From the NCBI RefSeq assembly GCF_000442275.2, contig NZ_KE557311.1:97312-139962 (forward strand): a DNA stretch of 42,651 nt. Reading direction: 5' to 3'. The notes under the pieces were generated by a model, which had not been told where the DNA came from, did not search any database, and was given only the letters and a program-made list of their open reading frames with translations. Within the stretch, counting starts at the first letter, position 1, and every line of letters begins with the position of its first letter. This DNA comes from Litoreibacter arenae DSM 19593. GTDB taxonomy: Bacteria > Pseudomonadota > Alphaproteobacteria > Rhodobacterales > Rhodobacteraceae. A program made the position numbers and the translations under genes. Below are positions 1-42,651 of the stretch, piece by piece.

Positions 1-47
1 ATCGGGATGTTGGAGACGACCATTTTGCGAAACACGTACAGCACGAC

Positions 48-857
48 GGCATTGCCCACTTAACGGCAATGACCTGTAATGGTCCCCAGGGGTGATTTTC
101 TCAGGCGGTCATTTCGAGCGCATAACCGTGCCACAAGTCGAAGGCATCGGACCTTGCGTGGCGGTATGAGACGGTGGAGAGGCGATAGCGGCGGGGTCTG
201 AACATAGCGTTGATTTGATCGTGAGCCGCGAGGAACCTCTGCGTCTGTCGGATTGATTTGAGCCGGCCCATGTCTTTCTCTCGTTTGCGGGTCGGCCGAT
301 GCGACCCCTTGATGCGGTTTTTGAGCCCTTTGTGTGGCCGATGATCAGCTTCTGGTGCAACGGTCCGGATCGGTTTGATGTAACTGCGCAATTCGTCCGT
401 CACGACGACACGCGGTTTGCCAAAGCGGGCGATCGGTCGCGTAAGGAAACGCTTGGCAGCTTTGGCGTTTCGGCGCGGCTGCACAAGGACATCCAGCACG
501 TCCCCGTTCGCATCCACTGCTCGCCGCGACCATATTTCACGCCGTTGATCGGAACGACGACTTCGTCTAGATGCCATTTGTCTGCAGCAGTGGGACGGTC
601 ACGCTTGATGCGATTGGCGAAATGCCAGCCACATAGGTTCACCATTTGCGCACGGTTTCCCGACTAACGGTTACACCGCGTTCAGCGAGCAGATCCTCTA
701 CTGTCCGCCGTACTGAGCGCGAAGCGATGATAGGCCCATACGGCATAAGCCACGACTTTACGGGGGAAACGATAGCGCTTCAGGCGCGGCATCTCAGCTG
801 GTATCCTCATGACAAATCGCGAGCCGTGCCAAGGTGCGGTAGCAAATTGGCAGTACC
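48..857 (-). mobile_element. IS6-family insertion sequence, copy 1 of 2 (810 bp)
   Basis: The ends are defined by comparison with 31575-32384: the two segments match across 810 bp and diverge immediately outside. The termini form an imperfect inverted repeat: the left end starts GGCATTGCCCACTT and the right end, read inward, starts GGTACTGCCAATTT. Starting with GG and being about 0.8 kb long are IS6-family features. The 8-bp flanks (40-47 and 858-865) are not alike, so there is no target duplication. The right end abuts an IS3-family remnant, so this copy probably landed in, or recombined within, an older element. The only gene is a broken transposase. Confidence 0.88.
101..810 (-). pseudogene. 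IS6-family DDE transposase, multiply frameshifted
   Basis: Read on the minus strand from the ATG at 808-810, the product starts with the family-typical 'PRLKRYRFPRKVVAYAVWAYHRF'-like stretch. It then needs three reading-frame corrections: an extra base after 'ALSTAD', a missing base after 'TVRKW', and a missing base after 'INGVKY'. The last frame gives the DDE catalytic core from 'RAVDANGD' through 'VVVTDELRSY' to a C-terminal 'YALEMTA', matching IS6-family transposases. The three corrections are present at the same positions in the second copy. Neither copy can make a normal transposase, so movement would need a related enzyme supplied from elsewhere. Confidence 0.85.
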
Positions 858-1078
858 ATGCTGCCTTAATCGCGAAGGCCAGCAGGACGATGAAGTTCTT
901 CTCGTCTGATGAACAATGTTTGCGGATGGCCCGTTTATGTCCTTAACGATCTTGTCGCCGAGGCTTTGCGTGTTCCAGTAGTCTGCCTCACCTCCCACTC
1001 CTCAGTGGTTATGCTGAGCCAACAACACTTTACTTATCAAACCGCCCTATTTGGGCTCATAAGTGCTGATGTCAGATA
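858..1078 (-). mobile_element. IS3-family remnant (5' end of orfA plus terminus)
   Basis: This stretch is a diverged version of the right end of the IS3-family element at 15519-17026. On the minus strand both encode an OrfA start containing 'KIVKDI' followed by a 'QCSSDEK'/'QYSAEEK' type motif. Both also share the non-coding terminus, which here ends in GTCAGATA at 1071-1078 and there in GTCAGACA. Only about the first 30 codons survive, and the reading frame is already shifted before IS6 copy 1 cuts it at 857. The following 1079-1200 shows no gene. Confidence 0.72.
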
Positions 1079-1200
1079 CGGTTAGCTGCCCCAAGCCTAG
1101 AAATTCGCTCGCTCTTTCTTTGACTGCAACTGAAATCATCCCGCGGTGCCGCCAATAGTCCGAAGCAAGTCTGGGTCTGAATATGTGGATGGAATTCAAG

Positions 1201-1230
1201 GGCAATCGGCGCGGTGATGCGCCGATTGCC
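1201..1230 (-). terminator. Perfect 12-bp hairpin downstream of nanM
   Basis: Two 12-base arms (1201-1212 and 1219-1230) are perfect reverse complements around a 6-base loop. The hairpin begins 8 bases past the nanM stop. There is no good U tract on the leftward transcript, so it may act as a 3' stabilising stem or a weak terminator for nanA-nanM mRNA. Confidence 0.55.
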
Positions 1231-1238
1231 GTTTAGGG

Positions 1239-2399
1239 TTAGTCAACGATGGAAACTGTCTCGCCGTCCCACTTCACCAAAAAGACGTCGGTGCGTGCAG
1301 CTTTTTCCTTGTCCTCACCGCCTACGACGAGAAGCCCGTCATCGACCGTGAACGAACCGCCATAGGCCAGCCCGTCAGGCAGTTGCCCTATTTGTGCCCA
1401 CTGACCGTCCTGCATCGCAAAGATCTCCAAGGCCCAATGCTTGGAAAGACCGTTATGAGCGTACCAGTTGCCAGCGTCTGCCGCTGCGCGCGCGCCTTGG
1501 AAATTCGCACCGCCCGCAACTATGACGTCACCATTTGACATTCCGGCATAGGCCCCTGCGAGCCCCTCCTGCACGTCGCTGCCTTCAGGCGCTGGCACCG
1601 GAGCGGCTTCGGACCATTCAGCGGATTCCGCGCCAATGGTGACGGACTTGACTTCATCGGTGCGCAGGCCGGGTTTGATTTCGCCGTTGATCACCAGAAA
1701 TGTTCCGGGTTCGGTCTGGACAACGGCGGAGCCGGTATTCGGAAGTGTCGGGACCGAACCAAGGTCGCCCCACGCATTTCCTGCGGCGTCATAGACCAGC
1801 ACCTGATCGTTCCAGCGATAGTCTTTTGGCTCCATGCCCATATAGGCGTCCACGACAGCGTTCCAGCCGTCGGGATCGGTGTCTTTGTCGATCGCCAGAA
1901 CCTCTGAAAGATACGTGTCGAAAAGCTCTTTGTTATATCCTCCCAGAATGGCAATGCGGCCATCGGCGAGAGTTACAGCGCTGGCCCCCAGCAGGCCGAC
2001 CGGTGTTGTGGTGTCCAATGTTTCCCAAGCGTTTGCCTCAAGGTCGTAACGGCTGACAGTGTCGAAGATAATCGGCGAGGCCGCGTCTTCCGTTGCCTTG
2101 CCGGAGCCGCTGAACACATAAAGCGCGCCGTCAGAGACTGCGGTCGCGGGCTGTGACGGGGCCGGTCCGTTGAAGTCTGCCAACGCCTGCCAACCTGCAG
2201 CCGTGTCGTTCAGATCCAGTGCAAAGACTTGTGCGCCAGCACTGCCCAGACCGACGATTAGCTTGTCGCCAATGCGCTCGGCTACACCGTTCTTCACCCC
2301 GACGGGCAGGTCGGGCCATTCGTCCGCCATGGCGGTCGTCGCCGCGGCGATGAGGGCAAGTGCGCCCACCCCACCGAGTATATGGGTGCGTAGTGACAT
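1239..2399 (-). CDS. nanM: N-acetylneuraminate epimerase, periplasmic Kelch protein
   Basis: The 386-residue product is a NanM-type mutarotase, which speeds conversion of alpha- to beta-N-acetylneuraminate in the periplasm before TRAP uptake. It starts with a signal peptide ending near 'ATTAMADEW', and the rest consists of Kelch-like blade repeats with recurring Gly-Gly turns ('AILGGY', 'VIVAGGANF', 'LLVVGGED'). 'GGANFQGARAAADAGNWYAHNG' is close to NanM-family wording. The ATG at 2397-2399 was chosen because AGGAGG lies just upstream and because it begins the signal peptide. It lies 68 bases downstream of nanA on the same strand, and the divergent siaPQM set supports a sialic acid role. Confidence 0.85.
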   Translation of the reverse strand: MSLRTHILGGVGALALIAAATTAMADEWPDLPVGVKNGVAERIGDKLIVGLGSAGAQVFALDLNDTAAGWQALADFNGPAPSQPATAVSDGALYVFSGSGKATEDAASPIIFDTVSRYDLEANAWETLDTTTPVGLLGASAVTLADGRIAILGGYNKELFDTYLSEVLAIDKDTDPDGWNAVVDAYMGMEPKDYRWNDQVLVYDAAGNAWGDLGSVPTLPNTGSAVVQTEPGTFLVINGEIKPGLRTDEVKSVTIGAESAEWSEAAPVPAPEGSDVQEGLAGAYAGMSNGDVIVAGGANFQGARAAADAGNWYAHNGLSKHWALEIFAMQDGQWAQIGQLPDGLAYGGSFTVDDGLLVVGGEDKEKAARTDVFLVKWDGETVSIVD

Positions 2400-2467
2400 T
2401 ACGTATTCTCCTCCTGAAGTGATGTTTCCGACGCCCGGAGCCGGAGTTTGATCGGGCAAGGCGCGGC

Positions 2468-3370
2468 TCAGACGAGCCAGGTCTTGACCTCGGGCCGTTC
2501 AAGGACGGCGCGCATATGCGCTTCGGCCTTGTCGTCGGACATGCGCAGGATCATCGGGGGGCGCGTCCGGCCGCAATCAATGCCAAGCACGCGGAACGCT
2601 GCCTTCATGCCGGGCAACACGCCGGTATCCAGAAGCGCCTCGACGAAGATTTGTGAGACATCCTGCAATTCCTGTGCGCGGGCCAGATCACCAGCGCGGA
2701 GCGCGGCATCAAGCGCGACATAAAGCTTGCCAAGGATGTTGTAGGTCGTGCCGATGCCGCCATCCGCGCCCAATACGCCACCAGTCAGATAGATTTCGTC
2801 GAAGCCGAAGAAATAGCTGCTGTCAGGGCGACGTCGACGCAGCATCGAAAACTTGAACAGGTCGGTCGACGTGAACTTGATCCCCGTCACGTTCGGCAAG
2901 TCCAGAATGCGCTCCAGCGACTCCAGTGGAATCGGGCGGCCGGTACGGATCGGCACCTCGTAGACGATCAGCGGAAGGTCGGTGGCGGCTGCCAGATCGC
3001 GGTAATAGCCTTCGATCTCAGCATCGCTGAACGGGTAGGAATGCGGCGGCAGGGCCGACAGCCCGTGATAGCCCAGATCCGACGCGCGCTGCGCGAGGCG
3101 GATCGAGTCGCGCAGGTTCGGCATGCCGACATGGGCGATCAGCTTCGCGCCGCTATCCTTGGCGCAATCGGCGACGATGCCTTGTTGCTCTGCCAGTTCA
3201 CCGACACCCAAAAGACCGGATTCACCGCTGCTACCGCCGACATAAAGCCCTGTCAGTCCCTGCTTCAACACATAGTCGGTCAGGTTGCGCTGGCGGGCTT
3301 CATCGAACTCGCCACCGTCGTCGAGGCCGGTCATTAGCGCGGCGTACATTCCAGTCAATCGTTCGGTCAT
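2468..3370 (-). CDS. nanA: N-acetylneuraminate lyase (DapA/NanA family)
   Basis: This 300-residue enzyme would cleave N-acetylneuraminate to N-acetylmannosamine and pyruvate in the cytoplasm. It has the expected order of Class I aldolase motifs: 'GGSSGESGLL' (pyruvate carboxylate loop, GSTGE in the family) near residue 46, 'IVYEVPIRTG' with the catalytic Tyr near 136, and 'GIKFTSTDLF' with the Schiff-base Lys near 164. 'FFGFDEIYLTGGVLGADGGIGTTYN' is NanA-like rather than DapA-like. The length is normal for the family. It faces away from nanR across a 157-base intergenic region that carries a FadR-type operator, and nanM follows it on the same strand. Confidence 0.88.
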   Translation of the reverse strand: MTERLTGMYAALMTGLDDGGEFDEARQRNLTDYVLKQGLTGLYVGGSSGESGLLGVGELAEQQGIVADCAKDSGAKLIAHVGMPNLRDSIRLAQRASDLGYHGLSALPPHSYPFSDAEIEGYYRDLAAATDLPLIVYEVPIRTGRPIPLESLERILDLPNVTGIKFTSTDLFKFSMLRRRRPDSSYFFGFDEIYLTGGVLGADGGIGTTYNILGKLYVALDAALRAGDLARAQELQDVSQIFVEALLDTGVLPGMKAAFRVLGIDCGRTRPPMILRMSDDKAEAHMRAVLERPEVKTWLV

Positions 3371-3500
3371 CGGTGGTTTCTACCTTTTTGCCCTGCCGTG
3401 CAATCGCGACAAACCGGATAACCGGCAGCCCAACAAAACCACGGCTCAATATTCATTTTCGCAATATACGAACGGATTTTAGTTTGACAAGATAATTTTC

Positions 3501-3511
3501 TGGTAATACCA
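3501..3511. promoter_or_regulatory. FadR-type operator palindrome between nanA and nanR
   Basis: TGGTAATACCA is an 11-bp palindrome fitting the TGGTnnnACCA pattern bound by FadR/FCD-class GntR regulators. A TTGACA hexamer lies at 3484-3489, so a bound repressor would cover the rightward promoter. The likely ligand-sensing protein is the adjacent NanR; assigning this site to it is inference. Confidence 0.6.
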
Positions 3512-3527
3512 AAAGAGACAAGAGGAG

Positions 3528-4277
3528 ATGCCAGTGACCACTCATACTGATAAAATCCACGAACAACGGCGCACGCCGGACCTGATCGCCGACACGCTGA
3601 TCGCCGAGATCAGGGATGGCACCTTCCAGCCTGAATCGCCGCTGCCGACCGAGCGCGACCTTTGTGAGAGGTTCTCCGCGTCCCGACCTACGGTGCGAGA
3701 GGCGTTGGCCCAAATGCAGATGCGCGGTTATGTGACCGCGGGCGCGGGCAAACGCCCCCGTGCGACAATGCCCTCAATTACAAGCGTTCTCAAAGATACC
3801 GGTGACCTGATCCGCGAGGTTCTGGGAGACGCCGAAAGCGGCGCACATCTTGAACAGATGCGTCAGTTCATCGAAACAGGTGCCGCACGCGAAGCCGCGA
3901 AACGTGCCGATAATATGCAGCTGGCCAAGCTGCACGCCGCGCTTGAGCAAAATTTTGAAACTGTCGGCACCGTCGATTTCGCGCAAACCGACATCGCCTT
4001 TCACCGCGCTTTGGTCTCGGTGGTCGGCAACCCGGTCATCCTGACGCTGCACGACATGTTCGTCAGCACGATGATCGCCCATCGCCCCCCAACAGACGAC
4101 GCGCTGCGTTATGATATGATGGCCTATGAAGAACATTGCGAGATCTATCAGGCGGTGCTGGATGGCGATGTCGTAGCGGCGACCGATGTGATGGACCGCC
4201 ACCTGACCCGATCCTACCGCGCGCGCCTCAAGGCACCGCGAAAAACGCCGAAAGATGGCGGACGCATTACACACTGA
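3528..4277 (+). CDS. nanR: GntR/FadR-family regulator of sialic acid genes
   Basis: The 249-residue product has an N-terminal winged helix ('LPTERDLCERFSASRPTVREALAQMQMRGYV', residues about 44-74) and an all-helical FCD effector domain with the usual metal-binding His residues ('DIAFHRALV', 'EEHCEIYQAVLDGD', 'MDRHL'). The FCD type and its position between nanA and siaP make it the likely NanR repressor, relieved by N-acetylneuraminate or a derivative. The start is ambiguous: the purine-rich AGAGGAG touches the ATG at 3528, whereas the in-frame GTG at 3534 has normal spacing. siaP follows 47 bases later, so the regulator is probably part of the operon it controls. Confidence 0.8.
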   Translation: MPVTTHTDKIHEQRRTPDLIADTLIAEIRDGTFQPESPLPTERDLCERFSASRPTVREALAQMQMRGYVTAGAGKRPRATMPSITSVLKDTGDLIREVLGDAESGAHLEQMRQFIETGAAREAAKRADNMQLAKLHAALEQNFETVGTVDFAQTDIAFHRALVSVVGNPVILTLHDMFVSTMIAHRPPTDDALRYDMMAYEEHCEIYQAVLDGDVVAATDVMDRHLTRSYRARLKAPRKTPKDGGRITH

Positions 4278-4324
4278 CAACCGGCGGGCTTGTCCGCCAT
4301 TCATCGAAAATCAAGGAGGATACG

Positions 4325-5287
4325 ATGAAACTTAAGACCACTCTACTCGCCTGTGCGGCGACCCTTGCTCTGGCCGCCCCGGCCCTGGCCGAGCGCGAAC
4401 TGACCTTCGGTCTGCAAGACAACGAAAGCTCTAACGTCTACAAGGGCGCACAAGAGTTCGCCAGCAAACTGGAAGAGCTTTCGGGTGGTGAGCTGACCGT
4501 GAACCTGTTCCCGTCCTCGACCCTTGGCGACTTCAAGGCGATGGTCGCGCAGCTTCAGGCGGGCGAGTTGGACATGGTCATCACCGGCTATCCCGACATG
4601 AGCTATATCATTCCCGAGTTGAACCTGATCGGAGCGCCTTACGTGGCGGACGATTTCGCCCACCTCAAGGAAATCATCGCTGGCCCATGGGGTCAGGAGA
4701 TGTCAGCCAAATTCAAGGAAAAGGGCGTCAATCTGCTTGATGTTTGGTATTATGGCACCCGTCAGACCACATCGAACCGCGCGATTGAGTCCATCGACGA
4801 CATGGCCGGTCTACGTCTGCGCACGCCAAACGTGCCGTTCCTGATTGCCTATGCCGAAAACGTCGGCGCCACCCCCGCACCGGTTGCGTTCGCAGAGGTC
4901 TATCTGGCGCTTCAAACCAATCAGGTTGACGCCGAAGAGAACCCGCTGCCGACCATCGAGGCAATGAAGTTCTACGAAGTGCAAAGCCATGTTGCGATGA
5001 CCAACCACTTCGTCGCGTCTGCTGCGGTCCAAATCTCCAATGACTTGTGGGACAGCTTCAGCGACGAGGAAAAGGGCTGGATCGCCGAAGCCGTCGAAGC
5101 AGGTGGCGAGCTGAACAACAGCCTGACCGAGCAAGCCGAACAAGATCTGGTTGCCACTTTCGAAGAGCGCGGCCTGACCATCACCCGCCCCGATCTGGCA
5201 CCTTTCCGCGAAGCGATGAAACCTTACTACGACACGCTCGAAGAGCAGTTCGGTGAAGGTGCCATCGCCCGCGTGCGCGGCGAGTAA
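4325..5287 (+). CDS. siaP: TRAP substrate-binding protein for sialic acid (DctP family)
   Basis: The 320-residue periplasmic protein starts with a signal peptide cut after 'APALA'. The mature part has the DctP fold signatures: 'LRLRTPNVPFL' carrying the conserved substrate-carboxylate Arg near residue 165, and the helix 'VYLALQTNQVDAEENPLPTIEAMKFYEVQ'. It delivers ligand to the SiaQ-SiaM membrane pair. Start ATG 4325 follows AAGGAGG by 6 bases. Substrate assignment to N-acetylneuraminate rests on the nan gene neighbourhood, not on residues alone. Confidence 0.85.
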   Translation: MKLKTTLLACAATLALAAPALAERELTFGLQDNESSNVYKGAQEFASKLEELSGGELTVNLFPSSTLGDFKAMVAQLQAGELDMVITGYPDMSYIIPELNLIGAPYVADDFAHLKEIIAGPWGQEMSAKFKEKGVNLLDVWYYGTRQTTSNRAIESIDDMAGLRLRTPNVPFLIAYAENVGATPAPVAFAEVYLALQTNQVDAEENPLPTIEAMKFYEVQSHVAMTNHFVASAAVQISNDLWDSFSDEEKGWIAEAVEAGGELNNSLTEQAEQDLVATFEERGLTITRPDLAPFREAMKPYYDTLEEQFGEGAIARVRGE

Positions 5288-5294
5288 ACTACCC

Positions 5295-5322
5295 CTCTGC
5301 GGGCGCCAGGGTGCCCGCAGAG
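5295..5322 (+). promoter_or_regulatory. Hairpin between siaP and siaQ
   Basis: CTCTGCGGGC at 5295-5304 pairs perfectly with 5313-5322 around an 8-base loop. It sits 8 bases past the siaP stop and 27 bases before siaQ. Such stems commonly protect the upstream binding-protein message or lower transcription into the permease genes, giving more SiaP than SiaQM; that role is inference here. Confidence 0.6.
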
Positions 5323-5348
5323 ATCATCTGCAACGAGGGGATAAGCCG

Positions 5349-5828
5349 ATGGACAATCCACGCAAGTACAGCATCGAAGGCATCGTCGCGTCGGTGATCT
5401 TCATCGTTCTGATTGGAGTCGTGCTAATTCAGGTCTTTGGCCGCACGCCGTTGTTTCGCGGTCCGGTCTGGACCGAGGAAGCCGCGCGCTGGCTCTGGGT
5501 CTGGATGGCCTTCATCGGTATCGCCGAGGTCGAGCGTCAGGACGGCCAGCTCAAGATGGCCTTTATTGCCGAACTTCTGCCTGACGGTGCCCGACGCATC
5601 CTCTACACCGGCATCGACCTCGTCTATCTGGGCATCGTGTGCCACCTTATCTGGATTGGATACAAGACCGTCCTGCGCACGTGGGACAACGTATCCGTCA
5701 CCCTGCCAACGACTGATGCCGTGCTTTATGCGTCCGGTTTTGTTGCCGCGATTCTCATCCTTCACCGGATCGTCCGCCGCCTGATTGGCCGCCGCGACGT
5801 CACCGTCACTCGGGAGCCCACGCTATGA
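5349..5828 (+). CDS. siaQ: TRAP transporter small membrane subunit
   Basis: This 159-residue DctQ-type protein has four predicted membrane helices (about residues 11-30, 45-65, 84-105 and 124-145). Its family motif 'WTEEAARWLWVWMAFIGIAEV' lies between helices one and two. It forms the membrane complex with SiaM and is driven by a sodium gradient in characterised relatives. ATG 5349 is used because the reading frame upstream runs back into siaP without a ribosome site, and 'ACGAGGGG' precedes this codon. Its stop overlaps the siaM start by four bases (ATGA), which indicates translational coupling. Confidence 0.84.
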   Translation: MDNPRKYSIEGIVASVIFIVLIGVVLIQVFGRTPLFRGPVWTEEAARWLWVWMAFIGIAEVERQDGQLKMAFIAELLPDGARRILYTGIDLVYLGIVCHLIWIGYKTVLRTWDNVSVTLPTTDAVLYASGFVAAILILHRIVRRLIGRRDVTVTREPTL

Positions 5829-7099
5829 TCCTCGCTACTGTCGGTGTCGTCTGGTTGATCTTCGTGCTGATCGGCGTCCCCATCGGGGTCGCCATGATCT
5901 TCGTGTCGATGGGCTATTTCTATTACACAGGAATGGGCATCAGCTTCGCCATGCAGCGTATGACGGACGGGCTCAACAGCTTTCCGCTGCTGGCGGTGCC
6001 GCTGTTCATCCTCGCCGCGGGCGTGCTGAACTCTGCCGGGATCACCAATCACCTTTTCGGTTTCGCGCGATCACTGGTCGGGCACGTCACGGGCGGGCTG
6101 GGCCACGTCAATGTGCTGGCCTCGCTGTTCTTTTCCGGGATGTCCGGGTCGGCTCTGGCCGACGCCGGTGGCTTGGGCAAGATGGAAATCGAGGCAATGC
6201 GCAAGGCGGGCTATGACGACGAGTTCGCAGGTGCCGTAACCGCCGCCTCCTCGATGATCGGCCCGCTGGTGCCTCCGTCGATCACCATGGTGCTCTATGG
6301 CGTTATCGCCAACGTCTCCATCGGCAAGCTGTTCCTTGGTGGCATTATCCCGGGGTTCCTTTGCGCGGCCGCTCTGATGGTCATGGTCTGGTTCACCGCC
6401 CGCAAACGTAACTATCCCCGCGACCCGCGCCGCAGCGCGGGCGAGGTAGGCACGCTGTTCGTCAAGTCCCTGCCAGCGCTCATGACCCCCGTGGTCATCG
6501 TCGGCGGTATCTTCTCGGGCCTCTTCTCGCCCACCGAGGCCGCAGCGGTGACCGTGCTTTATGCGATCATGATCGACCTGATCTTCTACCGCGAGCTGAC
6601 CTTCCGGCGGCTCTGGGATGCAATCTACGAAACCACTGCGACGTCGGCGTCAATCGCCACGATTGTCGCGGGCGTGGGTTTGCTCAGCTTCATCATGGCG
6701 CGCGAGCAGGCACCACAGCAAATCGCGACGTTCTTCCTGTCTATCGCCGACAGCCCGATCACCTTCCTGATCGCCGTCAACGTGATGATCTTCTTTCTAG
6801 GCTGCTTCATCGAGGCGCTGGTCATTTTGCTGGTCGTCGTGCCCATTCTTGTGCCCGTCGCCATGGGTTTCGGAATTGATCCGGTGCATTTCGGCATCAT
6901 CACGGTTCTGAACCTGATGATCTCGATCCTGACACCGCCGATGGGCATGGCGCTGTTCGTCGTGGCACAGGTCGGTGGCATCCCTTACCAGAACCTTGCA
7001 AAGGCAATCCTGCCTTGGTTGATCCCGCCCTTCGTGGTGCTGTTTCTGGTCTGCGCCTTTCCGATCCTTGCAACCGGCCTCCCGAGCCTTATGGATTGA
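5825..7099 (+). CDS. siaM: TRAP transporter large permease subunit
   Basis: This 424-residue DctM-type permease has about 11-12 hydrophobic segments. Family blocks seen are 'LLAVPLFILAAGVLNSAGITNHLF', 'FFSGMSGSALADAGGLGKMEIEAM', 'IGPLVPPSITMVLYG' and, near the C terminus, 'GIDPVHFGIITVLNLMISILTPPMGMALF'. The 'SGSALADA' and 'TPPMG' elements lie in the two inverted repeats that form the ion and substrate path. It overlaps siaQ by 4 bases and nanE follows after 12 bases, so transport and catabolism are cotranscribed. Confidence 0.88.
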   Translation: MILATVGVVWLIFVLIGVPIGVAMIFVSMGYFYYTGMGISFAMQRMTDGLNSFPLLAVPLFILAAGVLNSAGITNHLFGFARSLVGHVTGGLGHVNVLASLFFSGMSGSALADAGGLGKMEIEAMRKAGYDDEFAGAVTAASSMIGPLVPPSITMVLYGVIANVSIGKLFLGGIIPGFLCAAALMVMVWFTARKRNYPRDPRRSAGEVGTLFVKSLPALMTPVVIVGGIFSGLFSPTEAAAVTVLYAIMIDLIFYRELTFRRLWDAIYETTATSASIATIVAGVGLLSFIMAREQAPQQIATFFLSIADSPITFLIAVNVMIFFLGCFIEALVILLVVVPILVPVAMGFGIDPVHFGIITVLNLMISILTPPMGMALFVVAQVGGIPYQNLAKAILPWLIPPFVVLFLVCAFPILATGLPSLMD

Positions 7100-7111
7100 T
7101 GGACTGACACC

Positions 7112-7795
7112 ATGACCCTACTCGATACCCTGCGCGGCGGTCTCGTCGTGTCCTGCCAACCGGTCGATGATGGCCCTATGGACGACCCCGCAATCGTCGC
7201 GGCCATGGCCGCCGCCGCCGTGGCGGGCGGGGCCGCCGGTCTGCGCATCGAAGGGGCCGCGAACCTTGCCGCCGTGAGGGCGCGGGTGTCCGTTCCGATC
7301 ATCGGCATCCTGAAACGCGATCTTGCCGACAGCCCCGTGCGTATCACGCCCTATCTGGCCGACGTGCAGGCGTTGGCCGACGCGGGTGCCGACATCATCG
7401 CCTATGACGCCACCGAAAGGCCACGGCCCGAAACGACGGTGGCGATCCTTGCTGCGATCCACGCGAGGGGTGCCTTGGCGATGGCCGACTGCTCGAAGCT
7501 TGCGGACGGGCAGCGCGCTTTGGCCGAAGGGGCTGCGATCCTTGGCACGACCCTGTCGGGTTACACGGATGAAACAGCAGGTCAAAACGACGACGTCGAT
7601 ACCGCTCTGATCGGCGCATTCCGCGACTTGGGTGGCTTCGTCATGGCCGAGGGTCGGGTCAACACGCCCGAGCTTGCGGGTCTTGCGATGGCTGCGGGTG
7701 CGGATGCGGTCACAGTTGGCACGGCGCTGACGCGGCTCGAACACGTCACCGGCTGGTTTCACGACGCCGTCGCACGGGCGTTCGAGGCCCGGTAA
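7112..7795 (+). CDS. nanE: N-acetylmannosamine-6-phosphate 2-epimerase
   Basis: This 227-residue TIM-barrel enzyme converts ManNAc-6-phosphate to GlcNAc-6-phosphate. Recognisable blocks are 'LRIEGAANLAAVRARVSVPIIGILKRDL' (catalytic Lys region), 'VQALADAGADIIAYDATERPRP' (Asp and Glu of the active site), 'ADCSKLADGQRA', and the phosphate-binding end 'AEGRVNTPELAGLAMAAGADAVTVGTALTRLEH'. Length is normal for NanE. The stop codon shares one base with the nanK start (TAATG), a tight coupling that matches the reaction order: NanK makes the substrate of NanE. Confidence 0.9.
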   Translation: MTLLDTLRGGLVVSCQPVDDGPMDDPAIVAAMAAAAVAGGAAGLRIEGAANLAAVRARVSVPIIGILKRDLADSPVRITPYLADVQALADAGADIIAYDATERPRPETTVAILAAIHARGALAMADCSKLADGQRALAEGAAILGTTLSGYTDETAGQNDDVDTALIGAFRDLGGFVMAEGRVNTPELAGLAMAAGADAVTVGTALTRLEHVTGWFHDAVARAFEAR

Positions 7796-8703
7796 TGCAG
7801 AAACTGCCACGCACCGCCCTGACGGGGTTTGCCGCCGATCTGGGCGGGACCAAAACCGCCGTCGCCCGCATCGAGCGCGGCGTGGTCGTCGAACGGCTAC
7901 TGGCGCCGACCGATTGCGCCGCCGATCCAGAGGCGCAAATCGCCGCCATTCGTTCCCTGCTGGGCAGGCTTGGGCACAGCAACGGCGCTCCACTTGGCGT
8001 TGCCGTCGCGGGTCGGGTTGACAGTGCGGGTGCGTGGCACGCGGTCAATCATGGCACGCTGCCCGCAATCCTTGGGTTTTCGCTGCAACACGCGCTGGTG
8101 CGCGACCTCGGCGCTGCGACCTGCCTCAACGATGCCGCCGCCGCCGCTTTTGCCGAAGGCCTGTTTGGGGCGGGAAGCCAAAGCGACAGCTTTGCCTATC
8201 TCACCGTGTCCACCGGCGTGGGCGGCGGGCTGGTGATCGGCAACCGTCTGTTGTCCAGCGCCAACGGGTTGGCTGGTCATGTCGGCTTTGTTTCCAGCCG
8301 CCATGCCAACGGCCCCTGTGGCAGCGGACGGATGGGAACGGTGGAAAGCATCGCTGGCGGGCGCGGTATCGCCGCCGCCGCAACCGCCGGCGAACACGAG
8401 GGCACCGACGCGCGTGCGGTGTTTGCCGCCGCCGCAGATGGTCAGGACTGGGCCGACAGGATCATCGCCACCTCCGCCACCGCAGTGGCGGCACTGATTG
8501 GTGACCTCACGGCCATTCTGGGCCTCGACACGGTGGCGATGGGGGGCAGCATCGGCCTTGCCCCCGGCTATATCGAACGCACCCGCACCGCACTTGAGGA
8601 GGAGCCGGAATTGTTCCGCCCGCGCCTGATCCACGCAGAACTTGGCCATGACGCGCCGTTGGTCGGTGCGCTGGCCGCACATCTGAGAAAGGAATCCCCA
8701 TGA
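7795..8703 (+). CDS. nanK: N-acetylmannosamine kinase (ROK family)
   Basis: This 302-residue ROK kinase phosphorylates ManNAc released by NanA. The ATP-binding 'AADLGGTKTAVARI' starts near residue 13, and 'YLTVSTGVGGGLVIGNRL' and 'GLAGHVGF' (catalytic-zone His) follow. The usual ROK zinc motif CxCGxxGCxE is degenerate: the sequence reads 'GPCGSGRMGTVES', keeping the first Cys while Ser and Thr replace the others. Zinc is therefore probably not bound, a trait seen in some ROK sugar kinases. The gene overlaps nagB by four bases (ATGA). The assignment to ManNAc rather than another hexose rests on its place between nanE and nagB. Confidence 0.85.
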   Translation: MQKLPRTALTGFAADLGGTKTAVARIERGVVVERLLAPTDCAADPEAQIAAIRSLLGRLGHSNGAPLGVAVAGRVDSAGAWHAVNHGTLPAILGFSLQHALVRDLGAATCLNDAAAAAFAEGLFGAGSQSDSFAYLTVSTGVGGGLVIGNRLLSSANGLAGHVGFVSSRHANGPCGSGRMGTVESIAGGRGIAAAATAGEHEGTDARAVFAAAADGQDWADRIIATSATAVAALIGDLTAILGLDTVAMGGSIGLAPGYIERTRTALEEEPELFRPRLIHAELGHDAPLVGALAAHLRKESP

Positions 8704-9482
8704 AGGTTCTGATCCTTCCCGACGCGCAGGCCGCCACGCGCCGCGCCGCCGACATCGTTTCGCGCACCGTAAGCGCGACCCCGGACAGCGTGCTCGGGCT
8801 CGCCACAGGCGGCACCATGCTGCCACTCTATGATGCGCTTGCGCAGCGTCACCGGGATGAAGGGTTGTCCTTTGCCAAGGTCACAAGCTTCAACTTGGAC
8901 GAATATATCGGCCTCACGCCGGATCACCCCTGCTCCTACCACCACTATATGCAGGAGGCGTTTTTCAGGCATGTCGATATCGACCCCGCACGCACCCATC
9001 TGCCCAAAGGCGACGCCGCTGATCCGCAGGCCGCCTCGGACGACTACGAGGCGCTGATCGAAAAGGCAGGTGGTATTGACCTGCAACTCCTTGGGATTGG
9101 GCAGAACGGGCATATCGGCTTTAACGAGCCAACTGCCAGCCTTGGATCGCGCACGCGCATCAAGACGCTGACCGAAAGCACGCGACGCGCCAACCAGAAA
9201 TACTTCGACTCCTTCGATGAGACGCCGCGCTATGCCATAACCACCGGCGTCGCCACCATTCTGGCATCCCACAAATGTCTGCTGATTGCGACCGGCACGG
9301 CGAAAGCCCGCGCGGTGGTCGACATGATTGAGGGGCCTGTGAGTGCGGCCTGCCCCGCCTCGGCATTGCAGCTTCACGCGCGAGTTACGGTCATACTCGA
9401 CGAAGCTGCCGCCGGGGAGCTGCACCTTAAGGAATACTATGAGACCGTCCATCCGGGAGGACGTGACAGTGCCTTCGACTGA
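8700..9482 (+). CDS. nagB: Glucosamine-6-phosphate deaminase
   Basis: This 260-residue NagB converts glucosamine-6-phosphate to fructose-6-phosphate and ammonia, the exit step to glycolysis. Motifs in order: 'LGLATGGTMLPLYDAL' (phosphate loop), 'FNLDEYIGL' with the catalytic Asp, 'LLGIGQNGHIGFNEP' with the catalytic His and Glu, and 'RTRIKTLTESTRRAN'. The length matches standard NagB without an extra C-terminal allosteric extension. It sits between nanK (4-base overlap) and nagA (short overlap), completing the pathway order on one transcript. Confidence 0.92.
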   Translation: MKVLILPDAQAATRRAADIVSRTVSATPDSVLGLATGGTMLPLYDALAQRHRDEGLSFAKVTSFNLDEYIGLTPDHPCSYHHYMQEAFFRHVDIDPARTHLPKGDAADPQAASDDYEALIEKAGGIDLQLLGIGQNGHIGFNEPTASLGSRTRIKTLTESTRRANQKYFDSFDETPRYAITTGVATILASHKCLLIATGTAKARAVVDMIEGPVSAACPASALQLHARVTVILDEAAAGELHLKEYYETVHPGGRDSAFD

Positions 9483-10638
9483 ACCGGCGAAGCCGAACCG
9501 CATCTTCGCACGGCAACTCTACGATGGCATGAGCCCCCACATGCGCGCCGATCAGGTGATCGACATTGCTGACGGACGGATTGCTGACATCCGTCCCGCG
9601 ACGGCGGATGACGCCCGCGACCACGCTATGCCCGAGTTTGATCTGGTGACGCCGGGATTCATTGACCTCCAGATCAACGGGGCGGCCGATACTCAGTTCA
9701 ACTTCGACCCCACTCCTGAGGCACTCCGTCGGATCGCTGCGGGTGCGCGAGAAGGCGGCACCGCCTACATACTGCCCACATTCATTACGGCGCCGCAGCG
9801 CGACTATGTCCGCGCACTCGAGGCTGTTCAAACGGCGATCACGCAAGGCGCGCCCGGCATTCTCGGGGTGCATCTCGAAGGCCCGTTTCTGTCCCACATG
9901 CGGCCCGGCATCCACGATACTGATGCGATCCGAAGCATGGATGCAGAGGATCTCGACCGGTTAACGGCGGCGCGGGGCGGTGTGCTGCTGCTGACCGTGG
10001 CACCTGAAAACCTGCCTGTGGGCGCATTACAGCGCCTGACAGCGGCGGGTATCCGCGTCTTCGCTGGCCATACTGAGGCAACTGCCGACCAGATGGCACA
10101 GGCGGAAGCTGATGGCCTTGTCGGCGTCACTCATCTTTTCAATGCCATGTCGCAGATGACAGGGCGCGAACCAGGGGTGGTCGGGGCAACACTGGCCTCA
10201 AAAGGCCTCTTTGCAGGGATCATCGCGGACGGGCACCATGTCGACTGGCGCAACGTGGCGACGGCGGCGCGCCTACTGCCGGATCGCTTGTGCTTGGTGA
10301 CCGATGCCATGCTGACCCTCGCAGGCCAACTGACCGAGTTTGAGTTGCACAGCGAAACCATCGAGCTTCGCGGCAGTCGGTTGACGAACAAGACCGGCCG
10401 TCTGGCCGGTGCTCACGTGAGTATGATCGAAAGCGTGCGGAACATGCTGGACTATGCATACCTCGGCCTGCCCGATGCCCTGAGGTTGGCAACGGCAAAC
10501 CCCGCCCGCGCGCTTGGGCTGGAAGGTGAGGTCGGATCAGTGCGCCCGGGATACCGCGCGTCATTCACCTGTCTTACACAAGGCTTCGATGTGGCCGCCG
10601 TCATCACGGATGGGCTGCTGTATCACGCGCCCGGCTGA
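9469..10638 (+). CDS. nagA: N-acetylglucosamine-6-phosphate deacetylase
   Basis: This 389-residue amidohydrolase removes acetate from GlcNAc-6-phosphate, making the substrate for NagB. It shows 'TPGFIDLQINGAADTQFNF' (the NagA form of the first metal segment), 'GVHLEGPFLSHMRPGIH' with the metal-binding Glu, 'VFAGHTEAT' and 'VTHLFNAMSQM' with metal-binding His, and 'LVTDAML' with the catalytic Asp. A GTG start at 9469 is preferred because GGGAGG ends 8 bases upstream; the frame is open further upstream inside nagB (ATG 9439). It overlaps nagB by 14 bases and is the last gene of the operon. No clear terminator is visible in 10639-10787. Confidence 0.9.
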   Translation: MPSTEPAKPNRIFARQLYDGMSPHMRADQVIDIADGRIADIRPATADDARDHAMPEFDLVTPGFIDLQINGAADTQFNFDPTPEALRRIAAGAREGGTAYILPTFITAPQRDYVRALEAVQTAITQGAPGILGVHLEGPFLSHMRPGIHDTDAIRSMDAEDLDRLTAARGGVLLLTVAPENLPVGALQRLTAAGIRVFAGHTEATADQMAQAEADGLVGVTHLFNAMSQMTGREPGVVGATLASKGLFAGIIADGHHVDWRNVATAARLLPDRLCLVTDAMLTLAGQLTEFELHSETIELRGSRLTNKTGRLAGAHVSMIESVRNMLDYAYLGLPDALRLATANPARALGLEGEVGSVRPGYRASFTCLTQGFDVAAVITDGLLYHAPG

Positions 10639-10787
10639 TCCCAATTCAAACCATTGATGAAATTGATGCGCCTAACCTTCTGTCGCCCCCCTCAACGACT
10701 GCTTTGCATTCGACTTTCATTCAACGAGATATGGCCGGTATCTGCAGCCTCGTGAAGCTGGCATGCTCGGAAGAGCACAGCAGGGAC

Positions 10788-11601
10788 GGTTCTGTCGCAA
10801 ACTTCGGCATTGATTGGCAAAGGCCTCTGATCTTCTTCTGTTAGGCCGTGAGAGAGGCAAACTGAGCAAACGGGCAGAGTCCAGGCGTCATCTGGCCTTT
10901 ACGGATCATGTTCGCGACCTCAATCCCTTCGAGCGTTGCCGAAGCGGAGAAGAAGGACTTGAACCCTAGCATCGTTCGAATCCGCTTCTTGATGATACGG
11001 TGATCTTGTTCGACCATGTTGTTCGGATACTTGATCCGCACCATCTCTATCGCGATCGGGCAGCCGAGGCGCTTCAGCATGCGGTTGATCGCGGTGATGC
11101 CTGCCGTGTTGGCCCCGCTTTTGTCGATCACGATTCTGCGCGGCAGACCGTTTACCTCTAATGCGCGGGCGAAGAACTTCGTCGCAGCTGCCTTATCGCG
11201 CCGCTTAGAGAGCATAAAATCAAGGGTTTTCCCGAACCTGTCGACGGCACGTTAGAGGTGGGTCCATTCACGTTGATGTAGGTCTCATCCATCCGCCAAG
11301 AACGGTTGACCAAGGCCTTGCGCCGCCGAGCGTTGCTGGCAATCAGTGGCGAGTACTTGGCTACCCAACAGTTCAAGGTTGCATGATCTACCCGTACGTC
11401 CCTTTCGGCCAGGATCTCTTCCAAGTCCCGATACGAAACGGTGTAGCGGACATAGAAGAAGACGGCGAAGAGGATTACTTCCTTCGGAAACTGAGCGCCC
11501 TTGAACGAAATCGTAGCCTTCAATCCAACAAAGTTGATCCAAACAACTACCGTCGGCCCTTCAGGCCTGGGGCGTCAACCAGCAAAGTTTGCGACAGAAC
11601 C
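10788..11601 (-). mobile_element. Second type of IS6-family element (814 bp), degenerate
   Basis: Both ends carry the same 17 bases GGTTCTGTCGCAAACTT in inverted orientation (10788-10804 and 11585-11601). This is close to the classic IS6/IS26-type terminus, and the size is typical. Flanking octamers differ (GCAGGGAC and ATGGAAAG), so no target duplication remains. The element differs from the two copies at 48 and 31575 in both ends and protein. It separates the sialic acid operon from the YcaO locus and may mark how the two were joined. Confidence 0.88.
10841..11523 (-). pseudogene. IS6-family transposase, frameshifted with a nonsense codon
   Basis: Read leftward, the N-terminal part ('FKGAQFPKEVILFAVFFYVRYTVSYRDLEEILAERDV ... 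SWRMDETYINVNG') is a clear IS6-type start with the first catalytic Asp in 'RMDETYI'. Around 11240-11265 the frame is lost through a small deletion, and a TAA replaces a Tyr codon. The downstream frame then gives 'RRDKAAATKFFARALEVNG', 'IVIDKSGAN' (second Asp), and 'NNMVEQDHRIIKKRIRTMLGFKSF' (Glu region) before the stop at 10841. The product would be inactive. Confidence 0.85.
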
Positions 11602-11658
11602 ATGGAAAGGTCCGCGGCCCAACAGTGTTTTCCAGCGCCGGCATTTAAAGTAACTCTC

Positions 11659-11717
11659 CCCATGGTTAAAGAATACGCCAAGCACCGTGGGAGCTTGGCG
11701 TATTCTTTAACCATGGG
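11659..11717. repeat. 59-bp perfect long-stem hairpin
   Basis: Twenty-five bases at 11659-11683 are the exact reverse complement of 11693-11717, separated by a 9-base loop (ACCGTGGGA) whose inner CC/GG can also pair. Each arm contains CCATGGTTAAAG. No T tract follows, so it is not a simple intrinsic terminator. It lies 57 bases outside the IS6-type element and 50 bases past the stop of the leftward gene at 11768. It could be a fold-back end of a small mobile element or a protein-binding or processing site. Confidence 0.85.
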
Positions 11718-11767
11718 CGGTCAGAACAGAACGGCCCATCACTCGTTAAACTGCGTGACTTTTTGTG

Positions 11768-12217
11768 TCAGAAATCCTTATCGAACTTCATTTTCGCAAG
11801 CTCGCTCAGGGAATATTCCCGGGCATCTACCCCTAAACCCGCGGCGAGGCTCCGCTCCCCTTGGGATGCGTGTTCACGTGGCATCGGTCGTTCACCCCGA
11901 AGATGCATCATGACTACGTTGCGAGCGTATTTGTCCGACCCCGCCGCAGCTATAAGGGCCATCTCAGCAAGGGGATGCGCACCCGGTTCAAGTTTGAGAC
12001 GCTTCGCCATATATTCCTTACCCGGTGTAACCCGTGCGATCTTTCCGGGCGTCGCAGGGTTGCGGAGCCAAAGCTCAAGAAGAGCTCTTCCGTGAGCGGC
12101 AGCTGCACCGTCATTATACAAATCATTTTTGCCGGACTCTTGGCCCATGGTCTGGCCCGTGCCGATCAACGTCAGTAGCGCACAAATTTTTGCGGTCTTT
12201 ATCAGAGCATGTGTCAT
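11768..12217 (-). CDS. Small secreted protein of unknown function
   Basis: The 149-residue product begins with a Lys-containing N region and a hydrophobic core ('AKICALLTLIGTG') ending near 'TMGQES', a plausible Sec signal peptide. The mature part is helical and charged, with 'GRALLELWLRNPATPGKIARVTPGKEYMAKRL' and a C-terminal 'SLSELAKMKFDKDF'; no Cys is present after the signal region. I do not recognise the family. GGAAAG lies 5 bases before ATG 12217. It is divergent from the SARP-type regulator across about 300 bases, so the two may share control. Its position at the edge of the YcaO locus makes a link possible but unproven. Confidence 0.6.
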   Translation of the reverse strand: MTHALIKTAKICALLTLIGTGQTMGQESGKNDLYNDGAAAAHGRALLELWLRNPATPGKIARVTPGKEYMAKRLKLEPGAHPLAEMALIAAAGSDKYARNVVMMHLRGERPMPREHASQGERSLAAGLGVDAREYSLSELAKMKFDKDF

Positions 12218-12519
12218 GTGTCTTTCCTTTCAAATACGCCGAGCACTTGAGCGTGCAGCCGGTAGAGAGACAAAAACATGTCGCCATTATTTCTCCGTGA
12301 GAGTTCCGTCAAAGACCCGCTAGTCTCGCATGAAAACGCAATTTACCGTATAGTTACAATTGCGAGCCGCCTCATACTGGTTTTGGCGCGTGGTGCTGTC
12401 GCAAAGCTTCTTAAGAGGAAATGGTAGAAGATATTAAACGCTAGAGAACTTTCGGGACAAAAATCTCGTTCGGACTTTTTAGTAATTATTTAAATCACAG
12501 GGTTGGAGGGACGACGGAC
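12218..12519. other. Intergenic region between divergent genes
   Basis: This 302-base AT-richer spacer separates the secreted protein gene (leftward) from the SARP-type regulator (rightward), so it should hold two outward promoters. I see no gene, no strong palindrome and no convincing -35/-10 pair. The only clear signal is GGAGGG at 12505-12510, ahead of the GTG at 12520. Confidence 0.5.
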
Positions 12520-14447
12520 GTGACGAGGCTGACGGTACGAATGTGCGGTTTTTTCGCGGTCAAGGGACCAGAGGGAAAATCCCTGCGCCCACCGGGGAAA
12601 AAGCCCGCAGCCCTTCTAGCCTATCTTGCATATAGGCGGGGCAAGAAGACCACACGAGACCGGCTCGTTGATCTCTTCTGGTCTGATAGAGGCCAGAAGC
12701 AGGGACAGGACAGTCTGCGTCAGGCGATTTATGTGATCCGCCACGCTTTGCACCACCAATCCGCAACAATCCTGATATCGGACAGGAACTACATCGCGCT
12801 TGATCGCGATCAGATCAGCTACGATCTATGGCGCGAGGATGGTAGCATTCACGAGAGTGTCCATGATGAATTGCTGGAAGATCTCGACTTCATTTCACCG
12901 GTGTTTGACGACTGGCTGCTGCATGCCCGACGCGACGTGCGAAACCGGCAAATATCCCGGGCAGAAAGACTTTTAGCAGGCGGTGACCCGGATGTGGCAC
13001 CAGAAGAAGCACTTGATATCGCGAAGATCATTCTGAAACTCGACCCGACCAACGAGCCAGCGGCGCGGATGGCGATTTCAATCCATGCCAAGCGCGATGA
13101 GATTGGACATGGGCACAGAATTATTCAAGCCTTGCAAAAGCGTCTTCAGGATGACGGGCTTGATATCTCCGAGAAAACGCAAAGCTTGTATAACAACGTT
13201 ATTTCCGCCCCCACCGACGTAAAACCGCACTCGGAGCTCCGGGCTAAGAAGCCCAAACCGGAGACAGTGACCGATCTGCCGCTGGTCGAGGTGGGGATGC
13301 CTGTCGGCGATGACAACAAGAGCTCTACCTTCGACCTGTCCGAGGAGTTTTTCGACAGGCTCGTCTCGCGTATGATTCAAATGCCTGAACTGCGGGTACG
13401 TGCGCTTGGCACATCGGACACGTTCTCACATTCTGCCTTTAGTTTGCGCCTGCTGCCGAGCGTTAAAAACGACGAAACTCGGATAGTCTTGCGATTGAGC
13501 TCCGGCGATGGAGAGGCCTTCTGGGCCTCGCACGCGCCGGTCACACTCCACCCTGCCGATGAACACATCGAAGCGCAAGTCGACAAATCCGTCATACAGA
13601 TCATATCGGCCATAGAGGAGAACATTTACCGTCACCTGAAAAGACCGCCTATGAAAACTATGTCGTAGCACAACGCCTGTTCACCGCGCCCACCGGTGAT
13701 GAATACATGGAGAAAGTTTTAGGTCATCTTGAAACCGCCATAGAACTTGACCCGGATTTTCTGCCCGCACTCGAGCGGCTCGTAAAATTCTACAACACCG
13801 GCAGCTTCATGTCCCGTCCCGGCACCGATCATCGCAAGCCAAGAGAGAAAGCCTATGAACTTGCGCAACGCCTGCTGTTCCTGAATTCGCAATACGCCAC
13901 CGCGCATGTGCGGATGGCGTCGTGCCTGCTGTGGAGACGAAACTTCCATTCTGCGGAGCGATCCGCACAGCGGGCGATGGAGCTAAAGTCATATGACCCT
14001 TACGTCCTGAACGTACTCGGCACGGCCTTGGTCTATTTGGGCGATCTGGACGCAGCAGAGAAATACTACGGCATGGCCGAGGAACGCCTGCTGCACGATA
14101 TGGATTTCGTCAGAACCGATTATGGCGAGCTGTTCTATCTCAGACACGACTTCGAACGCGCGTTATCCTGGCTTGAAACGCCCGAAGTCCGCACACCCTA
14201 TCGCACGCTCTTCTGGCGTGCCCCGACGCTTGCACAATTGGGCTATCTGGTGGAGGCCCGCCAGGATGTCGAAACCATGATCGAAGATTTGCGTAAGCGT
14301 TGGCAAGGCTCAAAACCTTTCGAAGCGGAAGCCGGAATTCAATGGATGTGCGATATGAAACCCTACCGCCGAACAGCGCATCGTGATCTTCTGGTTGATG
14401 GGTTCAATAAAGCCGGCGTTAAGATCACCGCACAGAATTTTCCGTGA
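12520..14447 (+). pseudogene. SARP/BTAD-TPR transcriptional regulator, one frameshift
   Basis: The first 382 codons encode a winged-helix DNA-binding domain (residues about 1-100, with 'PPGKKPAALLAYLAYRRGKKTTRDRLVDLFWSD' and 'QDSLRQAIYVIRHAL') and then a bacterial transcriptional activator domain (about 105-230). This is SARP architecture, best known from regulators of actinobacterial antibiotic clusters. The frame stops at 13668. Near 13640 the next frame picks up with 'EKTAYENYVVAQRLF' and continues into TPR-like helices ('GHLETAIELDPDFLPALERL', 'SAERSAQRAMELKSYDPYVLNVLGTALVYLGDLDAAEKYY') to 14447. One missing base, probably a G before GAAAAGACC, explains the break. It may be a true mutation or a sequencing error. 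It probably controlled the genes to its right. Confidence 0.75.
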
Positions 14448-14568
14448 AAGCTGCGTGAAAAAGCCAAATTTCATCGGTTCAGAGCGCAGTTTTCCGTAAG
14501 TCCAGCTTGTTCTTTGAAGCCGGTTTCACCCATCCTGATCGAGTTTTTCAAATCTGAGGATCTCGCCC

Positions 14569-15219
14569 ATGGAACATGCGCTGATATCTGACAGGGCGAT
14601 TTTCGGGCCTCGCGAATGGTCAACCGAGCATCTCCTCAGGCAGAAAAAAATTTCTAAGAAGTTCGAAGATGTCGGAGGTCGTCACGAATTCTGGCTGCAC
14701 CCGACATCCGAATTGATCCCCGGTTTCGACCCTGAAGCCGAAACGGCACACGAAAACAGAATCTATGCAAGTCTGAGAATTGACCCAAAAAATTTAGTGA
14801 TTTCCGGCGACATGTTTGCAGACATCCGGCGGCGAGACTGGACCTTTTCGTGGGCTAGCGAAGCGATATTCACTAGCAAGGATCCGCCCGGTTTCAGCAA
14901 AAACCAGTGGCGAAGGGAGGGGTGGGACCTGCTCACCATTGCCGACGTGTTTAAGCCGCAGCATCTCTACAGCGACCACGGTCCCGAAAACAAGATGGCC
15001 CTTGCGATCAGACTGAGCAGTGATGGCACGCAGATAGCAGCACTGCGAATTATCAAATACGCCGCTAACGCAGTCAAACTTGACGATTGGTCACGATCTG
15101 ATGCCGCCGACCGGCAGTACGAGTCGCTGCGTCGAATGTCTCTGTTTAGCCTCATACATATCGTTGGTGATAATGCAGATATATATGAGACAATTCTCCG
15201 TAGAGCGTTGGGCCATTGA
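14569..15219 (+). CDS. Unknown protein in the YcaO-TfuA locus
   Basis: This 216-residue product has no signal peptide or membrane segment and I do not recognise its family. It is rich in aromatic residues ('RRRDWTFSWASEAIFTSKDPPGF', 'NQWRREGWDLLTIADVF'). TGAGGA lies about 8 bases before ATG 14569. The stop TGA at 15217-15219 is in the same frame as the next gene, whose TTG start follows 9 bases later with GAGG overlapping the stop. Either the two are coupled cistrons or this is one long gene broken by a nonsense codon. It lies 121 bases after the regulator and probably belongs to the same transcript as ycaO. Confidence 0.6.
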   Translation: MEHALISDRAIFGPREWSTEHLLRQKKISKKFEDVGGRHEFWLHPTSELIPGFDPEAETAHENRIYASLRIDPKNLVISGDMFADIRRRDWTFSWASEAIFTSKDPPGFSKNQWRREGWDLLTIADVFKPQHLYSDHGPENKMALAIRLSSDGTQIAALRIIKYAANAVKLDDWSRSDAADRQYESLRRMSLFSLIHIVGDNADIYETILRRALGH

Positions 15220-15592
15220 GGTCGCCATTTGCGTCGCGCGCTTTGGCGCACCGGGGTCAAAATTATCTGGGAACATCGGGACCACGGATACTCAGAAAAG
15301 TACCTGGACGCCCCCGATGAGACAGAACTTGAGTTACTGGCACCATACCAATGGACGGAAAACCCCTATCGTTTTGCGGTGTTGATCACAACCATGGACC
15401 CCGGCACGCCGGATCTGGTTGGCTCGGCTCTTGGCCTTGATGGCAAGGCGCCCCTGCAACGGGCACGGTTCGGCGCAGTGGTCTATCTGAAGAACGTTAT
15501 CGACAGCTACCTTTTGCGTGTCCGTCTTCAGAGATAATGGTCTTCAGAGCGGCCTGATCTAAGAGAGTATCTGGCTCATCTGGATTGTTTGA

Positions 15593-16573
15593 TTATGCGG
15601 CCGTTTTATTGTGAAGCAAGCGGCGCGTTGCGATGGTCTTTTGTTTGATCCTTTCTCGTTGTTTCAGAATGGCTTGGCCGCGTCCGAAGTAGACGTCAGC
15701 AGGCGTCAGGTTCTGCAGGCTCTCGTGATAGCGCTGATGGTTGTAGTGGTCGACGAAGGCGTCGATCTGCTGCGTGAGGTCACCTGGCAGGTAGTAGTTT
15801 TCCAGCAAGATGCGGTTCTTTAAGGTCTGATGCCAACGCTCTATCTTGCCTTGGGTCTGCGGGTGATACGGCGCACCGCGCACATGGTCCATCTGACGGT
15901 CTTCCAGCCAATCAGCCAGCTCGCCGGAGATGTAGGATGAACCGTTATCACTGAGCAGGCGTGGCTTGTGCAGAACGGTTGCCTGATCGCAGCCTGAGGC
16001 TTCGAGGGCTAGGTCCAGCGTGTCGGTGACGTCGGTCGTTTTCATCGTCGTGCAGAGCTTCCAGGCGATGATGTAGCGGCTGTAATCATCCAATATCGTG
16101 CTGAGATAGAACCAACCCCAGCCGATGACCTTCAGATAGGTGAAGTCAGTTTGCCAAAGTTGGTTGGGCTTTGTCGTCTTGTCCTTGAACTCGTCGGCAG
16201 CTTTCAAAACCACATACGCTGGGCTGGTGATCAGATCGTGTTCCTTGAGAAGGCGATACACCGATGACTCTGACACAAAATACCTTTCCGTGTCCGTAAA
16301 GCGCACGGCCAGTTCTCGCGGGGATAGTTCGCTCTCGTTCAGCGCCAGATCGACGATCCGCTGGCGCACTTTGTCTGGAATGCGGTTCCAAACTCGCGAC
16401 GGCCTGGGGCTGCGGTCTTCCAATGCCTCGGGGCCACCGGACTCATACCGATCACACCAGCGATAGAACGTGGTCTTGGGGATGCCCAGCTTGTCCAGCG
16501 TCCGTTTGGCCGGCAGGTGCGACCGCTCAACGAGCCGGATAATCTCGATCTTCTCAGATGCAGGATATCTCAT
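15593..16573 (-). CDS. IS3-family transposase OrfB (DDE integrase core)
   Basis: The 326-residue protein begins with a helix-turn-helix ('AKRTLDKLGIPKTTFYRWCDRYESGGPEAL') and continues to an rve integrase core. The DDE triad is visible: Asp in 'LWQTDFTYLKV', Asp in 'LLSDNGSSYIS', and Glu in 'GKIERWHQTLKNR'. The frame is intact and of normal length. Its start overlaps the orfA stop by four bases (ATGA), so it is made either by coupling or by the frameshifting usual in this family. Since both frames are open the element may still be active. Confidence 0.93.
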   Translation of the reverse strand: MRYPASEKIEIIRLVERSHLPAKRTLDKLGIPKTTFYRWCDRYESGGPEALEDRSPRPSRVWNRIPDKVRQRIVDLALNESELSPRELAVRFTDTERYFVSESSVYRLLKEHDLITSPAYVVLKAADEFKDKTTKPNQLWQTDFTYLKVIGWGWFYLSTILDDYSRYIIAWKLCTTMKTTDVTDTLDLALEASGCDQATVLHKPRLLSDNGSSYISGELADWLEDRQMDHVRGAPYHPQTQGKIERWHQTLKNRILLENYYLPGDLTQQIDAFVDHYNHQRYHESLQNLTPADVYFGRGQAILKQRERIKQKTIATRRLLHNKTAA

Positions 16574-16941
16574 TCTTGGTCGCCCCCATCCCCGAGCATG
16601 CTTTTTTTGAGCAAGCGAACTTCAAGGGTTTGCTCGGCAACGACCTCCTTCAGCTCTTGGGCTTCACGGCGAAGGTCTTTCACTTCAGTCGTCGAAGCGG
16701 CACGGGCCGTATCACCGGCCAGTCGTTTCTTCCCAGCTTCAAGGAACTCCTTGGACCAACTGTAATACAGGCTTTGGGCGATACCTTCGCGACGGCACAG
16801 TTCAGCAATACTGTCCTCGCCTTTCAAGCCGTCCAGCACGATCCTGATCTTCTCTTCGGCAGAATACTGTTTGCGGGTAGCGCGGCGGATGTCTTTAACG
16901 ATCTTCTCGCCGTGGCTCTTTCGTCCGGATGTCTGTCTCAT
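16570..16941 (-). CDS. IS3-family OrfA (HTH, transposase subunit)
   Basis: The 123-residue product has the OrfA helix-turn-helix ('YSAEEKIRIVLDGLKGEDSIAELCRREGIAQSLYYSWSKEFLEAGKKRL') followed by a Leu-rich coiled coil ('VKDLRREAQELKEVVAEQTLEVRLLKKSML') used for dimerisation with the OrfAB fusion. ATG 16941 is preferred over GTG 16947 because AAGGAG lies 5 bases before it. It precedes and overlaps orfB on the minus strand. Confidence 0.92.
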   Translation of the reverse strand: MRQTSGRKSHGEKIVKDIRRATRKQYSAEEKIRIVLDGLKGEDSIAELCRREGIAQSLYYSWSKEFLEAGKKRLAGDTARAASTTEVKDLRREAQELKEVVAEQTLEVRLLKKSMLGDGGDQE

Positions 16942-17235
16942 CTCCACTCCTTGGTGGTTACGATGAGCCAGAAACCCTCCCTTATCAAATAGCCCTAAAC
17001 TGGCCCATAAGCGCTGAAGTCAGACACGAACTGCTTGACCAGTACCGAAACGCGATTGACGCATACCGCAAAAGGCTCGCCGGTGAGATTACCAAAAGTG
17101 TGATGGAAGCAGCAATGATACCCCATAGCACGATCAGAGACGCGGACCTCACACCCGTCTATTCTTCGGTAACGTTAACCAAAGACGAAGTTGGCGACAA
17201 TTCCGATGGTAACGCCGATGGAGGAGGCGACGGTT

Positions 17236-18426
17236 TTGGGTAAAGCCTTACAACCGGACACAACTGCCAGCGCATCAAAACGCTGGCAGCACCGGACGGT
17301 CGAGCCCGAAGAGACGATACAGCGTCTGGAGCGTATCAGGGATATCACCGGCATCACCCGCGTTGCGGATCTGACCGAACTGGACAGGATCGGTATCCCC
17401 GTAGCGCAAGCCGTTCGGCCCATGGGAAAACTCCTGACGGTCAGTCAAGGCAAGGGTCTCACGTTGGCGGCCGCCAAGGCGTCGGCTATGATGGAGGCGA
17501 CGGAGATCTGGCACGCCGAAAATCTGATGCTCGAGGGTCCGCGCGCGACATCGGCAGAAATTGAATCCGAAGCCTATCTCGACCCGCAGTTTTTGCGTAA
17601 TATTGAACACAAAGCTGATCCTGACGACGCACCTCTCGACTGGGCGCCGGCTAAGGATCTCGTGTCCGGGGCCTCGGTTATGGTGCCGCGTGACAGCGCC
17701 AACCTTGATTTCACCCGTCCCGCCGATCCGCCATGGCTGTTGCGCAATACCAATGGGCTTGCCGGGGGCAACACGATGGGCGAGGCGCGGTCTTCCGCAT
17801 TGGCCGAAGTCATCGAACGCGCGTGCCGCGCCGAGTTCGAGCGTCTTGATGAACAGGCGCGCTCGGCGTGTCGGCTGGACCCTGATCTGGTGGCAAAGGA
17901 TAGCAGTGTGCTGGGCGATCTGATTGAAATGATACACGATGCCGATCTGGTACTCGACCTGCACAATTTGACGAACGCACTTGCGGTCACGACCATCAGG
18001 GCGGTGATTTACGAAACCGACAAGACCCGCCCAAGCCACCGCCCCTCGCGGGGGCACGGGGCGCATCTTGATCCAGTGACGGCCATCTCGCGCGCCATCA
18101 CCGAGGCAGCGCAGACGCGCATCACCTACATCTCCGGCAATCGCGATGATCTGGACCCGATCCACTACGCCGCTTGGAACCTGTCGAACACGATCCGCGC
18201 TCTCGAACGGCAGATGGACTTCGCCACGACACGCGCCTCTTTGGACCTCACCGACCAAAGCACCGCTTTTCCAAGATGCGATGTCAGCGTGATGATCGAA
18301 CGGATCGAGGCGCAGAACGCTGGCCCCGTGATCTGCCTTGACCTGTCTCACCCGGAACTGGGAATACCGGTGCAAAGATACTTGCTCCCGGTCTCGCCAC
18401 ACGGCGGCCGACAAATTCACGGGTGA
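17236..18426 (+). CDS. ycaO: YcaO-domain cyclodehydratase/thioamidation enzyme
   Basis: YcaO proteins use ATP to activate a peptide-backbone amide, giving azolines or, with TfuA, thioamides. The three ATP/Mg segments are visible: 'LAAAKASAMMEATEIWHAE', 'EARSSALAEVIERACRAEFE' and 'AISRAITEAAQTRITYISGNRDD'. 'TGITRVADLTELDRIGIPVAQAVRP' and 'VSQGKGLTL' are typical of the TfuA-linked YcaO group. The C terminus 'PVQRYLLPVSPHGGRQIHG' lacks a Pro-rich PxPxP tail. TTG 17236 was chosen because GGAGGAGG ends 8 bases before it; ATG 17206 or 17218 are alternatives. It overlaps the upstream gene by 8 bases, and tfuA begins 4 bases past its stop. Confidence 0.87.
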   Translation: MGKALQPDTTASASKRWQHRTVEPEETIQRLERIRDITGITRVADLTELDRIGIPVAQAVRPMGKLLTVSQGKGLTLAAAKASAMMEATEIWHAENLMLEGPRATSAEIESEAYLDPQFLRNIEHKADPDDAPLDWAPAKDLVSGASVMVPRDSANLDFTRPADPPWLLRNTNGLAGGNTMGEARSSALAEVIERACRAEFERLDEQARSACRLDPDLVAKDSSVLGDLIEMIHDADLVLDLHNLTNALAVTTIRAVIYETDKTRPSHRPSRGHGAHLDPVTAISRAITEAAQTRITYISGNRDDLDPIHYAAWNLSNTIRALERQMDFATTRASLDLTDQSTAFPRCDVSVMIERIEAQNAGPVICLDLSHPELGIPVQRYLLPVSPHGGRQIHG

Positions 18427-18430
18427 AGAT

Positions 18431-19156
18431 ATGACTTCCCCCATCATTTTCGTAGGACCAAGCCTGACGCCACAAGACAAGGCGCGATTTCCCGATATCC
18501 GGTTTCGGGCACCCGCGAAGCAAGGCGATGTTCTGCGGGCGATGGCAGACAAGCCGACGGCAATCGGGATCATCGACGGCTATTTCGGTGACCATCTGGC
18601 CGTGCATCAAAAGGAGATACTGGAGGCGATGGCGGATGGGATACTGGTCTGGGGCGGGGCCTCAATGGGCGCCCTGCGCGCGGCTGAACTACATAGGTTC
18701 GGGATGCGTGGCGTCGGAACGATATTCGAGGCCTACGTGAGCGGCGAGATCGGCGAGGATGCCGATGTCGCAGTCACTCACGGTCCGGACGAACTCGACT
18801 TTGTGGCGACGTCGATCAGCATGGTCGATGTACAGGCGACAATCGCGGCTTTGAGGCGTCGCCGTACCATGACGGAGACGAAGCTGGCGAAGGTACTGAC
18901 CGCCGCGCGCGCGCGTCATTTTTCCGCCCGGACGTGGCGCGCGATAGCTTCTGAGGTGCACAAGACGAGGCAGGGACGGCTGCGGCTGGAGAGTATTCTA
19001 AGCTCGCCTGAAATTCAGCAGAAGCGACTGGATGCGATTGATCTGGTCCGGTGTATGGCAGAAGAGGCTGACCGTCTGGAACCAAGCTGCAAACCGCCGC
19101 CGCTGACTACATACTACCAAAGAATCCGCGAACGTGCGCTGTCGAAGAGTCCGTGA
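18431..19156 (+). CDS. tfuA: TfuA-like protein, YcaO partner
   Basis: The 241-residue product opens with 'IIFVGPSLTPQDKARF', has 'AIGIIDGYFGDHLAVHQKEIL' near residue 45, and carries the family core 'GASMGALRAAELHRFGMRGVGTIFEAYVSGEI' followed by 'DADVAVTHGP'. TfuA is named from the trifolitoxin cluster and, with YcaO, is needed for backbone thioamidation in thioamidated RiPPs and in methyl-coenzyme M reductase glycine modification. The C-terminal third is helical and basic and less conserved. ATG 18431 follows the ycaO stop by 4 bases, so the pair is cotranslated. No protease, transporter or immunity gene is adjacent, which is incomplete for a secreted RiPP cluster. Confidence 0.88.
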   Translation: MTSPIIFVGPSLTPQDKARFPDIRFRAPAKQGDVLRAMADKPTAIGIIDGYFGDHLAVHQKEILEAMADGILVWGGASMGALRAAELHRFGMRGVGTIFEAYVSGEIGEDADVAVTHGPDELDFVATSISMVDVQATIAALRRRRTMTETKLAKVLTAARARHFSARTWRAIASEVHKTRQGRLRLESILSSPEIQQKRLDAIDLVRCMAEEADRLEPSCKPPPLTTYYQRIRERALSKSP

Positions 19157-19392
19157 TCTTGATCGGGAATTCCTTGATGCTGCTGCCAGTTACGGCACCA
19201 AAAAGGAGCTAAGAAAGGCGACCGCTTCAATTGCCTCTGAACTCCAGCGGCAATTGAAGCGCGGCGCTTTTAAGAAGCCATTTCATCTAAACCGCCCCGC
19301 CCTGTCGCTCTCTCCGATGTCCAATAACTTGCATTATCGGGCGCATCTAAATACCGCAGCTGGACCCGGACGAAACCCCATTACCGGCGCTG
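19157..19392 (+). other. Short region with a coding-like remnant
   Basis: One forward frame from about 19158 to 19320 reads like protein ('REFLDAAASYGTKKELRKATASIASELQRQLKRGAFKKPFHLNR') but has no start of its own separate from tfuA and then runs into low-quality sequence. It may be the tail of a lost gene, since the next gene comes in from the other strand. I cannot name it. Confidence 0.35.
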
Positions 19393-20568
19393 CTAGCCAA
19401 CAGCTGAAAGCCTCTCCGTCGCGCGGGCGAGTGGCATCGCACGCACCCCCCCCTGCCCCGGCACGTCGCGGTCGCTGGCATAGACCAGTATCCGCTCCGC
19501 GACCTCTAGCTCCTCGGACGCGATATGGAATCCGCGCGTGACCTTCGGCGACGTGGTTCGCTTGATCTCGACCGCCCAGAGCGTCTGATCCGGCAGCTTC
19601 AGGATCAGGTCTATTTCGGCCCCCGCTGACGAGCGATAGAAACTGGCCTCCGTCCCCCGTGGTGCCGCGGCAATCAGGTTTTCGATGCACAGGCCCTCCC
19701 ACGAGCCGCCGACGACCGGATGGCCCAGCAGCGCCTCCATCGTCTCCAGCCCAAGCAGGGCGTGGGTGAGACCTGCATCGCGGATATAGACCTTGGGCGA
19801 TTTGACCAGCCGCTTGCCAGCATTGGCGTGCCAGGGTGGCAGCCGACGCACGAGCATCAGATCGACCAGCAGGTCAAGATAGCGGGCCACGCTTTGCCCC
19901 GAAACCCCAAGCCCCGCCGCCAGTTTGGCCGCGTTGAGCAAGCCGCCTTGTTCATGGGCCAGCATTGTCCAGAACCGCCGCAAGGTCTCGGCAGGGATAC
20001 GCAGCCCGAAGGACGGAATATCGCGTTCAAGATAGGTGCGGATGAAATCCTCCCGCCATGTCAGGCTGTCGCGGTCGGAGCCCGCAAGATAGCTGTCGGG
20101 AAAGCCCCCACGCAGCCATAGCTTCGGCAAGGCCCCCTGCCCTACCTCGTCGAGGGTAAACGGCGTCAATTCGTGGTAGCTGACCCGCCCCGCCAGGGAT
20201 TCCGCGCTTTGCTGCAATAGCGTGTTGGACGCGGAGCCCAGAAGCAGAAACTGGCCCGTCCGATGCCCCGCCCGCCTGCGACGGTCGATCTGCCCACGCA
20301 ACGCGCCGAACAGGCCGGGCATCAGTTGAACCTCGTCTATCACCACCAGCTTGCCGATCTGCTCGTCAAGATACAGGTCCGGTTCTTCAAGGATCTGGCG
20401 ATCCGCAATGCGCTCCATGTCAAGATAGACCGCCTCCCGCGCCTCGGCGATATCCTGCGCCAAGGTGGTCTTGCCCACCTGACGAGGGCCGAGCAGGACA
20501 ACACCGGGCTGGGTGTCTAATGCCCGTTCAAGCTTGGGAAGGTGGTTTCTACGTATCATACCTTGCAT
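19393..20568 (-). CDS. AAA ATPase with DUF4143 domain
   Basis: This 391-residue protein has an N-terminal P-loop ('VVLLGPRQVGKTTLAQDIAEA', residues 23-43), a Walker B ('KLVVIDEVQLMPGLF') and a sensor stretch ('QFLLLGSASNTLLQQ'). The C-terminal DUF4143 half resembles a PD-(D/E)XK nuclease fold ('AEIDLILKLPDQTLWAVEIKRTTSP'). Such proteins are common, poorly understood accessory ATPases with possible roles in stress or mobile-element maintenance. ATG 20568 is given; ATG 20559 is equally possible. Upstream, ATACCTTG (20558-20565) and CAAGGTAT (20593-20600) form an inverted repeat around the palindrome ATGCCATGGCAT, a possible autoregulatory site. Confidence 0.82.
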   Translation of the reverse strand: MQGMIRRNHLPKLERALDTQPGVVLLGPRQVGKTTLAQDIAEAREAVYLDMERIADRQILEEPDLYLDEQIGKLVVIDEVQLMPGLFGALRGQIDRRRRAGHRTGQFLLLGSASNTLLQQSAESLAGRVSYHELTPFTLDEVGQGALPKLWLRGGFPDSYLAGSDRDSLTWREDFIRTYLERDIPSFGLRIPAETLRRFWTMLAHEQGGLLNAAKLAAGLGVSGQSVARYLDLLVDLMLVRRLPPWHANAGKRLVKSPKVYIRDAGLTHALLGLETMEALLGHPVVGGSWEGLCIENLIAAAPRGTEASFYRSSAGAEIDLILKLPDQTLWAVEIKRTTSPKVTRGFHIASEELEVAERILVYASDRDVPGQGGVRAMPLARATERLSAVG

Positions 20569-20623
20569 TTATGCCATGGCATGGGAGTTTTACAAGGTAT
20601 ATCGCGGAAACACAGAGCCAATC

Positions 20624-21898
20624 TCATGCTGCCAGCCCTTTCAGTCGCCCAAAGAAGCTCCGGTCCAGATGCAGTTCCCCGATTTCGAACTTACGGGCCA
20701 TGCCCAGCAAATACCCACCCGCTGACGCCACTTCTCCGGCTTGTACCTTCTCGAACACAAGCGCCAAAGCCGCCGCTGCAACCGGCCTGCCCATCCTCAC
20801 CTGTGCCTGCGCCCAGCTTTGGTCAGAGATGCCGATCATCGGGCGCAAAGCCTCAGCGCAGCGCATGAAATCAGGCCACCCCCCGATCCCTTTCCCCAGA
20901 TCATGACCCCAAGAGGTGAATTCCGGACAAGCTTGCAGGATCATCGGTAAATCAAGATCTCGCGTTGCCGTGGCTGTTCCGGGTGGCGCGGTTGCCTCAT
21001 CCTCTTCTTCAGCGCTGTTACAGGTTACAAGATAAAGTTGATTTGTAGTTTGTATGTGGGGGTCAGATTTGGCCTCTTTGGGGGTCAGATTTGGTGTTTC
21101 GTGGCTCTCACACAGCTGTGTCGCTTCTTCGGTGTCGGGCGTCAAAAGGGCACCTTCGATCCGCGCCAACAATCTCCGGAACCGCTCCAGCACAGCCTCA
21201 AGTAGATCAGAGGGCATACGGGATCGCGGTAGCTTCTCCAGAAGCGCATCATAGGCCTGTTGAATCCGCGTGAGCCCCCGGCTCTGCGGATCGTCTTGCC
21301 ACGCTGCCTCAAGCCGTGCGCGAATGCTGCGGCGGGCAATCGTGATCTGTCGCTTCAGGCGCTGGCACAGGCTCCGCTCTGCCGACAACTCGGTCGCCAA
21401 TTCCTCGAACTCCTCCGCCCGCGCGCTCAGCGGTGACAGATCAAACCCATAGGCCTCGACGATTACGCCAGCCGCGTCCCTGCGCCCCCAACGCTTGCCA
21501 TTGGGGCTGTCGTTGAAGGTAATGATCCCCACTTCGACCAAGCGCCTGCCGTGGCGCTTCAGGGTCGAGAGCGAAAAGCCCGTCTGCTCCATCAGGAAAG
21601 CGTTGGAGGCCCAGACGATAGGCCGCCTGCCCTCCTCCCAATCCTGAGGTTGGGTGAACGCGGCCAAGGTGTCGAGCAGCAGCAGGTCCGCCGCTTTCAG
21701 ACCGATATGAGCGCCGACCCGCTTCACTGCGACCACGGCGCGCGTCTTCGGGATGGCTCGCGACGCGCCTTTCTTTGCCAGCTCGGCGGATGCCAACAGC
21801 GCCTGAGATGCATTTCGCCATCCATCAGGCCGCAAATAACCGGTCCCGTCGCTGCCTGCGCGGGTGTCCCCGATCGGGGTTTCTCTGAATTTCCTCAT
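20624..21898 (-). CDS. repC: Plasmid replication initiator RepC
   Basis: The 424-residue product matches alphaproteobacterial RepC: a basic N-terminal winged-helix part ('VGAHIGLKAADLLLLDTLAAFTQPQDWEEGRRPIVWASNAFLMEQTGFSLSTLKRHGRRLVEVGII'), a variable middle, and a C-terminal domain ending near 'GYLLGMARKFEIGELHLDRSFFGRLKG'. RepC binds the origin within its own gene in characterised repABC plasmids. ATG 21898 was chosen; the frame is open further up only to a TTG inside the antisense RNA region. It is the last gene of the repABC operon, 197 bases after repB. Expression should be limited by the ctRNA encoded in that spacer. Confidence 0.87.
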   Translation of the reverse strand: MRKFRETPIGDTRAGSDGTGYLRPDGWRNASQALLASAELAKKGASRAIPKTRAVVAVKRVGAHIGLKAADLLLLDTLAAFTQPQDWEEGRRPIVWASNAFLMEQTGFSLSTLKRHGRRLVEVGIITFNDSPNGKRWGRRDAAGVIVEAYGFDLSPLSARAEEFEELATELSAERSLCQRLKRQITIARRSIRARLEAAWQDDPQSRGLTRIQQAYDALLEKLPRSRMPSDLLEAVLERFRRLLARIEGALLTPDTEEATQLCESHETPNLTPKEAKSDPHIQTTNQLYLVTCNSAEEEDEATAPPGTATATRDLDLPMILQACPEFTSWGHDLGKGIGGWPDFMRCAEALRPMIGISDQSWAQAQVRMGRPVAAAALALVFEKVQAGEVASAGGYLLGMARKFEIGELHLDRSFFGRLKGLAA

Positions 21899-21981
21899 AA
21901 TAATGCTTAACGCCGTAAAAACCCGTTCGCCCAAGGGCGTTTTTTGTTGTGTGGCGATTCGCTGGCTGCTAGGATTGAAGT

Positions 21982-22041
21982 GCGAAAACAATCGGCGCCT
22001 TGGCGCTACAGCCCTTGAAACTCCGGTTTCGAGGGTTTTTT
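21982..22041 (+). ncRNA. Putative antisense ctRNA (incompatibility RNA) in the repB-repC spacer
   Basis: On the strand opposite repABC, TTGTGT (21947-21952) and TAGGAT (21970-21975) are spaced 17 bases apart. A 60-base transcript would end in a strong intrinsic terminator: a 10-bp stem (22012-22021 with 22026-22035, one G-U pair, loop TCCG) followed by six Ts. Position, orientation and size match the ctRNA of repABC plasmids, which represses repC through antisense pairing. A second small hairpin with a T tract is at 21928-21945. The promoter assignment is by eye. Confidence 0.62.
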
Positions 22042-22082
22042 CGTTCTGCGTCGTCCTCCTGCTCTGCTCGTTGCCAATGTGC

Positions 22083-22104
22083 CAGTTAACAGCTGTTAAC
22101 TGGC
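22083..22104. promoter_or_regulatory. parS: parS site 1 (22-bp palindrome at the repB stop)
   Basis: GTTAACAGCTGTTAAC at 22085-22100 fits the repABC centromere consensus GTTnnnnGCnnnnAAC, and the symmetry extends to 22 bases (22083-22104). It contains the repB stop codon (TAA at 22096-22098). Confidence 0.85.
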
Positions 22105-23067
22105 GCTATCTTCCAGTCGTTCTTGAAAGGACCGGTAAGATTCCTGAATAAGCTGGTCGATGTTCTGATCCAGCCAGTCTGCGAAGGCCTTGTTCTCCCC
22201 TGCCCGCTTCACGGACAGCGCGACGGAGGATTTGCCTGATTTCACCGTGACACCGGGCACCGGCGTCCGCTCGGACAGCGTCCGCTCTTTCGGGCCGCGG
22301 GCGTTGAATGCCGCAAGCGCCGCCTCAAGTCGCGTATCGGAGTCTGCCTCCGCCCCCAGCTTCGTCAAAGCCGACAGTACCTGTTCTTCGGACGTGCCGC
22401 CCGTCTCGAAGGCGGAAGCCAGCGCCATCCATTTCGGGCGTCCCGCCTTGGGGGCCGCGCCGATAAACTCGCCCACCGCATCAGGGATCAGCCGCGTGAT
22501 CCGTTCCAGTTGCGACAGGGTGTTCTTGCTGATCGCCAGCGCCTGCATGACCTGTTCGCGGGTGTGGCCTTGCTCCAGAATGGCCTTGGCGAAGCGGGCG
22601 CGCTCGTAATAGCTCAGGTCGGCGCGACCGGCGTTCTCCAGACCTTTGGCCATCAGCGCCTCGGTGTCGTCCAGGGTACGGATCAGCGCCTTGACTGGAA
22701 TGCCAAGCTGACGGCAGGCTAGGATACGCCGCCGCCCATAGACCACATCGAAATGCCCGTCGCGGTTGCGGGACGGGCGCAAAAGCACCGGAACCTGCTG
22801 ACCGGAGGCCGCGATGCTTTGCGCGATGTCCTGCAATTCGCCGGACTGCGCGTCCGGGTTAACAGCTGTTAACTCCAGACGGTCCTGCGGCCCCCAGCTC
22901 TGGATCAGGGCCGTGTCGATCTCCTGAATCCCGCCGATGCCCGCGCGCACAGAGCCGACGGTCCCCTTGGGCAAGCTGCGATGCGCCCGGTCATAGATCG
23001 GGGCCTTGCCCTCGGTTGCGGCGGATATTGCGGCCATGATGCCGGATTTGTTCTTGTCGAGTGCCAT
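22096..23067 (-). CDS. repB: Plasmid partition protein RepB (ParB family)
   Basis: This 323-residue DNA-binding partition protein has the ParB/Srx-like nuclease-fold segment ('ELQDIAQSIAASGQQVPVLLRPSRNRDGHFDVVYGRRRILACRQLGIPVKALI') and a central helix-turn-helix ('SYYERARFAKAILEQGHTREQVMQALAISKNTLSQLERI') that recognises parS. The C-terminal part probably dimerises. ATG 23067 lies within a few bases of the repA stop (23070), so the two are coupled. A parS palindrome lies inside the gene and a second overlaps its stop codon. Confidence 0.9.
   Translation of the reverse strand: MALDKNKSGIMAAISAATEGKAPIYDRAHRSLPKGTVGSVRAGIGGIQEIDTALIQSWGPQDRLELTAVNPDAQSGELQDIAQSIAASGQQVPVLLRPSRNRDGHFDVVYGRRRILACRQLGIPVKALIRTLDDTEALMAKGLENAGRADLSYYERARFAKAILEQGHTREQVMQALAISKNTLSQLERITRLIPDAVGEFIGAAPKAGRPKWMALASAFETGGTSEEQVLSALTKLGAEADSDTRLEAALAAFNARGPKERTLSERTPVPGVTVKSGKSSVALSVKRAGENKAFADWLDQNIDQLIQESYRSFQERLEDSAS
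22858..22873. promoter_or_regulatory. parS: parS site 2 (inside repB)
   Basis: This is an exact copy of GTTAACAGCTGTTAAC within the repB coding sequence, encoding part of 'LELTAVNPDA'. Exact repetition of a 16-bp palindrome inside a gene supports a binding site rather than chance. Confidence 0.85.
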
Positions 23068-23069
23068 GT

Positions 23070-24251
23070 CTAGCGCCCCCATGCTTTTTGAATCAGATGC
23101 GCAACATCCGAGCCGACAGCGTCCATGCTGTGCCGCGCGCGATCATAGGTGCTGCGGGTCATTTCGGCCCGCGTCACCTCATAGATCGACATCTTCAGCA
23201 TCGAGGCATCTGCAACCGCCGTGCTTCGAACGGCCGTGGAGGGAATAACCCGATCCTGAAACAGCGCGCGCATCAGAGAAACGATCTGTTGGCTCGGTAT
23301 GTCGCTGGGATCATCTCTTGTGATTAAAAAGGAAAAGAAATCGTGATCCAACCGTACGCCGGTATTCTCGATCACGCCCAGATAGGCCGAGGTCATCTCG
23401 ACGAATTGTTGTGTCGACGCGAGGTCCAGCATGCTGGGGGTCATCGGCACCAGAACCGAGGTCGCCGCGAAAAGCCCGGTCAGCGTTAGAAAGCCGAGGG
23501 CAGGGGGGCTGTCGATGATGACCACGTCATAGTCATCCTCCACAGAGTCCAGCGCGCGGGACAGCCGCTCGAAAAACGCCTCGCCACGGCCGGCATTGAC
23601 GGCGGTTTCGGTCTCGAACTCGCTCAGGATCAGGCGGGCAGGGGCCAGATCAAGGCCGGGGAAATAGGTGTCGACGATCACATCGCGCAAGGGCAGGGGG
23701 TCGTCGTAGCGCAAGGCGTCGTAAATGGTGGCGCCGTCGAACTCCAACTCGGTCTGCAATCCGCAAAAGCCGGTGAGGCTTCCCTGCGGGTCAAGATCGA
23801 CCGCCAGCACGCGGTAGCCTGCCAGCGCAAGGTAGTGGCACAGATGGATCGTCGCCGTGGACTTGGCGGAGCCGCCCTTGAAGTTCATCAGCTGGATGAC
23901 TTGCAACTTGTCGCCCTCGCGGCGGCCGGGAACATATTTGCCGACCGTGCGAGAGCCCGCTTCGAGCAGGTGCCGCATTTTCCACAGCTCTGCACCGGAA
24001 TAGAAACGCCGCCCGTTGGAGATGACTTCCGGCTCCGGCAGGGTGCCGTCGGAATGCCCCTTGCGCAGGAACTGGCCGGAGACGCCCAGCAGCTCGGCAG
24101 ACTCTGTTGCACTGAAAAGCCGCAATTTCTTGCGTTGATCCGGCGCATAGACCTGCTCTAGATGTGTGGTGAGTGCGGTCTTCAACCGCGCCGCCATTTC
24201 CTGCGTCACGTCGGTCTGGGAGGCGGCCGAGATGGGTCCCGTCTGTAGCAT
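23070..24251 (-). CDS. repA: Plasmid partition ATPase RepA (ParA family)
   Basis: The 393-residue product has an N-terminal MerR-like helix-turn-helix ('ATESAELLGVSGQFLRKGHSDGTLP', about residues 48-72) and a ParA ATPase domain with a deviant Walker A ('MNFKGGSAKSTATIHLCHYLA'), 'VLAVDLDPQGSLTGF' and 'YDVVIIDSPPALGFLTLTGLFAA'. In repABC operons RepA drives segregation and, with RepB, represses the operon promoter. ATG 24251 is preferred; a TTG lies 7 codons upstream. It is the first gene of the leftward operon, and a parS site lies about 145 bases upstream, near the likely operon promoter. Confidence 0.9.
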   Translation of the reverse strand: MLQTGPISAASQTDVTQEMAARLKTALTTHLEQVYAPDQRKKLRLFSATESAELLGVSGQFLRKGHSDGTLPEPEVISNGRRFYSGAELWKMRHLLEAGSRTVGKYVPGRREGDKLQVIQLMNFKGGSAKSTATIHLCHYLALAGYRVLAVDLDPQGSLTGFCGLQTELEFDGATIYDALRYDDPLPLRDVIVDTYFPGLDLAPARLILSEFETETAVNAGRGEAFFERLSRALDSVEDDYDVVIIDSPPALGFLTLTGLFAATSVLVPMTPSMLDLASTQQFVEMTSAYLGVIENTGVRLDHDFFSFLITRDDPSDIPSQQIVSLMRALFQDRVIPSTAVRSTAVADASMLKMSIYEVTRAEMTRSTYDRARHSMDAVGSDVAHLIQKAWGR

Positions 24252-24394
24252 GGTTGTTGTTTTCCCGCTCAATATTGCTTATTTGCGCAACTTCAACCCG
24301 TTAGGCCGCGATTCACCCTGCCAAGTCAAGGAAAATATCCACAGGTAGTGTCTAACAAACCCGTAGACACAAATCCATCCACCAGAGCATGCGT

Positions 24395-24410
24395 GTTAAC
24401 AGCTGTTAAC
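24395..24410. promoter_or_regulatory. parS: parS site 3 (upstream of repA)
   Basis: The third exact GTTAACAGCTGTTAAC lies 144 bases upstream of the repA start. With the sites at 22085 and 22858 it makes a three-site centromere spread over the operon, and it could also take part in autoregulation. Confidence 0.85.
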
Positions 24411-24459
24411 TGGCGGAGATTCTGGCGGGGCTGTAGGGCAGGGCGGGCAGCCAACCGGA

Positions 24460-25225
24460 CTATCGGTTACCGGTTTGACCGCTATAAAGCCGCAAAAATG
24501 CAAGCTGGCCGAATACTGCCGTCACCATTGGACGCAGCAGCCAGGCGACCACCAGAAAAGCGGTCGCGATACCCCATTGGGCGGGAATATCCGGTATCGC
24601 ACTCGCGCTGGTGAAGGCGGCCGTCGCCCCGATTGGCATCGCCAGAATCGCAAACGCGATCACCGCGCGATCCAGCCATTTGCGCCACTGAACCCCCCCC
24701 GACGATAGCCTCCGCCCCAAGCCCCCATTCCCGGTAGGTATCGAAGGCCTCTCTTCCATCCGGCAACAGTCGCAACTGTCCGTTGCGGCGCAAAAGTCTC
24801 TGGATTTTGCCAAGATCGCAATTGCGGCCCTCCAACGCACCAAGCAGGATGATCGGGGCGAGAGCCAACACACCAACGCTCAATGCGGTAAGGATCGCCT
24901 CGCCGAAAGCCACGAGTACATAGACGGCAAAGATCACGGCCACAGCAGGTGATGCGAGGCCGCCAAGGACCAGCGTCAGAAGGACTTGAAGACGTGGGCT
25001 GCGAAGTATGAACAGATTGCAGAGAAATAGGCTGTAACACGCCGCGATTATGGCCAAGGGCAGCCACGTAAATTGCCCCCACCCATGTGTCCCGAACCCG
25101 ACACTGCCAAACAATGCCACGGTAAGCGCAGCACTGATTGCCGACAGCCCTACCATCTTCGCCCGAGGCTGGAGAGGCAGGTAGATCAGGCCTCTGGTCG
25201 CTTGCGTATCTATACTGTCAGTCAA
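24460..25225 (-). pseudogene. Integral membrane protein of unknown function, frameshifted at a G8 tract
   Basis: The first frame (from about 25225 or ATG 25156) encodes several hydrophobic helices ('LSAISAALTVALFGSVGFG', 'WLPLAIIAACYSLFLCNLFIL', 'VLLTLVLGGLASPAVAVIFAVYVLVAFGEAILTALSVGVLALAPIILLG') and a soluble loop, up to 'AIVGG'. At a run of eight C on the plus strand (24693-24700) the frame changes. With seven bases in the run it would continue as 'VQWRKWLDRAVIAFAILAMPIGATAAF' with two more helices, to the stop at 24460. The break may be a mutation, a phase-variable tract or a sequencing error. Family not recognised. Confidence 0.6.
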
Positions 25226-25276
25226 AACCGAAACGGCGCTTCATTACGTAAACTCCAGGCGCAAGCGCCACGCGGC

Positions 25277-25744
25277 TCAATCATTCAAAATCATCGGCGT
25301 CGCCGTAATCGCTATATGTCCATCATCCAATAACTTGGGGAGGTGATATTCTGGGTCCAGTTTAAATTTCTCGATGCTGCCAATCTCCGGCATTCCAGCG
25401 CCGATATACCCGTAAAAACCACCATACGTCCGCGCTTTTGCAGCCAGAGATTCCGGTGCCCGTCCGGAATAGGGAAGTCCGAAGATAATCCGGCCATCCG
25501 CTGTTATGCCGACAAAATAGTGCTCTCCCTGACTATCCTTGAAGTATATAGGATATTCTTGACCAAACTGAGTTTCCAAGAACTTGACCAATTCATTCAG
25601 CCCGGAGAATGACCGCTCGACTTCGCCCATCCAAGGAAACTCGTAGAGATTTGTATTAGGTATCAACCCATTATCTTCAACGAACTTCAATATCTCGGAA
25701 ACCGGCCTTTGGGAGGCAAAGTAAAACAAAGCATTTGCATCCAT
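25277..25744 (-). CDS. Small protein of unknown function
   Basis: The 155-residue product is soluble and acidic, without a signal peptide or Cys. Notable stretches are 'LKFVEDNGLIPNTNLYEFPWMGEVERSFSGLNELVKFLETQFGQEYPIYFKDSQGEHYFVGITADGRIIFGLPYSG', which looks like a compact alpha/beta domain. ATG 25744 is preferred over the upstream GTG 25822 because the added residues look non-coding. The size and its place beside a membrane protein resemble immunity-type or plasmid cargo genes, but no toxin partner is visible and I do not assign a function. Confidence 0.5.
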   Translation of the reverse strand: MDANALFYFASQRPVSEILKFVEDNGLIPNTNLYEFPWMGEVERSFSGLNELVKFLETQFGQEYPIYFKDSQGEHYFVGITADGRIIFGLPYSGRAPESLAAKARTYGGFYGYIGAGMPEIGSIEKFKLDPEYHLPKLLDDGHIAITATPMILND

Positions 25745-26740
25745 CTTAACGCCCCCGTGCCAAGCCGGCGCTGACAAATTTGCCAATGTCGCGAAGCTCG
25801 TAATAATAGAGCTGCTGACCACCTATCGTTGCTCTGAACTCGGTCATCCTAGCCGGTGGGCCTGCAGGATATCCACGGACGGCCTACGGTTTCATCACTA
25901 TTCTAACCGTGTAAGCACTTGTTCACACTTGGACAACAGCGGCATTGAATAGGCTTTGCAGTTCGTCAGCTTGTGCGGATGTGCCCCTAGTTTCCTATAC
26001 GCCTGCTTCGTTCATTTTCTTCTGTTTCATTTCATAGTCAACGGGCGACAACATGCCGTTGTTCGTGTCTTGCCTGTTCGGACGAGGTTCCGGCGATACG
26101 GCAACTTGAATTTCACCTCAACCGGTGGGGTTGCACGGCTGCTATGGTGAATTCCGCTGCATTGCAAAACACGCGTTGCTGTACACGCGAAGAAATGCTG
26201 CGTGAGCAAGAGCAAAAGGCTGGTTCGTCCCGCGTTTTGCGTGTTGGAACGTGGTGCAGCGAACAGCAGAGTCTACTGAACCAGTCACACGTTGATAACA
26301 CAGTGAAGATGTTAGGAGAGTCCTGATCAACCGATGCTGCAGGATTGTCGAATGGCTGCTTCAGGTCAGATCAAAGGGTTTAGCAGGGACTGGACCGATA
26401 GCTTGGAGTGATTCGAAAGCCTGAAGTTGACCCAGTTGTGACAAAAAACGGTTCATCCTTCACTTTCTAAAGCTCACACTCCAGTGCAAGTCCCAGCATG
26501 TAAGAACAGACATGCGACCATAACTGTAGTGCCGAGTCCGCCCACCTGGTCACGAAACACTCCGTTGTCTCGCCTCGATCGGTCTAGGGCATGGCGGATG
26601 CTATTTCTGTCATGACGCGCACGTTCGCGTCGCAGTGGAGGACAAGCGCATGGGCGAATTACCTGCATTGTCCCGAAGTGCATCGGCTCATCGGCACACA
26701 AGGGCCAATGACCAACCATTTTGGAGGACGAGGTGAACAG
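25745..26740. other. Gene-poor scar region
   Basis: About 1 kb between the small unknown gene and the TRAP locus contains no complete gene. It holds an IS3-family OrfB tail at 25994-26065 and otherwise sequence with only short frames in all directions. The mixture suggests repeated insertion and deletion at this junction between the replicon and the transporter cargo. Confidence 0.55.
25994..26065 (-). mobile_element. Remnant of an IS3-family OrfB C terminus
   Basis: The minus strand encodes 'NNGMLSPVDYEMKQKKMNEAGV' followed by a stop at 25994. 'LSPxxYE' followed by a basic tail is the classic end of IS3-family OrfB proteins. Nothing upstream in the same frame resembles the catalytic core, so only the tail survives. 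It differs from the OrfB at 15593, so it came from another element. Confidence 0.62.
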
Positions 26741-28027
26741 TTAGGGTCCGTAAAACACGCCCACAAGCCAGAGAGGAACGGCGGGCACGTAAGTGACGAT
26801 CAACAGGACGAAAACCAGGACCGCGATAAACGGAAGGTTTGTCTTCGTCGTCTCCCAAACGTCGGTCTTGGCGATTGAGCAAGCGGTAACGAGAACGCTT
26901 GCCACCGGCGGCGTCTGCTGGCCGAGCGCAATGTTAAGGGTGAGCAGGATGCCAAAATGGACGGGGTCGATGCCCAACTGGTTCACGAGGGGCATAAAGA
27001 TCGGCACGGTCAAAATGATCGCCGCCGCACCGTGCAACACCATTCCAATAAATAGCAGGAACACGTTTATGATCATCAGGACAAGGAAGGGATTTTCAGT
27101 CAACGTCGTAATGCCTGCGGCCAGTTTCTGCGGCATCTGCGTCTCGGTTAGGTAGAGCCCCAGAACGGCAGAAGACGCGACGAGCAGCATCACGACCGAC
27201 GTTTGCAGAACACCATCTATGAGCGCGGCGTAGAGTTTGCGCAGATTTAGTTCGCGGTAGACTAGAAGACCGATGGACAGCGCCGCGAGAACAGCGATAC
27301 CCGCGCCCTCGGTTGCGGTAACTATGCCGCCGAAAATGCCGCCGAGGATGATGACGGGCAGCATCAGCGCCCAGGCCGCCTCGCGGGTGGCGTGCCAGAG
27401 ACGGCACAGAGAGAAGCTTTCTTCGCGCGGGAGATCATAGCGGATAGCGAAATAGTAGCACATGCCCATCAGGAGCGAGGCACCGAGCAGGCCAGGCACA
27501 ATTCCTGCCACGAATAGCTGCACAATCGACGTGTTTGAAAGCGCACCATACAAGATCATCGGTATGGACGGCGGAATGATGATGGCCAGCGACGCGGTGG
27601 ACGAGGTGAGCGCCGCAGCAAAACGAGGTGAATAGCCCTTGCGCTTCATTGCGGGAATCAGAACTGACCCCGTTGCCGCCACGTCCGCCACGGCGGAGCC
27701 CGAGATTTCCGCGAAGAAAAGCGAGACGCCTACGTTCACCATGGCCAGCCCGCCGCGCACGAAGCCGATCAAAGCCGAGACGAAGGCAATCAGCCGGGTC
27801 GAGATGCCACCGGTGTTCATCAATGCGCCCGCCAGAATGAACAGCGGGATCGCGATCAACGGAAAGCTTGTGGCACCGTCGAAGAGCGACAGGGCCGCGT
27901 TTAGAAAGCCGAGGTGTCCGTTCAGCAACCAGACGCCGATCAGGGCGCTGGCCAGAATCGACACCGCAATCGGCAGGCCCGCGGCGATCAGGAGGAACAT
28001 CGACAGGAGAACGAGCGCTTCGGTCAC
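26741..28027 (-). CDS. dctM: TRAP transporter large permease subunit (DctM)
   Basis: This 428-residue permease has about 12 hydrophobic segments and the DctM signatures 'FPLIAIPLFILAGALMNTGGISTRLIAF', 'FFAEISGSAVADVAATGSVLIPAMKRKGYS', 'IIPPSIPMILYGALSNTS' and 'GIDPVHFGILLTLNIALGQQTPPVASVLF'-like text near the end. The GTG start at 28027 overlaps the dctQ stop (GTGA), as in coupled TRAP operons. It is the last gene of the leftward set pdxA2-dctP-dctQ-dctM. The substrate is inferred to be a sugar acid from the PdxA2 neighbour. Confidence 0.87.
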   Translation of the reverse strand: MTEALVLLSMFLLIAAGLPIAVSILASALIGVWLLNGHLGFLNAALSLFDGATSFPLIAIPLFILAGALMNTGGISTRLIAFVSALIGFVRGGLAMVNVGVSLFFAEISGSAVADVAATGSVLIPAMKRKGYSPRFAAALTSSTASLAIIIPPSIPMILYGALSNTSIVQLFVAGIVPGLLGASLLMGMCYYFAIRYDLPREESFSLCRLWHATREAAWALMLPVIILGGIFGGIVTATEGAGIAVLAALSIGLLVYRELNLRKLYAALIDGVLQTSVVMLLVASSAVLGLYLTETQMPQKLAAGITTLTENPFLVLMIINVFLLFIGMVLHGAAAIILTVPIFMPLVNQLGIDPVHFGILLTLNIALGQQTPPVASVLVTACSIAKTDVWETTKTNLPFIAVLVFVLLIVTYVPAVPLWLVGVFYGP

Positions 28028-28578
28028 GTTTTGCGACCTGCGCGGGACAGTTCCGCTTCGGCGCGCGCGATCTCCTGCGCGATCTCCTCGCTTTCGGGGT
28101 CGGCGCCTGCTCGAACGGATGCAAGACGTTCGGGGAGGGTCAGCACGCGCGCCAGCACCATGAAAGCCGCAGCTACCGGCAGGATACCCTGAACGAATGT
28201 GCGCGGCACAAACCGAAGGGTTGTCATCGTCTCGGAGCCGAAGAAGTCCAGAATGGCCCAACCAGCCCAGACGACGATCCCAAAGGTGGCTATGAAGACT
28301 GCCTCGACCAGCCAGAACAGAGGTATGCGAATGGGGCCCGGAAGGCCGAACAGCAATCCGTTGAAGCCAAGGTGGGCATTGCGAAGGACAGCCAGCGCGG
28401 CCCCGGTGAAGGTGATCCAAGCCAGTAGGACGGACGAAACCTCGTCGTACCATATCAGAGATGATCCAGAATAGCGGAAGCCAACACCCATCAGAACGAT
28501 GCAAGCGAGCGCGACGATCATCGCCAGCGTCGCTGCCTGCAGGCCGATATCAAGCGTTCGGATGGCCAGATCGCGCAT
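28024..28578 (-). CDS. dctQ: TRAP transporter small membrane subunit (DctQ)
   Basis: The 184-residue product has four hydrophobic helices and the DctQ motif 'WYDEVSSVLLAWITFTGAALAVLRNAHLGF'. The C-terminal tail ('ADPESEEIAQEIARAEAELSRAGRKT') is longer and more charged than usual and is probably cytoplasmic. ATG 28578 follows AGGAGC by about 8 bases. It lies 85 bases after dctP and overlaps dctM by four bases. Confidence 0.83.
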   Translation of the reverse strand: MRDLAIRTLDIGLQAATLAMIVALACIVLMGVGFRYSGSSLIWYDEVSSVLLAWITFTGAALAVLRNAHLGFNGLLFGLPGPIRIPLFWLVEAVFIATFGIVVWAGWAILDFFGSETMTTLRFVPRTFVQGILPVAAAFMVLARVLTLPERLASVRAGADPESEEIAQEIARAEAELSRAGRKT

Positions 28579-28663
28579 ATCGGACGCTCCTGTAAATGGC
28601 GGAATCAAAGGAAGGGGCGGCACGCCAATCTGACGCGCACGCCCGGTGTTTATCCGGACCGGA

Positions 28664-29647
28664 TCAGGATCCGTCACCTGCTAGCGCGAGGGCTTCGTCG
28701 ATCATCGCCTGACCGTTCTCGACCTCGTCCGCGAACTTCTGGTAGATGGGCTTGGAGGCCTCGACAAAAGCCGCACGATCGGCTTGGTTCACCTGCATCC
28801 CAGCCTCGGTAAGCGTCGTAAGAAGATCGTCGTCCTGACTTGCCCCCTGCTCGCGCGCCCAGACCGCAACTTCCTGCGCGGTTTCAGACAGAATGGTCTG
28901 TATCTTCGAATCCAGCTTGGCAAAGGTATCGATACCCACGGTCGGGTAGGCCGGCGAATAGACGTGGCCGGTCATCGACAGATACTCCTGTACTTCCTCG
29001 AATTTGGCCCCGGCAATATTGGTCAGCGGGTTCTCCTGCCCGTCGATGACGCCGGTTTGCAGCGCCACGAAGACTTCGGAGAAGGCCATCGGCGTCGGGT
29101 TCGCACCCCATTCCTCGAACATGGAAACACGCCATGAGGAATTCGGCGTCCGAATCTTCAGCCCTTCCAGATCGGCGGGAACGTTGATAGGGCGGTCGTT
29201 GTTCGTGATCTGACGAAAACCGTTTTCCCATACAGCGAGTGGTCGGTATCCCTGCGCCTCGGCGGCAGGAACCAGCGTGTTGCTGAATAAGGTCTCGTCC
29301 ATTCGGGCCAGATGATCACGATTGGCGACGAGGAAGGGCAGATCGAAGATGGCGTATTCAGGTGCGATCTCCGGCATGATAGACGAGGGCAGGGTGATGT
29401 GCATCGTTCCCAGCCGGATCTTCTGAAGCATGTCCTTGTCCTTGCCCAGTTGCGAGCTGTCAAAGACTTTGACCTCCCCCAGATCGCCCAGCTTCTCGTT
29501 GGCACGACGCTGGAACTCGTAGGCTGATTGCCCCTGCAACGAGTTTGGCGTCGCCGAGATCCCGAAGATGATCTCCTCTTGGGCCGTGGCCATGCCACTC
29601 CACGCGATTGTCAGCGCGATCAGCGCGCTCAGCTTCTTGGTTTTCAT
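28664..29647 (-). CDS. dctP: TRAP substrate-binding protein (DctP family)
   Basis: The 327-residue periplasmic protein has a signal peptide ending at 'GMATAQ', the conserved Arg region 'GLKIRTPNSSWR', and 'EVFVALQTGVIDGQENPLTNIAGAKFEEVQEYLSMTGH'. These are DctP features, and 'GQENPL' is typical of the acid-sugar and uronate branches. ATG 29647 follows GGGAGGA by 4-5 bases. It is separated from pdxA2 by 46 bases on the same strand. The ligand cannot be read from sequence; genome context of PdxA2 suggests a four-carbon acid sugar. Confidence 0.85.
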   Translation of the reverse strand: MKTKKLSALIALTIAWSGMATAQEEIIFGISATPNSLQGQSAYEFQRRANEKLGDLGEVKVFDSSQLGKDKDMLQKIRLGTMHITLPSSIMPEIAPEYAIFDLPFLVANRDHLARMDETLFSNTLVPAAEAQGYRPLAVWENGFRQITNNDRPINVPADLEGLKIRTPNSSWRVSMFEEWGANPTPMAFSEVFVALQTGVIDGQENPLTNIAGAKFEEVQEYLSMTGHVYSPAYPTVGIDTFAKLDSKIQTILSETAQEVAVWAREQGASQDDDLLTTLTEAGMQVNQADRAAFVEASKPIYQKFADEVENGQAMIDEALALAGDGS

Positions 29648-29693
29648 GTCATCCTCCCTGAATGATCCATTGTGTCGGCACGCGCCGACTGTC

Positions 29694-30794
29694 TTAGCTT
29701 CTGTTTGCACCCTCGATGACATTGATGGGCTGCGCGCCATATCGAGGGCAACTTTGCAACGCCGCGATTAAATCCTTGCGGGCCGCATAATCGGCATTTC
29801 TTTGCGGCGCGCGCGCCGCCAGACGGCGGCCAAGCTTCAAGGCAGCCATCGTAGCCCCCATGTCGGCGACACCTTGGCCCGCGATGTCATAGGCCGTGCC
29901 ATGCGCCGGCGTGACGATGGGAAAGCCATAGCCGGCAATCAGCGTCACGCCCCGGTCGAATCCGATTAGCTTCATGGCGATCTGCCCCTGATCATGAAAC
30001 ATGGTCAGTACTGCGTCGAACTCACCCTTGAGAGCGCGCACAAACACCGTGTCCGAGGGCACGGGCCCCTTCACGGCCATCTGCTCCGCCTTTGCGCGTT
30101 CCACGGCCGGAAGGATGATATCCTCGTCTTCCGAACCGAAATTACGACCATCACCCGCATGTGGGTTGAGAGCCGCGACGCCAATACGCGGGCGTTCGAT
30201 CCCTGCGTCCTGCATCACCTCGACAGTTAATTTCAGGCTATCAAAGATGCGATCAGGACTCAGCAGTCCGGCCACATCACGCAGTGGGACATGGGACGTG
30301 ACACGCGCGTTCCACACCTCGTCGAGCACGTTGAACTCTCGCCCCGATCGGGGCGCATCCAACACGGCGTCGATGAAGCCGATCTCGTCGATGTAATCCG
30401 TCTTGGCCATCCGCATTGCGGCCTTGTTGAACGGTGTAAATGCCACGGCATCGACCAGACCTACCTTCGCTGTCAAAAGCGCCGCCCGGAAGTTCTCCAG
30501 CGCAGCCGCCCCAGCCCGGGACGTCGCCACGCCGACGGTCGCATCGTCGGGGTCGCAATTGCCCAGATCGATCAGCACACTGCCTTCGGTCAGTCGGGAC
30601 AGGGCATTCAGGTCCGCCGTGGCAAAGTCCAGCACCACACCCGCCTGCTGGGCGCCCAAATCCAGCGCGCGCCGATCACCGAACACGATCATATCGGCCC
30701 CGGTTTGGATGTCTGAAAGGATACGGGCGGCAAGCTCCAAGCCGATGCCGCCTGCATCTCCAAGTGCCAATGCTATTCGTCTTACATCCACCAT
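29694..30794 (-). CDS. pdxA2: PdxA2-type 4-phospho-acid-sugar dehydrogenase
   Basis: This 366-residue protein belongs to the PdxA family of NAD-dependent, metal-binding beta-decarboxylating dehydrogenases. The three metal-binding His appear in 'RVTSHVPLRDV', 'AALNPHAGDGRNFGSEDEDII' and 'PAHGTAYDIAGQG'. The N-terminal loop is 'LGDAGGIGLELAA' rather than the usual GDPAGIGPE, a marked change. With a TRAP system and a GntR/FCD regulator it fits the PdxA2 branch acting on 4-phospho-threonate or erythronate rather than vitamin B6 synthesis. The DUF1537 kinase that should supply the substrate is absent. ATG 30794 was chosen over a start 7 codons upstream that overlaps the operator. Confidence 0.75.
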   Translation of the reverse strand: MVDVRRIALALGDAGGIGLELAARILSDIQTGADMIVFGDRRALDLGAQQAGVVLDFATADLNALSRLTEGSVLIDLGNCDPDDATVGVATSRAGAAALENFRAALLTAKVGLVDAVAFTPFNKAAMRMAKTDYIDEIGFIDAVLDAPRSGREFNVLDEVWNARVTSHVPLRDVAGLLSPDRIFDSLKLTVEVMQDAGIERPRIGVAALNPHAGDGRNFGSEDEDIILPAVERAKAEQMAVKGPVPSDTVFVRALKGEFDAVLTMFHDQGQIAMKLIGFDRGVTLIAGYGFPIVTPAHGTAYDIAGQGVADMGATMAALKLGRRLAARAPQRNADYAARKDLIAALQSCPRYGAQPINVIEGANRS

Positions 30795-30805
30795 CAAACC
30801 CTCAG

Positions 30806-30815
30806 TTGTATACAA
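30806..30815. promoter_or_regulatory. GntR/FCD-type operator between pdxA2 and its regulator
   Basis: TTGTATACAA is a perfect 10-bp palindrome of the GTnnAC class used by FCD-domain GntR regulators. It lies in the 82-base spacer between the divergent pdxA2 operon and the regulator, 12 bases upstream of the pdxA2 ATG, so binding would block pdxA2 transcription or translation start. Confidence 0.65.
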
Positions 30816-30876
30816 AATACATAAATGATCTCGAAAGACAAGAAGACCGCTGATAAAAGCAGGATAAATTCAGGAG

Positions 30877-31566
30877 ATGACCTTGCGCGAAGCCCCTCAA
30901 TCCCCGATCCATACCATTTCGAAACGCAGTCTGCATGATCAGGCTGTGGAGCAAATTCGTGATCTGATAATCGAAGGATATCTCGAACCGGGGCAACGTA
31001 TCGACGAGGCTGCCTTGATTGCCGATCTCGGTATATCGCGCACCCCGTTCCGCGAAGCGTTGAGAACGCTCGCGGCGGAAGGGCTCATTGAGATCCGGCC
31101 CTCTCGGGGAAGCGTTGTACGGAAGCTTTCGGCCGAAGAAGTCAAAAGCATGCTCGAACTACAGGCTCATCTGGAGAGCCTGGCCGGTCGCCTCGCTTGC
31201 GAGCGCGCAACGGATGCACAGATCGCGGAGCTCCTCGATATCCACGACCGGATGATCGTTCTCTACGAGGCGAGGGACCGGCTTCGCTATTACAAGCTGA
31301 ACCAAGCTTTCCATACGCAACTTGCCGAAGCGGCAGGAAACAGCGCGCTCACTGAAACACAACGCAGTTTGCAGGCGCGACTGAAGCGTATCCGCTTCAT
31401 CGGGAACCGTCAGCCGGACTTCTGGGAAGCCGCAGTGCGAGAGCATACGGAGATGGCCAATGCGCTGCGTGAGAGAGACGGCAAACGACTCGCCGAGACG
31501 ATGGCACGGCATCTGACGAATACTTGGGACCGCGTGCGCAATGTTGTCAATTCCGAAGGCAGATGA
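30877..31566 (+). CDS. GntR-family (FCD) transcriptional regulator
   Basis: The 229-residue product has an N-terminal winged helix ('IDEAALIADLGISRTPFREALRTLAAEGLIEIRPSRGSVV', about residues 43-82) and an FCD ligand domain with 'DIHDRMIVLYE', 'LNQAFHTQLAEAAGN' and 'REHTEMANALRERDG', which supply the metal-site residues. It probably represses the divergent pdxA2-TRAP operon until the transported acid appears. AGGAG directly touches ATG 30877, so the TTG two codons later may be the real start. The gene ends 8 bases before IS6 copy 2, so any gene that followed it has been removed or displaced. Confidence 0.82.
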   Translation: MTLREAPQSPIHTISKRSLHDQAVEQIRDLIIEGYLEPGQRIDEAALIADLGISRTPFREALRTLAAEGLIEIRPSRGSVVRKLSAEEVKSMLELQAHLESLAGRLACERATDAQIAELLDIHDRMIVLYEARDRLRYYKLNQAFHTQLAEAAGNSALTETQRSLQARLKRIRFIGNRQPDFWEAAVREHTEMANALRERDGKRLAETMARHLTNTWDRVRNVVNSEGR

Positions 31567-31574
31567 ACACAAAG

Positions 31575-32384
31575 GGCATTGCCCACTTAACGGCAATGAC
31601 CTGTAATGGTCCCCAGGGGTGATTTTCTCAGGCGGTCATTTCGAGCGCATAACCGTGCTACAAGTCGAAGGCATTGGACCTTGCGTGGCGGTATGAGACG
31701 GTGGAGAGGCGATAGCGGCGGGGTCTGAACATAGCGTTGATTTGATCGTGAGCCGCGAGGAACCTCTGCGTCTGTCGGATTGATTTGAGCCGGCCCATGT
31801 CTTTCTCTCGTTTGCGGGTCGGCCGATGCGACCCCTTGATGCGGTTTTTGAGCCCTTTGTGTGGCCGATGATCAGCTTCTGGTGCAACGGTCCGGATCGG
31901 TTTGATGTAACTGCGCAATTCGTCCGTCACGACGACACGCGGTTTGCCAAAGCGGGCGATCGGTCGCGTAAGGAAACGCTTGGCAGCTTTGGCGTTTCGG
32001 CGCGGCTGCACAAGGACATCCAGCACGTCCCCGTTCGCATCCACTGCTCGCCGCGACCATATTTCACGCCGTTGATCGGAACGACGACTTCGTCTAGATG
32101 CCATTTGTCTGCAGCAGTGGGACGGTCACGCTTGATGCGATTGGCGAAATGCCAGCCACATAGGTTCACCATTTGCGCACGGTTTCCCGACTAACGGTTA
32201 CACCGCGTTCAGCGAGCAGATCCTCTACTGTCCGCCGTACTGAGCGCGAAGCGATGATAGGCCCATACGGCATAAGCCACGACTTTACGGGGGAAACGAT
32301 AGCGCTTCAGGCGCGGCATCTCAGCTGGTATCCTCATGACAAATCGCGAGCCGTGCCAAGGTGCGGTAGCAAATTGGCAGTACC
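31575..32384 (-). mobile_element. IS6-family insertion sequence, copy 2 of 2 (810 bp)
   Basis: This copy matches 48-857 base for base apart from two substitutions seen near its left end (31658 and 31673 region) and lies in the same orientation 31,527 bases away. Flanking octamers (ACACAAAG and GGTCAGCG) do not match each other or those of copy 1. Its right end cuts a GlxA-type regulator gene belonging to the hut side, and its left end lies 8 bases past the GntR gene. It is therefore the junction between the plasmid-like segment and the hut region. Confidence 0.9.
31628..32337 (-). pseudogene. IS6-family transposase, frameshifted, with an added stop
   Basis: This gene carries the same three frame errors as copy 1, so the damage predates the duplication. 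In addition a TGG (Trp) codon near the C terminus has become TAG, ending the last frame at 31658 instead of 31628, and an Asp two codons earlier has become Asn. The DDE core is otherwise the same as in copy 1. The sharing of lesions means that this copy arose by duplication, by recombination or by movement with a helper transposase. Confidence 0.85.
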
Positions 32385-32884
32385 GGTCAGCGTATTTTCC
32401 ACAAACACGGGCTGGTTTTCCTGATGCAGGGTGAAGATGCGGTCTTGCAGCAGGCCTACGCGCGCCAAGGTCGCAGCGCCCGTACAAATCCCCTCGACTT
32501 TCCCGCCAAAGCGAACATGTTTGCGAATCTGCGCAACCGTCATGTCAGCCGCAACATCCCCCCTGATTTCCCGAGCAGACCAGCAAACGCAGATCTTTTT
32601 GGCAAGGCGTTCAAGCTGGCATGAACGCTGACGTCCATCCCCGAGGAGTATCTGACGGCATGACCATCCTCGGAAAACACCGTCCAACGACAGAGCGGCT
32701 TCTGCGCCAGTTGATTGGCGATGCACAGTGGATCAAGGGCGGCGCCGAAGGCGAGCAACGTGAAACGGGGCAAGAGCAGGAACCCCAGATCCAACGGCGC
32801 TTTGAAACCTTCCACCGGGAAGAAAAACGCGCCTTCCGGGACCACTTCGGGTCCGAGGCCGGGATCAGGGTCACTGTTGCTCAT
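32385..32884 (-). pseudogene. GlxA-type AraC-family regulator, truncated and frameshifted
   Basis: The N-terminal part from ATG 32884 reads 'FLLLPRFTLLAFGAALDPLCIANQLAQKPLCRWTVFSEDGHAVRYSSGMDVSVHASL', the DJ-1/PfpI-like sensor domain of GlxA regulators. At 32560-32640 the frame changes at least once, near a run of six G. It then gives 'VAQIRKHVRFGGKVEGICTGAATLARVGLLQDRIFTLHQENQPVFVEN', the rest of the sensor domain with its 'CTGA' nucleophile-elbow position. IS6 copy 2 cuts it before the AraC DNA-binding domain. Relatives control catabolism of quaternary amines such as betaine and carnitine. It lies 81 bases downstream of the Rieske gene. Confidence 0.75.
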
Positions 32885-32965
32885 GACGATGGCAAGGCTA
32901 CCGGCAAGAGCGGCGCAGTCCGAGCCGACGTTGGAGACCTGGACTGCAACCAGCGGCAAATGCCG

Positions 32966-34006
32966 CTATTCTGCCATTTGCCGATCAACTTGCTGTTCCT
33001 CATTGATCATTGCCTGCAACTGGCGGCGGAACCGCAATTGCCCTCCGTCAATGGGCAGGTCGATATGTGGCGAGGTTTTTTTGCTCATGCCTTTTTGCAC
33101 TTCGTTAAGGACATCCCTGTCCTCCTCGAATGCATGTTGAACGTCCTCCGACATCATTTTGGAAAGCTCTTCGTCATCGGGTCTGATGTTGCGCAACTGA
33201 AACCAGTAGTAGCGCGTGCGCCCCTCATCCGTGGGGGTCATGAAGTTGTAGCTGTCCATGATGAAGGTGTTTTCATGCAGGGGGCCATCGGGCCCTCCGG
33301 TGCCAGCGGGCGTAAACACCGCCTTGATCAGCGCATGGGACGGATAGCGCACTTCGTAGTGCTGGAGGCGGTCGCAGTTGCCCTCGAACTCGACCACTTT
33401 CTTGTAGAACGGCGCGGGTTCGTGATCCATCATCCAGCGGTGTACGATCACGCCATCATCGGTTTTCCTGATCCGTAGCGGCGTGTCCTTGGTGGCATCT
33501 GCGGCAAAGCTGCTTTGGTGGACCCAGGCGACGTGGGTCGGGTCCAGCAGGTTGTCGCACATCAGCAAGTAGTTGCAGTCAAGCTCCATCGCGGCTCCGC
33601 GATTGATACCCCATGCTGGGTTATCGTAGTTCTCGATCTCGAAGATGTCGCTCGGATCGGCGAGCGCCGGATTGCCCATCCAAATCCAGACCAGCCCGTA
33701 TTTTTCGTGGCACGGATAGGCGTGCACCTTGGCGTTGGACGGAATGCCACCGGCCCCCGGTGCCCAGACGCATTGGCCCACACAGTTGAACGTCAGGCCG
33801 TGATAACCACATTCGACGGTATCGCCTTTGATGCGGCCCTTGGACAGCGGCAGCTTGCGGTGCGGGCAGGCATCCTCAAGCCCGACCAGATCGCCCGCTT
33901 CCGTGCGAAACACGCAGATGTTTTCACCCAACACGGTGATCTGTTGCAAATCGCGTGTAATCTCGTGATCCCATGCAGCGACATACCAGGCGTTTTTCAG
34001 AAACAT
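32966..34006 (-). CDS. VanA-like Rieske non-haem iron oxygenase
   Basis: The 346-residue product has a Rieske [2Fe-2S] site ('CPHRKLPLSKGRIKGDTVECGYHGL', Cys-X-His and Cys-X2-His) near residues 46-70. The mononuclear iron site follows in 'NLLDPTHVAWVHQSSF', and a downstream acidic ligand lies in 'FEEDRDVLNEVQKG'. This is the vanillate/dicamba/stachydrine demethylase group, which often removes methyl groups from N or O. ATG 34006 follows the hutU stop by 4 bases with GGGAGGT overlapping that stop, so it is translated as the last gene of the hut operon. No ferredoxin-reductase partner is in the window. A methylated histidine-related substrate is a guess from context. Confidence 0.85.
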   Translation of the reverse strand: MFLKNAWYVAAWDHEITRDLQQITVLGENICVFRTEAGDLVGLEDACPHRKLPLSKGRIKGDTVECGYHGLTFNCVGQCVWAPGAGGIPSNAKVHAYPCHEKYGLVWIWMGNPALADPSDIFEIENYDNPAWGINRGAAMELDCNYLLMCDNLLDPTHVAWVHQSSFAADATKDTPLRIRKTDDGVIVHRWMMDHEPAPFYKKVVEFEGNCDRLQHYEVRYPSHALIKAVFTPAGTGGPDGPLHENTFIMDSYNFMTPTDEGRTRYYWFQLRNIRPDDEELSKMMSEDVQHAFEEDRDVLNEVQKGMSKKTSPHIDLPIDGGQLRFRRQLQAMINEEQQVDRQMAE

Positions 34007-34010
34007 CAGG

Positions 34011-35681
34011 TTACCTCCCCAAGATACCCGGCAGATTGAGCCCTTTTTCGCGGGCGCAGTCCAGTGCGATGTCATAGCCCGCATCGGCGTGGCGCATGAC
34101 GCCCGTCGCAGGGTCATTCCACAGCACATTGGCGATCCGGCGATCGGCGTCCTCGGTGCCGTCACAGCAGATGACCATGCCGGAATGCTGCGAAAAGCCC
34201 ATGCCGACACCGCCGCCATGGTGCAGGGATACCCAAGTGGCACCACCCGCGACATTCAGCATGGCGTTCAAAAGCGGCCAGTCCGACACTGCGTCAGAGC
34301 CGTCTTTCATGGCTTCGGTCTCGCGGTTGGGTGAGGCGACCGACCCGCTGTCCAGATGGTCGCGGCCGATCACAACCGGCGCGCTCAGCTCGCCATTGCG
34401 CACCATTTCGTTGAAAGCCAGACCCAGCTTGTCGCGCAGGCCCAGACCGACCCAGCAGATGCGCGCGGGCAGACCCTGAAATTCGATCCGTTCTTTCGCC
34501 ATATCCAGCCAGTTATGCAAATGCGGGTCGTCGATCAGCTCTTTGACCTTGGCGTCGGTTTTGTAGATGTCCTCGGGGTCGCCGGACAGCGCGCACCAGC
34601 GGAAGGGGCCAACACCGCGACAAAACAGCGGGCGGATATAGGCGGGCACGAAGCCGGGGAAGGCAAAGGCATTCTCCAGCCCTTCCTCCTGCGCGACCTG
34701 CCGGATGTTGTTGCCATAATCCAGCGTTGGCACGCCTGCGTTCCAGAAGTCCACCATTGCCTTGACCTGCACCTTCATGCTGGCGCGGGCGGCGGCCTCA
34801 ACGGCCTTTGGATCGCTTTCCTGCTTGGCGCGCCATTCTGCGACGCTCCAGCCTTGGGGCAGATACCCGTGGACCGGATCGTGGGCGGAGGTCTGGTCGG
34901 TGACCATGTCGGGCTTCACGCCGCGTTTGACCAGTTCGGGGAAGACGTCCGCCGCGTTGCCGATCAAAGCCACGGATTTCGCCTCGCCCGCCGCGGTCCA
35001 GCGGTCAATCATGGCCAGCGCTTCGTCCAGATCGTGGGTTTTCTCGTCCACATACCGCGTGCGCAGGCGGAAATCGGCGCGGGTCTCGTCGCATTCGACG
35101 GCCAGACAGCACGCGCCCGCCATCACCGCCGCCAAAGGCTGCGCGCCGCCCATGCCGCCTAGGCCGCCGGTCAGAATCCAGCGGCCTTTCAGGTTGCCGT
35201 CATAGTGCTGACGGCCCGCCTCCATAAAGGTCTCGTAAGTGCCTTGCACGATGCCCTGCGTGCCGATGTAGATCCACGACCCGGCGGTCATCTGGCCGTA
35301 CATCGCCAGCCCCCGTTTATCCAACTCGTTGAAGTGGTCCCAATTGGCCCAATGCGGCACAAGATTGGAGTTCGCAATCAAAACGCGCGGCGCGTCCTTG
35401 TGGGTGTTGAACACCCCCACGGGCTTGCCCGATTGCACCAGCAGGGTTTGCGTGTTCTCCAGATCCTTGAGCGCCGCGACAATGGCGTCAAAGTCTTCCC
35501 ATGTGCGCGCGGCGCGGCCAATGCCGCCATAGACGACCAGCTCATGCGGGTTCTCGGCCACGTCGGGGTGCAGGTTGTTCATAAGCATCCGCATAGGCGC
35601 CTCGGTAAGCCAGCTTTTGGCGGTGATCTCGGGGCCTGTCGGGGGATAGATGTCGCGCAGGTTGTGGCGGGGATTGTTCAT
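34011..35681 (-). CDS. hutU: Urocanate hydratase
   Basis: The 556-residue enzyme converts urocanate to imidazolonepropionate with tightly bound NAD. Family blocks are clear: '[22 protein letters not shown]', '[22 protein letters not shown]' (NAD loop), '[14 protein letters not shown]', '[20 protein letters not shown]', '[35 protein letters not shown]' and '[22 protein letters not shown]'. Length is normal. It overlaps hutG by 4 bases upstream and is followed 4 bases later by the Rieske gene. Confidence 0.97.
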
Positions 35682-36475
35682 CGGGAACCTCCTAGGGTCG
35701 GGGCCAGATCGGCCAATGCGGTCAGAATTTCAGCGAGATAGGGGCGCAGGGCGGCGGCCTTGGCGTCGTTATAGGTCCACGGTGCCGCCTCGGCAGACAG
35801 GTAGGTGGATTGCGCCAGTTCCATCTGGATGGCGTGAATGTTGTCTTTGGGCTGCCCATAGTGGCGCGTGGTCCAGCCGCCCTTGAAGCGGCCGTTGAGC
35901 GTGTCGGAATAGGGGGCGGCAGCGCAGATCGCGACGGTGGCCGCCTCGAGTTCGGGGGCACAGGTGGTGCCCATATTGGTGCCGGTATTGAAGTCCGGGA
36001 GGGTGCCGTCGAACAGGAACGGGATGGCCGAGCGGATGGAATGGCAATCATAGAGGATCGCCACCCCGTGCAGGTCGCGCACGCGGCGCAGCTCTGCCTC
36101 CAGCGCCGCATGGTAGGGCGCATGGAAATAGCGTTTGCGGGCGCGGATATCTTCTGCGTTCGGGGCTCTGTCCCAGATGCCCGCCCCGTCAAAATCCGTC
36201 ATCGGCACCAGCGTTGTCGTGTTTTGCCCGGGATAGAGGCTTTCGCCCGCCGGGTCGCGATTGGCGTCAATGACGTAGCGGTGGAAGGTTGCGCGCACGG
36301 TGGTCGCCCCTGGCAACAGGCCGTCATACAGACGGTCGATATGCCAGTCCGTATCGGCCAGCGCCCGCCCATTGTCATTGAGGTCCGCCATTATGGCGCG
36401 CGGCACGTACGTGCCGGTATGGGGCAGGCCCAGAACGATGGGGCCGTCGCCATGAGTGACCTCAACAGGCGTCAT
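35678..36475 (-). CDS. hutG: N-formylglutamate deformylase (amidohydrolase)
   Basis: The 265-residue zinc hydrolase releases formate and glutamate from N-formylglutamate, the last step after HutF. It shows '[13 protein letters not shown]', '[16 protein letters not shown]', '[19 protein letters not shown]' and '[18 protein letters not shown]', which carry the metal ligands and are typical of this family. It has 4-base overlaps with hutH upstream and hutU downstream. The pairing with HutF shows that the organism uses the five-step route with deiminase plus deformylase. Confidence 0.93.
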
Positions 36476-38013
36476 TCCACATGCCCTTTGACATAGGCGG
36501 ACAGGTCCACGCTGCCCGCAAGCCTGCCGCTTTGGACCAGACCCGCCGCCGCCTCAATCGAAGGGGCCATGTAGCGGTCTTCGGCAATCGCGGGAACCTC
36601 CGCACGAAGCACCGCCATCGCCGCCTGAAGCGGCGCGCTGGTCTGCAAGGGTGCGCGGAACTCGATGCCTTGCGCTCCGCACATCGCCTCGACGCCGAGG
36701 ATCACATTTAGGTTCGCGTTCATCTGCAAGAGACGCCGCGCGGCATGGGCGGCCATGCTGACGTGATCCTCCTGATTGGCGGAAGTGGGCGTGCTGTCAG
36801 TGGTGCAGGGGTTGGCGAGGTGTTTGTTCTCGCTCATCAGGGCGGCGGTTGTGACCTCCGCGATCATCAGGCCGGAATTCAGGCCGGGATCGGGGGTCAG
36901 GAAAGGCGGCAGATCAAAGCTGAGCGTCGGGTCCACCATCAGCGCCACGCGGCGCTGTGCGATCGCGCCAATTTCGGAAATGGCGACAGCGATCTGGTCA
37001 GCGGCAAAGCCCACGGGTTCCGCGTGGAAGTTGCCGCCCGAGACGATCAGATCATCCTCCACCAGCACCAGCGGGTTGTCGGTCACGGCATTCGCTTCGA
37101 TCTCCAGCGTGCGGGCCGCGAAATGCAGCAGGTCCATCGCGGCCCCCGTGACCTGTGGCTGGCAGCGGATGCAATAGGGGTCCTGGACGCGGGTGTCGCC
37201 TTCCTTGTGGCTTTCGCGGATTTCGGAGCCATTCATGAGCGCGCGTTGGGCGCGCGCCACGGTGATCTGACCGGCATGACCCCGCAGGGTGTGGATCGCG
37301 TCTTGCAAAGGCGCGGTGGAGCCCATGATGGCGTCGGTGGACAGCGCACAGGTCAGCACGCTGGTCGCGGCATTGCGCCATGCGCCCCAGAGGCCGACCA
37401 GCGCACAGGCTGTGGAGAATTGTGTGCCGTTGATCAGCGCCAGACCTTCCTTGGCGCCCAGCACGATGGGTGTGATCCCCGCTTTGGCGAGCGCCTCGCC
37501 TGCGGGCATGCGTGCGCCGTCATAGTTGGCTTCGCCCTCTCCGATCATCGCGGCAGCCATGTGAGCGAGCGGGGCCAGATCACCGGATGCGCCGACCGAG
37601 CCCTGGCTGGGGATCACGGGTGTGACGCCTTTTGCCAGCATGTCCTGAAGGATCTCGACAGTTGTCATCGCGACCCCAGAAGCACCGCGCCCCAGGGACA
37701 GCAGTTTAATGACCATCATCAGACGCGTGGTCGCTTCGTCCAAGGCGTCACCCACACCACAGCAATGAGACAGGATCAGGTTGCGCTGCAATGTGGTCAC
37801 GTCCTTGGCCGCGATCTTGACGCTGGCGAGTTTGCCAAAGCCTGTGTTGACGCCATAGACCGCCGCGTCGCCATTGGCGGCCTTTGTCACCAGTTCCTGT
37901 GCGGCCGTGATGCCCGCGTGCGAGGAGGGGTCAAGAACGGCGGCATGGCCATTTGCCCAGATGTCGTGCAATTGGGTCAGCGGTGTTGCACCCGGCGTAA
38001 GAGTGATTGTCAT
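36472..38013 (-). CDS. hutH: Histidine ammonia-lyase
   Basis: The 513-residue enzyme removes ammonia from histidine to make urocanate. The self-forming MIO cofactor triad Ala-Ser-Gly is in '[21 protein letters not shown]' near residue 145. Other family segments are '[16 protein letters not shown]', '[13 protein letters not shown]', '[14 protein letters not shown]', '[15 protein letters not shown]' and '[23 protein letters not shown]'. ATG 38013 was chosen because it overlaps the hutI stop (ATGA); the open frame upstream lies inside hutI. Confidence 0.96.
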
Positions 38014-39203
38014 AGCGACCCCTTGAAGATGCGTTTGTGAAGCGGGTTGAACCCGATACGATAGGCCAGTTCGGATGGATGTTGCACATCCCAAACGCAC
38101 AGATCAGCCTGTGCGTCTGCGGTGATCCGCCCGCGATCAGGCATGCCCAAAGCCGCCGCTGCGTGGGCAGTCATGCCCAGCAGCGCTTCAAGTGGTGTCA
38201 TTTGAAACAGCGTGCATGCCATGTTCATCGCCAGCAAGGGCGACGTCAGCGGCGACGAGCCGGGGTTGCAATCGGTGGCCAGCGCCATCGGCACGCCATG
38301 GGTGCGGAAAGACTGGATCGGTGGTGCCTGTGTTTCGCGCAAGGTGTAGAATGCGCCGGGCAGTACGACAGCCACAGTACCGGACGCCGCCAGGGCCTGC
38401 GCATCTGCATCGGTGGCGTATTCCACATGGTCTGCGCTGAGCGCGCCGTATATTGCAGCCAACTGCGTGCCACCGATGTTCGACAGCTGCTCGGCGTGCA
38501 GTTTGACCGGCAGCCCCAACTCAACGGCGACGTCAAAAACGCGGGCGATCTGTCCGGTGTCAAAGGCGATGCCTTCGCAGAACCCGTCGACCGCATCGAC
38601 CAGCCCTTCGGCATGGGCGGCCCGCAGGGTGGGGATGCAGACCTCGTCGATATAGGCGTCGGGCCTGCCCTTGTATTCGGGCGGCACTGCATGGGCTCCA
38701 AGGAAGCTGGTGCGCACCTCAACAGGACGTGCCTGCGCGATCTGGCGGGCAACGCGCAGAATCTTCAACTCGGTGTCTTGGTCCAACCCGTAGCCTGATT
38801 TGACCTCGATCAGCGTGACGCCTTCCGCAACAAGTGCATCCACGCGGGTCAGGGCATCGGCCAGAAGCGCGTCCTGCGATGCAGCGCGGGTTGCCGTCAC
38901 GGTGGACACGATCCCACCGCCCGCGCGCGCCACCTCTTCATAACTGGCACCGTTCAGGCGCAGTTCGAATTCCGATGCCCGGTTGCCGCCGAAAACGATA
39001 TGCGTGTGACAGTCGATCAGCGCAGGCATGACAAGCCGTCCGCCCAGATCATGCGTTTGGGTGGTATCATACGCCTCGGGAAGTTCTTTTGCCGGCCCGA
39101 CCCAGGCAATGCGGTCTCCTTCAAGGACAATCGCGCCATCTTCGATCAGCCCGTAGCGCTCATCGTCTTTCAGCGTTGCGATCGTGGCATTGGTCAGGAG
39201 CAT
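38010..39203 (-). CDS. hutI: Imidazolonepropionase
   Basis: The 397-residue amidohydrolase opens imidazolonepropionate to N-formimidoyl-L-glutamate. Metal and substrate motifs are '[33 protein letters not shown]' (HxH), '[13 protein letters not shown]', '[12 protein letters not shown]', 'SADHVEYA' and '[14 protein letters not shown]' with the catalytic Asp. ATG 39203 starts the leftward hut operon, and the gene overlaps hutH by 4 bases. The 75-base spacer to hutF holds the shared control region. Confidence 0.95.
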
Positions 39204-39239
39204 GGCCGACTCACTTGCAATTAGGTGTGCTTAATGTCT

Positions 39240-39255
39240 TTATGTGCGCACATAA
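39240..39255. promoter_or_regulatory. Probable HutC operator (16-bp palindrome)
   Basis: TTATGTGCGCACATAA is a perfect palindrome between the divergent hutI and hutF genes, 23 bases upstream of the hutF ATG. The GT-AC core suits GntR-family HutC. One site here could control both arms of the locus, with urocanate as inducer in known HutC systems. Confidence 0.72.
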
Positions 39256-39278
39256 TAATCTGTCAAGCGGAGTGTGCC

Positions 39279-40649
39279 ATGCAGATGATCTGGACCGAGA
39301 CTGCCTTGCTGCCGACCGGCTGGGCGAGCAACGTCAGTATCGGTATTGATGGACAGGGCCGGATCGGCGACGTGCAATGGGATGCATCCGCGCCGGATGA
39401 AGCCATACGGGTGCCATTGCTGTTGCCCGCCCCCGTGAACGTCCACAGCCATGCCTTTCAGCGGGCCATGGCGGGCCTGACAGAGCGGCGCGGCCCGGAT
39501 CCGAGCGACAGCTTCTGGACTTGGCGGCAGTTGATGTTCCGCTTTCTGGACCGACTGACGCCCGAGCATATCGAGGCGATCACGGCGTTTGTGCAGATGG
39601 AAATGCTTGAGGCTGGGTATGGGGCATCGGTCGAATTCCATTATCTGCATCATCAACCCGGTGGGGCCGCTTATGACGATATTGCGGAAACATCCGCGCG
39701 TGTTGTTGCGGCATCGAACCAGAGCGGCATCGGGCTGTGCCTGCTGCCTGTGCACTATCAATTCGGCGGATGCGATCAGCGCGCGCTGACCTCTGGGCAA
39801 ATCCGGTTTGGCAACACGTTTGAACAGTTTCAGACGCTTCATGACGCGGCGGCGGGCCACGTCGGGCAGGCATCTGCCGACAGCTCTATCGGTGTCGCGC
39901 CACATTCGCTGCGCGCGGTAGGGATCGAAGATCTGAAGCGATGCGGCACCGTATTTCCTGAGGGACCGATCCACATGCACCTAGCCGAACAGCGCGCAGA
40001 GGTCGCGGAGGTGGAGGCACATTGGGGCGCGCGGCCAGTGACATGGGCGCTCGACAACATGCGGCTGGATGGGCGCTGGTGTCTTATCCACTGCACCCAG
40101 ATGACGCCGGAAGAGACCATCGCGCTGGCTCGTTCCGGGGCTGTCGCAGGTCTGTGCCCGATCACGGAAAGCAGTCTGGGGGACGGGATTTTCGATGCGG
40201 TACGCTGGGTTGACAACGACGGTGTTTTTGCCATCGGCTCGGACAGCAACATCCGCATCTCGCTCACTGAGGAATTGCGCACGCTGGACTATTCCCAACG
40301 CCTGCGCGACGGCACGCGCGCGGCACTGGCGTCATCGGACAAGTCGACGGGCCGCCGGATGTTCGACGGGATGCTGCAAGGCGGCGCGCAAGCCTCCGGC
40401 CGCGAGACAGGGCGCATCGCAGCGGGGTGCTGGGCCGATTTTCTGGCATTGGAGACTCGCTCTGAACATATGTGGGGCTTGGACGGCGACACCGCACTCG
40501 ACGCGTGGATCTTCGCAGGCGACGACCGGCTGGTGACGGATGTTTGGTCAGCGGGCCGCCATATGGTACAGCACGGCCAACATGTGGAACGGGCAGGTAT
40601 TGTCGCCGCCTACAAACGCACAATTGACGCATTGAGAGACGCCTTGTGA
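39279..40649 (+). CDS. hutF: Formimidoylglutamate deiminase
   Basis: The 456-residue amidohydrolase converts N-formimidoyl-glutamate to N-formylglutamate and ammonia. Motifs are 'VNVHSHAFQRAMAGLTERR' (HxH), 'GASVEFHYLHHQPGG', 'GVAPHSLRAVG', 'PIHMHLAEQRAEVAEVEA', 'WCLIHCTQMT' and 'FAIGSDSNIRISLTEELRTLDYSQRL' with the catalytic Asp. ATG 39279 lies after CGGAG and gives the normal N terminus; the frame upstream crosses the operator. It overlaps hutC by 4 bases. Confidence 0.94.
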   Translation: MQMIWTETALLPTGWASNVSIGIDGQGRIGDVQWDASAPDEAIRVPLLLPAPVNVHSHAFQRAMAGLTERRGPDPSDSFWTWRQLMFRFLDRLTPEHIEAITAFVQMEMLEAGYGASVEFHYLHHQPGGAAYDDIAETSARVVAASNQSGIGLCLLPVHYQFGGCDQRALTSGQIRFGNTFEQFQTLHDAAAGHVGQASADSSIGVAPHSLRAVGIEDLKRCGTVFPEGPIHMHLAEQRAEVAEVEAHWGARPVTWALDNMRLDGRWCLIHCTQMTPEETIALARSGAVAGLCPITESSLGDGIFDAVRWVDNDGVFAIGSDSNIRISLTEELRTLDYSQRLRDGTRAALASSDKSTGRRMFDGMLQGGAQASGRETGRIAAGCWADFLALETRSEHMWGLDGDTALDAWIFAGDDRLVTDVWSAGRHMVQHGQHVERAGIVAAYKRTIDALRDAL

Positions 40650-41347
40650 ACACGCCCACTTTCCGGAACTGGCAAAGCGTGCAGGACGAAGTCTTGCGCC
40701 GTATCCATGCCCGTGAATGGCCGCCCGGTGAGCTGATCCCCAATGAGGCCGACCTCGCAATCGAGTTTGGCTGCGCCCGTTCCACAGTGAACCGTGCTTT
40801 GCGGTCCTTGGCCGAAAGTGGTTTGCTGGACCGCAAACGTAAGGCCGGAACGCGCGTTGCCGCGCAACCCGTTGCCAAAGCCACCCTTGATATCGCCGTG
40901 ATCCGCCACGAGGTCGAGGAACACGGTGCGACCTACGGCTATCAATTGATCACGCGCAGCGTCGCTGTACCACCCGCCCCTGTCAGCGGTACGATGAAAA
41001 CGAAGGCCCAAGACAAGCTGCTGCATGTGCGGGCTTTGCACCTGGCTGATGATGCGGCCTATGCCGTTGAAGACAGATGGATCAACACGGCTGTTGTCCC
41101 GGCCGCAGTGGCCGAGCCATTTGATAGACTGAGCGCCAATGAATGGTTGATGCAGCACGCGCCCTACACCCATGGGGATATCGCGTTTTCGGCGGTGCAG
41201 GCAGACCAACAGGACGCAGAGGTGCTGGGCGTCCCGCTATTAAGTGCCTTGTTCGCCATTGACAGGGTGACTTGGGACAATGATGCGTCTGTCACAAAAG
41301 TCAGACTGCTGTTTGCGCCGGGTTACAAACTACGCACACAACTATAG
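40646..41347 (+). CDS. hutC: Histidine utilisation repressor (GntR/HutC, UTRA domain)
   Basis: The 233-residue regulator has a GntR winged helix ('LIPNEADLAIEFGCARSTVNRALRSLAESGLLDRKRKAGTRVA', about residues 30-72) and a UTRA ligand domain ('LLHVRALHLADDAAYAVEDRWIN', 'ANEWLMQHAPYTHGDIAFSAVQADQQDAEVLGVPLLSALFAIDRVTW'). Its GTG start overlaps the hutF stop (GTGA). Location and domain type identify it as HutC, which is expected to bind the palindrome at 39240 and to be released by urocanate. Confidence 0.92.
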   Translation: MNTPTFRNWQSVQDEVLRRIHAREWPPGELIPNEADLAIEFGCARSTVNRALRSLAESGLLDRKRKAGTRVAAQPVAKATLDIAVIRHEVEEHGATYGYQLITRSVAVPPAPVSGTMKTKAQDKLLHVRALHLADDAAYAVEDRWINTAVVPAAVAEPFDRLSANEWLMQHAPYTHGDIAFSAVQADQQDAEVLGVPLLSALFAIDRVTWDNDASVTKVRLLFAPGYKLRTQL

Positions 41348-41388
41348 GCGATCCGCGTTTCGGCGTTTTTAGAACCAAGGACATTTCT

Positions 41389-42618
41389 ATGCGGGACATC
41401 CAGCATTGGCAGGCAGCCTTTCAGCACCATTGGGGTATCTCAGCAGAGCTGAGCCCGCTCGATGGTGAGTATGATCTGAACTTTCTGGCGAAAGCAGAGG
41501 ATGGCAAGGGATACATTCTGAAGGTCATGCGCGCAGGATGCGAGCCTTGGCTCGTCGACATGCAGGTCAAGGCATTCCAGCACATCACGGCGAAACAGCC
41601 ACATCTGCCTTGCCCAGAGGTCATTCGTGCAGCAGAGGGTGCGTCGCTTGTTACGTTGAGAGACGAGACTGGTGCAGACCGTCTTGTTTGGGTGCTGCGG
41701 CAGCTGCCGGGGCGGTGTTATGCCCATCTGGCACCGAAAAAGGAGGCGTTGATCCGCGAGGTCGGGCAGGTGTTGGGCGGTTCGGCTCTTGCCTTGGCTG
41801 ATTTTGAGCATGACGGGTTGGTGCGTGATTTCAAATGGGATTTGATGCGCGCCGATTGGATTGAGGATCAGATCGCTTGCATAACCAACCCCGCTCGGCG
41901 TCAGATTGTCGAAGCCGTCTATGCGCAATTCACAGCGCTGAAACCTGCATTAGAAGACCTGCCACATCAGGCGATCCACAACGACGCCAATGACTACAAC
42001 ATCATGGTCAAGGGCGAGTTGAACACAGCACGCCGCGTTTCTGGTCTGATTGATCTGGGCGACATGTGTGCCGCCCCGCGCACATGTGATCTGGCGATTG
42101 CTGCGGCCTACATCGTGCTGGATCATCCACAGCCTGAGGCGGCCCTCGCCGCCCTGGTCGAAGGGTATCACCACGCCTACCCACTCACGACCACCGAGGT
42201 TGATATGATCTGGCCGCTCTTGCGGATGCGGTTGGCGGTGAGTGTGGTGAACTCCACGTTGATGGCCGCCGAAAACCCAGATGATCCCTATGTAACCATC
42301 TCGCAGGCCCCTGCGTGGCGGTTTCTGGAAGGGTGCGACATTCACGGGGGCTTGTTGACGGCCAGGCTGCGGGCGGCGTGTGGCCTGCCTGTGGTCGATG
42401 GCGCGGACCGTGTGGCGGCATGGCTTGAAAGCGAACGCGGAAACTTCGCACCATTGATCGGGTGCGATCTGTCTGATGCGCCGCTGGGGTCACTGTCGGT
42501 TGAGGAATCAACCTGGCCGCAAAACCCGTTCCATATGCCGCTGGAAGAAGCGGCCCGTGTCGGCGAGGAGTTCGAGCATCAGGGGTGCATGTGGCTCGGC
42601 TATTATCACGAGCTGTAG
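41389..42618 (+). CDS. APH-like kinase domain protein, probably a truncated multidomain enzyme
   Basis: The 409-residue product has an aminoglycoside phosphotransferase/choline kinase fold with the catalytic loop 'HQAIHNDANDYNIMV' (HxDxxxxN, near residue 200) and 'GLIDLGDMCAAPRTCDLAIAAAYI' (metal Asp). Similar kinase domains form the N terminus of roughly 1000-residue proteins that continue with a peptidase-like domain and a class III aminotransferase. The end 'RVGEEFEHQGCMWLGYYHEL' looks like the first lines of that middle domain, so the reading frame seems cut short at 42618. It follows hutC by 41 bases and could be cotranscribed; a role in histidine use is not established. Confidence 0.7.
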   Translation: MRDIQHWQAAFQHHWGISAELSPLDGEYDLNFLAKAEDGKGYILKVMRAGCEPWLVDMQVKAFQHITAKQPHLPCPEVIRAAEGASLVTLRDETGADRLVWVLRQLPGRCYAHLAPKKEALIREVGQVLGGSALALADFEHDGLVRDFKWDLMRADWIEDQIACITNPARRQIVEAVYAQFTALKPALEDLPHQAIHNDANDYNIMVKGELNTARRVSGLIDLGDMCAAPRTCDLAIAAAYIVLDHPQPEAALAALVEGYHHAYPLTTTEVDMIWPLLRMRLAVSVVNSTLMAAENPDDPYVTISQAPAWRFLEGCDIHGGLLTARLRAACGLPVVDGADRVAAWLESERGNFAPLIGCDLSDAPLGSLSVEESTWPQNPFHMPLEEAARVGEEFEHQGCMWLGYYHEL

Positions 42619-42651
42619 ATATGTACGGACTCTCGGGACACTTCCTGTAAA
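42619..42651. other. Possible insertion-sequence end at the window edge
   Basis: The abrupt loss of family similarity at 42618 suggests that the last 33 bases belong to an inserted element. The sequence contains GGACTCTCGGGACACTTCC, which has the look of a transposon terminus, but too little is present to identify it. Confidence 0.3.

What the first reader, a model, noticed from the sequence alone, without database searches (positions are those of the whole stretch)
12520..19156. Candidate undescribed RiPP-type locus: SARP regulator, two unknown genes, YcaO and TfuA
YcaO and TfuA are adjacent and coupled, and both keep the core motifs of the backbone-modifying pair. Upstream genes overlap or nearly overlap them and match no family I know. 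Control by a SARP/BTAD-TPR protein is unusual in an alphaproteobacterium and resembles antibiotic regulation. There is no recognisable protease, transporter or dehydrogenase, so the pathway may be minimal or may modify a protein rather than a secreted peptide.
Basis: partly seen in the sequence, partly recalled or inferred. Interest (0 to 1): 0.85.

Follow-up and report, generated by a model that had tools for sequence, protein, structure and literature searches.

The report
Broken thioamide-peptide gene cluster remnant
A plasmid in an alphaproteobacterium carries a worn-out gene cluster of a kind thought to make small sulfur-modified peptides; relatives keep an intact version with a built-in protease-like gene and a peptide precursor, so this copy is mainly useful as a pointer to that family.

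Summary
The YcaO-TfuA pair is real (Pfam 2.6e-56 and 1.4e-38) and lies beside RepABC plasmid genes. The "two unknown genes" are not two genes. Relatives in an uncultured Shimia MAG (L057) and Yoonia sediminilitoris (L058) show pieces of one gene for a ~770-aa HExxH (zinc-metallopeptidase-like) protein, followed there by a precursor-like gene, YcaO, TfuA and a one-piece SARP-TPR regulator. In the window the regulator is frame-shifted; the peptidase gene has an internal TGA and is cut by a multicopy IS3 element before its HExxH motif, with about 1.7 kb missing; YcaO is frame-shifted near its end, losing a PGL motif kept by 16 of 16 relatives aligned. Only TfuA looks whole. Most likely a decayed thioamidated-RiPP cluster. 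The wider class is coherent: of 109 related loci, 105 have TfuA, 74 a cyclase- or SARP-TPR regulator, 36 a thermolysin/fungalysin-like peptidase, 34 a precursor family, 29 of these ending in 5-6-residue tandem repeats such as SGAKV. That layout was not seen in the papers searched.

The parts
12520..13668 (+). N-terminal piece of a SARP (Trans_reg_C/BTAD-like) regulator
   Evidence: Pfam Trans_reg_C 2.9e-05, 24.5 bits under cut-off 26.2; 31% identity to residues 12-386 of the 649-aa SARP-TPR ORF of L058
13707..14447 (+). C-terminal TPR piece of the same regulator, in another frame (frameshift between about 13630 and 13668)
   Evidence: TPR_1 7.8e-09; 48% identity to residues 407-644 of the same L058 ORF; frames shown
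14569..15219 (+). N-terminal piece of the metallopeptidase-like gene, closed by a TGA
   Evidence: blastp 4e-07 to the 778-aa ORF of L058; TGA inside one continuous match to L057
15220..15518 (+). continuation of the same gene in the same frame, up to about 34 residues before where relatives carry HExxH
   Evidence: 35% identity to L057 residues 267-320; HExxH positions in L057/L058
15519..17026 (.). IS3-family insertion element, 1508 bp, multicopy in this genome; no clear 3-4 bp target duplication
   Evidence: plasmid hits annotated IS3 family transposase, best one spanning window 15518-17026; 1 full copy, 1 partial 74% match, 8 terminal matches of 38-40 bp; all 8 lie at the first or last bases of contigs; flanks read
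15593..16573 (-). IS3 transposase orfB (integrase core)
   Evidence: Pfam rve 1.2e-26
16570..16947 (-). IS3 transposase orfA (HTH)
   Evidence: Pfam HTH_Tnp_1 6.4e-12
17027..17243 (+). remnant beyond the IS, G/D/N-rich C-terminus; by position the likely 3' end of the precursor gene (inference)
   Evidence: position immediately before YcaO as the precursor-like ORF in L057/L058; sequence similarity not significant
17191..18426 (+). YcaO, frame-shifted near 18380-18396
   Evidence: PF02624 2.6e-56; C-terminal PGL absent here in frame, present in 16 of 16 others
18431..19156 (+). TfuA, apparently whole
   Evidence: PF07812 1.4e-38; deviates at 2 of 40 otherwise invariant columns, the 12 others at 0-3
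20624..24272 (-). RepABC plasmid replication/partition genes (context)
   Evidence: RP-C 3.2e-59, RepB 1.9e-09, ParA-type AAA_31 1.7e-34

Best explanation
This is a decayed, plasmid-borne copy of a thioamidated-RiPP biosynthetic cluster. In the intact form (L057, L058) a SARP-TPR regulator would control genes for a zinc-metallopeptidase-like protein, a precursor with a long leader and a short C-terminal core (GDAADF repeats in L058), YcaO and TfuA. TfuA would help supply sulfide, YcaO would activate a backbone amide with ATP and turn it into a thioamide, and the peptidase would release the modified core. Those working steps are inferred from known YcaO-TfuA chemistry and gene layout; none was measured. 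In the window this has broken down (read directly from sequence): the regulator is frame-shifted, the peptidase gene has a stop and an IS3 insertion, and YcaO has lost its normal C-terminus. That a deletion beside the IS removed the HExxH domain and most of the precursor is inferred from the relatives. The pathway as a whole is therefore most likely off in this strain.
For: Family hits for YcaO and TfuA. Single YcaO in the genome. Syntenic relatives with one-ORF regulator, HExxH protein, precursor-like ORF, YcaO, TfuA. Both regulator pieces map to one ORF. One peptidase match with a TGA inside and no other match in the genome. IS3 element multicopy. About 1.7 kb missing: L057 has 1.87 kb from the corresponding point to YcaO, the window only 0.18 kb outside the IS. 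YcaO C-terminal motif out of frame. Tree: window+L057+L058 grouped at SH-aLRT 94 (just under the 95 mark), window end branch 1.71 against 0.82 and 0.91. Class context: repeat-tailed precursors and thermolysin/fungalysin-like peptidases in 34 and 36 of 109 loci.
Against: YcaO keeps 52 of 57 columns constant in 16 relatives and TfuA looks whole, so the pair could still be active; the lost C-terminus has no role proven here. Inside its own clade TfuA is not more deviant than others (2 of 40; the earlier 9 of 53 was mostly clade-level difference). Homology of the peptidase pieces is weak (21-40% identity over short stretches; best E 4e-07 and 0.004). The 17027-17243 remnant shows no significant similarity to either precursor or peptidase. 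The window's tree branch is long and its place is flagged unsure. The metallopeptidase reading of L057/L058 rests on the motif alone; the model failed (pLDDT 32.5). The regulator lies upstream on the same strand in the window but downstream on the other strand in L057/L058, so the order is not fully shared.
Confidence: 0.8

Rival explanations
1. The locus is an intact, minimal, undescribed RiPP pathway, with the overlapping upstream ORF as precursor.
For: YcaO keeps 52 of 57 constant columns; an in-frame stretch with a G/D-rich tail survives directly upstream of YcaO; short precursor-like ORFs upstream of YcaO occur in 19 of 109 loci, Azospirillum type.
Against: Frameshift in regulator, TGA and IS3 in the peptidase gene, frame-shifted YcaO end.
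Confidence: 0.07
2. YcaO-TfuA is kept for another job: thioamidation of a cellular protein, as in archaeal McrA.
For: NCBIfam best hits are the McrA-thioamidation models TIGR03266 (179 bits) and NF033432 (178 bits).
Against: Both hits fall well below their cut-offs (365 and 235 bits); the pair sits beside plasmid genes with a frame-shifted YcaO; no YcaO above 37% identity in 294 other family genomes at E <= 1e-40; uL16-type YcaOs are reported without TfuA nearby (PMC13063428, passages).
Confidence: 0.07
3. The point lesions are assembly errors and only the IS3 insertion is real.
For: The genome is a 14-contig draft with this IS at contig ends.
Against: Two frameshifts and one stop fall in three different genes of one locus, and YcaO sits on a long branch, in an assembly rated 99.96% complete; even so the IS and the missing stretch alone remove the peptidase domain.
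Confidence: 0.06

Closest known systems
Thiovarsolin cluster (VarA/VarY/VarT), Streptomyces varsoviensis
   Same: YcaO+TfuA with a precursor made of leader plus imperfect core repeats (PMC6511847, passages seen)
   Different: No dedicated protease; has heme-oxygenase-like, ATP-grasp and amidinotransferase genes. The class here has a metallopeptidase, perfect 5-6-residue repeats and TPR-type regulators; the window copy is broken
TfuA-related gene cluster families of Proteobacteria (Malit et al. 2021)
   Same: Adjacent YcaO-TfuA, widespread in Proteobacteria, Ruegeria named among hosts (PMC8120280; abstract, sections 12, 13, 15 and passages seen)
   Different: In the parts seen no metallopeptidase plus SGAKV-type tandem-core layout is described; SARP and TPR occur 0 times in the main text
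Archaeal McrA glycine thioamidation (TIGR03266/NF033432)
   Same: Best NCBIfam models for both proteins
   Different: Scores far below cut-off; RiPP-like plasmid setting
SARP/AfsR-type regulators of actinobacterial antibiotic clusters
   Same: Trans_reg_C, BTAD and TPR in that order in relatives L057/L058; BTAD over its cut-off, the other two under theirs
   Different: Alphaproteobacterial; window copy frame-shifted; AfsR model NF053617 only 13.9 bits against 1430 (N-terminal piece)

Membership tests
Thioamidated-RiPP (YcaO-TfuA) biosynthetic cluster | Adjacent ycaO and tfuA genes | tested here: met
Thioamidated-RiPP (YcaO-TfuA) biosynthetic cluster | YcaO with conserved ATP/Mg site residues | tested here: met
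   E97, E100, E201, E204, R205, E300, Q303 are constant in the 17-sequence alignment, window included; which of them bind ATP is recalled, not tested
Thioamidated-RiPP (YcaO-TfuA) biosynthetic cluster | YcaO intact to its conserved C-terminal PGL region | tested here: not met
   Out of frame in window, present in 16 of 16 others
Thioamidated-RiPP (YcaO-TfuA) biosynthetic cluster | Precursor peptide gene in the cluster | tested here: inconclusive
   Only a 71-residue remnant by position; no significant similarity
Thioamidated-RiPP (YcaO-TfuA) biosynthetic cluster | Thioamide in the product | not testable with these tools
   needs mass spectrometry
SARP-TPR regulator | N-terminal winged helix, BTAD, C-terminal TPR in one protein | tested here: not met
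   Winged-helix-like and TPR parts present but split by a frameshift, and no BTAD hit in the window piece; one ORF with a BTAD hit in L057/L058
Zinc metallopeptidase | HExxH motif in the window gene | tested here: not met
   Break point lies before HExxH of L057/L058 and no second match in the genome
M4/M36 (thermolysin/fungalysin) fold of the peptidase in the related class (pepA, e.g. L008) | gluzincin fold with HExxH and a downstream glutamate | tested here: met

The most novel reading that the evidence does not exclude
The window is a fossil member of an unreported class of tandem-core thioamidated RiPPs centred on Alphaproteobacteria: a long leader followed by 5-6-residue repeats (SGARV, SGAKV, YSGGKA, GDAADF), YcaO-TfuA thioamidation, a dedicated thermolysin/fungalysin-like (or, in the window's own clade, another HExxH) peptidase that frees many copies of a tiny thioamide peptide, and control by SARP-TPR or cyclase-TPR proteins.
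Probability: 0.45. Interest if true: 0.62.

Novelty: new variant of a known kind. Interest (0 to 1): 0.4.

Why it matters
The window copy itself is a pseudo-cluster. It led to two syntenic relatives that look intact and to a coherent wider class (33 of 105 non-duplicate loci with both a thermolysin/fungalysin-like peptidase and the repeat-type precursor family) in named isolates such as Ruegeria strains. If the class makes thioamidated penta- or hexapeptides, it would add a source of protease-resistant mini-peptides and a direct test of how YcaO-TfuA chooses sites in a tandem core.

Tried and rejected
Searches for the first unknown gene found nothing in 294 other family genomes, 20 other congeners, 72,556 plasmid records or viral contigs. 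A single-sequence YcaO scan of the genome collection found nothing; the alignment-based scan gave the relatives. An early claim that TfuA and YcaO are strongly degenerate (9 of 53 and 9 of 61 columns) was cut back after adding L057/L058: 2 of 40 and 5 of 57. The structure of the L058 peptidase-like protein failed (pLDDT 32.5), and it has no Pfam hit and only a chance-level PDB sequence hit (E 0.89). The PDB sequence hits of the pepA profile (best 3.2e-08) rest, but for one at E 0.79, on one 23-column stretch shared with 'Bagel' and cell-surface proteins and were set aside. Remnant 17028-17240 against precursors and peptidase C-termini: 485, 160, 491 and 195 of 500 shuffles reach the score, so no better than chance. 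Its best blast hit among the 109 loci (E 0.003, composition correction off, an ORF at the far end of L113) was judged chance. No background control was made for how often cyclase-TPR genes lie in any 17-kb stretch; the repeat control (1 of 1381 ORFs) includes many spurious ORFs. ORFs in the survey are mechanical, so some starts are too far upstream. Four of the 109 (L062, L064, L109, L079) I judged duplicates or near-duplicates and left out of the non-duplicate counts; the tree holds 103 rows: the window plus 109 less six loci dropped by name (those four, L103, L086) and one dropped for length. Literature searches that did not turn up this layout: (open PubMed Central subset only; listings and abstract starts seen).

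Full report
What is there. The window lies at C8:97312-139962 of a 3.68-Mb, 14-contig draft genome, with RepC, RepB and ParA-type genes inside it, so on a RepABC-type replicon. YcaO (17191-18426) and TfuA (18431-19156) are clear (PF02624 2.6e-56, 191.8 bits; PF07812 1.4e-38, 131.8 bits). The genome has no other YcaO match.

Relatives. In 294 other genomes of the family only 5 have a YcaO at E <= 1e-40, all 33-37% identical; in 384 other genomes drawn from the class the best is 39%. The top two, L057 (uncultured Shimia MAG, 41%) and L058 (Yoonia sediminilitoris, 37%), were the only ones of the 109 loci whose neighbours match the window's upstream gene and the only two with that HExxH protein family. 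They join the window's YcaO in the tree at SH-aLRT 94, just under the 95 mark, with the window on a branch about twice as long (1.71 against 0.82 and 0.91; the tool flags the place of such a long row as unsure).

Layout in the relatives. L057 reads: HExxH protein (5126-7408, 760 aa, HELGHLLNLPH), precursor-like ORF (7422-7934, 170 aa), YcaO (to 9182), TfuA (from 9179, 4-base overlap), and a SARP-TPR regulator of 657 aa on the other strand. L058 is alike: 778 aa with HELTHLLNLPH, a 196-aa precursor-like ORF ending in GDAADF repeats, YcaO, TfuA, and a 649-aa regulator on the other strand. Pfam finds BTAD over its cut-off and Trans_reg_C and TPR under theirs in both regulators, and nothing in the HExxH proteins. 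The two precursor-like ORFs are 30% identical. In the window the regulator lies upstream on the same strand, so the order differs there.

Lesions in the window. (1) Regulator: 12520-13668 and 13707-14447 are in different frames and map to consecutive parts of one ORF in each relative. (2) Peptidase-like gene: 14569-15219 closes with TGA, the frame stays open to 15518, and a search of the own genome with the L057 protein gives one match across both with one TGA inside (E 2.4e-4). (3) IS3 at 15519-17026: ends agree with plasmid copies. Besides this full copy and one partial 74% match, the genome has eight 38-40 bp matches to its ends, and all eight are the first or last bases of contigs (five start at base 1; three end at the last base), as a multicopy element would break an assembly. 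The flanks show no clear target duplication. In L057 1.87 kb separate the corresponding point from YcaO; the window has 0.18 kb outside the IS, so about 1.7 kb, with the HExxH region about 34 residues on, is gone (inference). (4) YcaO: 16 of 16 other sequences end in ...PGL...; the window reads LLPVSPHGG in frame, while another frame reads APGL and closes in an ATGA overlap with TfuA, the same junction as L057. It also differs at G58, R75 and D206, which are constant in the other 16. TfuA is not more deviant than its relatives (2 of 40 columns, others 0-3).

The remnant 17027-17243 overlaps the YcaO start and ends GDNSDGNADGGGDGFG. By position it should be the 3' end of the precursor gene; sequence comparison is not significant, so this stays an inference at about 60%.

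Mechanism. Shown elsewhere, not here: deletion of varA, varY or varT abolishes thiovarsolins, and thioamidated tripeptides come from APR repeats of VarA (PMC6511847, passages); TfuA is described as a hydrolase that with a thiocarboxylated carrier delivers sulfide equivalents (PMC13063428, passages). Inferred here: the same chemistry on the tandem core, release by the peptidase, and control by the TPR regulator. Shown here: gene order, motifs, lesions.

Comparison with print. Malit et al. 2021 (PMC8120280) report 2,326 unique clusters, 70% in Proteobacteria, with Ruegeria among the hosts of Nif11-like precursors (abstract, sections 12, 13, 15 and passages). Thiovarsolin is the closest described layout (repeating core) but lacks a protease gene. 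Searches did not show the metallopeptidase/SGAKV layout; subscription journals, most preprints and supplements were not seen, so absence from print is not established.

Verdict. A decayed member of a variant of the thioamide-RiPP kind. Interest for the window alone is modest; the intact class deserves the attention.

Noticed in passing
L008, L010, L011, L012, L060, L076, L084, L093, L094, L102, L106, L115, L118, L125, L127, L129, L130: YcaO-TfuA loci with a thermolysin/fungalysin-like peptidase and precursors ending in SGARV or SGAKV tandem repeats; most also hold a cyclase-TPR gene in the stretch fetched.
   Followed up: partly
L015, L016, L039, L059, L061, L063 and 13 other loci: Short precursor-like ORF (63-91 aa in 18 of 19, 251 aa in one; motif IRGADGRLY or close to it, end ITPG or similar) upstream of YcaO-TfuA; 17 of 19 hold a cyclase-TPR gene, and a Crp/Fnr gene follows TfuA in the two annotated ones that I read.
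   Followed up: partly
L040:9300-10253 (-): 317-aa ORF upstream of YcaO built of AGRWA(V/I)(T/S)P(D/E) repeats, perhaps a many-copy tandem core.
   Followed up: no
window 10841-11523 (-): Frame-broken IS6/IS240-type transposase (DDE_Tnp_IS240 2.7e-19 in one piece) upstream of the RiPP locus, beyond sugar-catabolism-like (nag-like, recognised by eye) genes.
   Followed up: no
window 883-1076: Partial, 74% identical match to the end of the same IS3 element.
   Followed up: no
window 19393-20568 (-): AAA_14/DUF4143 ATPase directly downstream of the locus on the other strand.
   Followed up: no
L057:1922-5041 (+): 1039-aa protein with trypsin-like and GDSL-lipase-like domains just upstream of the Shimia cluster; may belong to it.
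   Followed up: no
window about 34000-39050: Stretch similar to plasmid-borne histidine utilisation (hut) clusters of other Rhodobacterales.
   Followed up: no
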